Source of the DNA: Cryomorphaceae bacterium | GTDB taxonomy: Bacteria > Bacteroidota > Bacteroidia > Flavobacteriales_D > Parvicellaceae | DNA length: 64,000 nucleotides | Reading direction: 5' to 3' | Assembly: GCA_905182525.1 (NCBI GenBank) | Contig: CAJJBV010000003.1 | Span: 310,001-374,000 of the forward strand | Shown here: positions 1 through 64,000 of the stretch, in pieces | How positions within the stretch are numbered: position 1 is the first letter of the stretch | Layout of the letters: the number at the start of each line of letters is the position of its first letter | Notes under the pieces: model-generated | What the model was told of the DNA's origin: nothing | Database searches by the model: none | Seen by the model: the letters and a program-made list of their open reading frames with translations, nothing else | Position numbers and translations under genes: made by a program

Positions 1-1050
1 TACAGTAACATCAACTTGATCTGTTGCAGTACAACCGTTTGCATCTGTTCCAGTCACGGTGTAAGTTGCAGTTGCAGTTGGGGTGAAAGCAGTTCCATCA
101 GTAATACCATTATCCCAAGCATAAGTTATTGCTCCAGAACCTGAAAGTGTTACAGTCCCTCCATCACAAACAGCTTGATCAGCTCCAGCTGATACTGTTG
201 GTAATGAGTTAACAGTAACGACAATTTGATCTGTTGCAGTACAATTATTAGCATCTGTTCCGGTAACGGTGTAAGTTCCACTTGCCGTTGGAGTAAAAGC
301 AGAACCGTCAGTTACACCATTGTCCCAAGCATAAGTTATTGCTCCAGAACCTGAAAGTGTTACAGTCCCTCCATCACAAACAGTAACATCAGCTCCAGCT
401 GATACTGTTGGTAAAGTATTTACAGTAACATCAACTTGATCAGTTCCAATACAACCATTTCCATCTGTTCCAGTAACTGTGTAAGTTGCTGTTGCAGTTG
501 GGGTGAAAGCAGTTCCGTCAGTAACTGCATTATCCCAAGCATAAGTAGATGCTCCAGAACCTGAAAGTGTTACAGCACCACCATCACAAACAGTAACATC
601 AGCTCCAGCTGATACTGTTGGTAAAGTATTTATAGTAATATCAACATTGTCTGTTCCTATACAACCATTTGCATCTGTTCCAGTAACTGTGTAAGTAGTA
701 GTTGCAGTTGGGGTGAAAGCAGAACCGTCAGTAACACCATTGTCCCAAGCATAAGTTGTTGCTCCAGAACCTGAAAGCGTTACAGCACCACCATCACAAA
801 CAGCTTGATCAGCTCCAGCTGATACTGTTGGTAATGAGTTAACAGTAACGACAATTTGATCTGTATTAGAACAACCATTTCCATCTGTTCCAGTAACTGT
901 GTAAGTAGCAGTTGCAGTTGGGGTGAAAGAAGTTCCGTTTGTAACACTATTATCCCAAACATAAGTTGTTGCTCCTGATCCTGAAAGTGTTACAGAAGAT
1001 CCTGCACATACAGTTTGATCAGATCCAGCATCAACTGCAGCAGAACCTAT
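1..1050 (-). repeat. Five tandem 210-bp repeats encoding 70-residue Ig-like domains
   Basis: The repeat boundaries recur exactly every 210 bases (near 211, 421, 631 and 841), so each unit is 70 codons and keeps the reading frame. Copies differ at scattered positions: a GTAATGAGTT linker alternates with GTAAAGTATT, and Q-A, V-T or Q-T follows the conserved AD. They are therefore older and more diverged than the 1692-bp units upstream. The array continues off the left edge. Confidence 0.85.
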
Positions 1051-1248
1051 AATAGTCACATCAAAAGTTCCTGTTGAACTACAAGAAGAAATAGACGTTA
1101 AGTAAGAAACTGTGTACGTTCCAGGCGTTGACCCAGACAAATCAATAACACCAGTACTAGCATTAATTACTAAACCAGACGTTGAACTAAACGTTCCTCC
1201 ACTTGTTCCACTAATCGTTGGCGTAGGATCGCTATCTGCACTACAAAA
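1..1248 (-). CDS. Giant repeat surface protein, C-terminal Ig-like repeat part (gene continues past the left edge)
   Basis: The minus strand is open through this stretch with no start codon, because it is the downstream part of the gene that begins at 10171. It encodes the end of an Ig-like domain (FCSADSDPTPTISGT) and then about five 70-residue Ig/PKD-like repeats. Each repeat has the pattern PTVSAGADQ, VCDGG, TLSGSGA, YAWDNG, FTPTATATYTVTGTD, NGC. Such repeats are common in large T9SS-exported adhesins and gliding-associated proteins of Bacteroidota. No C-terminal sorting domain is visible, since the gene runs out of the window. This frame (codon starts divisible by 3) matches 2641-8865 but not 1250-2584, so a one-base shift sits near 1247. 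The role as an adhesin or surface protein is inference. Confidence 0.75.
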
Positions 1249-1249
1249 G

Positions 1250-2584
1250 CTAGAAGCACGAGTAACTAAATGTTCCATCTTCAGGTGAGTAACAGTAATA
1301 TTTTGATGGTAATGAGCAAATTTGATGGCGTCTTTCAAACACCCTTACATGTCCTGCGTTACTACCTGGACCACCATCATTATGGGTAGCGCCAACAGCA
1401 ACTCTATCTCCAGATCCATTGATCGCAACTGAGGCCCCAAAATAATCAGAAGCAGCCTCTCCATCTAAATCCCAGCCCAACTGCGACCAGTCAGACGAAT
1501 ATCCATAAACTCTTACATGACCAGCATCAACACCTGTTGCATCGTCTCTGTCTGCTCCAATCACTACCTTATCTCCTACTGTATTCATTGATACGCTTAT
1601 ACCAAAACGGTCTTGACCGCCTTCACCAGTTAACGTAGATCCCATCTGTGACCATGCAGTACCACTATAACTGTACATCATAACTCTACCTGTCTCACTA
1701 GCGTGGTGATAATTTCCTACTACTACCTTATCTCCAGCTCCATTCATATCTACTTTATGACCAAAATAGTTGCCATCAGGCGCATCTATATCTGCTCCCA
1801 TCTGTACCCAAGCACTATTAACATACTCAAACACTCTTGCATGTCCTCTATCATTTTCGTTATTTGGACCATTGGCAAAACGAGAACCTATAATTACTCG
1901 GTTTCCTAAATCATTCATCGCAACAGCTTCACAATAATCACTAGCTCGTTCCCCAAAAATATCACTACCCAACTGTACCCAATCATTGGTCTGATACTCA
2001 AATATCCTCGTTGCTCCAGCATTACTACCAACAGTATTATCATCCTCTCTTATTGCAACAACTACTCTGTCTCCAGCTTCATTCATATCTACACTATAGC
2101 CTAACTTGTCATTCACCGCATCTCCATTTATATCACTACCCAACTGCGTCCATACTCCATTACTATAACTATATATCCTCGCATGTCCAGCTCTAGAAAT
2201 AGGCGTAGTATAACTAAACGTACCATTTAAATTATCTACTACACTACCAGCATCATTTTGATGAGCCCCAACAACTATTCTATCTCCAGCTCCATTTATA
2301 GAAACAGAATATCCAAAGCGATCATCTCCACCTTCTCCATTGATACTATCACCCAACTGTGACCATGCTGTACCATTCCATGAATACACCCTCACCTGAC
2401 CAGCATTGGTTCCACTAGCATCATTGAGTTGTGCACCAACTACCATCACATCTCCTGCCTTATTTAACGCAACCGAAGTCCCAAATCGATCATCATTAGT
2501 ATATCCATCTAAATCAACTCCCATCTGAGCAAAATTTAATGGCGGGCTATAACTTACATCGTAACTCCCCGCAAGCAGATCCAT
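1250..2584 (-). CDS. Giant repeat surface protein, fifth propeller unit (frameshifted segment)
   Basis: This segment carries the seven FG-GAP-like blades of the last 1692-bp unit. It starts within the preceding Ig-like domain (GSYDVSYSPP) and ends in a diverged, frame-disturbed copy of the linker (VFERRHQICSLPSK instead of VFESPSICPLPLA). It is out of frame with both flanking segments. The apparent ATG at 2584 is created by an inserted base and is not a true start. I take it as part of one gene running from 10171 past position 1, broken by indels at about 1247 and 2575-2650. Those edges look like uncorrected read errors, but decay of this copy cannot be excluded. Confidence 0.7.
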   Translation of the reverse strand: MDLLAGSYDVSYSPPLNFAQMGVDLDGYTNDDRFGTSVALNKAGDVMVVGAQLNDASGTNAGQVRVYSWNGTAWSQLGDSINGEGGDDRFGYSVSINGAGDRIVVGAHQNDAGSVVDNLNGTFSYTTPISRAGHARIYSYSNGVWTQLGSDINGDAVNDKLGYSVDMNEAGDRVVVAIREDDNTVGSNAGATRIFEYQTNDWVQLGSDIFGERASDYCEAVAMNDLGNRVIIGSRFANGPNNENDRGHARVFEYVNSAWVQMGADIDAPDGNYFGHKVDMNGAGDKVVVGNYHHASETGRVMMYSYSGTAWSQMGSTLTGEGGQDRFGISVSMNTVGDKVVIGADRDDATGVDAGHVRVYGYSSDWSQLGWDLDGEAASDYFGASVAINGSGDRVAVGATHNDGGPGSNAGHVRVFERRHQICSLPSKYYCYSPEDGTFSYSCF

Positions 2585-2640
2585 GTTAAATCTAATCAGC
2601 TCCAGTTGCTGCGTCCAATTGCCAATGCCAGTACTAGGAT

Positions 2641-5600
2641 CTAAATGTTCCTCCCGTCTACTACACCCGTAATAGTTGCCACTGGATTACTCTCATTATT
2701 GCAAAACGTTGTAGATCCTCCATAGTTAAAATCAGCTGTAGTTGCCGATACCTTTATCTGCTTAGTTAAACTTCCAACACAGGCATTGGCTGTACTACCA
2801 GCCGTAGTATAAGTAACCCCATATGTCCCAGGCGTTGACCCAGACAAATCAATAACCCCAGTACTAGCATTAATTACTAAACCAGACGTTGAACTAAACG
2901 TTCCTCCACTTGTTCCACTAATCGTTGGCGTAGGATCGCTATCTGCACTACAAAAACCTAACGTACCATAACTAAACGTTGGATCTTCTTCATTAGATAT
3001 TGTAATCGCTAACGGCAACGGACATATTGATGGCGACTCAAACACCCTTACATGTCCTGCGTTACTACCTGGACCACCATCATTATGGGTAGCGCCAACA
3101 GCAACTCTATCTCCAGATCCATTGATCGCAACTGAGGCCCCAAAATAATCAGAAGCAGCCTCTCCATCTAAATCCCAGCCCAACTGCGACCAGTCAGACG
3201 AATATCCATAAACTCTTACATGACCAGCATCAACACCTGTTGCATCGTCTCTGTCTGCTCCAATCACTACCTTATCTCCTACTGTATTCATTGATACGCT
3301 TATACCAAAACGGTCTTGACCGCCTTCACCAGTTAACGTAGATCCCATCTGTGACCATGCAGTACCACTATAACTGTACATCATAACTCTACCTGTCTCA
3401 CTAGCGTGGTGATAATTTCCTACTACTACCTTATCTCCAGCTCCATTCATATCTACTTTATGACCAAAATAGTTGCCATCAGGCGCATCTATATCTGCTC
3501 CCATCTGTACCCAAGCACTATTAACATACTCAAACACTCTTGCATGTCCTCTATCATTTTCGTTATTTGGACCATTGGCAAAACGAGAACCTATAATTAC
3601 TCGGTTTCCTAAATCATTCATCGCAACAGCTTCACAATAATCACTAGCTCGTTCCCCAAAAATATCACTACCCAACTGTACCCAATCATTGGTCTGATAC
3701 TCAAATATCCTCGTTGCTCCAGCATTACTACCAACAGTATTATCATCCTCTCTTATTGCAACAACTACTCTGTCTCCAGCTTCATTCATATCTACACTAT
3801 AGCCTAACTTGTCATTCACCGCATCTCCATTTATATCACTACCCAACTGCGTCCATACTCCATTACTATAACTATATATCCTCGCATGTCCAGCTCTAGA
3901 AATAGGCGTAGTATAACTAAACGTACCATTTAAATTATCTACTACACTACCAGCATCATTTTGATGAGCCCCAACAACTATTCTATCTCCAGCTCCATTT
4001 ATAGAAACAGAATATCCAAAGCGATCATCTCCACCTTCTCCATTGATACTATCACCCAACTGTGACCATGCTGTACCATTCCATGAATACACCCTCACCT
4101 GACCAGCATTGGTTCCACTAGCATCATTGAGTTGTGCACCAACTACCATCACATCTCCTGCCTTATTTAACGCAACCGAAGTCCCAAATCGATCATCATT
4201 AGTATATCCATCTAAATCAACTCCCATCTGAGCAAAATTTAATGGCGGGCTATAACTTACATCGTAACTCCCCGCAACAGATCCATTTAAATTAATAGCT
4301 CCAGTTACTGCATCCAAAGCCAATCCAGTACTAGAACTAAACTCACCATCTACTACACCCGTAATAGTTGCCACTGGATTACTCTCATTATTGCAAAACG
4401 TTGTAGATCCTCCATAGTTAAAATCAGCTGTAGTTGCCGATACCTTTATCTGCTTAGTTAAACTTCCAACACAGGCATTGGCTGTACTACCAGCCGTAGT
4501 ATAAGTAACCCCATATGTCCCAGGCGTTGACCCAGACAAATCAATAACCCCAGTACTAGCATTAATTACTAAACCAGACGTTGAACTAAACGTTCCTCCA
4601 CTTGTTCCACTAATCGTTGGCGTAGGATCGCTATCTGCACTACAAAAACCTAACGTACCATAACTAAACGTTGGATCTTCTTCATTAGATATTGTAATCG
4701 CTAACGGCAACGGACATATTGATGGCGACTCAAACACCCTTACATGTCCTGCGTTACTACCTGGACCACCATCATTATGGGTAGCGCCAACAGCAACTCT
4801 ATCTCCAGATCCATTGATCGCAACTGAGGCCCCAAAATAATCAGAAGCAGCCTCTCCATCTAAATCCCAGCCCAACTGCGACCAGTCAGACGAATATCCA
4901 TAAACTCTTACATGACCAGCATCAACACCTGTTGCATCGTCTCTGTCTGCTCCAATCACTACCTTATCTCCTACTGTATTCATTGATACGCTTATACCAA
5001 AACGGTCTTGACCGCCTTCACCAGTTAACGTAGATCCCATCTGTGACCATGCAGTACCACTATAACTGTACATCATAACTCTACCTGTCTCACTAGCGTG
5101 GTGATAATTTCCTACTACTACCTTATCTCCAGCTCCATTCATATCTACTTTATGACCAAAATAGTTGCCATCAGGCGCATCTATATCTGCTCCCATCTGT
5201 ACCCAAGCACTATTAACATACTCAAACACTCTTGCATGTCCTCTATCATTTTCGTTATTTGGACCATTGGCAAAACGAGAACCTATAATTACTCGGTTTC
5301 CTAAATCATTCATCGCAACAGCTTCACAATAATCACTAGCTCGTTCCCCAAAAATATCACTACCCAACTGTACCCAATCATTGGTCTGATACTCAAATAT
5401 CCTCGTTGCTCCAGCATTACTACCAACAGTATTATCATCCTCTCTTATTGCAACAACTACTCTGTCTCCAGCTTCATTCATATCTACACTATAGCCTAAC
5501 TTGTCATTCACCGCATCTCCATTTATATCACTACCCAACTGCGTCCATACTCCATTACTATAACTATATATCCTCGCATGTCCAGCTCTAGAAATAGGCG

Positions 5601-8600
5601 TAGTATAACTAAACGTACCATTTAAATTATCTACTACACTACCAGCATCATTTTGATGAGCCCCAACAACTATTCTATCTCCAGCTCCATTTATAGAAAC
5701 AGAATATCCAAAGCGATCATCTCCACCTTCTCCATTGATACTATCACCCAACTGTGACCATGCTGTACCATTCCATGAATACACCCTCACCTGACCAGCA
5801 TTGGTTCCACTAGCATCATTGAGTTGTGCACCAACTACCATCACATCTCCTGCCTTATTTAACGCAACCGAAGTCCCAAATCGATCATCATTAGTATATC
5901 CATCTAAATCAACTCCCATCTGAGCAAAATTTAATGGCGGGCTATAACTTACATCGTAACTCCCCGCAACAGATCCATTTAAATTAATAGCTCCAGTTAC
6001 TGCATCCAAAGCCAATCCAGTACTAGAACTAAACTCACCATCTACTACACCCGTAATAGTTGCCACTGGATTACTCTCATTATTGCAAAACGTTGTAGAT
6101 CCTCCATAGTTAAAATCAGCTGTAGTTGCCGATACCTTTATCTGCTTAGTTAAACTTCCAACACAGGCATTGGCTGTACTACCAGCCGTAGTATAAGTAA
6201 CCCCATATGTCCCAGGCGTTGACCCAGACAAATCAATAACCCCAGTACTAGCATTAATTACTAAACCAGACGTTGAACTAAACGTTCCTCCACTTGTTCC
6301 ACTAATCGTTGGCGTAGGATCGCTATCTGCACTACAAAAACCTAACGTACCATAACTAAACGTTGGATCTTCTTCATTAGATATTGTAATCGCTAACGGC
6401 AACGGACATATTGATGGCGACTCAAACACCCTTACATGTCCTGCGTTACTACCTGGACCACCATCATTATGGGTAGCGCCAACAGCAACTCTATCTCCAG
6501 ATCCATTGATCGCAACTGAGGCCCCAAAATAATCAGAAGCAGCCTCTCCATCTAAATCCCAGCCCAACTGCGACCAGTCAGACGAATATCCATAAACTCT
6601 TACATGACCAGCATCAACACCTGTTGCATCGTCTCTGTCTGCTCCAATCACTACCTTATCTCCTACTGTATTCATTGATACGCTTATACCAAAACGGTCT
6701 TGACCGCCTTCACCAGTTAACGTAGATCCCATCTGTGACCATGCAGTACCACTATAACTGTACATCATAACTCTACCTGTCTCACTAGCGTGGTGATAAT
6801 TTCCTACTACTACCTTATCTCCAGCTCCATTCATATCTACTTTATGACCAAAATAGTTGCCATCAGGAGCATCTATATCTGCTCCCATCTGTACCCAAGC
6901 ACTATTAACATACTCAAACACTCTTGCATGTCCTCTATCATTTTGATTCTGTGGACCATTGGCAAAACGAGAACCTATAATTACTCGGTTTCCTAAATCA
7001 TTCATCGCAACAGCTTCACAATAATCACTAGCTCGTTCCCCAAAAATATCACTACCCAACTGTACCCAATCATTGGTCTGATACTCAAATATCCTCGTTG
7101 CTCCAGCATTACTACCAACAGTATTATCATCCTCTCTTATTGCAACAACTACTCTGTCTCCAGCTTCATTCATATCTACACTATAGCCTAACTTGTCATT
7201 CACCGCATCTCCATTTATATCACTACCCAACTGCGTCCATACTCCATTACTATAACTATATATCCTCGCATGTCCAGCTCTAGAAATAGGCGTAGTATAA
7301 CTAAACGTACCATTTAAATTATCTACTACACTACCAGCATCATTTTGATGAGCCCCAACAACTATTCTATCTCCAGCTCCATTTATAGAAACAGAATATC
7401 CAAAGCGATCATCTCCACCTTCTCCATTGATACTATCACCCAACTGTGACCATGCTGTACCATTCCATGAATACACCCTCACCTGACCAGCATTGGTTCC
7501 ACTAGCATCATTGAGTTGTGCACCAACTACCATCACATCTCCTGCCTTATTTAACGCAACCGAAGTCCCAAATCGATCATCATTAGTATATCCATCTAAA
7601 TCAACTCCCATCTGAGCAAAATTTAATGGCGGGCTATAACTTACATCGTAACTCCCCGCAACAGATCCATTTAAATTAATAGCTCCAGTTACTGCATCCA
7701 AAGCCAATCCAGTACTAGAACTAAACTCACCATCTACTACACCCGTAATAGTTGCCACTGGATTACTCTCATTATTGCAAAACGTTGTAGATCCTCCATA
7801 GTTAAAATCAGCTGTAGTTGCCGATACCTTTATCTGCTTAGTTAAACTTCCAACACAGGCATTGGCTGTACTACCAGCCGTAGTATAAGTAACCCCATAT
7901 GTCCCAGGCGTTGACCCAGACAAATCAATAACCCCAGTACTAGCATTAATTACTAAACCAGACGTTGAACTAAACGTTCCTCCACTTGTTCCACTAATCG
8001 TTGGCGTAGGATCGCTATCTGCACTACAAAAACCTAACGTACCATAACTAAACGTTGGATCTTCTTCATTAGATATTGTAATCGCTAACGGCAACGGACA
8101 TATTGATGGCGACTCAAACACCCTTACATGTCCTGCGTTACTACCTGGACCACCATCATTATGGGTAGCGCCAACAGCAACTCTATCTCCAGATCCATTG
8201 ATCGCAACTGAGGCCCCAAAATAATCAGAAGCAGCCTCTCCATCTAAATCCCAGCCCAACTGCGACCAGTCAGACGAATATCCATAAACTCTTACATGAC
8301 CAGCATCAACACCTGTTGCATCGTCTCTGTCTGCTCCAATCACTACCTTATCTCCTACTGTATTCATTGATACGCTTATACCAAAACGGTCTTGACCGCC
8401 TTCACCAGTTAACGTAGATCCCATCTGTGACCATGCAGTACCACTATAACTGTACATCATAACTCTACCTGTCTCACTAGCGTGGTGATAATTTCCTACT
8501 ACTACCTTATCTCCAGCTCCATTCATATCTACTTTATGACCAAAATAGTTGCCATCAGGAGCATCTATATCTGCTCCCATCTGTACCCAAGCACTATTAA

Positions 8601-8865
8601 CATACTCAAACACTCTTGCATGTCCTCTATCATTTTGATTTTGTGGACCATTGGCAAAACGAGAACCTATAATTACTCGGTTTCCTAAATCATTCATCGC
8701 AACAGCTTCACAATAATCACTAGCTCGTTCCCCAAAAATATCACTACCCAACTGTACCCAATCATTGGTCTGATACTCAAATATCCTCGTTGCTCCAGCA
8801 TTACTACCAACAGTATTATCATCCTCTCTTATTGCAACAACTACTCTGTCTCCAGCTTCATTCAT
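2641..8865 (-). CDS. Giant repeat surface protein, units 1-4 (central open segment)
   Basis: This open segment of about 2070 residues contains the rest of unit 1 and all of units 2-4. In each unit the seven blades begin with Q(M/L)G followed by a D/N-rich turn and a VALN, VSIN or VDMN strand, then GD(R/K)VVVGA. The pattern is that of FG-GAP/integrin-alpha-type propellers. Seven blades would close one complete beta-propeller. Two Ig-like domains follow as spacers. Its first ATG (8865) is internal: one extra A at about 8872-8876 breaks the frame shared with 8873-10171. It ends at an artificial stop at 2641 in a disturbed region. The likely role is an extracellular, repeat-extended adhesin or ligand-binding fibre (inference). 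Confidence 0.8.
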   Translation of the reverse strand: MNEAGDRVVVAIREDDNTVGSNAGATRIFEYQTNDWVQLGSDIFGERASDYCEAVAMNDLGNRVIIGSRFANGPQNQNDRGHARVFEYVNSAWVQMGADIDAPDGNYFGHKVDMNGAGDKVVVGNYHHASETGRVMMYSYSGTAWSQMGSTLTGEGGQDRFGISVSMNTVGDKVVIGADRDDATGVDAGHVRVYGYSSDWSQLGWDLDGEAASDYFGASVAINGSGDRVAVGATHNDGGPGSNAGHVRVFESPSICPLPLAITISNEEDPTFSYGTLGFCSADSDPTPTISGTSGGTFSSTSGLVINASTGVIDLSGSTPGTYGVTYTTAGSTANACVGSLTKQIKVSATTADFNYGGSTTFCNNESNPVATITGVVDGEFSSSTGLALDAVTGAINLNGSVAGSYDVSYSPPLNFAQMGVDLDGYTNDDRFGTSVALNKAGDVMVVGAQLNDASGTNAGQVRVYSWNGTAWSQLGDSINGEGGDDRFGYSVSINGAGDRIVVGAHQNDAGSVVDNLNGTFSYTTPISRAGHARIYSYSNGVWTQLGSDINGDAVNDKLGYSVDMNEAGDRVVVAIREDDNTVGSNAGATRIFEYQTNDWVQLGSDIFGERASDYCEAVAMNDLGNRVIIGSRFANGPQNQNDRGHARVFEYVNSAWVQMGADIDAPDGNYFGHKVDMNGAGDKVVVGNYHHASETGRVMMYSYSGTAWSQMGSTLTGEGGQDRFGISVSMNTVGDKVVIGADRDDATGVDAGHVRVYGYSSDWSQLGWDLDGEAASDYFGASVAINGSGDRVAVGATHNDGGPGSNAGHVRVFESPSICPLPLAITISNEEDPTFSYGTLGFCSADSDPTPTISGTSGGTFSSTSGLVINASTGVIDLSGSTPGTYGVTYTTAGSTANACVGSLTKQIKVSATTADFNYGGSTTFCNNESNPVATITGVVDGEFSSSTGLALDAVTGAINLNGSVAGSYDVSYSPPLNFAQMGVDLDGYTNDDRFGTSVALNKAGDVMVVGAQLNDASGTNAGQVRVYSWNGTAWSQLGDSINGEGGDDRFGYSVSINGAGDRIVVGAHQNDAGSVVDNLNGTFSYTTPISRAGHARIYSYSNGVWTQLGSDINGDAVNDKLGYSVDMNEAGDRVVVAIREDDNTVGSNAGATRIFEYQTNDWVQLGSDIFGERASDYCEAVAMNDLGNRVIIGSRFANGPNNENDRGHARVFEYVNSAWVQMGADIDAPDGNYFGHKVDMNGAGDKVVVGNYHHASETGRVMMYSYSGTAWSQMGSTLTGEGGQDRFGISVSMNTVGDKVVIGADRDDATGVDAGHVRVYGYSSDWSQLGWDLDGEAASDYFGASVAINGSGDRVAVGATHNDGGPGSNAGHVRVFESPSICPLPLAITISNEEDPTFSYGTLGFCSADSDPTPTISGTSGGTFSSTSGLVINASTGVIDLSGSTPGTYGVTYTTAGSTANACVGSLTKQIKVSATTADFNYGGSTTFCNNESNPVATITGVVDGEFSSSTGLALDAVTGAINLNGSVAGSYDVSYSPPLNFAQMGVDLDGYTNDDRFGTSVALNKAGDVMVVGAQLNDASGTNAGQVRVYSWNGTAWSQLGDSINGEGGDDRFGYSVSINGAGDRIVVGAHQNDAGSVVDNLNGTFSYTTPISRAGHARIYSYSNGVWTQLGSDINGDAVNDKLGYSVDMNEAGDRVVVAIREDDNTVGSNAGATRIFEYQTNDWVQLGSDIFGERASDYCEAVAMNDLGNRVIIGSRFANGPNNENDRGHARVFEYVNSAWVQMGADIDAPDGNYFGHKVDMNGAGDKVVVGNYHHASETGRVMMYSYSGTAWSQMGSTLTGEGGQDRFGISVSMNTVGDKVVIGADRDDATGVDAGHVRVYGYSSDWSQLGWDLDGEAASDYFGASVAINGSGDRVAVGATHNDGGPGSNAGHVRVFESPSICPLPLAITISNEEDPTFSYGTLGFCSADSDPTPTISGTSGGTFSSTSGLVINASTGVIDLSGSTPGTYGVTYTTAGSTANACVGSLTKQIKVSATTADFNYGGSTTFCNNESNPVATITGVVDGRNI

Positions 8866-8872
8866 ATCTACA

Positions 8873-10171
8873 CTAATAGCCTAACTTGTCATTCACCGCA
8901 TCTCCATTTATATCACTACCCAACTGCGTCCATACTCCATTACTATAACTATATATCCTCGCATGTCCAGCATTGGAACCACCAGCATCATTTTGATGAG
9001 CCCCAACAACTATTCTATCTCCAGCTCCATTTATAGACACAGAATATCCAAAGCGATCATCTCCACCTTCTCCATTGATACTACCACCCAACTGTGACCA
9101 TGCTGTACCATTCCATGAATACACCCTCACCTGACCAGCATTGCTTCCACTAGCATCATTGAGTTGTGCACCAACTACCATCACATCTCCTGCCTTATTT
9201 AACGCAACCGAAGTCCCAAATCGATCATCATTAGTATATCCATCTAAATCAACTCCCATCTGAGCAAAATTTAATGGCGGGCTATAACTTACATCGTAAC
9301 TCCCCGCAACAGATCCATTTAAATTAATAGCTCCAGTTACTGCATCCAAAGCCAATCCAGTACTAGAACTAAACTCACCATCTACTACACCCGTAATAGT
9401 TGCCACTGGATTACTCTCATTATTACAAAACGTTGTAGATCCTCCATAGTTAAAATCAGTGGTGCAAATTTGTGTTTGATTTCTCTGGTTATAGTTATTT
9501 AATACTTCTGCATTTGTTAAAACTCTGTCATAAATTCTAACAAACTTCATCTCTCCAATAAAATATTCTCCATTGGTAGATAATTTATATCCAATGGATA
9601 GACCCCCGTCACCTACATTTAAAGCACCAGCATTTGCAAAAGTTCCATTATAGGATAATGAACCATTTCTATACATTTTAAGAACATTAGAACTAGTATT
9701 TGCAACAATTACCCAATGCTCCCATTGATTAGAATTATAAGAAAGTTGACTGTGTCTATCATTACTTTGCCCATTAAAGCCACCGTTACCATTTGAAAAT
9801 AATATCATACAAGCTCTTCTACTGTTTTGCATAGTTAAAGTATTCTGTTCAACAACAACTTGTGTCCCTGATGCAGAAGTGTTTTTAAAGTAAGCTTCCA
9901 GTGTGTAAGTGTCATCTCCAGCATTTAGAACCGCTGGAAAATTTACTTTATCATTACCATCAAAGACAAAAACCTTACTTGTTGGATTAAAAGTAGCTCC
10001 AGTAATAGTTCCATGATGTCCATTGCCACTTATATCTGACCAAGTGGTTCCTGAACCGTTGTAGGAAGATAATTTGTCCGCATGAACAAAAAAAGCTGGA
10101 TTACTTGTTCCTTGACCAAAAGAGAAAAAAGAAGTGAGAATAAAAATGAATGAGAAGTAATTTTTTTTCAT
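8873..10171 (-). CDS. Giant repeat surface protein, N-terminal part with signal peptide and LamG-like domain
   Basis: The true start of the giant gene is the ATG at 10171. Residues 1-19 form a signal peptide (MKKNYFSFIFILTSFFSFGQ). Residues about 25-232 resemble a LamG/concanavalin A-like lectin domain (DISGNGHHG, FDGNDKVNFP, TLEAYFKN, WEHWVIV, GEMKFVRIYDRVLTNAEV), a fold that often binds carbohydrate. An Ig-like domain follows from about 236, and the first blades of the propeller from about 300. The segment ends at LGY, where the other copies continue LGYSVDMN, because of one extra A. The second blade has GGSNAGHARIY here, while units 2-5 carry a 15-residue insertion. Export through T9SS is inferred from the architecture; the C-terminus lies outside the window. 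Confidence 0.85.
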   Translation of the reverse strand: MKKNYFSFIFILTSFFSFGQGTSNPAFFVHADKLSSYNGSGTTWSDISGNGHHGTITGATFNPTSKVFVFDGNDKVNFPAVLNAGDDTYTLEAYFKNTSASGTQVVVEQNTLTMQNSRRACMILFSNGNGGFNGQSNDRHSQLSYNSNQWEHWVIVANTSSNVLKMYRNGSLSYNGTFANAGALNVGDGGLSIGYKLSTNGEYFIGEMKFVRIYDRVLTNAEVLNNYNQRNQTQICTTDFNYGGSTTFCNNESNPVATITGVVDGEFSSSTGLALDAVTGAINLNGSVAGSYDVSYSPPLNFAQMGVDLDGYTNDDRFGTSVALNKAGDVMVVGAQLNDASGSNAGQVRVYSWNGTAWSQLGGSINGEGGDDRFGYSVSINGAGDRIVVGAHQNDAGGSNAGHARIYSYSNGVWTQLGSDINGDAVNDKLGY

Positions 10172-10285
10172 GAAAGTAATTATTTGATACTTATTTAATA
10201 CGTTAAATGTATTTTTTAAAAAAGTAAAAATAAAGTTTAAAAATTTCAGAAAAAAAAATTACAGCGATGTAAACAAAAAAAGTTG

Positions 10286-10321
10286 TGTCCAAATAATTCA
10301 AATCATGTCCAAATAGTGCAA
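10286..10321. promoter_or_regulatory. Direct repeat pair, candidate AraC-family operator
   Basis: TGTCCAAATAATTCAA (10286-10301) and TGTCCAAATAGTGCAA (10306-10321) match at 14 of 16 positions and are offset by 20 bases, about two helical turns. They lie between the divergent giant surface-protein gene and the AraC-type regulator gene. AraC-family proteins often bind such direct half-sites. The binding partner and target are inference. Confidence 0.5.
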
Positions 10322-10360
10322 TTTTATTCGTAATTTACAAGAAATCGAAAGATCATTATT

Positions 10361-11455
10361 TTGGAAAATAATAACGCAATTATTTTACACCTTTCAGTAC
10401 TTATAATCCTATCATGCCTATTGGCATATCTATGGGTTAAAAAAAGAAACTATTCCAATAAGTTTCATATGGACTACATAATAGTAAATATTATACTGCT
10501 CATTTTAATTCCAGTAATAAGTTTAAATCTTATAATATTTGACATTTATAAAGCTGTAATAGCTAATTTACTTCTTCATACTGCGTCACAAATAGCATTT
10601 ATACTACACGTAGAATCTGCAATAAAAGGGTATAAAATAAAGATTAAGAAAAAAATCTTGTATCTATTTCTTTTGAATGTGGTAGTATTGATACTAACTA
10701 TTCTCAACGTTCGAATAATAGGATATGAAACAACTATAAATAGAATAGCAGCAATAATAATTGAGGCAAAGGATGCGAGTTACTATTCAGATGTATTAAT
10801 CGTAAAATGGATTTCTTCAATTTTACTGATGTTACATTTAATTAGAATATGTATAAAAAATATTAAGGAATCAATAACTATTAAAAGGAAGAGGCTTTAT
10901 AAATTCTGGGTCTTAACATATTGCATAATAAATATTGAGACAGCATTAATAGGCAGCATGTATTATTTAGGGGTATTTGATGAAGCATTTAGTAATAATA
11001 TAAACATGATTATAAGGATTAATATCGGTTTAAACTTAGTTTTTTTACTTATAAATCCAGCTATTTTAAACTATATACCTGGGATAAGTGAATTGTCAAT
11101 ATTTAAAAGAGTTTCAAAAAAGAACTATTTTTTAATAATTAAAAAAGCAATAGAAAAACAAAAACTTTATTTGCAGCCGAAATTAACAATAAAGGAAATT
11201 GAAACAATAACTGGTGTTTCTGTTAAGAATATAAGAGCAGCAATTTTACTAAATACTAAAAATAATTTTAACGACTATATTAATGAGATTAGAATAAATT
11301 ATGGAACAAAATTAATTGCTGATGGGTTTTTGAACAAGCACACTACAATTGCCCTTGGTCATAAGTGTGGATTTAGTTCCCATCAAACTTTTTTTAGAGC
11401 ATTTAAGAAAAAACATAGCTCTACTCCAAAACAGTATTATTTAGAAAATAGTTAA
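10361..11455 (+). CDS. Membrane-anchored AraC-family transcriptional regulator
   Basis: This 364-residue protein has about seven hydrophobic segments in its first 240 residues (for example at 6-26, 37-60, 66-88, 98-120, 146-162, 180-203 and 215-240). They are followed by an AraC/XylS-type double helix-turn-helix at about 265-360. Recognisable elements are LTIKEIETITGVS, FNDYINEIRI and CGFSSHQTFFRAFKKKHSSTP. Regulators of this layout sense a membrane or periplasmic cue and bind DNA with the C-terminal domain. The start used is TTG at 10361; no strong ribosome binding site is visible, which is usual in this phylum. The gene is divergent from the giant surface-protein gene and is separated from it by a direct-repeat pair, so it may control that gene, itself or both. 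Confidence 0.8.
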   Translation: MENNNAIILHLSVLIILSCLLAYLWVKKRNYSNKFHMDYIIVNIILLILIPVISLNLIIFDIYKAVIANLLLHTASQIAFILHVESAIKGYKIKIKKKILYLFLLNVVVLILTILNVRIIGYETTINRIAAIIIEAKDASYYSDVLIVKWISSILLMLHLIRICIKNIKESITIKRKRLYKFWVLTYCIINIETALIGSMYYLGVFDEAFSNNINMIIRINIGLNLVFLLINPAILNYIPGISELSIFKRVSKKNYFLIIKKAIEKQKLYLQPKLTIKEIETITGVSVKNIRAAILLNTKNNFNDYINEIRINYGTKLIADGFLNKHTTIALGHKCGFSSHQTFFRAFKKKHSSTPKQYYLENS

Positions 11456-11754
11456 AAGGATTTTAATTAAAAATTATTATTAGATCCATAACCACAAGTG
11501 GACATTACTAGTAATTAATTTACTAGAATAGAAAGCTTGTCTCTCAACAACTTCGTTAGACTTATTATAAGAACTACTCGTTTTATTTTTTAAAGTTTCT
11601 TTCATCACCCGAAACATATTAATTTTAAGAATAGAATACTGTTATTGTTTAGCTTACACTAACAAAAAACACAATTAAGATAAACTGTTTAATAAATTTT
11701 CTCTAAAAAAGTTATAAGAGTACAGGGAATTTAAGGTTTAAGACTTTATATAAG
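11456..11754. other. Gap between genes, no convincing gene
   Basis: This AT-rich stretch lies between two convergent genes. A 41-codon open frame on the minus strand (11480-11605) exists, but it shows no recognisable motif. No clear hairpin-plus-T-run terminator was seen. Confidence 0.4.
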
Positions 11755-12030
11755 TTAGGTGGATTTTATTTTTTCCCAAACCTTGGGCTCACCATCAAAA
11801 AAAGAATATACATTATCATGATTTTCTAAAAAATCGACAATTTCTTTTTTTAATGAGGCATCAATAAGCTCTGGGCCATCGTAAATCAAAAATTCAAAAG
11901 TTTTGTCTTCTTTAGTTAATCTCTCGATTCTAAAAACCTTTATCCGCTTGCCAATTCTAAGCTCCAATCCAAGGCCAATGCTACTGTTATTAAAAATTAG
12001 TCCCTTTCTTTTAAACCTTTTGAATTCCAT
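11755..12030 (-). CDS. Hypothetical protein, 91 residues
   Basis: A small, charged, soluble protein with no signal peptide or membrane segment. It starts MEFKRFKRKGLIFNN and has alternating hydrophobic residues suggesting beta strands in the first half (LELRIGKRIKVFRIERL). An acidic C-terminal half follows (IVDFLENHDNVYSFFDGEP). I do not recognise the family. It stands alone between intergenic stretches, downstream of and convergent with the AraC-type gene. The ATG at 12030 is the only sensible start. Confidence 0.5.
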   Translation of the reverse strand: MEFKRFKRKGLIFNNSSIGLGLELRIGKRIKVFRIERLTKEDKTFEFLIYDGPELIDASLKKEIVDFLENHDNVYSFFDGEPKVWEKIKST

Positions 12031-12440
12031 ATTCTATTATAAATTGTGGTATACCCTGAAAAAAGAAAAAAGGATATGAAAGGCAACCATACCGAACATA
12101 CCCTTTTAACTTAAAAGCCATTACGTGAATAACGACTTTGTAAAGTTAAACTAAAACTAGCACAAACTAAAAATTAAAATATATCAACTTGTATAGTTAA
12201 TTAATGAATTAAAATATAATTGAATTATATGAATAACTATAAAATTAGAAAACTTGTAAAAAAGGAGTTTTTTTGTTGTTTTTAATGGTTTTTTTGATAA
12301 AAAATGTAATTTTTTAGCAGAATTTATCAAATTTCTTGATTTTTAACTCTTGGTTATTTATAAATATAAATAGCTAAAATGAAGTGAAAATAGAAAGTTA
12401 AAAATCACTTTAAAAGAAAATAATATTTTAAATAAAATGA
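12031..12440. other. AT-rich gap, about 410 bases
   Basis: No open frame worth calling was found. The stretch holds runs such as GGAGTTTTTTTGTTG and GATAAAAAATG. They resemble the AT-rich stretch before the esterase gene (about 13740-13830, GGTGTTTTTTAATAG), so the two leaders may be related. No clear promoter or terminator can be assigned. Confidence 0.35.
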
Positions 12441-12785
12441 TTAATTGATTGCTTCAACAAATATATAGGCGTTTAAAAGCATGAAAAAAAAGGCTGGCAA
12501 GGAAATCCAAATACTGTCTTTTAACTTTACTCGAACTATAAGACCCAAAAACATAAGCGATGATAATCCAAGGGAGGAAATAATTAAAACAACTGGAATT
12601 TTAAGGCCAATTATTAGGCCTGAAGCACCTAGAAACTGTAAAACTATTATTGCAAGTCCTAACTTTTCTAGGTTGAAACGCTTGAATTCGCTTTTCATAT
12701 GAGGAGTTACGAAATAAGAAGTAACATATACAAAGAAAGATAAGCTAGATATTAAAATACATATTATGTTAAAATCTATGCCCAT
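12441..12785 (-). CDS. DoxX-like small membrane protein
   Basis: This 114-residue protein has four predicted membrane helices and the DoxX-like family layout. After the first helix comes KSEFKRFNLEKLGLAIIVLQ, then a glycine-rich helix (GASGLIIGLKIP), a third helix, and a basic connector (RVKLKDS) before the last helix. DoxX-like proteins are integral inner-membrane proteins, some linked to redox balance; the substrate is unknown. It lies 7 bases downstream of a second DoxX-like gene with the same length and topology. The two are probably co-transcribed and arose by duplication. Confidence 0.75.
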   Translation of the reverse strand: MGIDFNIICILISSLSFFVYVTSYFVTPHMKSEFKRFNLEKLGLAIIVLQFLGASGLIIGLKIPVVLIISSLGLSSLMFLGLIVRVKLKDSIWISLPAFFFMLLNAYIFVEAIN

Positions 12786-12792
12786 CTATAGA

Positions 12793-13137
12793 TTATGGCA
12801 TAGAGAAATAAGCTATGAATAAAGATAGAGTTAGTAATACCAATGACGGTAAATGCTTAATAAAAGTATTTTTTATTTTAAAATGGAAAAACTGTGCAGC
12901 TACCATAAATAGAGCCATAAGAATAGATGGAATGAAAACCAATGGAGGAAACCAAATTCCTGCAAAAAGTAAAGTAGCTAGAGCAGTTTTACTAGCCCCA
13001 ACAAAGTTTCTAGTTAAATCACTTAACCCAAAACTTTTAAATTCTGCAATAACATTGTGAAATCTAAAAACCCAAACGTAAATAACCGATAGTGATACTG
13101 CAATTTGTGCGAATATTATTAAATCTTTCATTTCCAT
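12793..13137 (-). CDS. DoxX-like small membrane protein (paralogue)
   Basis: This 114-residue protein has four membrane helices and the DoxX-like pattern: VIAEFKSFGLSDLTRNFVGA, then GIWFPPLVFIPSILMALFMV, then HFKIKN before the last helix. It has exactly the same length as the next gene downstream but limited sequence identity, so the duplication is old. The two may form a hetero-oligomer in the inner membrane (inference). It is the first gene of the pair. The MEMKD start is preceded by an AT-rich leader, with no assignable promoter. Confidence 0.75.
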   Translation of the reverse strand: MEMKDLIIFAQIAVSLSVIYVWVFRFHNVIAEFKSFGLSDLTRNFVGASKTALATLLFAGIWFPPLVFIPSILMALFMVAAQFFHFKIKNTFIKHLPSLVLLTLSLFIAYFSMP

Positions 13138-13220
13138 ATTTTAAAAAATTAAACTGAATACAATTTTAATAAATTTAAGCCTTTGTTTTAATAAATTCAT
13201 ATTAAAATATAACTTCAATT

Positions 13221-13610
13221 TTAAACAAGTTTATACTTCTGCTTTAAATTTGCTATAATTTCATCTTCACTAATTTTTGTTTTAGCTGTATTACTAGACA
13301 ATTTTTGCCAATTATAATCATTTTGAATACTTACTGCTAAAAAAGTATTTTCCCACTTAACAGCGCATTTAGGGCTATGTTGTAGTACAATATTTTGAAA
13401 TTGCCTTACATACTTTAGCTCTGTAACTTTATTTGTAAATAATTGAATTGCCCACTTTGAAACACTGTCAATAACTATTCCTTTTAATTTGTTCTCTCCA
13501 ATTCTCCAGTTGATGATGTCTCCCAACTTAGAAGTGGGAATTCTGTAAGAGAAATCTAAATTCGCAATATTGATATGTAAGATTTGATCTTTTAAAGATT
13601 GTTTAATCAT
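13221..13610 (-). CDS. Hypothetical protein, 129 residues
   Basis: A soluble protein with no signal peptide. It begins MIKQSLKDQILHINIANLDF and ends DEIIANLKQKYKLV, with a mix of amphipathic helices and a few strands in the middle (LKGIVIDSVSKWAIQLFTN). I do not recognise a family. It precedes the DoxX-like pair on the same strand but is 83 bases away, so co-transcription is uncertain. Position 13610 is the best start. Confidence 0.5.
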   Translation of the reverse strand: MIKQSLKDQILHINIANLDFSYRIPTSKLGDIINWRIGENKLKGIVIDSVSKWAIQLFTNKVTELKYVRQFQNIVLQHSPKCAVKWENTFLAVSIQNDYNWQKLSSNTAKTKISEDEIIANLKQKYKLV

Positions 13611-13909
13611 GATTGTTTTTCTCGAGAGACATAAATATATAGTATTTAATGTACTAAGTACTACGTAATTTAAAATGAGTCTTAGGTTTTGATGATATTA
13701 AACATATTTTAACTTAATACATAAGTAAATATTTGAAAATATGAAATTTATTAAAAAAGTAAATTTTTGGTGTTTTTTAATAGTTTTTGAGTGTTTTTTG
13801 ATTAAAAAGTGAAGTTTTTAAGCTTTTTTAATAGATTTTTTAAAAAAGTGATAAAGTATAAATCATTAATAAATATGAATAACTTTATAAGGATAAAAAA
13901 AGATAAAAA

Positions 13910-15124
13910 TTGAAGAAATATTTAATCCTATTTATAATAATAAGTGTGTCGCTAGTTCATTTTGGACAGTGTAATGGGAGATACCAGACAGAAATTTTCA
14001 ACTCTGTCTCCATAGCAACTGTTAATTATTCTAGTGTTTATAATGATTATAGACATAAAATGGATATTTATACAGCAGACGGAGACACCGCAACGAATAG
14101 ACCAGTAATTATCTACTTACATGGCGGAGTATTTTCTACTGGGGATAAAAATCTTCCTGACTGTGTAGATTTTTGCACAGCTTATGCCAAAAAAGGATAC
14201 ATAGCAATATCCGCTAATTACAGACTTTCTGCGAATGCAATATTATTTGCTATAAGTCAAGAAGAACAGTATAAAACAGTTTTAAAATCAGTTGCTGATA
14301 TTAAATCTGCAATTAGGTATCTTAGAAAAGATCATAACAATGGCAACACACTAGGAATAGATCCAGATGGAATATTTTTAGCTGGCTATTCTGCAGGAGC
14401 AGTACTAGCTATTCACCTTGATTATATTGATCAAATAAGTGACCTGCCTACTTCGCCGATTAACGCACAATCGCTAATTTCAAACATTGGAGGTACACTA
14501 GATGGCGATGCTGGAAATGATGGATATTCATCTGAAATTAGTGGAATAGTAAGTTTTGCAGGTGGAATTAATAATTTATTGTGGATAGATTCAAACGACA
14601 AACCAATTGTTTTTGTCCATGGTAGTAATGATGTTACTGTTAATTATAACTGCGGTCCAGGATTTAACCTTCCTACAGTTCTAAATCTATGCGGAATGAA
14701 TGCTATGAAACCTTACTTAGATAATGCTGGAGTGTCGAGCGATACCTTAATTTTTAATAATGCAGGGCACAGTTGGCCAGCCGTCGGAAACGCTAACCCG
14801 CTATTTTCACAAGCTATAGATTTTTCATCGGGGTTTTTATTCCCTTTATTGCCTTGTAATAATACTACTCAAAGTATTTCTGAAAAAGAATTAAAAGTTA
14901 ATCAATACCCAAATCCGGCGACTGAAATGGTTCATTATTCATCAACTATTCTAATTAAAGAAATAGTTATTTACAATCAATTAGGACAAGTTAAAGACGA
15001 AATTAAAGTAAACAATAGTAGCTTCACTATTTCGGTATCAAATTTTGATTCTGGGATGTATTATGTGAAATTAAAATTTGCTAAATCAAAATCAATTTTG
15101 AAGAAGCTTAATGTTTATAAATAA
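13910..15124 (+). CDS. Secreted alpha/beta-hydrolase (carboxylesterase-like) with T9SS sorting domain
   Basis: Residues 1-20 form a signal peptide (MKKYLILFIIISVSLVHFGQ). The catalytic domain spans about 30-300. It has the oxyanion-hole motif HGG (71-73), the nucleophile elbow GYSAG with Ser161, a probable acid in HGSNDVTV and a histidine in NNAGHSW. These are hallmarks of the carboxylesterase/acetyl-xylan esterase group. The last 80 residues, from about 325, form a type A T9SS sorting domain (VNQYPNPATEMV, IVIYNQLGQV, FDSGMYYVKL). The product should therefore be exported across the outer membrane. The start is TTG at 13910 after an A/G-rich stretch. The substrate is unknown; polysaccharide acetyl or feruloyl groups are possible. 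Confidence 0.85.
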   Translation: MKKYLILFIIISVSLVHFGQCNGRYQTEIFNSVSIATVNYSSVYNDYRHKMDIYTADGDTATNRPVIIYLHGGVFSTGDKNLPDCVDFCTAYAKKGYIAISANYRLSANAILFAISQEEQYKTVLKSVADIKSAIRYLRKDHNNGNTLGIDPDGIFLAGYSAGAVLAIHLDYIDQISDLPTSPINAQSLISNIGGTLDGDAGNDGYSSEISGIVSFAGGINNLLWIDSNDKPIVFVHGSNDVTVNYNCGPGFNLPTVLNLCGMNAMKPYLDNAGVSSDTLIFNNAGHSWPAVGNANPLFSQAIDFSSGFLFPLLPCNNTTQSISEKELKVNQYPNPATEMVHYSSTILIKEIVIYNQLGQVKDEIKVNNSSFTISVSNFDSGMYYVKLKFAKSKSILKKLNVYK

Positions 15125-15269
15125 GAATATAATTATTAAACCCTGTCAAGTTAATTTCCTGGAGACTATTTAGTTAATATTGATAAATAACAAGGAAATT
15201 GCAATCATAACATAAAATGAAGGGTCATCGGAGGAAACCTCAACTGCAGTATGGCAATTAAAATAATAT

Positions 15270-16748
15270 TTAATTCTTTATCATAATTGAAGTATGAACG
15301 TCTTTCTTAGATTGGATTTTGAAAATATATAGCCCTTTTTCCCAGCTAGAAGTTTGAATACTAGTTTCATTTGTTCTCTTACTAGAATACATTATTTTAC
15401 CATCTAAAGAAATAATTAGAATGTCAATTATTTCTCTGGAATCTATTGCTACCCGTTCATTAAAAGGGTTAGGGGAAATTTGAATATCTGAATTATTTAA
15501 TTCAATTGAAGAAGATAAATTACAAGGAGTTTTCAAAGATTGAAACCAATTAAAAGCAGCTGATAAAGCTGGTAAAACACAATCGCCATGATTAACATTC
15601 CCCATGTCTAAAGCTTGGACATCTAACGCCCCGTTATTATTCATTGCTTGATTTGCGTTTAAGGCATTGGTATATGCAATTTGTTCATCTTCTGTGCAGT
15701 AATACATTCTAATTGGACTAGTAGGAAGCCAATCATAATTATCGTTTTCTAAAAGAGCTAGCCACCATGGGTGATTTTTATTAATGGAATCATTTATAAA
15801 ATTATTCATAGAGGTGTCTCTAATTAAAAGCCTCATATCGTTAGGTATTAAACTATTTAATAAAGACATATCCAGAGTAGTGTTATTCCCATTAAAAAAA
15901 GGAGGGACTATGGTGTCGTATGGTGAATAAAGTATTTCTGACCAAGAATTAAAAATATTTCCATAGGCGAGTTGATAAGATGCTAGCAGATATACTATAT
16001 AACCTGGATTTGAATATGGTGATGGTGAAATAATTGTATCTGCCATTATACCAGAAAGATCATAAGGACCAGAGCATGGAGCTGATCCAAGAACATTAAA
16101 TTCTGCACTTAAATTATTATCTTGAATATACTTATGAGTTGCCATGCATGCGTGGCCTCCTTGAGAGTATCCCGTTAAAAAAACTTCGTTATTGTCAATA
16201 TAATTGGTGCTATTAGTCAAGTACTCTCTAGCTGCTCTTACCATGTCCAAAGATGCAGTGGCTTCGGATTCAGAATGAACATAAGGGTGGAGGCCTGGGC
16301 TATCTCCCATTCCAATATAGTCTGGCATACAAACAAAATATCCACCTGCAGCAAATATTTTTCCTATAATTGATTCTGTATTATTAAAAGAAGGAACATT
16401 GTCTTTTCGAAGTGTAGTTCCATGATTATAGACAGCAAAAGGGAAATTTTTGCATGTTGTGTTGATTGGAATAAAGAAAGCGCCAGTAGCAATAATTGGA
16501 AGACCTTTAGTATCTACAGTATTGTAAGTCATCTTGTACATGTCTACGTCGTAATCTAACACCAAACCGGTTGGTGGTCCTAATACAGAAGCAGAGGCTG
16601 AATTTAGAAAGTTACATGAAACTAAATACTGGCTACTAACCACAACTTGTAATAATAAGAAAACAATCAGTAAATTATATTTAAGGCATGACTTTAGAAA
16701 ATTAAAAAAATTACATAAATACATAATCATGATTAAAATATTTAACAC
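15270..16748 (-). CDS. Secreted alpha/beta-hydrolase (lipase/peptidase-like) with T9SS sorting domain
   Basis: The 492-residue frame opens with GTG at 16748. ATGs at 16730 or 16724 would give a more normal signal sequence (YNLLIVFLLLQVVVSSQ). The catalytic core has AVYNHGTT (oxyanion region), MPDYIGMGDS, the nucleophile elbow GYSQGG and a late NVNHGDC that may hold the histidine. This layout resembles secretory-lipase/prolyl-peptidase-type hydrolases. The C-terminus has the T9SS pattern IQISPNPFNERV, ILIISLDGKIMYSS and WEKGLYIFKI. It is convergent with the esterase gene at 13910; the 145-base gap holds a small GAGG-AAA-CCTC hairpin. The substrate is not predictable. Confidence 0.8.
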   Translation of the reverse strand: MLNILIMIMYLCNFFNFLKSCLKYNLLIVFLLLQVVVSSQYLVSCNFLNSASASVLGPPTGLVLDYDVDMYKMTYNTVDTKGLPIIATGAFFIPINTTCKNFPFAVYNHGTTLRKDNVPSFNNTESIIGKIFAAGGYFVCMPDYIGMGDSPGLHPYVHSESEATASLDMVRAAREYLTNSTNYIDNNEVFLTGYSQGGHACMATHKYIQDNNLSAEFNVLGSAPCSGPYDLSGIMADTIISPSPYSNPGYIVYLLASYQLAYGNIFNSWSEILYSPYDTIVPPFFNGNNTTLDMSLLNSLIPNDMRLLIRDTSMNNFINDSINKNHPWWLALLENDNYDWLPTSPIRMYYCTEDEQIAYTNALNANQAMNNNGALDVQALDMGNVNHGDCVLPALSAAFNWFQSLKTPCNLSSSIELNNSDIQISPNPFNERVAIDSREIIDILIISLDGKIMYSSKRTNETSIQTSSWEKGLYIFKIQSKKDVHTSIMIKN

Positions 16749-16934
16749 ATTGTAATAAGGGCCATTGAAATAATATAAATTTTATAAACCATTATTATTT
16801 ACAAAATATAGTTAAATTAATTGATACTTTAAATAAAAGTTAATCATAATAAAAAACTCTTAATTGAATAATAATTTAGCCTTTAACTTATTTAAATAAA
16901 GCATTTTAATAGTCTAATTTAATTATAAAAATAA

Positions 16935-17621
16935 ATGGCTCAAACAACTCTCATCTCCTTTTTTAAGTATTCTGGGGTGAAGAATAAATGGGAGGCCCTA
17001 GCTAGAATGGGAAGGCCTCCGATTTTAGAAAAAAAAATTAGTGGGCTTTCATTTTTTAAGCCCCTTGGCACCGGTAGTGGAAACGGTTTTTCAATAAAAC
17101 CAGACTTTTCAACTTTTGGTTTTCTTGCGGTTTTTAATTCTGAAGAGATCGCGAAAGAATTTCTTGAATCTGAATCTGTTAAACAGTACTCTAATTCTTC
17201 AACTTCTTTTAGTCATGTTTTGATGCACACAATAAAAAGCCACGGAGAATGGAGTAAACAAAATCCGTTTGAAGCCTCCACTAATTTTGATAAAACAAAA
17301 CCAATAGCTGTAATTACTAGAGCAACTATTAAACTTAAACTAGCATACCAGTTTTGGAAAAATGTTCCATCGGTATCAAAATCTATGGACAACTATAAAG
17401 ATTTAATTTTTTCCAAGGGAATAGGTGAATTCCCACTGTTAATGCAGGCAACTTTTTCGCTTTGGGCTAGTTCAGAGGCTATGATGAATTATGCTTATCA
17501 AAATCCTAAGCATTCTGAGATGGTAAAAAAAACTAAGGAATTAAAATGGTATTCCGAAGAGTTGTTTGCTAGATTTCAAATCTTTCATCAAGTAGGTGAT
17601 TTGGTTCCTAATATAATGTAG
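16935..17621 (+). CDS. CrtA-like (spheroidene monooxygenase family) protein
   Basis: This 228-residue protein has the conserved order of the spheroidene monooxygenase (CrtA) family. It shows an N-terminal MGRPPIL and GTGSGNGFSIKPDFS block, then AVFNSEEIAKEFLESE, HGEWSKQNPF, and a central AVITRATIKLKLAYQFWKNV. It ends with GIGEFPLLMQATFSLWASSEAM, MNYAY and W(Y)SEELFARFQI. In phototrophs CrtA adds a keto group to acyclic carotenoids. Bacteroidota homologues are often annotated the same way, but their substrates are rarely shown. There is no signal peptide, so it should be cytoplasmic. No other carotenoid gene is present nearby. Family membership is fairly secure; function is not. Confidence 0.7.
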   Translation: MAQTTLISFFKYSGVKNKWEALARMGRPPILEKKISGLSFFKPLGTGSGNGFSIKPDFSTFGFLAVFNSEEIAKEFLESESVKQYSNSSTSFSHVLMHTIKSHGEWSKQNPFEASTNFDKTKPIAVITRATIKLKLAYQFWKNVPSVSKSMDNYKDLIFSKGIGEFPLLMQATFSLWASSEAMMNYAYQNPKHSEMVKKTKELKWYSEELFARFQIFHQVGDLVPNIM

Positions 17622-17720
17622 ACCTTAACTATAAATACATCCTTATCGTTAAGGAAGCATTGATATTAAAGAAATCATTAAAAAAACGATGATAATATAA
17701 GGGATAGTTTTCTTTATCAT

Positions 17721-17750
17721 AATAGGTGTATTTACGTAAACTTACCTATT
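17721..17750. repeat. Palindromic intergenic element AATAGGT-N16-ACCTATT
   Basis: Seven-base perfect inverted arms flank a 16-base centre that is itself nearly symmetric around TTTACGTAAA. The same 30-base layout occurs at 26252-26281, and a shortened form at 32867-32893. The centre also resembles the AATAGGTGTTATTACGTTAATTGAC stretch found in three tail regions (28480, 26342, 31940). This looks like a small dispersed repeat family. Confidence 0.6.
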
Positions 17751-17952
17751 ATTTTGAAAGTTGACAATTAATAAAATTACTAAATATTAAAAGTTATGAA
17801 CGATAACTATCCGAGCCAAAAGCTTCTCAAATTCCAGTTTGAAAAAATTGACAAAGGCATTTAAAACGTTTTACAGAAGTATAATACATGCTGACTTAAG
17901 AATCGTCCGCATTACTAAACCTATCATGTGAATAACAAACTCTTGACTTTCC

Positions 17953-18145
17953 TTAATTATCGTCTAAATCGTACTTAAATATATAACCAACATTATAAAA
18001 CTGATAATCAACACCACCCAAATGAATTGATTTGTCTTGAACATAGTTAATAATTTTAAATTTAAAAGTGGCAAAAATTAATAAACTCAAAAGTGATAAA
18101 ATTTCCTAAATTAAATACCCCCGTCAACTTTTGTCGTATACCACT
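17953..18145 (-). pseudogene. Possible decayed remnant of an outer-membrane protein gene end
   Basis: Read on the minus strand, one frame gives IINYVQDKSIHLGGVDYQF and YNVGYIFKYDLDDN, then a stop at 17953. A neighbouring frame upstream gives LTGVFNLGNFITFEFINF. The alternating aromatic and polar residues suggest beta-barrel strands, and the two frames could join with one shift. No start is visible. This is a weak call resting only on how protein-like the translation looks. Confidence 0.25.
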
Positions 18146-18300
18146 TAATAAAAATTTGATTCTGAAAGTGAATAAAAAAATATCTTTTAATGGTGCATTA
18201 ATGTGAAATAGATAATTGATTGGTACCAATTTTTAATATTTACAATTTATTATAAATATAATAAAAGCCATTATTAAAATAAGGAATAGTATTAAAATAA

Positions 18301-18708
18301 TTATCTATGAATAATTGAATCTTTAAACATATTATTTTCATTTTTACCCACAGACATAGATCCAATTAAATCAGTTAGATCGGCAACAAACTGATCAATA
18401 GTAAGTGAACTTTCAAAACTATATTTTTTTCCGTTATAGGCAGTTATCTGATTTTTATTAGAATTACAACAAATATTACAGTAGAAAAACTTTGTTAGCA
18501 CTTCTTTATAATTAAACTGCGTATTTAAATACTGTTGGTTCCATTGTTTTTTGGTGTGCATACTTATAACGTTTCTTTGACTGTTTTTCATTCCATTTGA
18601 TGAATTATAAAACTTTGAAGAAATAAAGTTTCTATCAATACAATTCATCTTTTGAGACTTATAATTAGAAATAAGAAAACAAAATAAGAAAATTAAAAAC
18701 ACCTTCAT
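18301..18708 (-). CDS. Hypothetical exported protein, 135 residues
   Basis: A short signal peptide (MKVFLIFLFCFLISNYKSQ) is followed by an asparagine-, lysine- and serine-rich mature part. That part has a cysteine cluster, FFYCNICCNSN, and a helical stretch SLTIDQFVADLTDLIGSMS near the end. I do not recognise the family. Its ATG at 18708 lies only 8 bases after the stop of a small cytoplasmic-type gene (18717-18983), so the two are probably co-transcribed. The CxxCC motif could bind a metal or form disulfides in the periplasm (inference). Confidence 0.55.
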   Translation of the reverse strand: MKVFLIFLFCFLISNYKSQKMNCIDRNFISSKFYNSSNGMKNSQRNVISMHTKKQWNQQYLNTQFNYKEVLTKFFYCNICCNSNKNQITAYNGKKYSFESSLTIDQFVADLTDLIGSMSVGKNENNMFKDSIIHR

Positions 18709-18716
18709 AAAAAAAA

Positions 18717-18983
18717 TTATTGCTGCATTGCTGTGAAGACATGCATTTCATCATTTTTAATATTCATTTTTTCTGTTAACTGGGTTAAGTATTCTGAAGT
18801 CATTAATTTTTGCATACCCTCCATGTCAACATCGTACATCATAACTATACAGTTTTTATCATCTACTTTACCAACTGTAGTTTTAGATTCATCACATACG
18901 GCAGCTCTTTCCGCATGGTTGTTAAACTCAGCAATCCACGCATCGTAATTGTCAAAGGAAACTTTAAGTACTAAATTTATTTT
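18717..18983 (-). CDS. Small ferredoxin-fold-like protein, start codon unclear
   Basis: The minus strand encodes INLVLKVSFDNYDAWIAEFN, NHAERAAVCDESKTTVGKVD, DKNCIVMMYDVDMEGMQKLM and ends DEMHVFTAMQQ. The strand-helix-strand pattern and length resemble small dimeric alpha-beta barrel proteins (DUF3764/ABM-like). The frame is open back to a stop near 18998, but no ATG, GTG or TTG lies in a sensible place before INLVLKV. Either an unusual start (ATA/ATT) is used, or a base error has destroyed the expected Met-Lys start. It precedes the exported hypothetical gene by 8 bases. Confidence 0.5.
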   Translation of the reverse strand, partial: KINLVLKVSFDNYDAWIAEFNNHAERAAVCDESKTTVGKVDDKNCIVMMYDVDMEGMQKLMTSEYLTQLTEKMNIKNDEMHVFTAMQQ

Positions 18984-19174
18984 ATATATTTTAAATTGTT
19001 TTTATTAAATTAATAAACATAAAATGGAAATACAACAATGTCTAAGAAAAAATATTTGTTAGAGAAGTTCGGAGGAACAATATTCTAATAATAAAGGCAA
19101 TTTTAAAAGTGGATATAGAAAGGTATATTAAATAAAAAACTAAACTTAAAGGAATTATTAATATAAAAGCCTAG

Positions 19175-19357
19175 TTATTTAGGAACTCTTCCTTGATTAC
19201 CAATACCATCTAAATCAATATTGTCACTATTTGACGAGTCTAAATTTGGATAATTTTGTTGTTTTTGCTTTTTACCGTTGTAAAATATATTCCAAATTAG
19301 AAATATTAGGTAAATAGAAAACAACAAAAATCCAACACCGAAAAATACTAAACTCAT
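19175..19357 (-). CDS. Small membrane protein, 60 residues
   Basis: One N-terminal transmembrane helix (SLVFFGVGFLLFSIYLIFLI) is followed by a basic patch (NGKKQKQQN) and a polar tail rich in Asn, Asp and Ser. The positive patch after the helix predicts a cytoplasmic tail. The ATG at 19357 overlaps the stop of the preceding 56-residue gene in an ATGA, so the two are translationally coupled. The family is unknown. Confidence 0.55.
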   Translation of the reverse strand: MSLVFFGVGFLLFSIYLIFLIWNIFYNGKKQKQQNYPNLDSSNSDNIDLDGIGNQGRVPK

Positions 19358-19524
19358 AATCTGTTAATTTGATTAATAGCTAGAGAAAATAATAGTATTG
19401 TTCCAGGCCAATGAGCAGAGTATTGAGCTTCATCGGTCATTCCAGCAAGACCTAATCCAATAGAATACAACATGCAAGCAAATGCAATAATTACTGGGTA
19501 CCACTTTGTAAGAAATTCTTTCAT
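19354..19524 (-). CDS. Small membrane protein, 56 residues
   Basis: The translation starts MKEFLTKWYPVIIAFACMLY and continues with a second hydrophobic stretch, GTILLFSLAINQINRL. Between them is the polar hairpin GMTDEAQYSAHWPG. Two membrane helices are likely. It overlaps the next gene by four bases (ATGA), so the pair is an operon. The family is not recognised, but the compact, well-formed sequence and the coupling make it convincing as a gene. Confidence 0.6.
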   Translation of the reverse strand: MKEFLTKWYPVIIAFACMLYSIGLGLAGMTDEAQYSAHWPGTILLFSLAINQINRL

Positions 19525-19753
19525 TATTAATAAATATATTACAAATATAGACTGTATTTGAAATATTAAAGTCTTTGTTTGATATTAATACTTGATCTTA
19601 AAACAAAGGAGAATTAATACGTATTATTAAGAAAGCAAAAATAAGTACCTAATATTAGCCCAGAGTTATGAAAATCTTTATACTAATAATCATGGGATAA
19701 ATACTTTAACTAGTTATAAAACTTCAAGCTTTACTTTTTCCTATATTTATAAC

Positions 19754-21211
19754 ATGAAAAAAGCAATTTTTTTTTGTTTGTTGATATTGGCAATATTTAT
19801 TGGGGCCACACTAAATCAAAAGCCCGAGAGGCCAAATGTTTTATTGTTTTACATGGACGACTTGCGTCCAGAGTTGGGAAGTTTTGGAGCGCTTCAAATT
19901 CACTCTCCTAATATTGATTCGTTTGCTAAAAAGGGAATGAAATTTACAAATGCCTATTGTAATATCCCTGTCTGCGGAGCATCTCGCGCAAGTATGCTTA
20001 CTGGAATGTTACCAACCAAAAATAGATTTTTGAATTACAATACCTTTGTTGAAAAAGAAGCTCAAGAGGCAATTACCCTACCAGAGTTATTTAAGACCAA
20101 TGGCTACACCACAATTTCTAATGGGAAAATTTATCATCACTTAGATGATAGAAAAAGTGATTGGGATGAAATTTGGCGTCCCTATGCGTTTGATGAAAAT
20201 AGAGATGATTTAGCTCCTACCGACTATTGGCAATCTCTTTGGAAAGACTATCAAAATAAAGACAATCGCTCTAGATATCAAATAACGGACAATGGCCCCG
20301 CTTATGAATGCAGTGAAGTTTCAGATTACACATACATTGATGGTTTATTAACCCTGAAAGTTATACGGGATATTGAAAAACTAAAAAAAGCTAATAAGCC
20401 ATTTTTTTTAACTGCTGGTTTTATCTCAAATCATTTGCCTTTTAATGCACCAAAAAAGTACTGGAATTTATATAAAAGGGATTTGATTGAGCAGCCAGAA
20501 AATTTTAATTATATTCCTAAGGATGCACCCAATATGAGTATTAGTAATTGGCCTGAGATGCGAGCCTATTCAAATATCCCAAAGCAGGGGCAGGTTTCTG
20601 ACAGTGTAGCGATTGATTTAATACATGGGTATTACGCAACGGTTTCTTATGTTGACGCATTAATTGGAAAAATTTTAGATGAATTAAAAGAACAAAAATT
20701 AGATCACAACACCATTGTCATTTTAGTATCGGACCATGGATATAACTTACAAGAACATACCCAATGGGCAAAGTTTACTAGCTACAATACTTCGACCCAA
20801 GTTCCGCTTGTTATTTATAATCCATTTTCCAAAGCTAAAGGAACAACAAACGCTTTGACCTCATTAGTAGATATTTATCCTACGATAGCTGAATTATGTG
20901 GTCTAGGAGTTCCTGAAAATCAATTAGACGGGACTAGTTTGGCACCTGTTTTAAACAACCCAAATTTGGGTGGAAAAAGTCATGTTTTCATTAAAAAAAC
21001 TAACGCATTTACCATAAAAACAAGGGACTTTAGTTATACAGAATTTATAAAACCTAAAGACAATACAATCATCGATAAAATGCTTTATGATCACAGAATA
21101 TCTAAAGTAGAAAATATAAATATTGCTAATAAAATGGAATTTGAAAATACGGTTTCAGAGTTAAATTATATTCTTCATTCAGAATATCAGAAAAATATTA
21201 TGGGCTTCTAA
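19754..21211 (+). CDS. Secreted sulfatase, iduronate-2-sulfatase-like
   Basis: This 485-residue protein has an N-terminal signal or anchor helix (residues 2-20) and a type I sulfatase domain. Metal-binding Asp35-Asp36 lie in LLFYMDDLRP. Cys74 sits in CGASRASMLTG and is the residue that would be converted to formylglycine (core C-x-A/P-x-R). VSDHGYNLQEH supplies further metal ligands, and DGTSLAPVL lies near the end. The layout with GLGVPENQLDG and VDIYPTIAELCGL matches the iduronate-2-sulfatase-like branch. The usual role is desulfation of algal or animal polysaccharides. No other polysaccharide-utilisation genes are adjacent. A formylglycine-generating enzyme must be encoded elsewhere. No T9SS domain is present. 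Confidence 0.85.
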   Translation: MKKAIFFCLLILAIFIGATLNQKPERPNVLLFYMDDLRPELGSFGALQIHSPNIDSFAKKGMKFTNAYCNIPVCGASRASMLTGMLPTKNRFLNYNTFVEKEAQEAITLPELFKTNGYTTISNGKIYHHLDDRKSDWDEIWRPYAFDENRDDLAPTDYWQSLWKDYQNKDNRSRYQITDNGPAYECSEVSDYTYIDGLLTLKVIRDIEKLKKANKPFFLTAGFISNHLPFNAPKKYWNLYKRDLIEQPENFNYIPKDAPNMSISNWPEMRAYSNIPKQGQVSDSVAIDLIHGYYATVSYVDALIGKILDELKEQKLDHNTIVILVSDHGYNLQEHTQWAKFTSYNTSTQVPLVIYNPFSKAKGTTNALTSLVDIYPTIAELCGLGVPENQLDGTSLAPVLNNPNLGGKSHVFIKKTNAFTIKTRDFSYTEFIKPKDNTIIDKMLYDHRISKVENINIANKMEFENTVSELNYILHSEYQKNIMGF

Positions 21212-21226
21212 TTTGATAATAAAAAG

Positions 21227-21259
21227 TTGACTTAGTTAAGAAAGCAAAGGGAGGTTAGT
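21227..21259 (-). repeat. Conserved 3'-tail element, copy 1
   Basis: Plus-strand TTGACTTAGTTAAGAAAG then CAAAGGGAGGTTAGT. It lies directly after the stop of the sorting-domain gene ending at 21255. Five further copies lie downstream of other minus-strand genes up to 32335. Confidence 0.75.
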
Positions 21260-21506
21260 CCTTAATCACTTTCACTTCCTCAACTCTATCACCATAAGCA
21301 ACTTTAAGAAGATAAATTCCTCTTGCATAATCTTGTAAACTAATGGTAGTTTCATTGGTTGTTTGAAGTCTATTTCCAATTAAATCATAAACCTCGGTTT
21401 GGATGTTTCCATTGAAGTTTTCTATGCTAATTGTAATATTTTCATTTGTTGGGTTTGGGTAAATATTTACAAGCTTGATTTTCTCGTTAATAGAAACCTG
21501 GTCCAC
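21255..21506 (-). CDS. T9SS sorting domain of the PA/hydrolase/PKD protein (frameshifted segment)
   Basis: This segment encodes a type A T9SS C-terminal domain: VNIYPNPTNENITISIEN, VYDLIGNRLQTTNE, YARGIYLLKVAYGDRVEEV, and a terminal KVIKD. It overlaps the preceding segment (21487-21999) in another frame. A one-base shift around 21490-21510 separates them, and the apparent ATG at 21506 is internal. The DNA is very close to the sorting domain at about 29635-29850, which suggests recent duplication or gene conversion. It is the end of the gene that starts at 26198. Confidence 0.75.
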   Translation of the reverse strand: MDQVSINEKIKLVNIYPNPTNENITISIENFNGNIQTEVYDLIGNRLQTTNETTISLQDYARGIYLLKVAYGDRVEEVKVIKD

Positions 21507-22257
21507 CTGAGCATGATATTAAATTGTCAAATTTCAAAGTATCGTATCCACAACCATTAGTGATATCTTCCGCAATTAATGAAACATCATATATTCCATT
21601 GGACATATACTGATAATCGAATGAAGGAATATTGGTTTGTCCAAGAGTACCATCTCCAAAATCCCATGTAAAGTCGTAATTAGATATATTGGGAGTTGTA
21701 TTAGTAAACGTTACATTAAAAGGAGGGGAAGTAAGAACAGTAGGTGAAGCTATGAAGTTAGTAAGAAACTCAGAAATTGTTAAAACAAGAGTATCTACAC
21801 AATTACTACTTGAATCAGAAGTGTATGTTCCACTTGAATTATAAGTTGTTCCGTTCCATAAAAAGCTGTCACAAGAAGATTGAACAGTTGTAGTACCGAC
21901 AGTAGTAATAGTTAAATCCAAAGAATCTATTTGTGGGCAACCTGCAGCATTTAAGTTAGTATCAACATATATTCCAGTAGAGACATAAAGACTGCCCATT
22001 GAAAAGATAACTCCCGCAAGAAGAAATTGTAAGTAAACTAGAAGTAGATGAGCTTACTGTTAAGTTTAAGGTAACTATACTATCACATCCAGCAGCGTTT
22101 GTTAAAGTATCAGTAGCTGTATTATTTGAAGAGTATAAGTATTGCCATCAATCCAGTTAAGCTGTACCATCGCAAAGTGTTTGATTATCAATACTAGAAG
22201 AAGTTTGATTTATTGTTAAATTAAGAGTAACAACACTATCACACCCTGCAGCATTGG
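21487..22257 (-). CDS. PKD domain and GCDS-type repeats of the PA/hydrolase/PKD protein (frameshifted segment)
   Basis: The frame from 21999 to 21487 carries the repeat CDSFLWNGTTYNSSGTYT and then a PKD domain (FTWDFGDGTLGQT, GIYDVSLIAEDITNGCG). Between 22000 and 22257 the translation continues only by changing frame. It gives further CGSFTWI/GCDSVVTLNLTI repeats, including one interrupted by a stop. Several one-base indels are needed here. This is interior to the gene running 26198 to 21255. Confidence 0.6.
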
Positions 22258-24140
22258 TTAAAGTATCGGTAGCTGTATTGTTTGAAGCGTTGTAAGTATT
22301 TCCATTAATCCAAGTGAAACTTCCACATGCATTTTGTATGTCAGTACCAGTATTATTACAATTTGTATTTCCACCATTAGTAATATATAATCTTGTTTAT
22401 ACATAGTATCTGTACATCCGGTATTGATGTCTTGAGCAATAAGGGTTACTGAATATAAACCATTGTAAAGAAAATCATGAAAACATTGGCTATTATTACT
22501 TTGTAAAATTGTACCGTCTCCAAAATCCCAAGTAAAATTATAATTAGACATATTGGGAGTAGAATTGGTAAACTGGGCTACAAATGGAAGGGATGTAAAT
22601 TGCAACTGAGAAGCGGCAAAGTCTGTACCAAACTGGTTAGGATTAATAGTTAAATTAAGTGTAATAACACTATCACAACCAGAAAGTGACAGAACAGTAT
22701 CTAAGTACGAACCTGTTAAATTTAACAGATTACCGTTCCATAGATATACACTATCACAAGAAGTCTGATTATCTTGAATAATTGGGGGGTTGTTTATCGT
22801 TAAATCTAGTGTTACAACACTATCACACCCTGCAGCATTTGTTAAGGTATAGGTAGCTGTATTGTTAGAGGCGTTGTAAGTATTTCCATCTATCCAAGTA
22901 AAACTTCCACATGTATTTTGTATGTCAGTACCAGTATTATTACAATTTATAAACGGTAAAGCAAAAGCATTTACAAGACGTGGGCAGAAAAACCCAAGAG
23001 TAGAATCCATATAAGCAGTAGCTTTTTGAATACTCATATCTGGATTTCCAATAGCTGTATTAGCAAGAATTGCTGCACCATCCTTTCCTAAAGCAGTAGC
23101 TCCGGCTACAGTAGTTGCAGAATCCCAAAATTCCCAAGGAGCACTTTCATTTGTATTTACAGTTACAAAAGGAAATAAGTTTTCTACTGGAGAACCAATA
23201 ACTGTTAACCCTTTATCTAAGGTTCCAACTAAGCTATTTGATGCATTTTGGGCAGCTGTTGTGTAAGCATCACTAATTCCTGAAATACTATCGTTATTTC
23301 CTAGCATATTGGCTTTTGAAATTACATCATAAGAACCACTAATTTCTGTAGTAATTGGAATTAAACCTTGGGCTGTTGTTACATTTACATCTCCTGTAGT
23401 ATATATAGCAACATTATCAGTTCTACAATGAACCGCTGCAATTGGCACTTCACCTTGAGATAACCAATCGAGGGCACCCATTCCACCGCCCATGCTGCAA
23501 ACCATCTGAATTTCACTAGAATACCCAGCATTATTTTCCATGTTTTGGCTTGGATGACCACCATATCCATCCCAATCACCTATTGAATCTAAATCAAAAA
23601 GCATATCTCCTTGTGGAGATAAAAATTTGGGAAGTCGTATGTCTGAAGTATCAGAAATTGACGCATAACCTAAAGCAACCCATCCCCCAGAACCTTGACC
23701 TATTAGAGCTATTTTATTAGTATCAATTCTGAAAGTATTACTACTGTCTTTAACGTCTCTATAGAAATATCTAACTGCAGCTTTAGTGTCTTGTATCGCT
23801 CGGTATACTGCTTTGGTCCAAGCTTATAGAAGTTTGCTGAAAGACTTCCGCCTGCACCACCATTCCATCCTAGCCTATATTCTACATTTGCCACAGCATA
23901 ACCTCTTTTTGCGAAACGCTCACACATCGTTATCAGTTGCATAATCGTTTCTACTTCCTGTTGGATTATTATTTAAAAATATTGGAGCAAAAGTACCAGT
24001 ATGTAAGTAAACTAATAATGGTCTTTCTGTTAACGAATCACCATTAGGTTCATAAAAGTCAAAGGCTAAAGACGGAGCTAAGGGATGAGCTCCTGTTGGT
24101 AAAGTTGGACCTAAACCAACCGCACTTAATACAACAGATC
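22258..24140 (-). CDS. Alpha/beta-hydrolase and PKD part of the PA/hydrolase/PKD protein (frameshifted)
   Basis: Across three frames this region encodes a carboxylesterase-like domain. Its elements are RPLLVYLHTGTFAPIF, CERFAKRGYAVANVEYRLGW, RIDTNKIALIGQGSGGWVAL (nucleophile elbow GQGSGG), a cap with NAGYSSEIQMVCSMGGG, and IAAVHCRTDNVAIY. Two GCDS-type repeats and a PKD domain (FTWDFGDGTILQ, NGLYSVTLIAQDINTGC) follow. Frame changes fall near 24125, 23942, 23790 and 22390. No real start exists here, since the domain continues from the gene starting at 26198. The most likely product is a secreted esterase-like enzyme held on the cell surface by T9SS. Confidence 0.65.
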
Positions 24141-24143
24141 ATA

Positions 24144-26198
24144 TTAGTAGCATATTGTACATCGTCTAGTTACTTTAACGCTGTCAAAGACCTCATCAAT
24201 ATATCTTATTTGTCCAGCAGGTGGAGGTGATGGTGGATTTTGCCCACCATAAAAGTGAAATAATTTACTAGTAGTAAAAGTATCACAGATAGCAATGCCA
24301 AATAAGGAGACACAACCAACAAACTTAAATTCTACAGAGTCTGAACTATTAATAGAATTATTATAGACTCCACTTATATTTATACAATCAACTCCACCCA
24401 AGGAAAGATTACTATTGTTAGTTGAATAATTTAATCCTGCAGGTAAGTTTGTAACACTAACTAATTTTATAGAATCTATAACATACCCTGAGTAATTTGG
24501 GTCGTAAAACCCAGCATCGGTAGAAGTTGTTATAGTATAAGATTTTGAACTTGGAACATTCAAATAAAATGTATCGTTAACAGTGCTGTAAATTCCAAAT
24601 GGACTACCTAAATAAGAATTATCTGGAACACATTGTCCTGTAGGTGGTGGTGACGGAACAGTACTATCTCCAAATTTTAATCCAATTGATGGTGCATCTG
24701 CAGAACTCCATCCAGTATACCAAGTTCCTTGTGTTCCGTTAAAAGGAGGAATACCGTCAATATTTAATCTTCCAGAACCAAAATCTGGATTATACACTGA
24801 ATTGCTCCCATAATCCAAGTAATTATCATATCCAAATGATATATCTAGAGCTGTTCCTCCTTGGTATTCAATACATACTAAATATCTTTGAAAATCTAGA
24901 AACTGAAATGGCGCTGGTTGTCCATTCCCATCAGCAAATTCATGATATACAATTTTTTCAGATAAGCTATCATTAGCAAAGAAATAATCATTAATTAAAA
25001 CTGGATTTAATTGATTAACTGTATAGTCTTCCCAACCACCAGATTGTATGTCGTTCCATTCATAAATAGAAACATTAAAATATTCACTTGACAATGGGGT
25101 GCTATCAGTCCCAACTGAAAAGTATACTCCCTCTGCAATTGAGCTAACTGGATAATTTTCTTCGTATAAATGCATGCAAGAACTTATTGCTAATGTATAG
25201 ATACGGGGGTAAAAATTAGCAATTATCTCACCCGTACTTTGGTCTGTTCTTGCTCTAGACAACACATCATTGGTAACTGAAAAAGAGGAGGTTATATTAT
25301 TATCAGAACTATCCTGATCAGTCTTATTTAAAATAGATAAATTATAGTTAATTGTATAATCACCGGTTGGTAAATTAGTCTCTGTATATGGAATGTACGT
25401 ATAGTCAGTATCTTGTGCGGCAGGAAGTAAGCCAAAAGTCAAAGTTGTATCATAAGAATACCCATTTGGCCCTGTAATAGTTTGATTTAAAACCGGAATA
25501 TTATCGTCAGATCCATAATTAGTAATTGTTAACCCTAAATCAAAATTATTATTACCATTTTGAACAAATGTTGTTGGCACTGAGCCATACTTGGAAATAT
25601 TAGCAACATCTTTTGAAGAGCCTAAGTCGTTTGTACTAGATCCAGTTTTGTTCCCAATGAAAACTTCAACGGGTCCGTTAGCCATTTCACTTAAAAGTAG
25701 TTGCCCATCTGTTGTAGAAATCATGACAACAGGAATATTAATAAATAGTCCTGAATCTCCACCAGCCATTCCAACAGGATCTCCAGAGTGATTTATTATT
25801 ACAATAGCAACAGCGCCATTATTTTCTGCTAAAGCAGCTTTCAAACCAAATGAACAACTCCCTCGCCAAACAACTGCAATTTTACCAGCTAAAGATGGTT
25901 GAGAGTGCGCTCCACCATTAGCATCTAAACAACCTTCGTTGGCTAATGGATGAGGTACTGTGTAAGCAGGATTATTCCCTGACCAGCTATTATCCACAAC
26001 AAGCTCTAATGTGTCTTGAATAAAAGTATTTGGTAAATTAAAATCTGGAATTGTTGTAGACCACGATCCAGTAGGCTCAGCCCATTCAAAAACAAAACTG
26101 TTTCCACTTATTGAGGAAGGTGAAACACCTTCAAAAGAAACCTGAGCATTTATTAATTGAGAAAAGGATATTAAAATTAGCAATAAAAAATTCTTCAT
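24144..26198 (-). CDS. Secreted PA-domain protein, N-terminal part of a PA/hydrolase/PKD/T9SS fusion
   Basis: The real start is ATG at 26198, with a signal peptide (MKNFLLLILISFSQLINAQ). Residues about 60-190 form a protease-associated (PA) domain (HPLANEGCLDANGG, GKIAVVWRGSCSFGLKA, AIVIINHSGDPVG, IPVVMISTTDGQLLL). CARDB-like and jelly-roll-like beta modules follow. Two proline hinges, PPSPPPTGQC and PPSPPPAGQI, bound a beta domain. The frame breaks near 24150 (VKVTRRCTICY). If one base is removed it continues VTDDVQYATN into the hydrolase domain, so the whole gene spans 26198 to 21255, about 1640 residues. PA domains usually accompany peptidases, but no peptidase active site is visible. Confidence 0.7.
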   Translation of the reverse strand: MKNFLLLILISFSQLINAQVSFEGVSPSSISGNSFVFEWAEPTGSWSTTIPDFNLPNTFIQDTLELVVDNSWSGNNPAYTVPHPLANEGCLDANGGAHSQPSLAGKIAVVWRGSCSFGLKAALAENNGAVAIVIINHSGDPVGMAGGDSGLFINIPVVMISTTDGQLLLSEMANGPVEVFIGNKTGSSTNDLGSSKDVANISKYGSVPTTFVQNGNNNFDLGLTITNYGSDDNIPVLNQTITGPNGYSYDTTLTFGLLPAAQDTDYTYIPYTETNLPTGDYTINYNLSILNKTDQDSSDNNITSSFSVTNDVLSRARTDQSTGEIIANFYPRIYTLAISSCMHLYEENYPVSSIAEGVYFSVGTDSTPLSSEYFNVSIYEWNDIQSGGWEDYTVNQLNPVLINDYFFANDSLSEKIVYHEFADGNGQPAPFQFLDFQRYLVCIEYQGGTALDISFGYDNYLDYGSNSVYNPDFGSGRLNIDGIPPFNGTQGTWYTGWSSADAPSIGLKFGDSTVPSPPPTGQCVPDNSYLGSPFGIYSTVNDTFYLNVPSSKSYTITTSTDAGFYDPNYSGYVIDSIKLVSVTNLPAGLNYSTNNSNLSLGGVDCINISGVYNNSINSSDSVEFKFVGCVSLFGIAICDTFTTSKLFHFYGGQNPPSPPPAGQIRYIDEVFDSVKVTRRCTICY

Positions 26199-26221
26199 TT
26201 TATAAGTTTTTAAAAATCAAT

Positions 26222-26258
26222 TTAAGAAAAAAGCAAATCCTAATTAAAAATAATAGGT
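26222..26258 (-). terminator. Hairpin plus T-run, candidate terminator
   Basis: Read on the minus strand, CCTATTA and TAATTAGG pair with one bulge and are followed by ATTTGCTTTTTTC. It lies just upstream of the gene starting at 26198 and would end transcripts arriving from 27072-26407. Confidence 0.45.
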
Positions 26259-26281
26259 GTGATTAGGTAAATTAACCTATT
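26252..26281. repeat. Palindromic intergenic element AATAGGT-N16-ACCTATT
   Basis: A 30-base element with perfect seven-base inverted arms, the same length and arms as the copy at 17721-17750. It partly overlaps the adjacent terminator-like hairpin. Confidence 0.6.
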
Positions 26282-26311
26282 TAAACCCTAGAAGCTTAAG
26301 GCTTATTTATG

Positions 26312-26347
26312 TTAAGAAAAAAGCAAATCCTATTTTAAGATAATAGG
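26312..26347 (-). terminator. Rho-independent terminator after the beta-barrel gene
   Basis: On the minus strand CCTATT-ATCTTAA-AATAGG is a perfect six-pair stem, followed by ATTTGCTTTTTTCTTAAC. It comes about 60 bases after the stop at 26407. It is nearly identical to the hairpin at 28449-28485. Confidence 0.6.
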
Positions 26348-26361
26348 TGTTATTACGTTAA

Positions 26362-26394
26362 TTGACTTAGTTAAGAAAGCAAAGGGAGGTTAGT
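26362..26394 (-). repeat. Conserved 3'-tail element, copy 2
   Basis: The same TTGACTTAGTTAAGAAAG-CAAAGGGAGGTTAGT sequence as at 21227. Here it is followed by the DNA of a sorting-domain end (VEEVKVIKD codons) that the resident gene reads in another frame. Confidence 0.75.
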
Positions 26395-26406
26395 CCTTAA
26401 TTACTT

Positions 26407-27072
26407 TTACTTCTTCAACTCAGTAAATGACCATACTGAAAATTTAGTAAATTGTATTCTAAGACCAATAAGGTTTTCAATTATTGGTAGATTATCATTT
26501 AATGTAATTATACGATTTGCAAAATCCATTCTTGTAAACAAATAAAAATGAATGTCTTTCTTCATAACGCTTTTATGACCACCTGACTTTGAAATTTTAA
26601 AAGACAATCCTATTTCAATTGGCAATAAATATCTTCTGTGAAAATCAAATTCATTATTTATTAAACTTAATTCAGGAATTAAAGAAAATTCAACCCCTGT
26701 GAATAATTTTCTACATTCTGAATGTTGAGATTTTTCCAATTTTATAGAAAACAGATGGATGTCATATTGAATAGGAAAAGCTAAAATATGTTCTGTTACA
26801 GTTTCTGTAATACTACCAATAACTGGAAGTTTTACGTTTTGATAATTATATTGAAATCTTATAGAAATAGGCAAAAATGAAGAGAGTTTTTTCCCAAAAC
26901 CAATTCCAAAGCTATTTCCATTGATTAAATCATAAGCCGAAAATACTTTTGATTTACTTATCAAACTACCAAACTCAGCAGAAATAAGATAGTTTTTTTT
27001 TCCTCTCTCATATTGTTGAGAATATGTTCTTAAAAAAAAAGTAAAAAAACACAGAATAATTAAGACCCTCAT
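26407..27072 (-). CDS. Outer-membrane beta-barrel-like protein
   Basis: A signal peptide (MRVLIILCFFTFFLRTYSQ) is followed by about 200 residues of alternating hydrophobic and polar strands. Examples are NYLISAEFGSLIS, SFGIGFGKKLSSFLPISIRF, FPIQYDIHLFSIKLE, RRYLLPIEIGLSFKIS and DIHFYLFTRMDFANRI. The pattern suggests an eight-stranded outer-membrane barrel of the OmpA/PorT-like size class. The last residues (SFTELKK, stop) are encoded by DNA that in another frame spells the common sorting-domain end VEEVKVIKD. The gene's 3' end has therefore been joined to a foreign tail, or a base has shifted. Function is unknown. Confidence 0.6.
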   Translation of the reverse strand: MRVLIILCFFTFFLRTYSQQYERGKKNYLISAEFGSLISKSKVFSAYDLINGNSFGIGFGKKLSSFLPISIRFQYNYQNVKLPVIGSITETVTEHILAFPIQYDIHLFSIKLEKSQHSECRKLFTGVEFSLIPELSLINNEFDFHRRYLLPIEIGLSFKISKSGGHKSVMKKDIHFYLFTRMDFANRIITLNDNLPIIENLIGLRIQFTKFSVWSFTELKK

Positions 27073-27186
27073 AACTATTTATACTTTAAAACGAAGCTTT
27101 TATTAGCGCAATATGAACGTTCATATAACAACCAAAGATAAAATATTGAGTATTCTGTTCTATAATTTAAATCAAATAACAAATCA

Positions 27187-27672
27187 TCATCTTTCTTCGC
27201 TTAAAGATCCGTTTTTTTCTAAGTATAAATCAATAAATTCTGCAAGATAAAATCCTTTTTCAGATTTAAATATAATTAATGCATCATTTTTTATTGTAAA
27301 AATACTTTGTTCAATTTGATGTTCTTCGTATGTAAATTTTGAAACTTTATTATTGTATCCTTTATTAATTAATTCTTCGTTAATTTTTCGGTATGGTTTG
27401 CTGTAAAGTGATATAAACTCTGAAGTTAAAGGAAGCCTTGTGAAATGGGAATTTCTTGTAATCATAGGCCTAAACCCAGTAAATTTGTTTACTGAATCAT
27501 AGTTCATTTCTTTGTTATTTAAAATGTTCTTTGCTAACATTTCATAACTCCCACCCATTGCTACTCCCTCCTTTGCAGTCATCTCTTGAACGTTGCCTAA
27601 AATATTTAAAAGACTATATTTTCCATATTGTGTTATAAGAGTCAATAGCGACGGGACCATTGAGTTTTCCAT
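27187..27672 (-). CDS. SUMF1-fold (FGE-sulfatase domain) protein, C-terminal segment
   Basis: This segment carries the conserved end of the fold: QYGKYSLLNILGNVQEMTAK, VAMGGSYE and FTGFRPMI. These correspond to the GNVwEMt, GGS and GFR blocks of the formylglycine-generating-enzyme domain. The catalytic cysteines of true FGE are absent, so a structural or binding role is more likely. The preceding segments are 27614-27991 and 28003-28425; the three are one gene broken by shifts. The 60 or so residues after GFR are an unrelated tail. Confidence 0.6.
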   Translation of the reverse strand: MENSMVPSLLTLITQYGKYSLLNILGNVQEMTAKEGVAMGGSYEMLAKNILNNKEMNYDSVNKFTGFRPMITRNSHFTRLPLTSEFISLYSKPYRKINEELINKGYNNKVSKFTYEEHQIEQSIFTIKNDALIIFKSEKGFYLAEFIDLYLEKNGSLSEER

Positions 27673-27991
27673 ATTGATTTATTTTACCTAACGAACCATT
27701 ACAAGTGTCTAATAGTTGAAAATTAAAAATTGGACAACCTTTTTTATTAACAGAATCTCCAACTATATAATATTCATTCTTTTTGTCTACAGCAGATTTA
27801 AAATATTCTTTATGTTCATTAATAAGATCACTGTATATTGATGTATATGGAAGATACCCTTGGTATTTGTAATAACCTTTTGGACCATTGTAAGAGTTGC
27901 TTTTAACCCCATCAGAATAATCATTAATTGTTTTAGCATACCAAACAGAATATTCAATTGCCCTATCATAGTCTATTCCAGTAATTGGCAT
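27614..27991 (-). CDS. SUMF1-fold protein, middle segment
   Basis: The translation MPITGIDYDRAIEYSVWYAK is the central 'P(V)xxVsw.dA..Y..W' block of the SUMF1/GldK-type fold. It is followed by YYKYQGYLPYTSIYSDLINE. The upstream frame (TETELEKKDSILNFLR) continues directly into it, so its ATG is internal. The frame to the next segment changes near 27640. It is part of the gene starting at 28425. Confidence 0.6.
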   Translation of the reverse strand: MPITGIDYDRAIEYSVWYAKTINDYSDGVKSNSYNGPKGYYKYQGYLPYTSIYSDLINEHKEYFKSAVDKKNEYYIVGDSVNKKGCPIFNFQLLDTCNGSLGKINQYGKLNGPVAIDSYNTIWKI

Positions 27992-28002
27992 TCTTAAAAA
28001 GT

Positions 28003-28425
28003 TTAGGATGCTATCTTTTTTTTCAAGCTCTGTTTCTGTGAGATATAAATCAAAATCTTTAAGTGAATAATGTCTTGAAGAATAGTAACTAATCCTTCTG
28101 AACTTCTTTTTAAAATTTCAAAAAACCAATAATATGAAGTATCAATTTCTTGTGGTATTCCTGATGAAAATTCCAATAAAGTTTTATTGTCTTTTGGAAG
28201 GAAAAGTAAATCAAGTAAATCTTTTTGTTTCTCTGAATGGTTGCCGTCGTATTGACTATCCCAAATATCAAGCAAAAAGCTAAAATAGTCAGCAATAGAA
28301 ACTTCAGATTGTTTGATAAAAATTGAATCATTAAATTTAACACATCCCCAAGGAATATAAGTTGGTTATTGAGTAAAACCAATTATTGGAAATGTCAATA
28401 AGACAAATACTAAAAGTTTCTTCAT
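28003..28425 (-). pseudogene. SUMF1-fold protein, N-terminal segment with an in-frame stop after the signal peptide
   Basis: The ATG at 28425 gives a clean signal peptide, MKKLLVFVLLTFPIIGFTQ, and then TAA at 28366-28368. The same frame continues PTYIPWGCVKFNDSIFIKQS and SEVSIADYFSFLLDIWD, as expected for the start of a mature SUMF1-fold protein of the GldK type. A shift near 28085 then moves to the frame of SLKDFDLYLTETELEKK. One stop and at least two shifts in one short gene could be real decay, but the quality of the region is poor. Leader DNA before the ATG is nearly identical to that of the gene at 26198. Confidence 0.55.
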
Positions 28426-28448
28426 TTTGTAAGTTTTAAAACATCAAG

Positions 28449-28485
28449 TTAAGAAAAAAGCAAATCCTATTTTAAAGATAATAGG
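28449..28485 (-). terminator. Rho-independent terminator after the endonuclease gene
   Basis: On the minus strand CCTATT-ATCTTTAA-AATAGG forms a six-pair stem followed by ATTTGCTTTTTTCTTAAC. It lies about 45 bases after the stop at 28528 and just before the leader of the gene at 28425. Confidence 0.6.
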
Positions 28486-28499
28486 TGTTATTACGTTAA

Positions 28500-28532
28500 T
28501 TGACTTAGTTAAGAAAGCAAAGGGAGGTTAGT
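28500..28532 (-). repeat. Conserved 3'-tail element, copy 3
   Basis: The same 33-base element as at 21227, placed directly at the stop of the endonuclease gene and followed by the terminator hairpin. Confidence 0.75.
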
Positions 28533-29010
28533 CTTTAATCACTTTTACTTCCTCAACTCTATCTCCATAAGTAACTTTAAGTGAATATATTCCACTTGGA
28601 TAGTCAGCTAAGCTGAGATTAGTGTTATTAGTGGTTTCTAAGAGCTTTCCAGTGAAGTCATAGAGTTCTGCTTCAAAGCTTCCGTTATAGTTCTCTATTT
28701 CTATTTGTATGAGGTTGTTAGTTGGGTTAGGGTAAATTTTAAAATTAGAAGATGATTCTTCATTAGAAATACCAACGTAATTGCCCCATATTAAACCCAC
28801 ATATTCTGGATGGTCAATAAATGGATTTCTATTATTCTGGTAATTGTAATAGATTATATCGTTTCTGTTACGTTCCCAGTCGTCCACAGAATCTTCATTA
28901 TGCCATTGAATTAATGTGTTTAATTTTGCATAAACAGGGTCAGAAGTGTTATTATCTACTGGCAAATAATCAATTAATTCTAAATCTGGCTCTGTCCTTC
29001 CCTCCCTCAT
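28528..29010 (-). CDS. Secreted endonuclease I, C-terminal segment with T9SS sorting domain
   Basis: This is the downstream part of the nuclease gene starting at 29563: TEPDLELIDYLPV, LNTLIQWHNEDSVDDWERNR, NRNPFIDHPEYVGLIWG. This is the usual C-terminal end of endonuclease I, whose last helix binds DNA. A T9SS domain follows (FKIYPNPTNNLIQIEIEN, LYDFTGKLLETTNN, DYPSGIYSLKV, EEVKVIKD). It overlaps 28970-29563 in another frame. One extra G in the GGGAGGG run near 29000 explains the break, after which ATRYEG continues REGRTEPD. Confidence 0.8.
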   Translation of the reverse strand: MREGRTEPDLELIDYLPVDNNTSDPVYAKLNTLIQWHNEDSVDDWERNRNDIIYYNYQNNRNPFIDHPEYVGLIWGNYVGISNEESSSNFKIYPNPTNNLIQIEIENYNGSFEAELYDFTGKLLETTNNTNLSLADYPSGIYSLKVTYGDRVEEVKVIKD

Positions 29011-29563
29011 ATCTTGTAGCCATATAGAAAATCATTCTTGCAACATCACCTTTAACTTCATCTCTTGGTTGCCAAACCCAATTAGTTGAACTTGTAAAAC
29101 ATCCAGTATAGTTTCCATTATCTAAATATGGATTAGAGCAAGTGTCAAACCAACGATTATTCTTAGCTGAGTTGACAGATGGGTCTGCGGGTCTTAAATG
29201 ATGAGCATCTGTTCCCGCTCCTCTTGATGTTCCAAATGCACCATGTGATTTAGACCAAATATGTTCTCTGCTCCACCCACTTCCACTGTTCCATTCTTGG
29301 TCAGCATCAACAGACCATCCAGTATAAAATAGAATTACCTTATTAGAGTCGTTAGGGTCTTTATCAGTTTGTTTTAATATATCCCATAAGTCGGTAGTTC
29401 TTGATGTGTATGGAAATTCAGTATGTCCTTTAATAATGTTATGTAAGGCGACTTTTAGAGAGTTACCTATTAACGTGTCCGTACCATTATAATAACCATT
29501 AGGTATTTGACTGTAAATTAAACTTGAAAATATTTGAATAACTGATATTAAAAGTATTCTCAT
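28970..29563 (-). CDS. Secreted endonuclease I (HNH/His-Me finger nuclease), catalytic segment
   Basis: A signal peptide (MRILLISVIQIFSSLIYSQ) precedes an endonuclease I domain with NGYYNGTD, the catalytic block WSREHIWSKSHGAFGT, the metal and substrate block GTDAHHLRPADPSVNS, and NNRWFD. These match the Vvn/EndA-type secreted nucleases, which cut DNA or RNA non-specifically. With the sorting domain in the next segment the enzyme should be secreted by T9SS, probably to obtain phosphate and nucleosides. The frame breaks at 28970 because of a one-base shift near 29000, probably a sequencing error in a G-rich run. Confidence 0.85.
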   Translation of the reverse strand: MRILLISVIQIFSSLIYSQIPNGYYNGTDTLIGNSLKVALHNIIKGHTEFPYTSRTTDLWDILKQTDKDPNDSNKVILFYTGWSVDADQEWNSGSGWSREHIWSKSHGAFGTSRGAGTDAHHLRPADPSVNSAKNNRWFDTCSNPYLDNGNYTGCFTSSTNWVWQPRDEVKGDVARMIFYMATRYEGGKDRARFRIN

Positions 29564-29597
29564 AACATGAATATTTCTGAACTAAAGTAAGTAAAAG

Positions 29598-29630
29598 TTG
29601 ACTTAGTTAAGAAAGCAAAGGGAGGTTAGT
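29598..29630 (-). repeat. Conserved 3'-tail element, copy 4
   Basis: The same 33-base element as at 21227, directly after the sorting domain of the second propeller protein. Confidence 0.75.
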
Positions 29631-29634
29631 CCTT

Positions 29635-31186
29635 AATCACTTTCACTTCTTCAACTTATCTCCATAAGCAACTTTTAGAAGATAAATTCCTCTTGCATAA
29701 TCTCTGTAAACTAATGGTAGTTTCATTGGTGGTTTGAAGTCTATGTCCAATTAAATCATAAACCTCAGTTTGGATGTTTCCATTAAAGTTATTCTATGCT
29801 AATTGTAATGTTTTCATTAGTTGGGTTTGGGTAGATATTTATTTGGTTAGAAACTTCTATAATAGAAACACTTGGTCCTCCAGTACAGTAAATATTATCT
29901 GTTTTTAACATGGTATCTGTACAGCCAGTAAGTATATTCTCTGCTATCAAAGTAACATCATATAATCCATTATATTGGTATTCATGAAAAACACTAGCAT
30001 TGTTGCTTTGCAATGTTAGTCCATCACCAAAATCCCATGTGAAGTTACAATCTGAAAGATTAGGAGTTGAATTAGAAAAATCTACTAAAAAGGGAGCTGA
30101 AGTAAATGAAGAGACATTAGATGTGAAGTCAGGTGTTGGGATATTATTTATTGTTAAATCTAAAACAATTACACTATCACAACCTACAGAGTTTAACACT
30201 GGACTTATATATAGAGCTGCAGTATCATTACTCAGTGTGTAAGTATTTCCATTAATCCAAGTGTAACTTCCACATGCAGTCAAATTATCATTACGATATG
30301 ATTTATTATTTAGAGTTAAGTGTAGAGTTACTAAACTGTCACAACCATTGGAATTTGTCAGATAAATAGAAGGAATATTTCCTGGAAGTGGAGCTGAGGT
30401 GTACGTTTGGTTATTTATCCAGGTATAAGAATCACAAGCAACAATGCTATCAATACCTACCAGCAAAGGGGTAATAGTTAAGTTAAGATTTACAATACTA
30501 TCACAACCAGCTGCATTTGTTAATGTATAACTTGCAGCGCTGTCGCTTGATGAATAATAAGTAACACCATTTATCCAAGTATAACAACCTCCTGCACTTA
30601 TGCTTTCAGTACTAAATGTATCTAAACACCATCTATATATCCTTACATGACCAGAACTGGGTCCATTTCCATCATTTCCATATGCTCCAATAGCCAATCT
30701 ATCTCCAGCTGCATTAATTGAAACAGATGTTCCACTATAGTCACCAGCTGCTTCACCATCAATATCTGCTCCTAATTGAGTCCAAGCAGTTCCATTCCAT
30801 TCATAAATTCTAACATGACCAGCATTTCCATCATTTGAACGTGCTCCAATAGCCAATCTGTCTCCAGCAGCATTTATTGAAACAGACCATCCACTATAGT
30901 CATCAGCTGCTTCTCCATCAATATCTGCTCCTAATTGAGTCCAAGCAGTTCCATTCCAATCATATATTCTCACATGACCGGCATCTATTCCATTTCCATC
31001 ATTTCTAACTGCTCCAATAGCTAATCTATCTCCAGCAGCATTTATTGAAACAGAACATCCACTATAGTCACCAGCTGCTTCTCCATCAATATCTGCTCCT
31101 AATTGAGTCCAAGCAGTTCCATTCCAATCATATATTCTCACATGACCGGCATCTATTCCATTTCCATCATTTCTAGACTGCTCCAA
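29635..31186 (-). CDS. Seven-bladed propeller protein, C-terminal segment with PKD and T9SS domains
   Basis: This segment contains blades 5-7 (each QLGADIDGEA, DYSG, SVSINAAGDRLAIGA, HVRIY, WNGTAW). Three CxSYTWI/GCDSxVxLxLTI repeats follow, then a PKD domain (FTWDFGDGLTLQS, NGLYDVTLIAENILTGC) and a T9SS domain beginning NIYPNPTNENITISIE. The annotated frame stops at 29789. Conserved DNA continues to the KVIKD end at about 29635 but needs three one-base corrections within 150 bases. It belongs with 31173-31853; the ATG at 31186 is internal. Confidence 0.75.
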
Positions 31187-31853
31187 TAGCTACTCTATCT
31201 CCATTAGCATTTATTGAAACAGAATATCCACTATAGTCATAAGCTGCCTCACCATCAATATCCTGACCTAATTGTATCCAAGCAGTTCCATTCCAGTCGT
31301 AAATTCTTACATGACCAGCATTACTTCCATTTCCATTATTGTATTCTGCTCCAATAGCTAATCTATCTCCAGCTGCATTCATAGAAACAGAACCTCCACT
31401 CAAATCACTAGCTGCTTCACCATCTATGTCCTGACCTATTTGTGTCCAAGTAGTTCCATTCCATTGGTATATTCTCACATGACCAGAACTGGCTCCATTT
31501 CCATCATTTCCATATGCTCCAATAGCTACTCTATCTCCATCAGCATTAATTGAAACAGAATATCCACTTTTGTCACCAGTTGCTTCTCCGTCAATATCTG
31601 CTCCTAATTGAGTCCAAGCAGTTCCATTCCAATCATATATTCTCACATGACCAGAACTGGCTCCATTTCCATCATTAAAATATGCTCCAATAGCCAATCT
31701 ATCTCCAGCAGCATTTATTGAAACAGAACCTCCACTATTATCATTAGGTGCTTCTCCGTCAATATCTGCTCCTAATTGTCCAAAGTAAGCTTGGGATACA
31801 ATTGCAACAGAAATAAATAAGAACGGTAATAATAATAATTTTTTCATTTTCAA
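31173..31853 (-). CDS. Seven-bladed propeller protein, N-terminal segment
   Basis: The signal peptide (MKMKKLLLLPFLFISVAIVSQ) is followed at once by four FG-GAP-like blades: QLGADIDGEAPNDNSG, QLGADIDGEATGDKSG, QIGQDIDGEAASDLSG and QLGQDIDGEAAYDYSG. Three more blades lie across a one-base shift near 31180, making exactly seven, a complete propeller. The blade type is the same as in the giant protein at 1-10171, but with one propeller instead of five. It is probably a T9SS-displayed surface-binding protein. The leader shares the CAATTATA-TTTTCAT region with the Kazal lipoprotein gene. Confidence 0.8.
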   Translation of the reverse strand: MKMKKLLLLPFLFISVAIVSQAYFGQLGADIDGEAPNDNSGGSVSINAAGDRLAIGAYFNDGNGASSGHVRIYDWNGTAWTQLGADIDGEATGDKSGYSVSINADGDRVAIGAYGNDGNGASSGHVRIYQWNGTTWTQIGQDIDGEAASDLSGGSVSMNAAGDRLAIGAEYNNGNGSNAGHVRIYDWNGTAWIQLGQDIDGEAAYDYSGYSVSINANGDRVAIGAV

Positions 31854-31910
31854 TTATAGGGTATTACGATAGATACTGCAATACGCTAAAGAGCGTAATT
31901 TAAAGTGTTA

Positions 31911-31947
31911 ATCAAAAAAGCAAATCCTATTTAAAAATATTAGGTGT
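31911..31947 (-). terminator. Candidate terminator after the Kazal lipoprotein gene
   Basis: On the minus strand CCTAATATTTTTAAATAGG can form a weak imperfect stem, followed by ATTTGCTTTTTTGATT. It is the third relative of the hairpins at 28449 and 26312, with a poorer stem. Confidence 0.4.
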
Positions 31948-31958
31948 TATTACGTTAA

Positions 31959-31991
31959 TTGACTTAGTTAAGAAAGCAAAGGGAGGTTAGT
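31959..31991 (-). repeat. Conserved 3'-tail element, copy 5
   Basis: The same 33-base element as at 21227. Here it follows a gene that has no sorting domain (Kazal lipoprotein), so the element is not just the end of the sorting-domain coding DNA. Confidence 0.75.
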
Positions 31992-31993
31992 TG

Positions 31994-32242
31994 TCAATCA
32001 CAGCATTCTCCATCAACATACGAACTTACTCCTCCCCTTGTTGTGGCTACACAAGAATTAGAATAAGTTACCCCATTACAGCCACAGACAGGTTCGTACA
32101 CAGTTATACACATTCCACCGCTAACAATTAATGTCGAATCTATACAACTGCTGTTTCCTAATTCGGGAATGTTTGCACAACTCTTTTTATCACAAGAAAA
32201 TAAAATTAGCAATAGTAAAGTGGGAATTAATAAGTGTTTCAT
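31994..32242 (-). CDS. Lipoprotein with Kazal-type protease-inhibitor domain
   Basis: I place the start at ATG 32242 (MKHLLIPTLLLLILFSCDKK), which gives a proper lipoprotein signal with lipobox LFSC; the longer frame to 32275 adds an unlikely leader. The mature 60 residues hold a Kazal domain: CIDSTLIVSGGMCITVYEPV, CGCNGVTYSNSCVA, GVSSYVDGEC. The spacing of the cysteines and the VCGCNGVTYSN core are diagnostic. Kazal domains inhibit serine proteases by substrate-like binding. On a bacterial lipoprotein the role may be defence against external or self-secreted proteases (inference). Confidence 0.85.
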   Translation of the reverse strand: MKHLLIPTLLLLILFSCDKKSCANIPELGNSSCIDSTLIVSGGMCITVYEPVCGCNGVTYSNSCVATTRGGVSSYVDGECCD

Positions 32243-32308
32243 TTTTTCAATTATAAACGTTTTAATAGATAACAAATGAGGGGTGAGTATGAAGACTATC
32301 TAAAAGGA

Positions 32309-32335
32309 TTAGTTAAGAAAGCAAAGGGAGCTTAG
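32309..32335 (-). repeat. Conserved 3'-tail element, copy 6 (shorter)
   Basis: TTAGTTAAGAAAGCAAAGGG then AGCTTAG, matching the core of the other five copies with one change (GAGG to GAGC). It lies after the lipoprotein gene ending at 32359. The surrounding DNA differs. Confidence 0.6.
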
Positions 32336-32358
32336 GTATCCAATTGGAAATATTAAAC

Positions 32359-32715
32359 TTAATTTTCACCAGAAAAAATATATTGATTGTTTAAGTTCTC
32401 ATAGTTTACTAATGATAAAGATAAACCAGTTGATGTCTCTTCAATTTCTAAGTTTACGGAATCACCATTATGGAAGTATGTGACAGAATTAAAATATCTT
32501 TGTTTATCAATTTCTAATTCGTAGAGAGTAAAAAAGTTACTTTCTATAGATATCCTTTTATTAGATATTTCTGAAATTATAATATTTGCATTACTTGATA
32601 TAATAGAGTCATTAATTGTCATTTGCCCAGTATAAGTTCCAGCAACTTTCTCTGAATATTTATTACAACTTCCCAATAAGACTATTGAAAACATAAGTAC
32701 TATAAGTTTTTTCAT
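32359..32715 (-). CDS. Hypothetical lipoprotein, 118 residues
   Basis: The signal MKKLIVLMFSIVLLGSCNKY has a lipobox LGSC. The mature part looks like a small beta-rich domain (AGTYTGQMTINDSIISS, NANIIISEISNKRISIES, VNLEIEETSTGLSLSLVNYE). This resembles the lipocalin-like small lipoproteins that begin with a VAGTYTG motif. No ligand can be named. Its leader (ACTTTAAAACTTACAAAATG) matches the leaders at 28425 and 26198. Confidence 0.6.
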   Translation of the reverse strand: MKKLIVLMFSIVLLGSCNKYSEKVAGTYTGQMTINDSIISSNANIIISEISNKRISIESNFFTLYELEIDKQRYFNSVTYFHNGDSVNLEIEETSTGLSLSLVNYENLNNQYIFSGEN

Positions 32716-32866
32716 TTTGTAAGTTTTAAAGTATTAACGATGAAAAAGCTGAAAGTGATAGGTATTATTATGAATAATTAAAAATAAAAAACAACGATAA
32801 GAATTAATTGACTGACATATTATAGATTAAACATTAAGAAAAGATATATTTCAAAACAAGAAGAAT

Positions 32867-32893
32867 AATAGGAATTAGGTGAATTAACCTATT
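32867..32893. repeat. Shortened palindromic element (AATAGG...ACCTATT)
   Basis: AATAGGAATTAGGTGAATTA followed by ACCTATT. It is a 27-base relative of the 30-base elements at 17721 and 26252, with three bases lost in the left half. Confidence 0.45.
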
Positions 32894-32944
32894 TATTAAG
32901 ACTTAAAAATAAGTGCTCGTGTTGAGTATATGTTGAGTCTTATA

Positions 32945-32975
32945 AAAAAGGCCTAACTTAATAGACCCCATTTAA
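32945..32975 (-). terminator. Possible terminator after tRNA-Ala
   Basis: On the minus strand GGGGTC and GGCCTT can pair over a TATTAAGTTA loop, using G-U pairs, and are followed by TTTT. The stem is weak. Confidence 0.35.
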
Positions 32976-32981
32976 CAGATG

Positions 32982-33055
32982 TGGAGAAGATGAGATTCGA
33001 ACTCACGACCTCTTGACTGCCAGTCAAGCGCTCTAGCCAACTGAGCTACATCCCC
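32982..33055 (-). tRNA. tRNA-Ala (GGC)
   Basis: The minus strand folds as a 74-nt tRNA. The acceptor begins GGGGATG and pairs with CTTCTCC (one U-U mismatch). The D-arm is GCTCAGTTGGCTAGAGC, and the anticodon stem CTTGA/TCAAG encloses CTGGCAG. The T-arm is GTGAG-TTCGAAT-CTCAT. The anticodon GGC lies at 33019-33021 and reads GCC (Ala). CCA is not encoded. Confidence 0.9.
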
Positions 33056-33089
33056 AGGATATTTATATAACTTTTTAAAAAATTTATTG

Positions 33090-33120
33090 AAAAAAGAGTC
33101 ACAACTTTATATTGTAACTC
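33090..33120 (-). terminator. Rho-independent terminator after tRNA-CAU
   Basis: On the minus strand GAGTTACAA and TTGTGACTC pair over nine positions (one G-U) and are followed immediately by TTTTTTC. It lies 15 bases after the tRNA 3' end, so the two tRNAs may be separately terminated. Confidence 0.65.
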
Positions 33121-33134
33121 CTAAATTATCAATG

Positions 33135-33208
33135 TGGGCCCAGAAGGGCTCGAACCTTCGACCCCCTGATTATGAGTCAGGTGCTCTAACCAACTGAGCT
33201 ATGGGCCC
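33135..33208 (-). tRNA. tRNA with anticodon CAU (Met, or Ile2 after lysidine modification)
   Basis: This is a 74-nt tRNA on the minus strand. The acceptor starts GGGCCCA and pairs with TGGGCCC. The D-arm is GCTCAGTTGGTTAGAGC, and the anticodon stem CCTGA/TCAGG encloses CTCATAA. The T-arm contains GGTTCGAGCC. The anticodon CAT lies at 33172-33174. Sequence alone does not decide between elongator Met and the Ile2 tRNA; it is not an initiator type, since position 1 pairs. Confidence 0.85.
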
Positions 33209-33431
33209 TAACATGCTTAAAAAGCTTGCTAAGTAAGTTTTATAATTAGAGATTTAAAAACTTAATCTCTCCAAACAACAATTAAATAATTATAAATATT
33301 TGGAATGGCAAATGTAAAATAAATTTTGAAATTTTAAGGTTTGTAAGATTGCGAATTTTGAAATTGTAACAGCCACTTCAAAATTAACAAATGATAAAAA
33401 ATAATAATTAATATTAATTTAAATTTAGATC

Positions 33432-34145
33432 ATGAAAAAAAAATTATCTATAATTATATTATTAGGAACAATTAATTTTTTGATTGGACAAAATCTACCT
33501 TTTAATTTTGAAAACGGACTAGTTTCAACCTCTACTTTTATTGACTTTGATGGAGGAACAGCAACCGTTTTGACCAACCCTAACCCTTCTGGTATTAACT
33601 CAAGCAATAAAGTTGCGAAAATTGTAAGAAATGGTGGAGCAACTTGGTCAGGAAGTAAGATTATACTTTCTTCCAATCTTGATTTTTCAATGAAAAATAT
33701 AATCAGCATGAAAGTTTATACAACTGCCCCAGTAGGTACAACAATAAAATTTAAATTGGAGGGGTTAGCAGGAAGCATAGAACGTGATGCTCAAACTACA
33801 TTAAGTAATGAATGGGAAGAATTAAAATGGGACTTTACTGGAGAACCTTCAAGTTTTAACACCTTAGTTTTTATGTTTGATTATGGGAATATTGGTAACG
33901 GATCGGCTAATTCTACTTTTCTTTTTGATGATATTCAACAAGTTTTTGGAGGTTATCAACTTGATTTACCTGTAACTTTCCAAGACAATACTGTTAATTA
34001 TACAACTACAGATTTTGGGGGGAATCTTTCTCAAATGGTGGTCGATCCCGTGAATGCTAACAACAATGTTATAAAAGTTGTCAAAGCCAACTACTGCTGC
34101 GACGTGGGCTGGAACTACTATTGGAACTCCAGCTGGTTTTTCTAA
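33432..34145 (+). CDS. Secreted carbohydrate-binding-like protein, N-terminal segment
   Basis: A signal peptide (MKKKLSIIILLGTINFLIGQ) is followed by a galactose-binding/jelly-roll-like module: LPFNFENGLVSTSTFIDFDG, VAKIVRNGGATWSGSKIILS, MKNIISMKVYTTAPVGTTIK, EWEELKWDFTGEPS, and FLFDDIQQVFGG. A second, similar module begins DLPVTFQDNTVNYTTTDFGG. Such modules are typical of CBM-type domains attached to laminarinases, but no catalytic domain is present here. The frame is disturbed twice, near 34085 and 34145. Reading WAGTTIGTPAGFSNNIPLS across them restores the module. It continues as 34121-34738. Confidence 0.7.
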   Translation: MKKKLSIIILLGTINFLIGQNLPFNFENGLVSTSTFIDFDGGTATVLTNPNPSGINSSNKVAKIVRNGGATWSGSKIILSSNLDFSMKNIISMKVYTTAPVGTTIKFKLEGLAGSIERDAQTTLSNEWEELKWDFTGEPSSFNTLVFMFDYGNIGNGSANSTFLFDDIQQVFGGYQLDLPVTFQDNTVNYTTTDFGGNLSQMVVDPVNANNNVIKVVKANYCCDVGWNYYWNSSWFF

Positions 34146-34738
34146 GTAATATTCCTCTCTCCCTTTCTTCTTCAATCATGACTGTAAGGGTTTGGTCTCC
34201 AAATGCGGGAACCCCTATACGTTTAAAAGTAGAAGACTCTAGCGACCCTACGCATACTTGTGAGACCGAAACTAATACTTCAATTAATGGAGGCTGGGAA
34301 ACAATTACTTTTGATTTTACAAATCAAGCTCCAGGGACAGAGCTTCTAAGTATAGGTCTTGGATTCGGATGGACGTACAATATGGCCTCAATATTTTTTA
34401 ATTTTGGAACTGATGGCTCTTCAGCAGGAGAAAAAACATATTACTTTGACGATGTATGGTTTGGATCCCCACCTAACACTGTAAATTTAGAAGAATGTAT
34501 TTGGAATAATAACAACCAGAATGTTATTGTTTTTCCCAATCCATCAAAAGAAAATATTAATATTCAAACTCTAAATTATATTGGCATAGTAGAAATTCAA
34601 TTATTTGATTTATTAGGAAATAATATAATTAATAGTTGCTCTAGAAACTTATCTATAAAACACCTCAAAAAAGGAGTTTACATTCTTAGAATAAGCTATG
34701 ATGGTAATATTTCAGAAATTAAAATCATTAAATACTAA
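34121..34738 (+). CDS. Secreted carbohydrate-binding-like protein, C-terminal segment with T9SS domain
   Basis: This is the remainder of the second beta-sandwich module (MTVRVWSPNAGTPIRLKVED, GGWETITFDFTNQ, KTYYFDDVWFG), then a T9SS sorting domain (VIVFPNPSKENINIQTLN, EIQLFDLLGNNIIN, LKKGVYILRISYDG, ending EIKIIKY). The ATG at 34121 is out of frame with the upstream module, and the true continuation is from 33432. Two extra bases within about 60 explain the break. The expected product is a cell-surface or secreted glycan-binding protein. Confidence 0.7.
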   Translation: MELQLVFLSNIPLSLSSSIMTVRVWSPNAGTPIRLKVEDSSDPTHTCETETNTSINGGWETITFDFTNQAPGTELLSIGLGFGWTYNMASIFFNFGTDGSSAGEKTYYFDDVWFGSPPNTVNLEECIWNNNNQNVIVFPNPSKENINIQTLNYIGIVEIQLFDLLGNNIINSCSRNLSIKHLKKGVYILRISYDGNISEIKIIKY

Positions 34739-35223
34739 TCAATTAAAGTTCCAGCTAATTCCTCCCATTAACCATCTACCTGGCATTTTAGCTCCTAATA
34801 TGTTTTGGTATTTTGTGTCTGTTAGATTTAGTATTTGAATATTAATTGACAGTTTATTGTCGAGAAACCCATATCCCAATCTTGCGTTTAACAAGGCGTA
34901 ACTACTTTTAAGTTCTGTAGAAATAGATTCTGCAAGCTGAGTATTTCTTTCTTTAAACAAACCAGAAAGCGAAAATTGGAATGAATTATATTTTAAAATT
35001 ACCTGAGAGTTTACAAGATGCTTAGCAAAACTTGATAAATATATTCCAAGGTTATCATTGGTGATATCTGTATAAGTATATCCAATTTGCCAATCTAAAG
35101 TGCTGCTTTCTGAAAGAAGAAATTTAGTGTTTAGTTCTAGTTCAAAACCATTTACATTAACATCCTTAATATTTCTTGCAAATAAATAATCTGCTCCAGA
35201 AGTTAGGCTGCCTAATCGCTTAC
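34739..35223 (-). CDS. TonB-dependent receptor, C-terminal barrel segment
   Basis: This frame encodes the last strands of the receptor that starts at 36678: LGSLTSGADYLFARNIKDV, VNGFELELNTKFLL, TLDWQIGYTYTDI, KYNSFQFSLSGLFKE, YGFLDNKLSINIQILNLTDT, ending WLMGGISWNFN. The final aromatic residue is typical of outer-membrane barrels. It is separated from the rest by a single shift near 35215. No start of its own is expected. Confidence 0.75.
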
Positions 35224-36678
35224 AGATCCAATCTCACTTTCGTTAGTTAAAATATAGTCTATAATATTGTTAGACTGTCTACTAAAAATAGTAGCCTTAA
35301 AAAGAGTGTTTTTAAATGGATAGTAGTTAATTCCTATTTCTTCTGACCAACCTCTTTCAGCAATTAAGTTTGGGTTACCCAACCTTAAGTAGGTCTTTAA
35401 AGCTAAGTTGTTATTGTACCTTTCGGTATAATCTGCTGCCCTAATACTTTTTCCAGCAGAAGCTCTCAAAACCAAATTTGAAATATTGTAAGCAGCATTA
35501 ATTTGAGGACAAAATTCAAACCCATAATTTTCATCGTAATCTTCTCTTGCAACTGTAGTTAAAACCAGATTATTGGACTTGTAAACGCCCATAAAGTAAG
35601 CTCCAAAATGATAATCGCTGTGGTTTCCTCTATCATTACTTTCAATTTTTCTTAAGTCTCCTTGAATTCCAGACTTAAAAATTAGTTTATTATTTATTTC
35701 ATTTGAATTATTCACTGTGAAATTTACATAATCCATTTTATGAATATTAGCAGTTGAAGCTGGTGAATAACGAAATTCATCAGAACTCCTTTTGTAGCTA
35801 GCATTAATATCTAGTATAGAGCCTTTTTCGGTTTTTCTTAAGAGTTGAACTCTGTTAAACCAGTTAGAGGTGATTTCTGTAGACTTGTCAGAAGCATAAG
35901 AAGTATAAAAATATCTTGCGTTAAAATCACTAGATAATATAGAAGACCTAAACTTTAATTCCCATAAGTCATTTATTTTATACCCTCCCGATAAGCTAAT
36001 GTTTTTAATATCGAAATAATTTTTGTAACCCTCTAGCGTGGTAGAATCATTTAGTGCAACTGGCAAAATACTGTTGCCGTCTGACTTATTTATAGAAAGC
36101 CCCAACCCTACATAAAATTTATTGGCTTTATGAAAGACACTGGCTGTAGAACTAATTAAATTATTATCTCCATAATTAATAGTTCCTGAAGAAGAAGTTC
36201 CATTTTTTAAAGAATCAAATCCTTTTGTAATAATATTAATCACCCCACCAACAGCGTCTGGTCCATACATAGAGGCGCCTGCGCCTTTAAGTATTTCAAT
36301 TCTTTCGATCTCCATATTAGAAACTGGAACATAGCAGTTAAAATGTCCAGTAAGCGGATCGTTAATTTTCATGCCATCGATCAAAACCAAAACTTGAGAA
36401 AAAGTTGAGCCTCTCATTACAATATCTCCCTGAACACCAAAACCTCCGCGAGACTGAACCTCTACCCCGCAAATAGTTTGCAATAATTCATAAAAAGTGG
36501 TTGCTGGCAGTTGTTGAATTTGCTCTTTGGTTAAAATACTAATGCTTCTACCCGTCTCGCTTGCCTTTAAAGGAATTCTTGTGGTTTGAACCAGTAAAGT
36601 GTCTAGGCTAAAGCTTTTTTGAGAATTTGGCTTAATAGTTAATGAAAAAATAATGGCAATGCTTAAAAAATATTTCAA
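35212..36678 (-). CDS. TonB-dependent outer-membrane receptor (BtuB/FepA-like), N-terminal segment
   Basis: A signal peptide (MKYFLSIAIIFSLTIKPNSQ) precedes a short TonB-box region (DTLLVQTTRIPLKASETGR). The plug domain has ISILTKEQIQQLPATTFYEL, VEVQSRGGFGVQGDIVMRG, VLVLIDGMKINDPLTGHFN, ILKGAGASMYGPDAVGGVIN and IITKGF. The beta-barrel follows. About 646 residues overall with the next segment, a usual size for vitamin B12 or siderophore receptors. There is no carboxypeptidase-like N-terminal domain, so it is not SusC-like. The ligand is unknown; there is no adjacent ABC transporter. The frame ends prematurely at 35212. Confidence 0.85.
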   Translation of the reverse strand: MKYFLSIAIIFSLTIKPNSQKSFSLDTLLVQTTRIPLKASETGRSISILTKEQIQQLPATTFYELLQTICGVEVQSRGGFGVQGDIVMRGSTFSQVLVLIDGMKINDPLTGHFNCYVPVSNMEIERIEILKGAGASMYGPDAVGGVINIITKGFDSLKNGTSSSGTINYGDNNLISSTASVFHKANKFYVGLGLSINKSDGNSILPVALNDSTTLEGYKNYFDIKNISLSGGYKINDLWELKFRSSILSSDFNARYFYTSYASDKSTEITSNWFNRVQLLRKTEKGSILDINASYKRSSDEFRYSPASTANIHKMDYVNFTVNNSNEINNKLIFKSGIQGDLRKIESNDRGNHSDYHFGAYFMGVYKSNNLVLTTVAREDYDENYGFEFCPQINAAYNISNLVLRASAGKSIRAADYTERYNNNLALKTYLRLGNPNLIAERGWSEEIGINYYPFKNTLFKATIFSRQSNNIIDYILTNESEIGSVSD

Positions 36679-36758
36679 AATAAATAAATGTTTAAAGTTT
36701 CCTTAATATATCTAAATTCAACACAATTTTAATACTTTGTTTTAATTAAATAGGTCAA

Positions 36759-37397
36759 GTGAGTGAAATTAAAAATATAATATTTGACTTAGGAGGAGTA
36801 ATTCTAAATCTAGATTACTCAAAAACAGTTAATGAATTTAAGAAACTTGGTGTATTAAATTTTCAAGAGTTATACAGTCAAAAAAAACAATCTATTATTT
36901 TTGATGATTTTGAAAAAGGAAATATTCAATCTGAAAAATTCATTTCATCAATAAATATTGCTAAAAATCTAAAAATAAAAGAATTTGATTTCATCAATGC
37001 ATGGAACGCAATGCTTTTAGAAATTCCCATAAAAAGACTAGAATTTATAGAGGGGCTGAAAGATGATTATAAAGTATTTTTATTAAGTAATACCAATGAA
37101 ATTCATATAAATAAGTTTGAAGATGATTTAATAAAAGAAAAAATGCTTGATAAGTTTCATAATTGCTTTGACAAGATCTATTATTCCTCTAGAATGGGAA
37201 AAAGAAAACCAGATGAGAATTGTTTTAGCCAAGTATTAGAAGAAAATAAATTAATTCCTTACCAAACTTTATTTATTGACGACTCTATAAAGCACATTAA
37301 TGGCGCTAAACAGCTAGGTATTCAAACCTTTCATTTGGAAAAAAATAAATCTATAACTGATTTAGTTCCTGACATAATTCAATCAAAACACCGCTAG
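36759..37397 (+). CDS. HAD-superfamily phosphatase (HAD-IA)
   Basis: This 212-residue protein has the four HAD motifs: I DLGGVILNLD (nucleophile Asp in IIFDLGG), II LLSNTNE, III KRKPDENCF, and IV FIDDSIKHINGAKQLG. A helical cap lies between motifs I and II (subfamily IA, as in beta-phosphoglucomutase and YihX-like phosphatases). The start is GTG at 36759. The substrate cannot be told. Its last 47 bases overlap, tail to tail, the end of the epimerase gene on the other strand. Confidence 0.8.
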   Translation: MSEIKNIIFDLGGVILNLDYSKTVNEFKKLGVLNFQELYSQKKQSIIFDDFEKGNIQSEKFISSINIAKNLKIKEFDFINAWNAMLLEIPIKRLEFIEGLKDDYKVFLLSNTNEIHINKFEDDLIKEKMLDKFHNCFDKIYYSSRMGKRKPDENCFSQVLEENKLIPYQTLFIDDSIKHINGAKQLGIQTFHLEKNKSITDLVPDIIQSKHR

Positions 37398-37758
37398 TAG
37401 ACTTTGGATGAAGAAAACAAATTAATTTGTTATCCGCGCCTTTTGAAACCTCTCCAATTGTTTCAAACCCCAAATTAGTTAGTCTTTCTAACTCCAGATG
37501 AATGTCCTCTACGTGAAGTGCCAAATGATGCATTCCTTCTCCTCTTTTTTGTAGATATTTATTAATTGGGCTCTTGTCACTAGTGGATTCCAATAACTCA
37601 ATTTTGGATTCTCCAACTTGGTAGAAATAAGTTTTTACTCCTTGAGATTCTATCAACTCCGATTTAAAAGAAGCATGACCTAATAATTTTTCGAAAATTT
37701 CGTTGCTTTTTTTTGGGTCTTTAACAGCAATCCCAATATGCTCTATTTTTGTAATCAT
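37351..37758 (-). CDS. mce: Methylmalonyl-CoA epimerase
   Basis: I place the start at ATG 37758 (MITKIEHIGIAVKDPKKSNE); the frame extends to 37788 but the extra residues are not family-like. The 135-residue protein is a glyoxalase-fold (VOC) epimerase. It has His in KIEHIGIAV, KTYFYQVGESKIELLE, RGEGMHHLALHVEDI, CFLHPKSTSGVLIELCQ. It interconverts the R and S forms of methylmalonyl-CoA between propionyl-CoA carboxylase and methylmalonyl-CoA mutase. The mutase is not in this window. It overlaps the convergent HAD gene by 47 bases. Confidence 0.85.
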   Translation of the reverse strand: MITKIEHIGIAVKDPKKSNEIFEKLLGHASFKSELIESQGVKTYFYQVGESKIELLESTSDKSPINKYLQKRGEGMHHLALHVEDIHLELERLTNLGFETIGEVSKGADNKLICFLHPKSTSGVLIELCQELNQL

Positions 37759-37861
37759 TATTTCTAATTTAGGAATTTTAGAACACAACTTGACTAATGA
37801 ATATAAAAAATACAGATTTGTGTAATATGTTTTAAGTGATCTCTACTTTTATAGGTAAACT

Positions 37862-37892
37862 TTTGTAAACTATATAAATAGCAGTAATTTTA
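37862..37892 (+). promoter_or_regulatory. Candidate Bacteroidota-type promoter
   Basis: TTTG at 37862-37865 and TAATTTTA at 37885-37892 are 19 bases apart. They fit the Flavobacteriia consensus (TTG, then TAnnTTTG) except for the last base. It would start transcription about 20-25 bases before the ATG at 37922 and could drive that small gene and rnr. Confidence 0.4.
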
Positions 37893-37921
37893 GAGAAAGT
37901 TTAATTATTAATTTTAATTAT

Positions 37922-38101
37922 ATGTTTGGGATTTTCAAAAAAAAATCAGAAAAAGATACTTTACTTAAAAAGTATACTGCCTTAACCGAAGAAGCTTACA
38001 AGCTATCCCACAGCAACAGGTCTTTAAGCGATCAGAAAACAAAAGAAGCCAATGATGTTCTAGATAAAATAAAGGCATTGGATTCAACCGAAGACAAATA
38101 A
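37922..38101 (+). CDS. Small Lacal_2735-family protein, 59 residues
   Basis: The translation begins MFGIFKKKSEKDTLLKKYTA and continues LTEEAYKLSHSNRSLSDQKT, ending DKIKALDSTEDK. The start MFG(L/I)FKKKS, the LSxSNRxxSDxK core and the length match a conserved small protein family of Flavobacteriia known as Lacal_2735. It is basic at the N-terminus, helical and cytoplasmic. Its function is unknown. It lies 36 bases upstream of rnr on the same strand and probably shares its promoter. Confidence 0.75.
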   Translation: MFGIFKKKSEKDTLLKKYTALTEEAYKLSHSNRSLSDQKTKEANDVLDKIKALDSTEDK

Positions 38102-38137
38102 ATGTTTTCATAAAATACTTATAAATTTTAACCACTT

Positions 38138-40237
38138 ATGAAAGATCGTGAGCTTGCAGAAAGCATATTAAAAATCACAAGAGAACATCCTGAATATTCT
38201 TATAATTACAAACAAATTGCAGCGGTATTAGGTGTTAAAGATTCATTTATAAGAAAAAGAATAGTTACTGTTTTAGAGCAACTCTCTAAAAACGGAACTT
38301 TAGAAGAAACTGAAAGAGGGAAATACCAAATAAAAGAAGGCAATAAAGAGCTTGTAGGTCATATTCAAACTGTGAGCAAAGGTGGAGGATATTTTATGTC
38401 ACCAAAAATTGAAAAAGACATCTACATTCACCAGTCAAATCTAAGAAATGCGCTTAACGGAGATAAAGTTCTTATAAAAAGCAATATTTATAAAGGAAAA
38501 GAAGAAGGCAGGGTGCTAAAAATAATTGAACGTGTTAAAAAAGAGTATATCGGTATTATTGAAATCTCTGAAAGGTTTTGTTTTTTCATCCCCGACGATA
38601 GAATGGTTAAAACCCATTTTTTTATAGACAAAAAACATATTAATAAAGCAAAAAACGGTCAAAAAGTAAAAGTTAAATTTTTAGGATGGCCAAAAAGTGC
38701 TAAAAGCCCTCAGGGTGCAGTTATTGAAATTATTGGAAATCCTGGTGAATTAAATGTTGAAATGAATTCTATTCTTTCTGAGTTTGGTTTCCCCTCTAGA
38801 TTCCCAAATCCAGTTCTTAGTGATTTAGAAACTGTAGAAAATCCTAATTACGATAAAGAAGCTAAAAAGAGAAGAGACTTTAGGAAGGTTACAACCTTTA
38901 CTATTGACCCTTTAGATGCCAAAGATTTTGATGACGCACTAAGTTTTAAGGAACTTGACAATGAAACCATTGAAATTGGAGTTCATATTGCCGATGTGGG
39001 TCATTTTGTTAAAGAAAATACCATTATTGATAAAGAGGCTTTTGAAAGAGGAAATAGCGTTTACCTAGTCGATAGAGTAATTCCAATGCTTCCTGAAAAA
39101 TTGAGTAATGTGTTGTGTTCTCTAAGACCTAAAGAAGATAAACTAACATTTTCTGTTGTTTTTAAAATCAAAAAAAGTGGTGAAATTATTGATACTTGGT
39201 TTGGGAAAACTGTTATTCATTCTGACCAAAGATTTACTTATGAGCAGGCTCAAGAAATAATTGAGGGTAAAGATCACACTTACTCAAAACAACTCAATAC
39301 TCTTAACTCCTTAGCAAGAATTATCCGTTCTAAAAGATTGGATAACGGAGCTTTAAATATTGAAAGTTCTGAAGTTAAATTTAAATTAAATGAAAAAGGA
39401 ATCCCTGTTGGAACCTACATAAAAGTTTCTAAAGAAGCTCATCAGTTAGTAGAAGAATTTATGCTTCTTGCTAATAAATATGTAGCAATTAAAATGGGGA
39501 AGCCAGAAAAAAATAAACTTATTTCTCCATTCATTTATAGAATACACGACGACCCCAACGAAGAGAAACTTAACGACTTGAAAATCTACTTACATTCTAT
39601 GGGTTATGAATTAATAAGAACAAAAAATAAACCAATATCGTTTTCTTTAAATGAAGTGATGGAAAAAGCAAAGAAAAGAAAAGAGTTACAGTTGGTTTCA
39701 CCTATGGTTATTCGTTCAATGTCTAAAGCTGTATATAGTTCGGAAAACATAGGCCATTACGGGTTGTCTTTTCAATATTACACCCATTTCACCTCTCCCA
39801 TAAGGAGGTATGCAGATTTAATAGTTCACCGTAAGTTATTTTCTTCCCTTGGTGAAAAACAAGTACACACTAAAGATCAACTTGAACATACTTGTAACCA
39901 TATATCTAAAATGGAAAAACAAGCAGTTGATGCAGAAAGAGCTTCTATTAAGTATATGCAGGTTATGTATCTAAAAGAAAAAATAGGAGAGCAGTTTAAA
40001 GGAATGATTTCGGGACTTACAGATTGGGGAATCTACGTTGAATTAGAAGAAAACAAATGTGAAGGAATGATTCCGCTAAATAGTATGAAAGACGATCAGT
40101 ATTATTATGATTCCGAGAAGAAAATAACCTCAGGTTATGGGTCTAAAAAAACTTATAAAATGGGGCAGGAAATTAAAGTAATGGTCAAAAAAGCTGATTT
40201 GCACAAAAGACAAATTGACTTTAAAATAATTAACTAG
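38138..40237 (+). CDS. rnr: Ribonuclease R
   Basis: This 699-residue protein has an N-terminal winged-helix region (YNYKQIAAVLGVKDSFIRKR), two cold-shock-like OB domains from about 70 to 220, and a catalytic RNB domain with TFTIDPLDAKDFDDALSF, the metal-binding Asp cluster. Further conserved blocks are EIGVHIADVGHFV, SPIRRYADLIVHR, and a C-terminal S1 domain (GMISGLTDWGIYVELEENK). It degrades structured RNA 3' to 5', with roles in rRNA and mRNA decay. Length is normal for Bacteroidota RNase R. The stop overlaps the convergent protease gene by four bases, where CTAG is a stop on both strands. Confidence 0.92.
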   Translation: MKDRELAESILKITREHPEYSYNYKQIAAVLGVKDSFIRKRIVTVLEQLSKNGTLEETERGKYQIKEGNKELVGHIQTVSKGGGYFMSPKIEKDIYIHQSNLRNALNGDKVLIKSNIYKGKEEGRVLKIIERVKKEYIGIIEISERFCFFIPDDRMVKTHFFIDKKHINKAKNGQKVKVKFLGWPKSAKSPQGAVIEIIGNPGELNVEMNSILSEFGFPSRFPNPVLSDLETVENPNYDKEAKKRRDFRKVTTFTIDPLDAKDFDDALSFKELDNETIEIGVHIADVGHFVKENTIIDKEAFERGNSVYLVDRVIPMLPEKLSNVLCSLRPKEDKLTFSVVFKIKKSGEIIDTWFGKTVIHSDQRFTYEQAQEIIEGKDHTYSKQLNTLNSLARIIRSKRLDNGALNIESSEVKFKLNEKGIPVGTYIKVSKEAHQLVEEFMLLANKYVAIKMGKPEKNKLISPFIYRIHDDPNEEKLNDLKIYLHSMGYELIRTKNKPISFSLNEVMEKAKKRKELQLVSPMVIRSMSKAVYSSENIGHYGLSFQYYTHFTSPIRRYADLIVHRKLFSSLGEKQVHTKDQLEHTCNHISKMEKQAVDAERASIKYMQVMYLKEKIGEQFKGMISGLTDWGIYVELEENKCEGMIPLNSMKDDQYYYDSEKKITSGYGSKKTYKMGQEIKVMVKKADLHKRQIDFKIIN

Positions 40238-42294
40238 TTTTTAATAAATGATTTTACTTTAATGAATTCTCCAACCTTAATTTTAATAGAGTAATAACCA
40301 TTTTTAAAATTCGAAATATTTAAATCCAGGGTCTTTGTATTTGTTTTGTTGGAATAAACTTGTTTCCCCATAATGTCGTAAATATTAATCTCATCTATAT
40401 TTTTTAAAGCTGATATTTTAAGGAAATCACTTGACGGGTTTGGATAAACTGATATTTCTTGATTAATAAAAGAATCGGTTCCTGTTGTATTTTCATAAGA
40501 AATATTGATATTATCAATGTATAAATTATTACCTCCACCCGAGTTAAATTCAAACTTAAATCTGAAATTCGAAACACAAAATGGTCCAATTAAACTTACA
40601 ATATTAGCCTCTTTCCATTCACTATATGTGGGAATAAAATTGTTTTGATCAGCAGCTGTTATTAACTGGTTGGTGTAAATTATTTTTCTTGTAGCCCAAG
40701 TTTTACCACAATCATAAGATCCTAATATTCTAAGGAAATCGTTGTTTGAAGAGTTCTTTCTGGCGTATGCATATTTAAATGTGAAGTATGCTTTAGACGA
40801 ATCAGATAAATTAAGTGTTTTACTTTCTAATGTTTGCTTAGTTCCTTCAGCTAACCCTTGATTTTGTAGTTTTAAGCAGTATGAACCGTTATAGGATACT
40901 TCATCAGTGATAGACCAGTTTAAATCATTTGAAATCCATTCAGGAGCATTAAAATTAACATTTTCAAAACCTTGATAATACGGGAGTTGATCACCAACAT
41001 AATTCATTACAACTACTGATTCGTTTTTAGTTTCAGTAATAAAATTAATACTGTCTCCAGACGCTGTTAATGAAACATCGTAGACACCTGGCAATTGATA
41101 TTTGGCATATGTACTTTCTAAATTTGATGTGTTAGGTGATGCTCCTTGAAAATTCCAATCCCAAGAAATAGGGTTGTGAAATGAATAATCCTCAAAATAT
41201 ATGCTATCTCCAGAACAAGTAACATAACGATTAGCAAAAAAATCAACCTCACAAAAAGGAGCAGGGGCATCAATTCCTGTTGCAAAATGGTTTGAGGGGG
41301 TAATTAAATTAGACCTGCCACCTGTAGTTGAGTTTAATGCTGTTCTCATTCTAGATTTTTGACCTTGAGTAAACATCTTTCTACAAGAGCTATATTCCAT
41401 ATGATTCTCAATATTTGCAACTGGCCCACATGTAACTTCGTTATAATTACACCAATTTGATCCAATAGTATTTGGAGTATCAGATACCCCATCATCAGAA
41501 TTGCAGTTTGTAGCTAAGCCCGGTTCATTAGTGCTTCCCCATGTGTGAGGAAGATTTAACCAATGACCAATTTCATGAACAAAAGTTTTACTTCCAGAAG
41601 GGCTGCCGGTTCCAATACTTCCACAATAATCATGTCTTAACCAGACTCCATTATTCATTGTATTACCAAAAAACCCTGAGGGATAATTAGTATAGCCTGC
41701 GATTCCAGTACCAACAGAACCACATACAAAAACATTTAAATACTGATTTCCAGGCCAGTTTCCTTGATATACATTATTGTACATCATTATATCATTTACT
41801 TGATCAGATCCATTAATTCCTCCATTGTTATAAGAATAAACACTTTCTGTCATTGTAATCCCGTTAAAGCAAGATCCATCTGGGGATTTTGTTGCTAAAA
41901 CAAACTCCACTTCAATATCTGCAATTAGAGGCTTAAATAAAGTGTCTACGGTTGCAGTATCTGCTCTAAGTGCTCTTAAATCTCTATTTAAAATTTGTAA
42001 AGCATCAATTGCTTGATCCCTGTCAATTTTTTCGACACCATTATTATGAATAATATGAAAAACAACGGGGATTTTATAAACAATTCCTCTGTTATTTAAA
42101 TTTAAATTTTGGGATTTGTTAACAAGAGATTTTTGTTCTTTTTCATAGAAGCTTTTGAAAACGGAATCTTCTAATAATTTTTTTAAAACTATATGCTGGC
42201 CACAAGAATAATTTTGACTCTGAGAAATAATTTGATTATTAGGAGAAAATAAGAGCCCCAAAATAAATAAGAAAGAGATGTAGTAATTATTCAT
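40234..42294 (-). CDS. Secreted M43-family metalloprotease (pappalysin-like) with PKD and T9SS domains
   Basis: A signal peptide is followed by a propeptide-like stretch and an M43 catalytic domain. The extended zinc motif is HEIGHWLNLPHTWG (HExxHxxNxxH), with CSDDGVSDTP-like loops and NHMEYSSCRKMFTQGQ, which supplies the Met-turn. A PKD-like domain (ISWDWNFQGASP, GVYDVSLTASGDS), a jelly-roll module and a type A T9SS sorting domain (ISVYPNPSSDFLKI, NIYDIMGKQVYSN, FKNGYYSIKI) follow. The enzyme should be secreted or surface-bound and cleave extracellular protein. The frame is intact over 686 residues, in contrast to the secreted genes at 21-32 kb. Confidence 0.9.
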   Translation of the reverse strand: MNNYYISFLFILGLLFSPNNQIISQSQNYSCGQHIVLKKLLEDSVFKSFYEKEQKSLVNKSQNLNLNNRGIVYKIPVVFHIIHNNGVEKIDRDQAIDALQILNRDLRALRADTATVDTLFKPLIADIEVEFVLATKSPDGSCFNGITMTESVYSYNNGGINGSDQVNDIMMYNNVYQGNWPGNQYLNVFVCGSVGTGIAGYTNYPSGFFGNTMNNGVWLRHDYCGSIGTGSPSGSKTFVHEIGHWLNLPHTWGSTNEPGLATNCNSDDGVSDTPNTIGSNWCNYNEVTCGPVANIENHMEYSSCRKMFTQGQKSRMRTALNSTTGGRSNLITPSNHFATGIDAPAPFCEVDFFANRYVTCSGDSIYFEDYSFHNPISWDWNFQGASPNTSNLESTYAKYQLPGVYDVSLTASGDSINFITETKNESVVVMNYVGDQLPYYQGFENVNFNAPEWISNDLNWSITDEVSYNGSYCLKLQNQGLAEGTKQTLESKTLNLSDSSKAYFTFKYAYARKNSSNNDFLRILGSYDCGKTWATRKIIYTNQLITAADQNNFIPTYSEWKEANIVSLIGPFCVSNFRFKFEFNSGGGNNLYIDNINISYENTTGTDSFINQEISVYPNPSSDFLKISALKNIDEINIYDIMGKQVYSNKTNTKTLDLNISNFKNGYYSIKIKVGEFIKVKSFIKN

Positions 42295-42344
42295 ATTTTA
42301 AATCTATAAAAAAGCAATATAGTTACAGTTTTTGTGGAGCAAAA

Positions 42345-43064
42345 TTAAGCGATCTGAATGAATTCTTCATCTATTATTGAGTCTCCTTGGTATTTTCTAA
42401 ATAACTGAATAGTTGCAATGACATCTTTCTCGCAATAATGAATAATTCTATCTAAATTTTTCTCCTCATAAAAAACTTTGGCAACTTGACTTCCGTCCAT
42501 ATCATCTTTAGGTGTAGGGATGTTAAAAATATAAGTTAATAAGTCTAAAGAAGTATAGTTTTTAAAATCTCCGAATTTCCATAACTCCATGGTGTCTAAA
42601 TGCTTTATTTCCCAAGGTTTTTTGCCAGCGACATTAAGTATAAAGGGCAGCTTTAGTCCGTTAATTAAAATTCTTCTGCATAAAAAAGGAATGTCAAACT
42701 CTTTTCCATTATGAGCGCAAAATAAAAAATCAGGACTATTATAATAGCTATTTAAAAGGTCAATATATTCTTGTAGAAGAATTTTTTCATTTTCATTAGC
42801 TATACTTTTAACTCTTATCTGGGTTTCTCCCTCTTTTTGCAAAACAAAACCCATTGAAATACAAACTACTTTTCCAAACTCTGCATAAATTCCAGCTTTT
42901 TCATAAAGCTCATCAGGACTTAAGTTGTCTCTTTCCTGAAGAAATCTAGTTTTTCTGTCCCATAAACCCTGTGCTCTTTCCTCTAGATCTTTAAACTCAT
43001 AAGTTAATGGTACAGTTTCTATATCAAAAAAAAGAATCTTATTGTAATTAATATTTTGAAGCAT
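42345..43064 (-). CDS. Predicted 3'-5' exonuclease (PolB-like DnaQ superfamily)
   Basis: This 239-residue protein has the DEDD-type exonuclease motifs: Exo I ILFFDIETVP, Exo II FCAHNGKEFDIPFLCRR, and Exo III HYCEKDVIATIQLFRKY. In between are HLDTMELWKFGDFKNYTSLD and PTPKDDMDGSQVAKVFYEE, characteristic of the PolB-like predicted exonuclease family. There is no polymerase domain. It is probably a stand-alone cytoplasmic nuclease in DNA repair or RNA processing. It lies 15 bases downstream of lipB, at the end of the long minus-strand run. Confidence 0.85.
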   Translation of the reverse strand: MLQNINYNKILFFDIETVPLTYEFKDLEERAQGLWDRKTRFLQERDNLSPDELYEKAGIYAEFGKVVCISMGFVLQKEGETQIRVKSIANENEKILLQEYIDLLNSYYNSPDFLFCAHNGKEFDIPFLCRRILINGLKLPFILNVAGKKPWEIKHLDTMELWKFGDFKNYTSLDLLTYIFNIPTPKDDMDGSQVAKVFYEEKNLDRIIHYCEKDVIATIQLFRKYQGDSIIDEEFIQIA

Positions 43065-43079
43065 TTTATATATGTTTTT

Positions 43080-43781
43080 TTAAACTATTTGAATATTAAA
43101 AAGGCTTGTGAAGTTTTTTAAAAATTTTGACTTTAAAACTTCCATATCTATTAATTGATGAGTTTCTTTTTGTAAAGAAGTTACTGATTTATCTTCTATT
43201 CCGCAGGGTACAATATATTTGAAATAATCTAAGTTAGAATTTATATTAAACCCTATACCGTGCATTGTAACCCATCTACTACACTTTATTCCGATAGCAC
43301 AAATTTTTCTTGGATTTTCTGATTCTGTGTCAATCCAAACCCCGGTAAGCCCCTCAACTCTTTGGCCAAAAACACCATATTCCTTAAGAGTTAAAATTAC
43401 CGATTCTTCGAGAAATCTTAAATACTTATGAATATCAGTAAAAAAGTAATCTAAATCTAAAATAGGATAAATAACTAATTGTCCTGGGCCATGGTAAGTG
43501 ATGTCACCTCCTCTGTTGATTTTATAAAAAGATGCCTTTTTTTTTGCTCTTTGATTTTTATCAATTAGCAAATTTTTTAGATCTCCACTTTTTCCAAGTG
43601 TATAAACATGTGGGTGCTCACAAAACAATAGATAATTTTGGGTTTCAGCCTTAGTTGCAGGAAACTTTCTATTAGATATTTTCTGCTGAACTGTCTCTTC
43701 AAATATCTTTGTTTGATAATCCCAGCATTCCTTGTAGTCTATCAGTCCTAAGTCTTTTAATTCAACCTTCGGTTGGCTCAT
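43080..43781 (-). CDS. lipB: Octanoyltransferase LipB
   Basis: This 233-residue protein has the LipB signature NRGGDITYHGPGQLVIYPIL, the lysine in RKICAIGIKCSRWVTMHG, GIGFNINSNLDYF and the nucleophilic cysteine in IVPCGIEDKSVTSL. It transfers octanoyl from acyl carrier protein to the lipoyl domains of 2-oxoacid dehydrogenases; LipA, not seen here, then inserts the sulfurs. Its ATG overlaps the stop of the PGI/PMI gene by four bases (ATGA). Length is normal. Confidence 0.92.
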   Translation of the reverse strand: MSQPKVELKDLGLIDYKECWDYQTKIFEETVQQKISNRKFPATKAETQNYLLFCEHPHVYTLGKSGDLKNLLIDKNQRAKKKASFYKINRGGDITYHGPGQLVIYPILDLDYFFTDIHKYLRFLEESVILTLKEYGVFGQRVEGLTGVWIDTESENPRKICAIGIKCSRWVTMHGIGFNINSNLDYFKYIVPCGIEDKSVTSLQKETHQLIDMEVLKSKFLKNFTSLFNIQIV

Positions 43782-44761
43782 ATTTTGGCTAATTCGGCCT
43801 TTAAATAGTTAATAACTTCGACCTCAACATCATCTACTTTGTAAAGTTCTGCCAAGTAAACTGAAATCCAGTCCCCTAATAAAACATGATAAAAAGATTG
43901 AGCCAGTAAAGAATCTCCTTTTGCATTAAACTCTATAACTGTAGAGGTGTGTTTTTTAAAAATGTCTTTACATATATTTATTCTAACTGCAGTGCGGGGG
44001 TGCTCATAAGATGATCTGAAAATAATTACTGCATATTCTTCTTTTCCTCCAGCCCAACCCACTAGCTCATTGTGGTTCATTTCAGGAAAAACATGAGCCC
44101 ATCCAAGTGCTTTTGAGTTTTCATTAATCTGCTGCTTAAATCTTATTATAACTCCCTCCAATGAAGATTCAGAATAGGTTACAAACGTTTTATTTTGTAA
44201 TGCTATAGCAGTTTTCTTTGCAGTAGAAATTATATCTTCAACTTCATTATTGAGAAGAGTTACTGTCTCCTTAGTTTCTTTTATGTAATCTTTATTTATA
44301 AACCCATAATGATTAAAAAGAAATAATTGCTGTATTACAGAATAAGTAAGCATAGCTCTTGGTGAGAAAGCTTTTGGCAAAATTAAAAGGTTGTAGTTAT
44401 TTTCCCTTGCTATTTCAGCTAGTTTTCCACCGTTAGTTATACAAGCTATTTCAGCTTTTGATTCTTGTGCAACTTTAAGTGCCTCTAGAGTTTCTTCAGT
44501 ATTTCCAGAAAAACTTGAGACAATAACCAAAGTATTTTCGCCAACAAATTTTGGCATAGTATAATCATTGTTAATTACAGCTGGAATCTTCAACTGATCA
44601 GCAACAATTTGAGTTGCGATTTTACCTCCTATTCCAGAACCTCCGAGTCCTGTAATTACAATGTTTTTAATTGGGTTTTTAGCAGGGCTTAAATTAGCCT
44701 TCTCTCCAATTTCTAATGCTTCTGTTAATTGTGATGTAAATTGTTTTACTAGTCTTCTCAT
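43778..44761 (-). CDS. Bifunctional phosphoglucose/phosphomannose isomerase
   Basis: This 327-residue protein has two SIS domains: VITGLGGSGIGGKIATQIV, VIVSSFSGNTEETLEALK, IACITNGGKLAE. It also has the family-specific active-site region with VFPEMNHNELVGW, which holds the catalytic Glu and His. Homologues interconvert glucose-6-P or mannose-6-P with fructose-6-P, linking glycolysis to mannose-containing polymers. This shorter enzyme differs from classical Pgi. It lies 9 bases downstream of the RidA gene and overlaps lipB. Confidence 0.85.
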   Translation of the reverse strand: MRRLVKQFTSQLTEALEIGEKANLSPAKNPIKNIVITGLGGSGIGGKIATQIVADQLKIPAVINNDYTMPKFVGENTLVIVSSFSGNTEETLEALKVAQESKAEIACITNGGKLAEIARENNYNLLILPKAFSPRAMLTYSVIQQLFLFNHYGFINKDYIKETKETVTLLNNEVEDIISTAKKTAIALQNKTFVTYSESSLEGVIIRFKQQINENSKALGWAHVFPEMNHNELVGWAGGKEEYAVIIFRSSYEHPRTAVRINICKDIFKKHTSTVIEFNAKGDSLLAQSFYHVLLGDWISVYLAELYKVDDVEVEVINYLKAELAKI

Positions 44762-44770
44762 TTTTATTTT

Positions 44771-45199
44771 TTATATGGTTGCAATACATTTAAGTTCTAT
44801 TGCAATTGGTGTTGGTAGTGAATTAATTGCAACTGTTGTTCTACATGGTTGATTTTCTTTAAAATAAGTGGCATAAATATCATTAAATTGTTTGAAATCT
44901 CTTTTCATATCAACTAAAAATACTGTGATATCTACTAATTTTTCCCAGGAGGAACCGCTTTCTTCTAAAATAGTTTTTACATTTTGGAAAACACTATGAC
45001 ATTGTGCTTCAAAATCAAATGTTTTAAAATTTCCATTGTGATCGAGTTCTAACCCCGGGACAAAAGAATCATTGGCGTCAGAATTGGCTTTTCTGGGCCC
45101 TACTCCCGAAAGAAATAATAAATTCCCAACTTTTCTCGCGTGTGGGTATAAACCTACCGGCTTGGGCGCTTTATCTGAACTAATTTGTGATGAATCCAT
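44771..45199 (-). CDS. RidA-family deaminase, probable 2-aminomuconate deaminase
   Basis: This 142-residue protein is of the RidA/YjgF/UK114 family: PVGLYPHARKVGNLLFLSGV, VFQNVKTILEESGSSWEKLV, DITVFLVDMKRDFKQFNDIY, CRTTVAINSLPTPIAIELKC. The arginine in PCRTT binds the carboxylate of the substrate imine or enamine. The position 25 bases after an AmnC-like aldehyde dehydrogenase suggests it is the 2-aminomuconate deaminase of the 3-hydroxyanthranilate (kynurenine) pathway, rather than a general RidA. That assignment rests on context; the pathway's other enzymes are not in the window. Confidence 0.75.
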   Translation of the reverse strand: MDSSQISSDKAPKPVGLYPHARKVGNLLFLSGVGPRKANSDANDSFVPGLELDHNGNFKTFDFEAQCHSVFQNVKTILEESGSSWEKLVDITVFLVDMKRDFKQFNDIYATYFKENQPCRTTVAINSLPTPIAIELKCIATI

Positions 45200-45224
45200 A
45201 TTTTATTTAAAATTAACTTCGAAA

Positions 45225-46670
45225 TTAGTTATAACTAATACATACATTGGTAGTTTCAGTAAAAAAGTTTAATGCATAAGTGCCTCCTTCTCTACCAACA
45301 CCTGATTCTTTCATTCCTCCAAATGGAGTTCTAAGGTCTCTTACCAGCCAACAATTAATCCAAACTATTCCCGATTGAAGTTGATCAGACATTCGATTTG
45401 CTCTGTTTAAATCTGATGTCCATACCATACTACATAATCCATACTTTGTGCTGTTGGCAAAATTAATTACTTCCTCTTCACTATCAAAAGGAGTCAAAGT
45501 CACCACTGGACCAAAAATCTCTTCTTGGTTAGTAGAGCAATCGAAACTCAGACCTTCAAAAACAGTAGGTTCTACAAAATATCCATTAGCACACCTGCCC
45601 TTAGGAATAAATTGTTTTCCTCCTGAGAGAAGAATTCCCCCTTCTTGTTTTGCAATTTTTATATGATTTAAAACTTTATTCATATGCTGTGAAGAAACTA
45701 GTGCCCCTATTTTAGTAGTTTTTTCAAGTGGATCTCCAATATTTAAGGCCTTTACTTTCTCTAGAAATTTTTCTTTGAATTTATCATATATCTTCCTTTC
45801 TATAAATATTCTAGAGCCACACAGACATATTTGACCTTGGTTAGAAAAAGAACTTAAAACAGAACTTGAAACAGCTTTTTCAAGATCACAATCTGAAAAA
45901 ATTATATTGGGGTTTTTGCCCCCTAATTCTAAGCTTAGTTTTTTAAACATTGGCGCAGCAACTTCTGCAATTTTTTGGCCAGTTAATGTTCCTCCGGTAA
46001 ACGAAATTGCTTTGATATTAGGATGCTTAGTAATTTCATGTCCTACTTTAGGGCCTAATCCATGAACTATATTTAGAACTCCTTTAGGGAGCCCAGCATC
46101 AATACATATTTTTGAAAATAAAAATGCAGTCATTGGGGTTATTTCAGATGGTTTTGCAACAACTGTATTTCCTGCAGCAAGTGCTGGAGCTATTTTCCAA
46201 GTAAATAAATAAAGTGGCAAATTCCAGGGAGAAATACAGCCAACTACGCCAATAGGTTTTCTCAAAGTATAGTTTATTGCCACATTACTCATGTGGTGGC
46301 TTTCAGAGTTTTCGTGTAAAATAGCACTTGCGAAAAAAGACATATTAGTAGCAGCTCTAGGAATATCTACTTTTTTTGCAAGAGCTAAAGGCTTTCCGTT
46401 ATCTATAGACTCCGCCATTGCTAAATCATCTTGCCTTTCAATAATTAAATCGGCTATTTTTTGTAATACCGTTGATCTTTCTTTAATTGATGATTTGCTC
46501 CATTTATGAAATGAATTAAGTGCAGCCTTTTGAGCATTTTCAACATCTTCTTTAGTAGAATCTGGTATTAAACTGTATACAGTTCCAATAGCAGGATTGT
46601 AATTTTCCAACCACTTATTACTAACTGGTTCTATAAGTTTACCATTTATGTAATTTAAAATCTTTTCCAT
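45225..46670 (-). CDS. Aldehyde dehydrogenase, probable 2-aminomuconic 6-semialdehyde dehydrogenase
   Basis: This 481-residue ALDH has the fold's key features: GCISPWNLPLYLFTWKIAPA (cofactor pocket), KPSEITPMTA, catalytic Glu in KLSLELGGKNP and catalytic Cys in SNQGQICLCGSRIFIE. The C-terminal block GIVWINCWLVRDLRTPFGGM followed by KESGVGREGG is typical of the aminomuconate/hydroxymuconic-semialdehyde branch. NAD-dependent oxidation of 2-aminomuconate semialdehyde is the likely reaction. The ATG shares one base with the stop of the preceding lipoprotein gene (TAATG). Confidence 0.8.
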   Translation of the reverse strand: MEKILNYINGKLIEPVSNKWLENYNPAIGTVYSLIPDSTKEDVENAQKAALNSFHKWSKSSIKERSTVLQKIADLIIERQDDLAMAESIDNGKPLALAKKVDIPRAATNMSFFASAILHENSESHHMSNVAINYTLRKPIGVVGCISPWNLPLYLFTWKIAPALAAGNTVVAKPSEITPMTAFLFSKICIDAGLPKGVLNIVHGLGPKVGHEITKHPNIKAISFTGGTLTGQKIAEVAAPMFKKLSLELGGKNPNIIFSDCDLEKAVSSSVLSSFSNQGQICLCGSRIFIERKIYDKFKEKFLEKVKALNIGDPLEKTTKIGALVSSQHMNKVLNHIKIAKQEGGILLSGGKQFIPKGRCANGYFVEPTVFEGLSFDCSTNQEEIFGPVVTLTPFDSEEEVINFANSTKYGLCSMVWTSDLNRANRMSDQLQSGIVWINCWLVRDLRTPFGGMKESGVGREGGTYALNFFTETTNVCISYN

Positions 46671-46909
46671 TATTGACAGCGACTATAAGCTCTTTGAAAT
46701 TTTTCTTGATCAGATTTGTCTTTTTCTAATTTTCTTAAAATATCTATATATAAAACATTACAAGAATCTGTCCAAAAATCTGATTCTTCTACTATTTCAG
46801 CTCGATGAAGGTGGGTATAACAATTACATAATTTATCTGCAAGAGGATGCTTCTCGTTACAAGAAAAAAATAAAACAGAAAACATAATCAAGCAAAATAA
46901 CCTTAACAT
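46670..46909 (-). CDS. Small hypothetical lipoprotein, 79 residues
   Basis: MLRLFCLIMFSVLFFSCNEK is a lipoprotein signal with lipobox FFSC. The mature part is helical and cysteine-containing (LADKLCNCYTHLHRAE, FWTDSCNVLYIDILRKLEK, RAYSRCQ). I do not recognise the family, but short C-x-C lipoproteins of this type occur widely in Bacteroidota. It is translationally coupled with the aldehyde dehydrogenase gene by a one-base overlap. Confidence 0.6.
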   Translation of the reverse strand: MLRLFCLIMFSVLFFSCNEKHPLADKLCNCYTHLHRAEIVEESDFWTDSCNVLYIDILRKLEKDKSDQEKFQRAYSRCQ

Positions 46910-46918
46910 TAAATAAAA

Positions 46919-47815
46919 TTAATCATAAAAATCAGGTTTATACTTAATAATGGTAATCAAATTTGAAACTAAGTCTTGAGATAGTATAGTTTTTAGAATT
47001 AAAGTTGAAGGATCATATAAAAGCTCCTTATGAATCACTCTAACATTATCTTTATATTCATCAATAAAAGTAATATTTCCCCATTCATCATAATCGAATC
47101 TTATTTCCTTTTTAGGTAGAGCTGTTTCTTGTTTAAAATATTGAATAGATTTTAAAAACCCTTTGTCGTTGTATTGGTAATTTTCAAACTTTACTTTATT
47201 AGATATTAATAGTTTAGTCTGTATTTGAGCTAAATAATTTAAGTGATTGTAATAATAGGTTTGTTCTTGATAGGGTCTTTGATTGCTATTTAAAGTAGTA
47301 ATAATTAAAATTGAATCGTTTTCTTCATATAAATAACTTTCTTCAAAAATTACAACTCGCTGATCTAAATTAAAATTCATTTTACTATTCGATGCATTTT
47401 TTTCTCTAGAATAAATTTGATTATATAGTTTTCCTTCATTATTATAATTTTTTGTGTAGGAGTAAAAACCATAAGGATCACTCATCCTCATAATAATATT
47501 TTTATTTTCTTGATTATATTCATAAAAAGTAAAAGAAGTATCCCCAACACTATTTGAGCTTGTAGTTAAATAGTGAATGGTTAAATTCCCATTTTGATCA
47601 AATATATAAGCATCTTTTTTTGAAGTATTTCTTATAGATCCCAACTCTTTTTTAGAAGAAATTGTCCCAATAATTGATTTTAATTTTAGTGATCTTACAT
47701 ATTTTTCGTTAAAAAATGGAGTCTCAGTTAAAGCGTGTCCATACTCATTATTTATCATTTGACAAGCATATTGATTCACTAAAAAACAAAATAATAATAC
47801 TAAGACTCTATTCAT
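46919..47815 (-). CDS. Hypothetical exported protein with YD-like repeats
   Basis: A signal peptide (MNRVLVLLFCFLVNQYACQ) is followed by about 280 residues of YD/RHS-like beta repeats: YIFDQNGNLTIHYLT, FYEYNQENKNIIMRMSD, YTKNYNNEGKLYNQI, YYNHLNYLAQIQ, YQYNDKGFLKSIQYF, FDYDEWGNITFIDEY. Such repeats are found in Bacteroidota exported proteins of unknown role. There is no C-terminal sorting domain or toxin core. It sits between the WYL regulator and the small lipoprotein with gaps of 11 and 9 bases, so it is in the same transcript. Confidence 0.6.
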   Translation of the reverse strand: MNRVLVLLFCFLVNQYACQMINNEYGHALTETPFFNEKYVRSLKLKSIIGTISSKKELGSIRNTSKKDAYIFDQNGNLTIHYLTTSSNSVGDTSFTFYEYNQENKNIIMRMSDPYGFYSYTKNYNNEGKLYNQIYSREKNASNSKMNFNLDQRVVIFEESYLYEENDSILIITTLNSNQRPYQEQTYYYNHLNYLAQIQTKLLISNKVKFENYQYNDKGFLKSIQYFKQETALPKKEIRFDYDEWGNITFIDEYKDNVRVIHKELLYDPSTLILKTILSQDLVSNLITIIKYKPDFYD

Positions 47816-47826
47816 TTTTATTTAAG

Positions 47827-48843
47827 TTAATTATTATAGTTCTTGACTTGCTCTTTTAGATCTTTTAAAAGTTGACTTTTAAGAGTTAAAGGGGAAATTA
47901 TTTTACAGTCTTTTCCAAAGCCCAAAAGAATCATTTTAAGTTCATAGGTTATTAATAAATAATAAGAGAATATGTGGGTACCATCAGTCTTAATTTCTTT
48001 AATGTTTTGAGAATGGTGAATAGGTTGCGATTCTAAATATTTAGACAAGATTGGGTTTGCTTCAATGATAATTTCATTTGGAAGTTCATTGTAAACTGTA
48101 ATCCCAATGGAATGCTTAAAATAATTATCAGGGGAAAATCCAGCATCAATAATGTATTTTTGCTCGAGAACAATTGGATCATAAATCCTGTCGAGACCAA
48201 ATGTTATTACCTTAGATCTAAGCTCACTTTTCCCAGTTAAATACCACCTGTTCCTGTATTCTTTTAATAAATATGGATGAACTCTTCTAATTGATTTCTC
48301 TTCTTTAGAGTAATTAAAATAGCTAAACTGAACAACTTTTTTATTTTTAATAGCATCTAACAAAAGCTCCAAGTTCTCATTTCCTCTAACGGTTGGTAGG
48401 CTTTCAAACTGGATTAATTGCTCTTCATTTTTCAAGTTACTTTTAGAGGAGCTAATCGCTCTATCTAAAATTTTTTGAATTGCAAATTCATACTGGCTAA
48501 AAAGACTTGTGTTTTTAAATTGATGAAGTATGGTTGAGGCTGCTTTTATGGCATTAATATCTTTTTGTGTTAATGGAACATCATCCATAGAAAAATTCTT
48601 ATCTAAATAGAGATAACCTCTTTCTTTTTTACTGTAGGCTATAGGAGCATCGTGCTCCATACGCATTGCAAATAAATCTTTTTCAATGGTAGAGTCGCAT
48701 ATGTGAGTTCCATCACTACTTCCAAATATTTCATCTTCACACAATTGTCTTAAATCTCTTTTACTTGGAAATGGATTATATTCGTTTCTAATAGCTCTAT
48801 CTATAATTCTATATCTTAATAATGCATTTTTTATTGCTGGCAT
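47827..48843 (-). CDS. WYL-domain transcriptional regulator (YafY-like)
   Basis: This 338-residue protein has an N-terminal winged-helix region (ALLRYRIIDRAIRNEYNPFP, STIEKDLFAMRMEHD, PIAYSKKERGYLYLDKNFSM). A WYL domain follows (VVQFSYFNYSKEEKSIRRVH, PYLLKEYRNRWYLTGKSE), and then a WCX-type C-terminal part (EIIIEANPILSKYLES). WYL proteins bind ligands, often nucleotides or nucleic acid ends, and regulate diverse stress genes. It lies 6 bases downstream of the MBOAT gene, so it may simply be part of the same operon. Confidence 0.85.
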   Translation of the reverse strand: MPAIKNALLRYRIIDRAIRNEYNPFPSKRDLRQLCEDEIFGSSDGTHICDSTIEKDLFAMRMEHDAPIAYSKKERGYLYLDKNFSMDDVPLTQKDINAIKAASTILHQFKNTSLFSQYEFAIQKILDRAISSSKSNLKNEEQLIQFESLPTVRGNENLELLLDAIKNKKVVQFSYFNYSKEEKSIRRVHPYLLKEYRNRWYLTGKSELRSKVITFGLDRIYDPIVLEQKYIIDAGFSPDNYFKHSIGITVYNELPNEIIIEANPILSKYLESQPIHHSQNIKEIKTDGTHIFSYYLLITYELKMILLGFGKDCKIISPLTLKSQLLKDLKEQVKNYNN

Positions 48844-48849
48844 AATTGA

Positions 48850-50580
48850 TTAAAATTGGAAATAAATGAATGGTTGTAAGCTTGTTGATGCTACCTGATA
48901 CATGAAAAATATTGCAGTAAAGCAAACTAATAACTGTACAAAAACAGGGGAGGTAGAAAACTTTTCTCTGTACCAAAACTTAAATTTTTCAGGTATAAAG
49001 TGTATTAAAAAACCAATAATTATCACCAGAAAAACATTGCTATAAACTGCAAGAACGTCTCCTATTAAATCCCATTGGAAGTTGAAAAATAATTGATTCA
49101 AAATTTCATTAGCAGTAAACCATTCTGAAATTATATTGTGGCCTTGATCAATTTCGTCCCATGAATTAATGGACCCACTTCTAAACCAAATCCTTGTGAA
49201 TGTCACAAAATTAAAAGTGATAATAATTCCCCAAATTTTATTCCACCATTTAGATTTGTTTTTCCAAGGGCTTATTTTTTTCCATTGTTTATAAACAACA
49301 ATTCCTAATCCATTCAAGGCTCCCCAAAGAACAAAATTCCAACTTGCTCCATGCCACAAACCACCAATTAACATGGTGAGCATAATATTTATATTTGTTA
49401 GATACCATTTATTAAATTTTGGAAATAGCTCCCCTATCAATAAAGTGGAAAATATAACAGAAAGTATTCCGAAAAGAAGTGCTAATGACCCGCTTATTAA
49501 ATAAATGAAAATAACAATTAGTGATAATGAAACATAACTGAAAATTGATCCTCCTCTATTCCCTCCCATTGGAATATATAGATAATCTTTAAGCCAAGAA
49601 GACAAAGATATATGCCATCTTTTCCAGAACTCCCCGCAATTATCAGCTTTATAAGGTGAATTAAAGTTCTTAGGAAGTCTAAATCCTAAAATTAAAGCTA
49701 CTCCAATTGCTATATCTGTATATCCTGAAAAATCAGCATAAACTTGTAAGGAATATCCATATAATGACATTAGATTTTCAAATCCTGAAAACATTCCGGG
49801 ATTATCGAAAACTCTATCAACAAAATTTACTGCAATATAATCTGCAAGTAAAAACTTTTTCAGAAGTCCATTAATAATCCAAAATAATGCAAGTCCAAAA
49901 TCTTTTCTGGATACATCATAGGGTTTGTAAATTTGAGGTATAAATTCCGAAGCTCTTACAATTGGTCCAGCAACTAATTGTGGGAAAAAAGAAACATAAA
50001 ATCCAAAATCAAAAATGTTTTTAACGGGCTTTAATTTTTTTCTGAAAATGTCTATCGAATAAGACATCGTTTGAAAAGTATAAAATGAAATTCCTATAGG
50101 CAAAAGTATCTGATCTACTCTGAAACTAGATCCTGATATTTGATTTGTCAATAGTGCAAAATGATTGATTGGGTGCCATTGTGATCCAATAATAGAATTA
50201 AAAGATTCAGCAAAAAAATATGCATATTTAAAATATACTAAAATAAGAAGGTTAATAGAAATACTTAATGCTAAATATATTTTTGCATTTCCTTCCTTTT
50301 TCGAATTATAAATTCCTTTCCCAATAAAAAAGTCTATAATAGTTGAGAACAGTAAAATAGAAAAGAAAAAACCACTTGTCTTAAAATAAAAATAAAGGCT
50401 CACAATAAATAGAAAAATACTTCTAAGCTTTATTTTTTTATACAAAAAACTATAACCAATAAGTACCAATAAGAAGAATATCCAAAAAGGATATTCTGTA
50501 AATATCATAGGATGCTCTAGATGATTTGTAAATGGCGATAAAAGCCATTCAAAAAACTTATTTAAAGAAAACCTATCCAC
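48850..50580 (-). CDS. MBOAT-family O-acyltransferase (AlgI/DltB-like)
   Basis: This 576-residue protein has about 11-12 membrane helices. MBOAT features are LLPIGISFYTFQTMSYSIDI, FFPQLVAGPIVRASEFIPQI, QVYADFSGYTDIAIGVAL, FWKRWHISLSSWLKDYLYIP, GGNRGG, and the catalytic histidine in GGLWHGASWNFVLWGALNG. Such proteins move acyl groups, usually acetyl, across the membrane to modify a polymer. It overlaps the first SGNH gene by eight bases, so the two are coupled. The partner SGNH proteins suggest polysaccharide or peptidoglycan O-acetylation, as with AlgI/AlgJ/AlgX or PatA/PatB. Confidence 0.88.
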   Translation of the reverse strand: MDRFSLNKFFEWLLSPFTNHLEHPMIFTEYPFWIFFLLVLIGYSFLYKKIKLRSIFLFIVSLYFYFKTSGFFFSILLFSTIIDFFIGKGIYNSKKEGNAKIYLALSISINLLILVYFKYAYFFAESFNSIIGSQWHPINHFALLTNQISGSSFRVDQILLPIGISFYTFQTMSYSIDIFRKKLKPVKNIFDFGFYVSFFPQLVAGPIVRASEFIPQIYKPYDVSRKDFGLALFWIINGLLKKFLLADYIAVNFVDRVFDNPGMFSGFENLMSLYGYSLQVYADFSGYTDIAIGVALILGFRLPKNFNSPYKADNCGEFWKRWHISLSSWLKDYLYIPMGGNRGGSIFSYVSLSLIVIFIYLISGSLALLFGILSVIFSTLLIGELFPKFNKWYLTNINIMLTMLIGGLWHGASWNFVLWGALNGLGIVVYKQWKKISPWKNKSKWWNKIWGIIITFNFVTFTRIWFRSGSINSWDEIDQGHNIISEWFTANEILNQLFFNFQWDLIGDVLAVYSNVFLVIIIGFLIHFIPEKFKFWYREKFSTSPVFVQLLVCFTAIFFMYQVASTSLQPFIYFQF

Positions 50581-51805
50581 GCTTATTTGTATGGTTTTTA
50601 TATGATTTCATAATTGCTTCAAATAACAAGTCTGCCATTAAATTATATCCCTTATAATTTAAATGTATTAAATCTTCTTTTGCCAATCTATTGGTTTCCC
50701 ATTTTTTAATAGAGTTTAACCCTCCCATAATTTCAAACATATCCCACACTGCAAATGATTTATTTTTAGTGAGTTCAAACATTACTTCTCTTGCTTGAAA
50801 AACTCTTTTATTTGGATATTCTTTTTTATAATAGCTGTCATTGTTGGTAGTAAATAAAATTGCTGTATTTGGGTTCGCTTTTTGTACTATCTGAATTAAT
50901 GAATCATAATTTTTAAAATAAAAATCTTTTGAAAATCCTTCTTCATAGGCGTCGTTAATTCCAATTGAGAATATAACCAAATCTGGGATTATTAAGCTTA
51001 ATTGTTTTTCTAAAAATTCACACCTTAAATAGCTTGGGACACTTGCTCCATTTACTCCAATAGAATGATAAGATATTCCATTTTTATTATTGTCTAAACG
51101 AAACCCAAAAAAATAAAATTTTGATTCTAGGTTCTCTTTTTTCTTGATTAAAAAACTCAATGAATCAACTGGAGAAGAAAATTTATACTTTATATATCCA
51201 TTAAATTTTTTTGTTTTTATTTTAATACTAGGATCTAGAATTGTTCTGATTTCATAATTCGTATTAGAATCTTCAAAGAATAAATCAATTTCTTGAAAAG
51301 AATTGTAGCTATTCTTAGGATTATTATACCAAATATTAATTATTGAAGAATCATCTAAGAGTTCTGCCCTTGCCCCAGTTAATCCAAAAGGTCCTCGATG
51401 GTAGTTTACTGAATTTCTGAATCCATCCCATTTACCTGAATGAGATGTTTTTATAACATGAGAACTGTTGGAATTTATTAAACTAAATGGGAAAAAAAAA
51501 CCTCTACCAGAATTATTATAGGGAAGAGAATGCTGAAAATTTTCCCTCATTCTATTAGACCAGATATCGGCTTGAATATGCGACCCTCCGAAGTGGACAA
51601 TATTTATATTCTTATCACCATCTTTATACTGCTTATCCAGCTTTTCAAAAAACCTATTCCATGTTTTATGCCCATAAATCTGTAAATTATTTAACTCTTG
51701 ATTAATAAACGGGTATTTATTATAATTGATAGGATAAAACTGTCCAAAAACATTAAAAAAGTTTAAAAACAAAAAACAAAATATAAAGATCATATTCCTA
51801 ATCAT
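50573..51805 (-). CDS. SGNH/GDSL-like envelope protein, partner of the MBOAT transferase
   Basis: I take ATG 51805 as the start (MIRNMIFIFCFLFLNFFNVF), which gives a signal peptide and overlaps the upstream stop by eight bases; a longer TTG start exists at 51835. The SGNH blocks are VHFGGSHIQADIWSNRMREN (block I, G-G-S), SIGINDAYEEGF (block III, G-x-N-D) and KEDLIHLNYKGYNLMADLL (block V, D-x-x-H). These residues are consistent with an active esterase or acetyltransferase. It should act in the periplasm on a polymer acylated with the MBOAT protein's help. Confidence 0.78.
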   Translation of the reverse strand: MIRNMIFIFCFLFLNFFNVFGQFYPINYNKYPFINQELNNLQIYGHKTWNRFFEKLDKQYKDGDKNINIVHFGGSHIQADIWSNRMRENFQHSLPYNNSGRGFFFPFSLINSNSSHVIKTSHSGKWDGFRNSVNYHRGPFGLTGARAELLDDSSIINIWYNNPKNSYNSFQEIDLFFEDSNTNYEIRTILDPSIKIKTKKFNGYIKYKFSSPVDSLSFLIKKKENLESKFYFFGFRLDNNKNGISYHSIGVNGASVPSYLRCEFLEKQLSLIIPDLVIFSIGINDAYEEGFSKDFYFKNYDSLIQIVQKANPNTAILFTTNNDSYYKKEYPNKRVFQAREVMFELTKNKSFAVWDMFEIMGGLNSIKKWETNRLAKEDLIHLNYKGYNLMADLLFEAIMKSYKNHTNKRG

Positions 51806-53237
51806 CTTTATGAGTTTGATAGTTTTTGTAGTCAATCATAAAGTCTTCAATAAAATAATCTGCAATTTTTCTTGCTCCAGCATTTGTAAAATGAATATAG
51901 TCCCTAGCAGCTAGGGATGGTTTTTCTTTTACCCATTTTTGAATGGAATTCTCACCCCCCATATTTAAATACATATCCCAAAAACAAGAATTGGTTTCAA
52001 AAGCTGCTTTTTTAAGGGCCTTAATTACATCTTCTAGCAAAGGATAAGTAATAAGTTTTGTTTTTTGTTTTTTTGCCATATCAGCAGGTCCAATAATCAA
52101 TACTAGTGCATTTGGATTTATTCTTTTTAATTTTAAAATTTGTTTTTTAAAGTAGTTTCCATATTTAACAGCTCTTTCTTTAGATTTTATGTAAGGAATA
52201 GTATTTCCTCCAAATTCCAAAATAAATAAATCTGGTGAAAGCAATTTTTGCATTTGACTTAATGAGGAGTAATTAACTTTAGAAAATTCTGTTCCTGAAG
52301 CGCCTCTAAGTGGAATATTATCTATAATAACTCCATTTTCTCCTTCTAAAGAAACCCCATATATCTCAGGACTTTTATTAGAAGAAAACTGTAATTTCAT
52401 TGATTTTGGAGTTTCACTAAAGTCTAATCTTTTTAAGGTGATTTCATTGGTCTTTGACAAAGTATCAATGTGAAAAATAGAATCATTCAAAAGTAGTCTA
52501 AATGTGACTTTTTCTTTCGCAGAATAGTATAGTTTAAGTTTTTTATAATTTCTGCATAATTTATAAGATTTATTGGGTATGTTAATAGTTATATCTGCAT
52601 TGAAAAGAGAATTTGAATCACTTAAAAGAGTATCAAATTTTATTTTACAAAAAGAAAATAAAGCTCCATAGTTTTTGTGGTTAATCGTTTTGTCAATGTA
52701 CGGGCCAAATCCAGTTTTTCTAACCCAATTTTTAGAAACTGTATTATTTATACTGATTTTTTTAGTAGCTGGAATAACCGGGAATAACCCTGCCCCATTA
52801 CCTCCAAATTCTCTTTGAAGTCTTTGTCTTAGCCTGCCTGAAATTCTATCCCCTTCAATTTGAGAGTCTCCATAATGCATTATTCTAACTTTCTTATTTT
52901 TAGCATTTTCTAACTTTTTAAAGAATGGATACAGAATACTTAGATTATTGTTTGGATACTGTATGCGTTTTGAATAAAAAGTTACAGAATCTTTAAATCT
53001 TTTTTCTTGGATATGGATTAGCTTTATTAAACTATCTTGAATTTTATTTTCAACCTTATTAATAGAATCTTGATTTATAATTACTAGTTTTTTTTCAATA
53101 ATAACAATAGGTAGGTCTTTTTGAAACTCTTCTTTAGAAATGAAATTTAATTTCATATCGTTAATGTGAACCCCAGTCTTGGGAAATACCAAAAACAGAA
53201 TTAAAACAAGACTAATGAGTCCTATCAAAAAAATCAA
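51798..53237 (-). CDS. SGNH/GDSL-like membrane-anchored protein, second copy
   Basis: This 479-residue protein has an N-terminal membrane anchor (LIGLISLVLILFLVF) and an SGNH domain with MHYGDSQIEGDRISGRLRQR (block I, G-D-S). FILEFGGNTIPYI is block III, in which the usual N-D is N-T, and DYIHFTNAGARKIADYFI is block V. It is a paralogue of the gene downstream; the pair share layout but little sequence identity. The TTG at 53237 is the start given by the frame, and it overlaps no gene. It has the same direction as the LysM gene, 14 bases downstream of it. It probably works with the MBOAT protein on an envelope polymer. Confidence 0.75.
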   Translation of the reverse strand: MIFLIGLISLVLILFLVFPKTGVHINDMKLNFISKEEFQKDLPIVIIEKKLVIINQDSINKVENKIQDSLIKLIHIQEKRFKDSVTFYSKRIQYPNNNLSILYPFFKKLENAKNKKVRIMHYGDSQIEGDRISGRLRQRLQREFGGNGAGLFPVIPATKKISINNTVSKNWVRKTGFGPYIDKTINHKNYGALFSFCKIKFDTLLSDSNSLFNADITINIPNKSYKLCRNYKKLKLYYSAKEKVTFRLLLNDSIFHIDTLSKTNEITLKRLDFSETPKSMKLQFSSNKSPEIYGVSLEGENGVIIDNIPLRGASGTEFSKVNYSSLSQMQKLLSPDLFILEFGGNTIPYIKSKERAVKYGNYFKKQILKLKRINPNALVLIIGPADMAKKQKTKLITYPLLEDVIKALKKAAFETNSCFWDMYLNMGGENSIQKWVKEKPSLAARDYIHFTNAGARKIADYFIEDFMIDYKNYQTHKDD

Positions 53238-53251
53238 TGGGTAAAATGGTG

Positions 53252-54481
53252 TTATTTGTGTATTATTTTTAATTTTTGTTGGTTATTTAGTTCCTGGTAA
53301 TTATTGTATTTACAAATTTTCTTAATTGTATTTTGTGGGAATTCTTCTACTAGTTCCCAAAAATATTTTTGTTTATTAACGGAATATAAATAAATATTTT
53401 CATTGTCTTTTTTAGACTTTGAAAATAGTGTTAATTTCTGTTCTTGATATATCATACTATTGGACAAATTATTCCACTTCATTAAATCTTCCATTGAAAC
53501 ATTATTATCTATAGCTATTTGACCTAAAACATCTCCATATTTTACTTTATATATTATATTGGTAGAAATGGGTTCTGGATTATAAAATAAATCTTTTAGC
53601 ATAGAATCTTGAAAAGCTATGATTTTGTCTTCATATTTTAAAATGAAATTACCCATGTTTTCCTGTAATGTAATTTTATATTTTTTGGGGAGGACTTGAC
53701 CAATTAAAAATGGGTTTTTTTTATTTATTTCTTTAAAGTTTAAAACCTTAAAATGAGAAATGGCATCAAATAAAATATCTTCTTTAAATGTGAAATTTAA
53801 TAAAGTCTCTTGACTTTTATTAGGGAGATTTTTATTTTCTTTAATCTCTATTTGACTTAGCCAATTAATTAAATTAATGTTAAATAGATATTTATTTTCA
53901 ATTAGTTTTTTTGCTACAACCCATTTATTGGATTTAGCTTTGTTAATTATATTAGAGACATAGTTTGGAGAAGTAATGAATGCTAATAAAGTCCAATTAT
54001 CTGATTTATACTTTTTAGAAAAGGTCTTTAGAAGCTCTACAGCTGCTATAGTTGCTACTTTATCGTTTAACCTTTCATCAATATAATTATTCATGGTTAG
54101 TCCTTTATTTAGGGCTGCGATAAAGCTTAATGCCCATATTCCACGAGCTGAAAACTCACTTTTATGATTTGTTTGGTAACCAGAAATAACTAACGGAAGG
54201 CAAGAAAAAGAAGGTGGTAATTTATTAGCTTTTATAATAGAATCTATATAATAATATTTAGTGTTTTTTTGACTTAAAAGAAAATTTAATTTATTTAAAT
54301 AAGAACCTGATATATCAAGTGTTTCAGTTAAATCTTTAAAATTATTTTTATTGACTTTAGAGGTCTTTATTTTCGATATATCAAATAAGAACAAATCCTT
54401 GTTTGTTTGACCATGAAAAAAATTAAGACTAAAAGAAAATATTAACTGAAAAAAAATAGGTTTGACTATTAAAGTTCTCAT
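53252..54481 (-). CDS. Transglycosylase-like LysM protein lacking the catalytic glutamate
   Basis: This 409-residue protein has a signal peptide and an MltD-like layout. The block that in active lytic transglycosylases reads LPLVESGF is LPLVISGYQTNHKS here, so the catalytic Glu is replaced by Ile. GIWQF appears as GIWALSF, and the AYNAG loop appears as FITSPNYV. The fold markers NYIDERLNDKVATIAAVELL are kept. A LysM domain follows (YKVKYGDVLGQIAIDNNVSM, EDLMKWNNLSNSMIYQEQKL). I infer a peptidoglycan-binding but non-cleaving protein. It leads the SGNH-SGNH-MBOAT group, so it may position that acylation machinery at the cell wall. Confidence 0.75.
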   Translation of the reverse strand: MRTLIVKPIFFQLIFSFSLNFFHGQTNKDLFLFDISKIKTSKVNKNNFKDLTETLDISGSYLNKLNFLLSQKNTKYYYIDSIIKANKLPPSFSCLPLVISGYQTNHKSEFSARGIWALSFIAALNKGLTMNNYIDERLNDKVATIAAVELLKTFSKKYKSDNWTLLAFITSPNYVSNIINKAKSNKWVVAKKLIENKYLFNINLINWLSQIEIKENKNLPNKSQETLLNFTFKEDILFDAISHFKVLNFKEINKKNPFLIGQVLPKKYKITLQENMGNFILKYEDKIIAFQDSMLKDLFYNPEPISTNIIYKVKYGDVLGQIAIDNNVSMEDLMKWNNLSNSMIYQEQKLTLFSKSKKDNENIYLYSVNKQKYFWELVEEFPQNTIKKICKYNNYQELNNQQKLKIIHK

Positions 54482-54583
54482 TTTACAGTATTATACTTGT
54501 TGAAAACATTAATCGTTAAATTATTTAAGTGTTTGTAGACCTAAATTTAGTTATTGTGTAATAAGAAAATTAAAAAATTAGAA

Positions 54584-55594
54584 TTAATTATACCATGTTT
54601 GTACTTCATCTAGAGTTATAGGAGGTATCTCCAGTTTATTTTTTTTTCTAAATCCATTTAGCTTTTGATGTACTGCAGTTGGTTTTGCATCTAAAAGTAA
54701 ATCTTTGGAAGTGTAACCGCTTTGGTAAATTGGATCAATCCATTGAACTGGAATATTTATTTCTAAAAACTCTTTTTTGTTTGGACCAGTATCCCATTTT
54801 TCAGGTTTCATTTGAGGAAAAAATAAAACTTCTTGAATAGATGATTGGTTGCATAAAAACATAACCAATCTATCAATTCCAATTCCCATACCGGAAGTTG
54901 GTGGCATTCCGTATTCTAGAGCTCTAACAAAGTCTAAATCAATAAACATTGCCTCATCATCTCCTTTTTTAGCCAAATTCACTTGTTGCTCAAACCTTTC
55001 TTTTTGGTCTATTGGGTCATTTAATTCCGAATAAGCATTTGCAAGTTCTTTTCCATTAACCATTAACTCAAATCTTTCTGTGAGCTCTGGGTTGTCTCTG
55101 TGTTTCTTACATAACGGAGACATTTCTACTGGATAATCTGTGATAAATGTTGGCTGAATATATTTACTCTCGCACTTCTCTGAGAAAATTTCATCAATTA
55201 GCTTCCCCTTCCCCATAGATTCTAACACTTCAATGTCAAGAGATTTGCATGTATCTCTTAATTCACTTTCGCTCATTTTAGAAATATCAATCCCTGTATG
55301 CTCTTTAATAGAATCTATCATTGATATCCTTTTAAAAGGCTTCTTAAAACTTACCTTCTTTTCCCCAATCTGAATTTCAGTTGTTCCTAATACATCCATG
55401 CATATATGTTCCAACATATCCTCGGTAAAGTTCATCATCCAATTGTAGTCTTTGTAAGCTACATAAATTTCCATTTGAGTAAACTCAGGATTATGAGTTC
55501 TGTCCATCCCTTCATTTCTAAAATCTTTTGCAAATTCATAAACCCCTTCAAAGCCTCCTACAATCAGCTCTTTTAAGATATAGTTCATTAGCAA
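54584..55594 (-). CDS. lysS: Lysyl-tRNA synthetase, C-terminal catalytic segment
   Basis: This is the catalytic end of class II Lys[41 protein letters not shown] (motif 2), [19 protein letters not shown], and motif 3, [13 protein letters not shown]. The ATG at 55594 is out of frame. The true reading is [16 protein letters not shown], from the upstream segment, after removal of one G (minus strand) at 55568. LysRS is essential, so this break is almost certainly a sequence error, not a pseudogene. Confidence 0.9.
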
Positions 55595-56285
55595 CTCTTA
55601 AATATAGTGGAACATCCAATGCATTATGGTGTGTTATAAAAGGTCGTGCAGCTGCACCCCCAGGAATAGTTTGTAATATCGGAGTTTCTACCTCTAAATA
55701 TTCTTTTTGATTCAAAAAATTTCTCATTGAATTAATAATCTTAGTTCTTTTGAGAAAAGTTTCTTTTACGCTTTCATTAAGTACAAGATCTACATATCTT
55801 CTTCTGTATCTTAATTCAGGATCCTTAAAAGCATCATGAGTAACCCCTTGAGCATCAATTTTAGGTTGTGGTAAAGGTTTAAGAGATTTACTTAACAAAT
55901 GTATTTTTTCTGCATTAACAGAAATCTCCCCAACCATTGTTTTAAAAACTTTTCCCTCAATTCCAATAATATCTCCAAGGTCTAACCACTTTTTAAAAAC
56001 ATCATTGTACATTGATTTGTCTTCATTAGGGCAAATTATATCTCTATTAAAATAAATCTGTATTTTACCTTTAGAATCTTGAATAGTTCCAAAACTTGCT
56101 TTTCCTTGAATTTTTCTTCTCATCAACCTTCCGGCAATAACTACATTTTCTCCTTCGTTAAAATTTTCTAGAATTTGCAAGGAAGAGTGAGAAATTTTAA
56201 ACTCTGGAGCTGGATATGGATTAATTCCGTAATCAATGATTTTTTGAAGACTTTCTCTTCTAATCTGTTCTTGTTCTGATAGCAT
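55548..56285 (-). CDS. lysS: Lysyl-tRNA synthetase, N-terminal segment
   Basis: The N-terminal OB-fold anticodon-binding domain ([49 protein letters not shown]) is followed by the start of the catalytic domain ([20 protein letters not shown], motif 1). The frame ends prematurely at 55548, after [20 protein letters not shown], because of the extra base at 55568. Together the two segments give a normal-length LysRS of about 566 residues. It attaches lysine to tRNA-Lys in the cytoplasm. It lies 11 bases downstream of the uspA-like gene. Confidence 0.92.
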
Positions 56286-56296
56286 TTATTATGAAT

Positions 56297-57127
56297 TTAC
56301 CTTACAAAAACACTCCCAGATGCTTTAGTAACAACATGAGGATTAACGCACAGGACGGGAATTTTATAATCGTTTCCAATAATTTCATCTTGAAAGGAAT
56401 TTTCAAGCAATCCTAAAATTGAATCATCTTGAAGATTCATTATAGCAATTAGATCCGCCTTCACCTTATAAGAAAGTAAAAATATTCCTTCACTTAAAGT
56501 TTTCCCTTTAGGGACTAAATGTGAAGAATTCTTAATCTTATTTGAATCAAGATACTTAGTTGCCCAAATTTGGTTGGCTTTAAGTTTTGTTTTAATAAAT
56601 GAATCTGTAGAATCGTTTGTTATAAGATGAACTTCGGAATTGAAATAATGCGCTATTTTAACCACTAATTCCAACTTTTGTTTGGTCTCGATATTTATAT
56701 CTAGAGGAACAACAATATTGTCATATCCTTTAGCGTCCATTAATTTTTCTTGTACTAAAATAAAAGGAACTGGTGAGCTAGTTATTACTCTAATAGCTCG
56801 ACTTCCGACTATTTTTTGCCATCTGCTATATTTATGAGTTCCCATAAAAATTAAAGAGACCCCAAACTCAGCAGCAAAGTCACCAATATCTTCAAAAATA
56901 TTTCCAATTCTAACGTACGAATTTATAGTACAAGAACTTGAATATGATTTCCCAATTATTTCGTCTTTCGAAAGTTTTTTTTTGGCAGACTCAACGTCTT
57001 CTCTGGATTCAACTACATGAAGAAGAATTAACTCAGCATTTATAATTGATGAAAACCTTACTGCATGCTGGATAGCAGAGTGAGCAACATCACTAAAATC
57101 AGTAGGAACAAGTAACTTTACCTTCAT
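56297..57127 (-). CDS. Universal stress protein (tandem UspA domains)
   Basis: This 276-residue protein has two UspA domains. The first starts VKLLVPTDFSDVAHSAIQHA and includes MGTHKYSRWQKIVGS, where the ATP-binding G-2x-G-9x-G(S/T) motif is only partly kept. The second starts YDNIVVPLDINIETKQKLEL and has IAIMNLQDDSILGLLENSF in place of that motif. Bacteroidota tandem Usps are usually linked to stress survival. It lies directly upstream of lysS and downstream of the bactofilin gene (74-base gap). Confidence 0.85.
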   Translation of the reverse strand: MKVKLLVPTDFSDVAHSAIQHAVRFSSIINAELILLHVVESREDVESAKKKLSKDEIIGKSYSSSCTINSYVRIGNIFEDIGDFAAEFGVSLIFMGTHKYSRWQKIVGSRAIRVITSSPVPFILVQEKLMDAKGYDNIVVPLDINIETKQKLELVVKIAHYFNSEVHLITNDSTDSFIKTKLKANQIWATKYLDSNKIKNSSHLVPKGKTLSEGIFLLSYKVKADLIAIMNLQDDSILGLLENSFQDEIIGNDYKIPVLCVNPHVVTKASGSVFVR

Positions 57128-57201
57128 TTTGAATTTACTTTTTAATATTATTAAAATTTAACCCTGTGCATCAATGGAGAAATAAATAAGCTAATATAAT
57201 T

Positions 57202-57639
57202 TTAAGCTATTTTCTCTTTAATAATTTCTTTATTATCAACTAAATTATCTTCAGAGTTAGTAAGGTCTTTAAGAACAGCACCCATTTTACAATTTCCTGA
57301 GAAGATTGCTCCGGGTTCTATTGACAACTTATTTGTAGAAATTTCACCTTGTAGTTTAGCAGTACTTTTTAATGACAATAATTCATCTACTTCAATCTTT
57401 CCGTTTAATTTGCCTTCTAAATCGGCATTTTTACAATTAATATTGCCGTCAATTTTTCCAGTTGGACCTAAAACTAATCTTCCTTTAACTGTAATAGTAC
57501 CTTTTAAATATCCATCTATTCTAATATTAGAATCAGACTTAATATCACCTTCAATATGAGTCCCCTCAACTATTCTGTTAAGTCTTTCAGGTGACTGGTT
57601 GTTATAATTTGCCATGCTTTTTTCAGATTTAAATACCAT
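57202..57639 (-). CDS. Bactofilin (polymer-forming cytoskeletal protein)
   Basis: I place the start at ATG 57639 (MVFKSEKSMANYNN); the frame extends to 57663. The 145-residue protein has the bactofilin core: IVEGTHIEGDIKSDSNIRID, GYLKGTITVKGRLVLG, GKIDGNINCKNADLEG, KLNGKIEVDELLSLKSTAKL, IEPGAIFSGNCKM. The repeating glycine and hydrophobic pattern forms a right-handed beta-helix that polymerises without nucleotides. Bactofilins scaffold cell-shape and wall-remodelling enzymes. The M23 peptidase gene begins about 2.8 kb away on the opposite strand, across sprE/porW; bactofilin and M23 genes often occur together. Confidence 0.88.
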   Translation of the reverse strand: MVFKSEKSMANYNNQSPERLNRIVEGTHIEGDIKSDSNIRIDGYLKGTITVKGRLVLGPTGKIDGNINCKNADLEGKLNGKIEVDELLSLKSTAKLQGEISTNKLSIEPGAIFSGNCKMGAVLKDLTNSEDNLVDNKEIIKEKIA

Positions 57640-57680
57640 GAGTAATTTTCTGCAAATATACAAAAATGATGAAATTCAAA

Positions 57681-59996
57681 TTATTCATAAAATTGTTTGA
57701 AGAACTCAAGGTAATTAATAGTGTTTTTTTCAATATATAATTCTCTTAAATTTTTTGGATTAATTATGAAAAAATCTTCGTTTTTATAACTTTTAATTTT
57801 GCCTTTATTAGCTTTAAAAGCTAAAAGATAATCTAGGGCTTTTTTACTATTTTTAAAATACTTAACAATTATCATCTGGTCTGATGTGTTTAGAAAGGTA
57901 CTTGAAACTTTAAGTTTTAATTCTGAAAAATTAGAGGAGTTGAAGTTAGCAGTATTATTTTTAGCTGAATTTATTGAGAAACCATCTTTTGGGGCAATTA
58001 GTATAAAATAATGTAAAGTATCTGGATTATACGTAAAATCCCATTTTTCTTTTTGATTTAAGTTTTCTGCTGTTTTAACTTTTAAATCATTTAATACTGA
58101 AATGGCCTGATCGGCAAATTCAGTTCCTAAACATTGTTTGACAATTGATTTTAAAGTGCTAATTAGTTTAGTGTTATTATTTAAAGTGTCATTATTCTTT
58201 TTTAACGAATAAGCTTTTAAAAGTCCGTACTGGCAAAATAAAGGGTTGGTGGTGTCTTTCATTTTATTAGAACAGGCTTCAATGGTATTGGTATATTTCC
58301 CAGCTTTATATCCTGAAAATAGTTTTGAATATTCCGTATTTTCTTTTTTCATTGCTAGGCTTTCATCACTTAAGGTTTTCCCCCCAAGTAGTAATTTTGC
58401 ATACTTACTATTTGGGTAATTATCAAGAAGTAACTGCTTCATTTCAAGACTAGATTTTTGAGCACCTAGCTCTTTGTAAATAGTATATAACTCGTAAATT
58501 GAAGCAATTGATTGAATCTTAGGTTGAAAATTATCTGCAATCCTTTTAAAATATTTTGCAGAACGTTCTAGATTTTTAGTTTCGTAGTGGTGGATTAGTC
58601 CTAAATTAAAAAGTGAGGTTAAAATTGAATCCCTCATCGAGCTTAATAATTCATCATTATCACATGGCAAGTTTTGAGAAAGCTCGTCAAATAAGTCGGT
58701 ATTTGAAAAGTCAGATTCAATGCCATCAGTTTCATCAAAAAACATATTACTTTTAGTAGATCTTCTCCAATTATCGTCTAACCTCATTTTTCCCCACTTT
58801 TTATCAAATTCTATTTTCCCTCTGTTAAGGGTAGATTGATCCCAAATAAAAAAAGATTGACTTGATGTATTATTAGTTGGGGTTTTATTTAAACTACTTG
58901 ATGCTAACAGAGGAGATTCTGATTGTTTTGATCTTTTAGCTATCACTAAGTCTACCGCTTGATAAATTTTATCTCTTCTTTCTTTTGGGCCTAAGGAGCA
59001 TATGGCAATTAAGCTATCATTCACATCAATTGTAGCTCTATTAATAAAAATTGCACTTAAAAGTTTATATTTTTTTTCTACTAGATCTTTAAATTTATAA
59101 TCATTGAGTGGGGTTTTTTTAATGGAATCATAATAAAAATAAGATTTAATATATTGTGACTTATCAAAATATAAATCTCCCATTCTTTTCATAGATTTTA
59201 TTTTTTGAGCAAGATTACTAACGCTTAGATTAATAGATTTTTGAAGTTGCTGCTTTCCTAGCTCATCATTTTTATTTTTAAATTCAATTTCGGCCAATGC
59301 ATAATAGATCTGATCAAAAAATTCAATGTTTTTATCATCTTTAAGCATTTTTAGTAATTGAGCCTTAATAGACTTTGAATCATCCCCACTAAATGAAAGT
59401 GCTCTATTTATTTTGGCTTGGAACGCCATCTCGTATTCAGGGTTTCTTTCTACAACTTGTTGATAGTAAACAGATGCCTTGTAATTATTTTCTGCATGGT
59501 AGAGCTGAGCTAAAATGAAAATTAATCTAGTTTTAAATTTCTTTTTTTGCTTGTCTTCTATCGCAGTTTCAAGATTTTCAATTGCTTTTTTAGTAAAGTT
59601 ACTTTTAATGTAAAGGTCTGCTAATGTTGGATAAACTTGACTTAAGATTTGATTTGAAATTAAGGGCTCTTTATTTTCTAAGTAATCAATCCTATTATCA
59701 TAATTTAAAGCTAATATTAATTTGTCTTTTAATTTGAGCTTACTATCTTTTTTAAGATTTTTTAATTGTTCTTCATTTTTAGCCAAGATGTTAAGTAATA
59801 TATCTTCTGCCTCATCATAAGCTTTCATTTCGATTAAAACTTTAGCCTGCCAAAAAATACTTCTGTAAAAATTGTCTTCAATTTTATAATGATTTTCAAC
59901 ATATTGAAAAATTTTCAATGCTTTTGGGAAGTCTTTCTTAAAGTATCTTGTTCTCCCCATAGTCATCCAATTATCGTCTATATATTTGCACCATTC
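57681..59996 (-). CDS. sprE: SprE/PorW T9SS lipoprotein, TPR segment
   Basis: This is about 770 residues of TPR-type helices: RYFKKDFPKALKIFQYVENH, YDEAEDILLNILAKNEEQ, PTLADLYIKSNFTKKAIENL, AQLYHAENNYKASVYYQQVV, and more. It continues from 59971-60333. The sequence EWCKYIDDNWMTMGRTRYFK from 59996 is the expected next part after KGRNRKQ. One extra A near 59998 causes the break, so the ATG at 59966 is internal. SprE/PorW is a periplasmic lipoprotein needed for T9SS function and gliding, which fits the many sorting-domain proteins in this window. Confidence 0.85.
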   Translation of the reverse strand, partial: EWCKYIDDNWMTMGRTRYFKKDFPKALKIFQYVENHYKIEDNFYRSIFWQAKVLIEMKAYDEAEDILLNILAKNEEQLKNLKKDSKLKLKDKLILALNYDNRIDYLENKEPLISNQILSQVYPTLADLYIKSNFTKKAIENLETAIEDKQKKKFKTRLIFILAQLYHAENNYKASVYYQQVVERNPEYEMAFQAKINRALSFSGDDSKSIKAQLLKMLKDDKNIEFFDQIYYALAEIEFKNKNDELGKQQLQKSINLSVSNLAQKIKSMKRMGDLYFDKSQYIKSYFYYDSIKKTPLNDYKFKDLVEKKYKLLSAIFINRATIDVNDSLIAICSLGPKERRDKIYQAVDLVIAKRSKQSESPLLASSSLNKTPTNNTSSQSFFIWDQSTLNRGKIEFDKKWGKMRLDDNWRRSTKSNMFFDETDGIESDFSNTDLFDELSQNLPCDNDELLSSMRDSILTSLFNLGLIHHYETKNLERSAKYFKRIADNFQPKIQSIASIYELYTIYKELGAQKSSLEMKQLLLDNYPNSKYAKLLLGGKTLSDESLAMKKENTEYSKLFSGYKAGKYTNTIEACSNKMKDTTNPLFCQYGLLKAYSLKKNNDTLNNNTKLISTLKSIVKQCLGTEFADQAISVLNDLKVKTAENLNQKEKWDFTYNPDTLHYFILIAPKDGFSINSAKNNTANFNSSNFSELKLKVSSTFLNTSDQMIIVKYFKNSKKALDYLLAFKANKGKIKSYKNEDFFIINPKNLRELYIEKNTINYLEFFKQFYE

Positions 59997-60333
59997 TTTG
60001 CTTCCTGTTCCTTCCCTTTTTAGCGTGTGGCATTCTATGTTTATAAATAACTAATTCGCATTTTCTGTAGGCTGTATCCATAGGAGCATACCAACTTTTA
60101 GATTCCACTTTGTTAGGTGTTGGGAAAACTGGTAAAATAGAATTGTAATTTTCTTTTCTGGAATTTAGAAACTCATTGTAGGTTTCTTTTATAATTTCAT
60201 TTGCATTAAAATATCCATTATACTTTGCGTGTAAATTATGAAATCCTCTATGTATCGTTGTGTTTTTTTCTGTTGAACATTGTGACGTGAAAACAGCAAT
60301 TATTATTAAAATACAAGATTTAAATATTCTCAT
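59971..60333 (-). CDS. sprE: SprE/PorW T9SS lipoprotein, N-terminal segment
   Basis: MRIFKSCILIIIAVFTSQCS is a lipoprotein signal (lipobox TSQC). The family opening follows: RGFHNLHAKYNGYFNANEII, ENYNSILPVFPTPN, WYAPMDTAYRKCELVIYKH. This N-terminal pattern (H-N-L-x-A-K-Y-N-G-Y-F-N) is typical of SprE/PorW. The frame stops at 59971 because of a one-base insertion near 59998; the protein continues in 57681-59996. The whole gene would code for about 880 residues. It is divergent from the M23 peptidase gene. Confidence 0.85.
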   Translation of the reverse strand: MRIFKSCILIIIAVFTSQCSTEKNTTIHRGFHNLHAKYNGYFNANEIIKETYNEFLNSRKENYNSILPVFPTPNKVESKSWYAPMDTAYRKCELVIYKHRMPHAKKGRNRKQRMVQIYRR

Positions 60334-60435
60334 TAAAATTTTATCTCTGCAATATTAACTACAATCTAATGAACTTATTGTATTAGATATTTATTGAGTA
60401 AATATATTTTAAGATATTTGTATAATTATTATCAT

Positions 60436-61335
60436 ATGAAAAAAACAAAACAATCTGAATCAAGATTTAAGAACTGGCTTAAAACCCTTCAACAAAAAAG
60501 AAGGATTGTTGTTCTTGATGAGGAAAGTTTTGAAGAAAAAAGAAATTTCACAACTTCAAAATTTTCTTTATTTATACTTTTTTTATTCTCTATTATTGTA
60601 TTTTCATTAGGTGGTTTTTTATTAATCTCCAATACTTCTCTTAAAACATTAATCTCTGGTTACCCTAGTCCGACTGATCAAAAGGAGTTAATAGATAATC
60701 ATATTGCCTTAGATCAAAAATTGAATGATTTAATTGTAAAAACTGAAAAAGAAGAACAATACATTAATAATATTCAAAAAATTCTTAGAGGAGATAGCCC
60801 TAGTAGTCGTGATACAATTTTTAGAGATTTTAAACCTAAAAAAGCTAATAGTGAAAATGTCCTATCAGTTTCAGAAAAAACTATGAGAGAAAAAGTAAAT
60901 AAGAGAGAAAAATATGATATAGATGTTATTCCTGGTGGTGCTCTTAAAAAAGATGTACTTCCAGAAATACTACTTTTCCCTCCAATAGTTGGGGAACTAA
61001 CAAATGAAATGAATATTTCTTCAGGACATTTTGGTGTAGATATCATAGCTCCAAAAAATGAAGCAGTTGTTGCAATTTTAAAAGGGACTATTGTTTATCA
61101 AAATTGGTCGCCAACTGATGGGCATGTAGTACATATTCAGCACAAAAACAATTTACTTTCTATTTACAAGCATAATTCTGAGGTTTTAAAAAAAATTGGT
61201 GAATATGTAGATGCCGGAGAGCCAATCTCTATTGTTGGCAACAGCGGGGAGCACTCAACAGGACCTCATTTACATTTTGAACTTTGGCACAATGGCTATC
61301 CCATAAACCCAGAAAAATTCATCAATTTTCAATAA
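60436..61335 (+). CDS. M23-family peptidoglycan endopeptidase, membrane-anchored
   Basis: I use ATG 60436 (MKKTKQSESRFKNWLK); the frame reaches back to TTG 60394. A cytoplasmic N-terminus and one membrane helix (FSLFILFLFSIIVFSLGGFL) precede a charged, coiled-coil-like stretch. The C-terminal peptidase domain has SGHFGVDIIAPKNEAVVAIL (zinc ligands His and Asp), GHVVHIQHKNNLLSIYKH and GPHLHFELWHNG (HxH ligand). It should cleave peptide cross-links in the periplasm, with a role in growth, shape or division. It is divergent from sprE/porW; a GATATTTG box near 60414 resembles a -7 promoter element. Confidence 0.87.
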   Translation: MKKTKQSESRFKNWLKTLQQKRRIVVLDEESFEEKRNFTTSKFSLFILFLFSIIVFSLGGFLLISNTSLKTLISGYPSPTDQKELIDNHIALDQKLNDLIVKTEKEEQYINNIQKILRGDSPSSRDTIFRDFKPKKANSENVLSVSEKTMREKVNKREKYDIDVIPGGALKKDVLPEILLFPPIVGELTNEMNISSGHFGVDIIAPKNEAVVAILKGTIVYQNWSPTDGHVVHIQHKNNLLSIYKHNSEVLKKIGEYVDAGEPISIVGNSGEHSTGPHLHFELWHNGYPINPEKFINFQ

Positions 61336-61385
61336 AGTTTTTTTCTTAAGGTCATTATACCTAAATTTGCAAGCTATTTAAAGTA

Positions 61386-61904
61386 ATGGAAGAATTAAAA
61401 GAATTTTGTATTCCATTTTCAAGTCTTAAGCTTGGATCTAATTTTTTCAACTTTAAAATAGAAAACTCGTTCTTTGAAGCTTTTAATTACCCCCGTTACG
61501 AATCTTGTAGCATAAATTTAGCACTAGATTTTAGAAAAGAAAATTCAGTGATGGACTTGAGATTTCATTATCAAGGAAATACTAATGTTAGTTGTGATAG
61601 ATGTTTAGATCTTGTTTCGATTGATTTTAATTATGAGTTTAATTGCTTAATTAAATTCCTTTATCAGAATGAAGAAATTATAAAAGATGATATTATTTAT
61701 CTTCCAGAAGAAAGTTATGAATATAATATTAGCCATCTTTTCTACGAGCATTTTTTACTAAACTTCCCTAAGAAAGTAGTTCATAAAAAAAATGAATGTA
61801 ACAATAAGCAAGTTAAATTAATGGAACAATATTTAAAAAGAGATTCCGATTCAGAATTTGATCCAAGATGGGAAAAACTTAAAGCTTTTAAGAAAGAAAA
61901 TTAA
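61386..61904 (+). CDS. YceD-family (DUF177) protein
   Basis: This 172-residue protein has the DUF177/YceD layout: EFCIPFSSLKLGSNFFNFKI, a central GNTNVSCDRCLDLVSIDFNY with the CDRC cysteine pair, EEIIKDDIIYLPEESYEYNI, and a C-terminal YLKRDSDSEFDPRWEKLKAF. YceD proteins act in 23S rRNA accumulation or ribosome assembly and are nearly always encoded immediately upstream of rpmF. That is the case here, with an 18-base gap. Confidence 0.82.
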   Translation: MEELKEFCIPFSSLKLGSNFFNFKIENSFFEAFNYPRYESCSINLALDFRKENSVMDLRFHYQGNTNVSCDRCLDLVSIDFNYEFNCLIKFLYQNEEIIKDDIIYLPEESYEYNISHLFYEHFLLNFPKKVVHKKNECNNKQVKLMEQYLKRDSDSEFDPRWEKLKAFKKEN

Positions 61905-61922
61905 AATATTTTAAATAAAATT

Positions 61923-62114
61923 ATGGCACATCCAAAACGTAAACAGTCTAAAACAAGGAGAGACAAAAGAAGAACTCATTACAAAGCATCTACTCAACAA
62001 CTTGCTACTTGCCCAACAACAGGTGAAACTCACTTATACCATAGAGCTCATTGGTCAGAGGGTAAACTTTATTACAAAGGCAAAGTCGTTATGGAAAAAG
62101 AAGCGGTAGCTTAA
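61923..62114 (+). CDS. rpmF: 50S ribosomal protein L32
   Basis: The 63-residue sequence begins [20 protein letters not shown] and contains [18 protein letters not shown], then [14 protein letters not shown]. These are the hallmarks of bacterial L32; only the first of the two usual zinc-binding cysteine pairs is partly present (CPTTG), as in the zinc-free type. It is a component of the large ribosomal subunit. It lies in the conserved yceD-rpmF-plsX-fabH order. Confidence 0.95.
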
Positions 62115-62123
62115 CCTGATTTT

Positions 62124-63062
62124 TTGAAAATTGGATTGGATATTATGGGCGGAGACAACTCGCCTGATGCTACCTTAAATGGTGCTTATCTAGCTACTAA
62201 AGAACTAAAAGAAAATGAAAAAATAGTTTTAGTAGGAGATGAAAATATAGCTAAAAGCTGGCTGTTTTCTAAAAATATAGATTCTTCTATATTTGAATTC
62301 ATTCATGCTGATGAAGTTATTACCATGAACGAACATGCTACAAAAGCACTTCGAAAAAAACCCAATAATAGTATTTCAATAGGATTCAAAGCTCTTAAAG
62401 ACAAAGAAATTGATGTCTTTTCCAGTGCTGGAAATTCTGGGGCTATGTTGGTGGGCAGCATGTTTTCAATTGGGCCCATCAAGGGTGTTATAAGGCCTAG
62501 TATAACTTCTGTTTTGCCTAAAAAGAATGGTGGAGTAGGATTAATTTTAGACGTAGGTGTTAACGCAGATTGTAAGCCTGACGTATTATTTCAATTTGCT
62601 ATTTTAGGGAGTCTTTTTGCTGAAAATGTATATAATATCAAAAATCCAAAAGTTGGGCTTTTAAATATTGGAGAGGAAAGAGGAAAAGGAAATTTACTTA
62701 CTCAAGCAACCTATCGACTTTTAGAGGATAATGATGACATTAATTTTATTGGTAATATTGAAGGTAGAGACCTTTTTAATGACAAGGCTGATGTTGTTGT
62801 TTGCGATGGATTCACTGGAAATGTGGTGCTTAAATTAGCGGAATCTTTTTACACCTTAATCGATCAAAAAAAACTTTCTGATCCTTATTTTGATAGATTT
62901 AATTATGAAATATATGGCGGAACTCCGGTTTTAGGAGTAGATGGCAATGTTCTAATTGGTCATGGGATTAGCAATGAAAATGCTATTAAAAATATGATTT
63001 TACTTGGAAAAGACTTAATTAATTCTAAACTTAATTCTAAAATTAAAAAAGCTTTTAAATGA
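62124..63062 (+). CDS. plsX: Phosphate acyltransferase PlsX
   Basis: This 312-residue protein begins MKIGLDIMGGDNSPDATLNG (TTG start at 62124). It has ALRKKPNNSISIGFKALKDK, the nucleotide-like loop AGNSGAMLVGSMFSIGPIKG, and VVVCDGFTGNVVLKLAES. The C-terminus has YGGTPVLGVDGNVLIGHG. PlsX converts acyl-ACP to acyl-phosphate, which PlsY uses to start phospholipid synthesis. It overlaps fabH by four bases (ATGA), so fatty-acid initiation and phospholipid synthesis are translationally coupled. Confidence 0.95.
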   Translation: MKIGLDIMGGDNSPDATLNGAYLATKELKENEKIVLVGDENIAKSWLFSKNIDSSIFEFIHADEVITMNEHATKALRKKPNNSISIGFKALKDKEIDVFSSAGNSGAMLVGSMFSIGPIKGVIRPSITSVLPKKNGGVGLILDVGVNADCKPDVLFQFAILGSLFAENVYNIKNPKVGLLNIGEERGKGNLLTQATYRLLEDNDDINFIGNIEGRDLFNDKADVVVCDGFTGNVVLKLAESFYTLIDQKKLSDPYFDRFNYEIYGGTPVLGVDGNVLIGHGISNENAIKNMILLGKDLINSKLNSKIKKAFK

Positions 63063-64000
63063 ATAATATAAATGCTGCTATTACTTGCGTGCATGGTGTT
63101 GTCCCTGAAAAAATTCTTACAAATAAGGATTTAGAAAAAATGGTTGACACTAATGATGAGTGGATTGTTTCAAGAACTGGAATAAAAGAAAGAAGAATTG
63201 TATCTGGTGGTGAAACACTTTCTGATATGGGAAGTGATGTTGTAAAAGAAATTTGTAAAAAAAGAGGGATTTCTCCACTTGAAATAGACATGATAATTGT
63301 TGGAACTATAACTCCAGATCATCGTTTCCCAAGTTCCTCGAATATCATTTGTGAAAAAAGTGGAGCAACTAACGCTTGGGGGTTTGATTTAAGTGCCGCT
63401 TGTTCTGGTTTTATATTTACTTTAATCACAGGTCAACAATTTATTGAGAGTGGAAAATATAAAAAAGTAATTGTTTTGGGCGCTGATATAATGTCTTCAA
63501 TTGTTAATTATGAAGATAGAAATACTTGTATTTTATTTGGAGATGGTTGCGCAGGGGTTCTTTTAGAGCCTAATGAGGAAGGTCATGGAATTTTGGATTC
63601 TATTTTAAAAGTTGATGGATCTGGAAAAGATCTGCTTATTCAAAAATATGGTGGATCTGCATATCCAATAACTAATGAAAATGTTGGAGACCCAAACACT
63701 TACATGTACCAAGAAGGAAAATCTGTTTTTAAGTTTGCAGTAACAAACATGGCAGACGTATCAGCAGAAATAATGGAAAGGAATAATCTTACAGGAAATG
63801 ATGTAGATTGGTTAGTCCCTCATCAAGCAAACCTAAGGATTATTGACGCTACTGCTAACAGAATGGGATTAACTAAGGATAAGGTAATGATCAATATTAA
63901 CAAATATGGCAACACTACTGCTGCAACAATTCCCTTATGTCTATGGGATTGGGAAAATAAGCTAAAAAAAGGAGATAATATTGTCTTAGCTGCATTTGGC
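63059..64000 (+). CDS. fabH: 3-oxoacyl-[ACP] synthase III FabH (cut by the right edge)
   Basis: The ATG at 63059 begins inside the plsX stop (ATGA), and the open frame continues to the end of the window. The sequence starts MNNINAAITCVHGVVPEKIL and has WIVSRTGIKERRI. The active-site cysteine lies in DLSAACSGFIFTL. NYEDRNTCILFGDG precedes the catalytic histidine in WLVPHQANLRII and the asparagine in NKYGNTTAATIP. It condenses acetyl-CoA, or a branched starter, with malonyl-ACP to start fatty-acid synthesis. The final residues lie outside the window. Confidence 0.93.
   Translation, partial: MNNINAAITCVHGVVPEKILTNKDLEKMVDTNDEWIVSRTGIKERRIVSGGETLSDMGSDVVKEICKKRGISPLEIDMIIVGTITPDHRFPSSSNIICEKSGATNAWGFDLSAACSGFIFTLITGQQFIESGKYKKVIVLGADIMSSIVNYEDRNTCILFGDGCAGVLLEPNEEGHGILDSILKVDGSGKDLLIQKYGGSAYPITNENVGDPNTYMYQEGKSVFKFAVTNMADVSAEIMERNNLTGNDVDWLVPHQANLRIIDATANRMGLTKDKVMININKYGNTTAATIPLCLWDWENKLKKGDNIVLAAFG

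Follow-up and report, generated by a model that had tools for sequence, protein, structure and literature searches.

What brings unrelated genes together between copies of one short sequence, and by what process are such genes gained and lost? The question is raised by the interval 21227-32335 of the window (the whole 64-kb stretch of DNA analyzed here), which comes from a group of uncultured marine bacteria and in which, as in other arrays of its kind, many genes encode secreted proteins. We consider it probable that the array belongs to an integron-like cassette system borne by tRNA-targeting integrative elements.

The Repeated Site and the Window Array

The repeated tail noticed after the genes is real: its exact 20-mer core, TTAGTTAAGAAAGCAAAGGG, occurs six times in the window, on a single strand, against a mean of 0.02 copies in shuffled windows, of which 0 of 100 reached six. 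Read in the sense of the genes, the core belongs to a tail, a ~35-bp site with the consensus CTAACCTCCCTTTGCTTTCTTAACTAAGTCAAC. The tails had been described as near-identical; the core is exact in all six, but the copy at 32309 has different flanks.

All array features lie on the minus strand. The first cassette gene (32359..32715) encodes a 118-aa lipoprotein-like protein with no Pfam match and has the leader CTTTAAAACTTACAAAATG; upstream of it, no site is detectable at up to 4 mismatches. The site at 32309..32328, whose flanks depart from the consensus, separates this cassette from that of a Kazal-domain gene (31994..32242; PF00050, 25.5 bits, cut-off 21), and the site at 31964..31983, followed by a long leader, separates the Kazal cassette from an FG-GAP/PKD propeller cassette (29635..31853; PF14312, PF18911). 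The latter has a sorting-domain end and, like several genes of the array, is frame-disrupted (ORFs 31173-31853 and 29789-31186). The site at 29603..29622 lies between the propeller and a nuclease cassette, itself frame-disrupted and with a sorting-domain end (28528..29563; Endonuclease_1 Pfam match, Endonuclease I), after which come the site at 28505..28524 and a long leader to the next gene. The unit at 26407..28425 holds fragments of a so-called SUMF1 gene and a 221-aa gene, with no site between them at up to 4 mismatches; the gene at 26407 has its stop codon within an out-of-frame remnant of a sorting-domain end. From the site at 26367..26386, a long leader runs to the gene at 26198, where a frame-disrupted stretch (21255..26198) begins with a PA-domain gene and continues with hydrolase-like, PKD, and sorting-domain frames. 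The last (3') copy of the site, at 21232..21251, has a stop codon 3 bp upstream, no same-sense gene within 260 bp beyond it, and no downstream start. Beside it, convergent to the array, stands a sulfatase-like gene (19754-21211), which we rejected as a synteny marker because its best matches in relatives are just 42-44% identical.

The genes between the shared flanks had been called unrelated, which the Kazal, FG-GAP/PKD, Endonuclease_1, and PA-domain matches bear out; the names SUMF1 and barrel are unconfirmed because neither the one SUMF1 fragment scanned nor the 221-aa gene (the so-called barrel) has a Pfam match. The tail does extend through ATTAACGTAATAACACCTA and on to AATAGG and the next gene at three places (26367, 28505, and 31964), and the leaders at 26198, 28425, and 32715 do match, but they are not identical.

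Genome-wide, the core is not confined to this locus: it occurs in 15 copies in five groups, four of which fall outside the interval. It is present in 10 of the 11 genus genomes examined and in 2 of 28 further genomes of the family. Across 18 loci, neighboring sites within 6 kb share one orientation in 50 of 51 pairs and bound units with a median size of 711 bp, and a stop codon lies at most 80 bp upstream of the site in 40 of 62 cases. The exact 20-mer also occurs in five marine Alphaproteobacteria, where we judged it a chance match, since the identical sequence context in all five points to one conserved place. One Mycoplasma contig has it as well. A viral contig carries a single exact copy of the site, whose flanks match in part, an observation that is suggestive only.

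Units Shared between Arrays and Genomes

Whole units recur in different surroundings. The nuclease unit (1150 bp) is 99.2% identical between two arrays of this genome (the window and G000:C6), with homology that starts at AACCTCCC and ends just beyond the next site. Its counterpart in G009, another species, where the nuclease homologue is an uninterrupted 344 aa, is 86% identical over 1141 bp, and in both genomes the homology spans offset -11 at the first site through offset +24 at the site that follows. Two species, G001 and G009, share a 212-bp unit at 99% identity, with RNase R genes only 76.0% identical. Among the 372 homology blocks kept between genomes, 234 of the 744 ends have matching offsets from the site in the two sequences compared, whereas rotated sites gave a mean of 0.03 and a maximum of 1 in 300 trials. 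An exception is a 1.19-kb block, shared by G004 and G006 at 90% identity, that adjoins a site in one genome and lies 492 bp from the nearest site in the other. At the tRNA-Ala locus of the window, the array is absent in G003 and G001, and other genes take its place in G009 and G002, so that gene content does differ among relatives.

These comparisons of sequence indicate that site-to-site units are mobile, and they lend strong support to an exchange of cargo at the repeated boundaries. This much of the preliminary description stood, with whole units shared and their neighbors differing; its homologous mechanism is the less likely one. The tail is neither a feature of this locus alone with a fixed gene order nor an ordinary terminator found throughout the genome.

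Integration Loci and Integrative Elements

All five groups of the genome adjoin integration loci, namely three tRNA genes, the tmRNA gene, and the 3' end of mnmE. In the window, the locus is tRNA-Ala(ggc) (32981..33055, minus strand), whose 3' side faces the array and which adjoins tRNA-Met(cat) (33134..33208, minus strand). The island there has no exact direct repeat of at least 12 bases except to the neighboring tRNA-Met; blastn aligns tRNA-Ala with the leader near 26262 over 22 bp and with low-complexity sequence at 18661 over 31 bp, besides giving two shorter matches.

Relatives have Int-encoding elements within tRNA genes that bear such arrays, and also Int-less elements that retain att repeats and cassettes. 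Locus L061 combines tRNA-Gln with Int, an excisionase-like HTH gene, and a 14-bp direct repeat, and L068 combines tRNA-Leu with Int, a 15-bp repeat, and an HTH gene below the Pfam cut-off. Of the Int-less loci, L054 (tRNA-Leu) has 49-nt repeats with a spacing of 1.29 kb, and L019 (mnmE) has 26-bp repeats with a spacing of 5.2 kb. Where both ends are visible, in four elements, the length is 1.3-9.7 kb, and of eight small proteins encoded by the backbones, Int and Xis not counted, seven are without a PHROG match and one has a weak match of unknown function. The location of the arrays at tRNA, tmRNA, and mnmE genes and their place as element cargo in relatives are absent from the preliminary description.

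Candidate Recombinases

We found no dedicated recombinase that tracks the site. Two PF00589 genes, one XerD-like and one XerC-like, are present in the genome, which is 96% complete; its TIGR02249 scores of 151.7 and 99.5 fall below the cut-off of 265, so it contains no integron integrase by this measure. A serine recombinase (PF00239) at the edge of the tmRNA array (L021 7119-8513) was rejected as the general site enzyme because it occurs in 1 of 11 genus genomes, this one. The element Int (E <= 1e-10) has matches in 10 of 39 family genomes; it was set aside as the site enzyme, being present in 5 of the 12 genomes that bear the site (one of these matches being a fragment) and absent here, and its att repeats sit in the tRNA gene and not in the site. 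A third recombinase, XerA/IntI-like and next to aroQ, has matches within the genus in G003 (100%, the query), G001 (85%), and G006 (a 77-residue fragment, 92%); in a search of 40 genomes, this genome was matched by its two Xer genes only, and this candidate was also rejected.

Proposed Mechanism

We propose that each array consists of mobile gene cassettes in series, and that a cassette comprises a short leader, in most cases a single gene, and the ~35-bp site at its 3' end. Recombination between two sites would allow cassettes to be gained, lost, or reordered, a reaction suggested by the pattern of shared units, and each cassette would thereby remain bounded by sites on both sides. The arrays would be the cargo of small integrative elements whose own Int, as att repeats in relatives show, places them at the 3' ends of tRNA, tmRNA, and mnmE genes. 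In this genome, the backbones may have been lost or be absent, leaving mostly cargo; for the mnmE element att repeats support this, and for the others it is presumed. A site-specific recombinase, probably of the tyrosine type, that would be supplied by elements or phages is the most likely enzyme for the site, and the exchange point may lie toward its right-hand side, although the comparisons that bear on it are few and not all in agreement.

At the site itself, site-specific exchange is more likely than plain homologous recombination: a conserved ~35-bp site, sites at array ends, and 0.7-kb units in one orientation fit it somewhat better. More tentatively, and with confidence short of even, we suggest a form of gene capture independent of integrons, in which double-stranded ~35-bp 3' sites and a dedicated putative recombinase on phages or integrative elements would let this genus of marine Bacteroidota swap its secretome gene by gene.

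Alternative Explanations

The strongest rival, though in our judgment a less likely one, is the model of the preliminary description: the cargo would be shuffled by homologous recombination, or by annealing, at the repeated boundaries (site, leader, and sorting-domain tracts) with no need of a dedicated enzyme, much as mosaic phages recombine at short boundary sequences. It fits the shared sorting-domain and leader tracts, which extend beyond the length of the site and so show that exchange also happens outside it. In this genome, 237-bp tracts of sorting domain and site reach 94.5% and 97.0% identity in two comparisons of genes that are unrelated (78-89% in the remaining ones), and the out-of-frame remnant at 26407 points to an exchange inside that tract. 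The missing dedicated recombinase, and site variants that fail to put every exchange at one point, also speak for it. Against it, many unit boundaries have hardly more than the ~35-bp site in common, yet homology stops there, and sites also stand at array ends. The short site is, moreover, kept across the genus, in which RNase R identity ranges from 73.5 to 94.6%; its persistence suggests that it has a function and is more than chance homology, even if the conservation of its core part owes something to how matches were selected.

It is improbable that the repeat is a regulatory element, either a terminator or the promoter for a regulon of secreted proteins, that spread with genes and is no recombination site. 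An ATG does lie 37-41 bp past the core in 14 of the 41 sites with a downstream start, and the leader pattern (at most 3 mismatches) recurs at 13 places in the genome, 11 of them in arrays, against 3 for the reversed control. Yet no same-sense gene follows the array-end sites at window 21232, L019 16864, and L067 8577 (a fourth such site is L054 9410), no same-sense gene precedes L016 7945 and L019 12087, and none of the 10 strands of five sites folded as DNA forms a hairpin (z -0.88 to 1.69). Homology blocks, besides, end at the site, and a variant form of the site accompanies the same end of the upstream gene at L019 13008 and L056 1099 by clustering and at L063 by eye.

We give as little credence to the idea that XerC and XerD use the site in the manner of a dif module. 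They are the sole tyrosine recombinases found by PF00589 in the genome, the site is near 28-35 bp in length, and GTTAA is common to it and a dif arm, but the site order is direct and not alternating, and a dif-like word, CYTATAATTAATATTATGTTAA, has little in common with the site.

That the array is a degraded ordinary integron, an attC cluster without its integrase, is barely credible: co-oriented cassettes with a median of 0.7 kb, a repeated site at gene 3' ends, and the XerA/IntI-like recombinase of G001 and G003 recall one, but no integron integrase scores above the cut-off in the genome, that recombinase is matched here by the Xer genes alone and itself scores 215.9 and 218.7 against 265, and the site is unfolded and kept in sequence, the reverse of attC as described (PMC9024848).

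If the cassette reading is true, a group of marine Bacteroidota has its own cassette shuffling, with a non-attC site and coupled to tRNA-targeting elements, which would explain the turnover of surface and secreted functions in these small genomes. The site would also serve as a short marker sequence for harvesting cassette pools out of metagenomes.

Comparison with Known Systems

In the literature searched, we found no matching system. XerCD/dif (pdif) modules are gene modules bounded by short ~28-bp sites. They share with our arrays the placing of short sites around gene modules and differ in that our site is not dif-like and its order is direct; the dif-like word is common to 7 of 14 genomes, its pattern being no commoner than the reversed control, and the site shows no likeness to it by eye and no 11-6-11 arrangement.

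Integron cassettes are bounded by the core consensus GTTRRRY/RYYYAAC, which by eye is absent at our site, the nearest word being GTTAAGA, antisense and wrong in its last base and orientation. Our arrays resemble integrons and CALIN in their co-oriented small cassettes, the site at gene 3' ends, the unrelated cargo, and whole cassettes common to different species, but the site is of another kind. It is conserved in sequence and lacks a hairpin; in attC sites it is the structure that is kept, with a variable sequence (PMC9024848). Few integrons are known in Bacteroidota (PMC9024848). Unlike integrons and CALIN, too, this genome has no integron integrase and several arrays, at tRNA, tmRNA, and mnmE genes, with leaders common to many cassettes.

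Tycheposons and related tRNA-targeting cargo elements (PMC10872708) are likewise found in marine bacteria and have a tRNA border, a tyrosine recombinase, and variable cargo; L061 and L068 have a border and a recombinase of that description, whereas the cargo here is made of site-bounded cassettes. SGI1-type islands (PMC8409611) insert at the 3' end of trmE (mnmE), as the L019 element does, but L019 is without an integrase and the two occur in different phyla, and the simplest reading is that the two make convergent use of one integration spot.

Sites and cassettes

The preliminary description had reported a repeated tail behind the genes of the window, and the repeat is borne out: its 20-nt core occurs there exactly six times, all on a single strand, where 0.02 copies are expected. 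A whole-genome search extends it well past that locus: the genome (G000; 2.19 Mb, 6 contigs, 96% complete) has 15 copies, of which 14 are exact and the other has two mismatches. The copies form five groups, in the window, which is C3 310001-374000 (6), elsewhere on contig C3 near 282-283 kb (2), on C4 near 3 kb (1) and at 234-239 kb (4), and on C6 near 139 kb (2); the reversed core, a control, has none.

An alignment of 72 sites from 25 loci (at most three mismatches) gives, in gene sense, the conserved stretch CTAACCT CCCTTTGCTTTCTTAACTAA GTCAACTTT, which spans positions of about -7 to +28 relative to the core; since the core was the search key, conservation is measured without bias in the flanks only. 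No stable hairpin appeared in ten folded strands from five sites. Among 62 sites with at most two mismatches and enough flank (27 loci; four further sites lay too close to a contig end), 26 combine a same-sense stop in the 80 bp upstream with a start in the 260 bp downstream, 14 have a stop only, 15 a start only and seven neither. The 62 include an inverted duplicate counted twice, at 345 and 17010 of L066, a single-cell contig that is likely an amplification chimera. Stop-only and start-only sites include mid-array ones next to genes that are short or broken, or to a longer gap (29603 in the window and 11623 in L145, for example); clear array ends, with no same-sense gene beyond, lie at 21232 in the window, L019 16864, L054 9410 and L067 8577, and clear starts at L016 7945 and L019 12087. 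The spacing from core end to ATG clusters at 37-41 bp (14 of 41 sites), and neighbouring sites less than 6 kb apart are co-oriented in 50 of 51 pairs, with a median unit of 711 bp (18 loci, at most four mismatches).

At up to two mismatches, the site occurs in 12 of 60 genomes of a broad set and 12 of 39 of the family, the same 12 in both and G000 among them. Ten of the 11 genomes of the genus carry it, as does G025, from another genus, with nine copies; G025 is a single-cell genome, which counts against a binning artefact. G021 has a single copy with two mismatches, and none of 23 genomes from other families of the order has a site at this threshold. An exact scan of genome_contigs, with KG as the last bases of the core, returned 23 stretches: 17 titled Flavobacteriales, Crocinitomicaceae or Bacteroidetes, five marine Alphaproteobacteria with identical context in all, and one Mycoplasma. 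At 835-854 of L049, a viral contig of 107 kb, there is a single exact site whose flanks match in part, next to a methyltransferase-like gene (named by eye); this contig may represent a phage vector that carries cassettes, or the match may be due to chance.

The cargo families are mutually unrelated (19 proteins scanned). Matches comprise Kazal, FG-GAP/PKD, Endonuclease I, PA domain, Lcl C-terminal, DUF4177 and AHSA1 families, a copper-binding protein and a dioxygenase that both carry a sorting domain, other sorting-domain proteins, a non-specific endonuclease, a BD-FAE/alpha-beta hydrolase, a PALP enzyme and a sulfatase; in one domain scan, 3 of 10 proteins had no family match. By a crude rule, and as a raw count without a background rate, 37 of 53 first genes past a site encode a signal peptide or lipobox. 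Frame-disrupted cassette genes of the window lie at 21255-23942, 27187-28382, 28528-29563 and 29789-31853. One break is common to the nuclease copies of the window and L021 (10550-11566), and G009 has an uninterrupted homologue; the shared break points to old decay or, alternatively, to a systematic read error. A lone gene at 1124-1600 of L195 (C4 near 36.7 kb in G000) resembles the copper-protein cassette of L019 and keeps the long cassette leader, but its 3 kb contain no site even with five mismatches allowed.

Arrays at integration loci

All five site groups of G000 adjoin classic integration loci. The window array lies at tRNA-Ala, the L016 array at tRNA-Asn (111 bp ahead of the first site), and the L018 array at tRNA-Val (3' end at 8470, first leader at 8272-8317). 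The L021 array lies at tmRNA, from which its first site is separated by a serine recombinase and small genes, and the L019 array at the 3' end of mnmE, about 330 bp past the last site. Other genomes have arrays at tRNA-Leu(gag) (G003, G007, G008), tRNA-Leu(taa) (G005, G025), tRNA-Arg (G007, G025) and tRNA-Gln (G009, G025). In G002, one site lies 67 bp from mnmE-like homology, with no second repeat found within the 7.8 kb examined. No tRNA or tmRNA was found in 12 of 25 scanned site-bearing loci, many of them ended by contig edges (L019, L050, L051, L053, L055-L058, L062, L063, L065 and L069).

Gene content at the window locus, which is bordered by a TonB receptor-like gene, tRNA-Met and tRNA-Ala and, on the opposite side, by a 404-aa lipase-like gene and a MEFKRF gene, varies among relatives, as the preliminary description would have it. 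From tRNA-Ala to MEFKRF, G003 and G001 (0.94 and 0.75 kb) lack the array, with no ORF of at least 80 aa and no site at up to five mismatches. G009 has three different genes and two sites, one with five mismatches, and G002 one different gene and a site with four. The G004 contig ends just past tRNA-Ala, so the locus is cut, and in the remaining genus genomes tRNA-Ala was not found within the stretch retrieved. A repeat-rich region at L017 12900-17030, which overlaps window positions 1-1029, contains long tandem repeats spaced about 210 bp apart.

Homology ends at the sites

Between genomes, 895 homology blocks connect the loci, of which 523 were dropped as repeat proteins (leucine-rich or FG-GAP repeats) or shorter than 60 bp. 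In the 372 kept, 234 of 744 block ends fall at an identical site offset in both sequences; in 300 trials with rotated sites the count averaged 0.03 and never exceeded 1. That homology stops at the site is the finding; inclusion of the site itself is not informative, being common to all.

Individual units follow this pattern. The window nuclease unit (28478-29627) is 99.2% identical over 1150 bp to L021, on another contig of G000; the DNA is unrelated left of AACCTCCC, and the match stops just beyond the next site. The same unit (28500-29633) matches G009 at 86% over 1141 bp, with site offsets of -11 and +24 in both and different neighbours, but RNase R of the two genomes is 80.8% identical, so this case by itself is no proof of recent transfer. 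G001 and G009 share, at 99% identity, a 212-bp unit that runs from offset 0 at one site to +30 at the following one and encodes a hydrophobic peptide of 36 aa, while RNase R is 76.0% identical between them; in this instance recent transfer of the unit is the natural reading. G004 and G006, whose RNase R genes are 77.1% identical, share a hydrolase-like block of 1.19 kb at 90% identity; the G006 copy starts 492 bp from the nearest site and is thus not cleanly site-bounded there.

Mode of exchange and candidate enzymes

The preliminary description had attributed cargo turnover to homologous recombination at the repeated boundaries. Such exchange also occurs: between unrelated genes, the sorting-domain end together with its site reaches 94.5 and 97.0% identity across 237 bp, and at 26407 a gene terminates in an out-of-frame fragment of the sorting-domain tract. 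We rank site-specific exchange above it, though not far above. A C-to-A variant at core position 11 tracks one upstream gene end (two clustered sites and a third by eye), and two sites sharing an upstream gene diverge from position 21 onward. In the 99% unit, the left site differs at positions 7 and 20 and the DNA beyond is equal except for one T; four sites with common downstream DNA, three of them in G025, share unusual bases from about position 20. Pooled same-upstream-gene pairs are alike to position 24, though most of these counts come from sorting-domain genes that carry the consensus site. This small sample, in which some variants may be plain mutation, favours a putative exchange point at about positions 12-24, perhaps 20/21.

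G000 has two tyrosine recombinase (PF00589) genes, XerD above the cut-off and another, best matched by XerC, below it. All 11 genus genomes have PF00589 genes, mostly Xer-like as judged from the two scored, and no other recombinase common to the 11 was found. The large serine recombinase at L021 6604-8513, immediately following the tmRNA gene, is the sole PF00239 gene among them and may be the integrase of the tmRNA island. Elsewhere, a XerA/IntI-like recombinase adjoins an aroQ-like gene at contig ends in G003 (L081 216-1138, C52) and G001 (L082 90-964, C55), with a near-perfect hairpin behind the gene in both cases, GGGGATAAACGTATTACGTTTATTCCCC or a version that differs by one base; many of the genomes searched have more distant relatives, and gene and hairpin are possibly a second, hairpin-site system.

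Elements with and without an integrase

L061 (G009) holds a complete element from tRNA-Gln to a 14-bp repeat of the tRNA 3' end, containing an excisionase-like HTH gene, three small genes, site-bounded cassettes, an ORF and a tyrosine-type integrase (Int). L068 (G025) has a similar element at tRNA-Leu, where the repeat is 15 bp long; the Int of this element shows 35% identity to the L062 Int, and its HTH gene scores under the Pfam cut-off. Int-less L054 (G005) has 49-nt repeats, 80% identical and 1.29 kb apart at tRNA-Leu(taa), which enclose two sites with a complete gene between them as well as the tail of a second gene, and shares TTGTGCCAAACTTTGTGCCAAAAC words with the L068 element at the same tRNA. 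In Int-less L019 (G000), two 26-bp repeats that are 92% identical, one of them at the mnmE end, enclose the array at a distance of 5.2 kb from each other, and doubled AAGGTACAAAT words abut the first site. A search for such repeats at the window island found none.

Small backbone proteins at L061 6390-6692 and L060 8984-9361 open with a GRPKGSLNK motif, a start also found in some small terminase subunits; they have one weak PHROG match, to a family of unknown function, and may have a part in satellite packaging.

Comparison with known systems

No description of such arrays in Bacteroidota was found in the literature searched, which mostly excluded subscription papers and preprints, and this silence is weak evidence of novelty. 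The arrays share a border plan at tRNA genes with tycheposons, as these are described in PMC10872708. They work like integrons, but neither the site nor the recombinases found fit that class.
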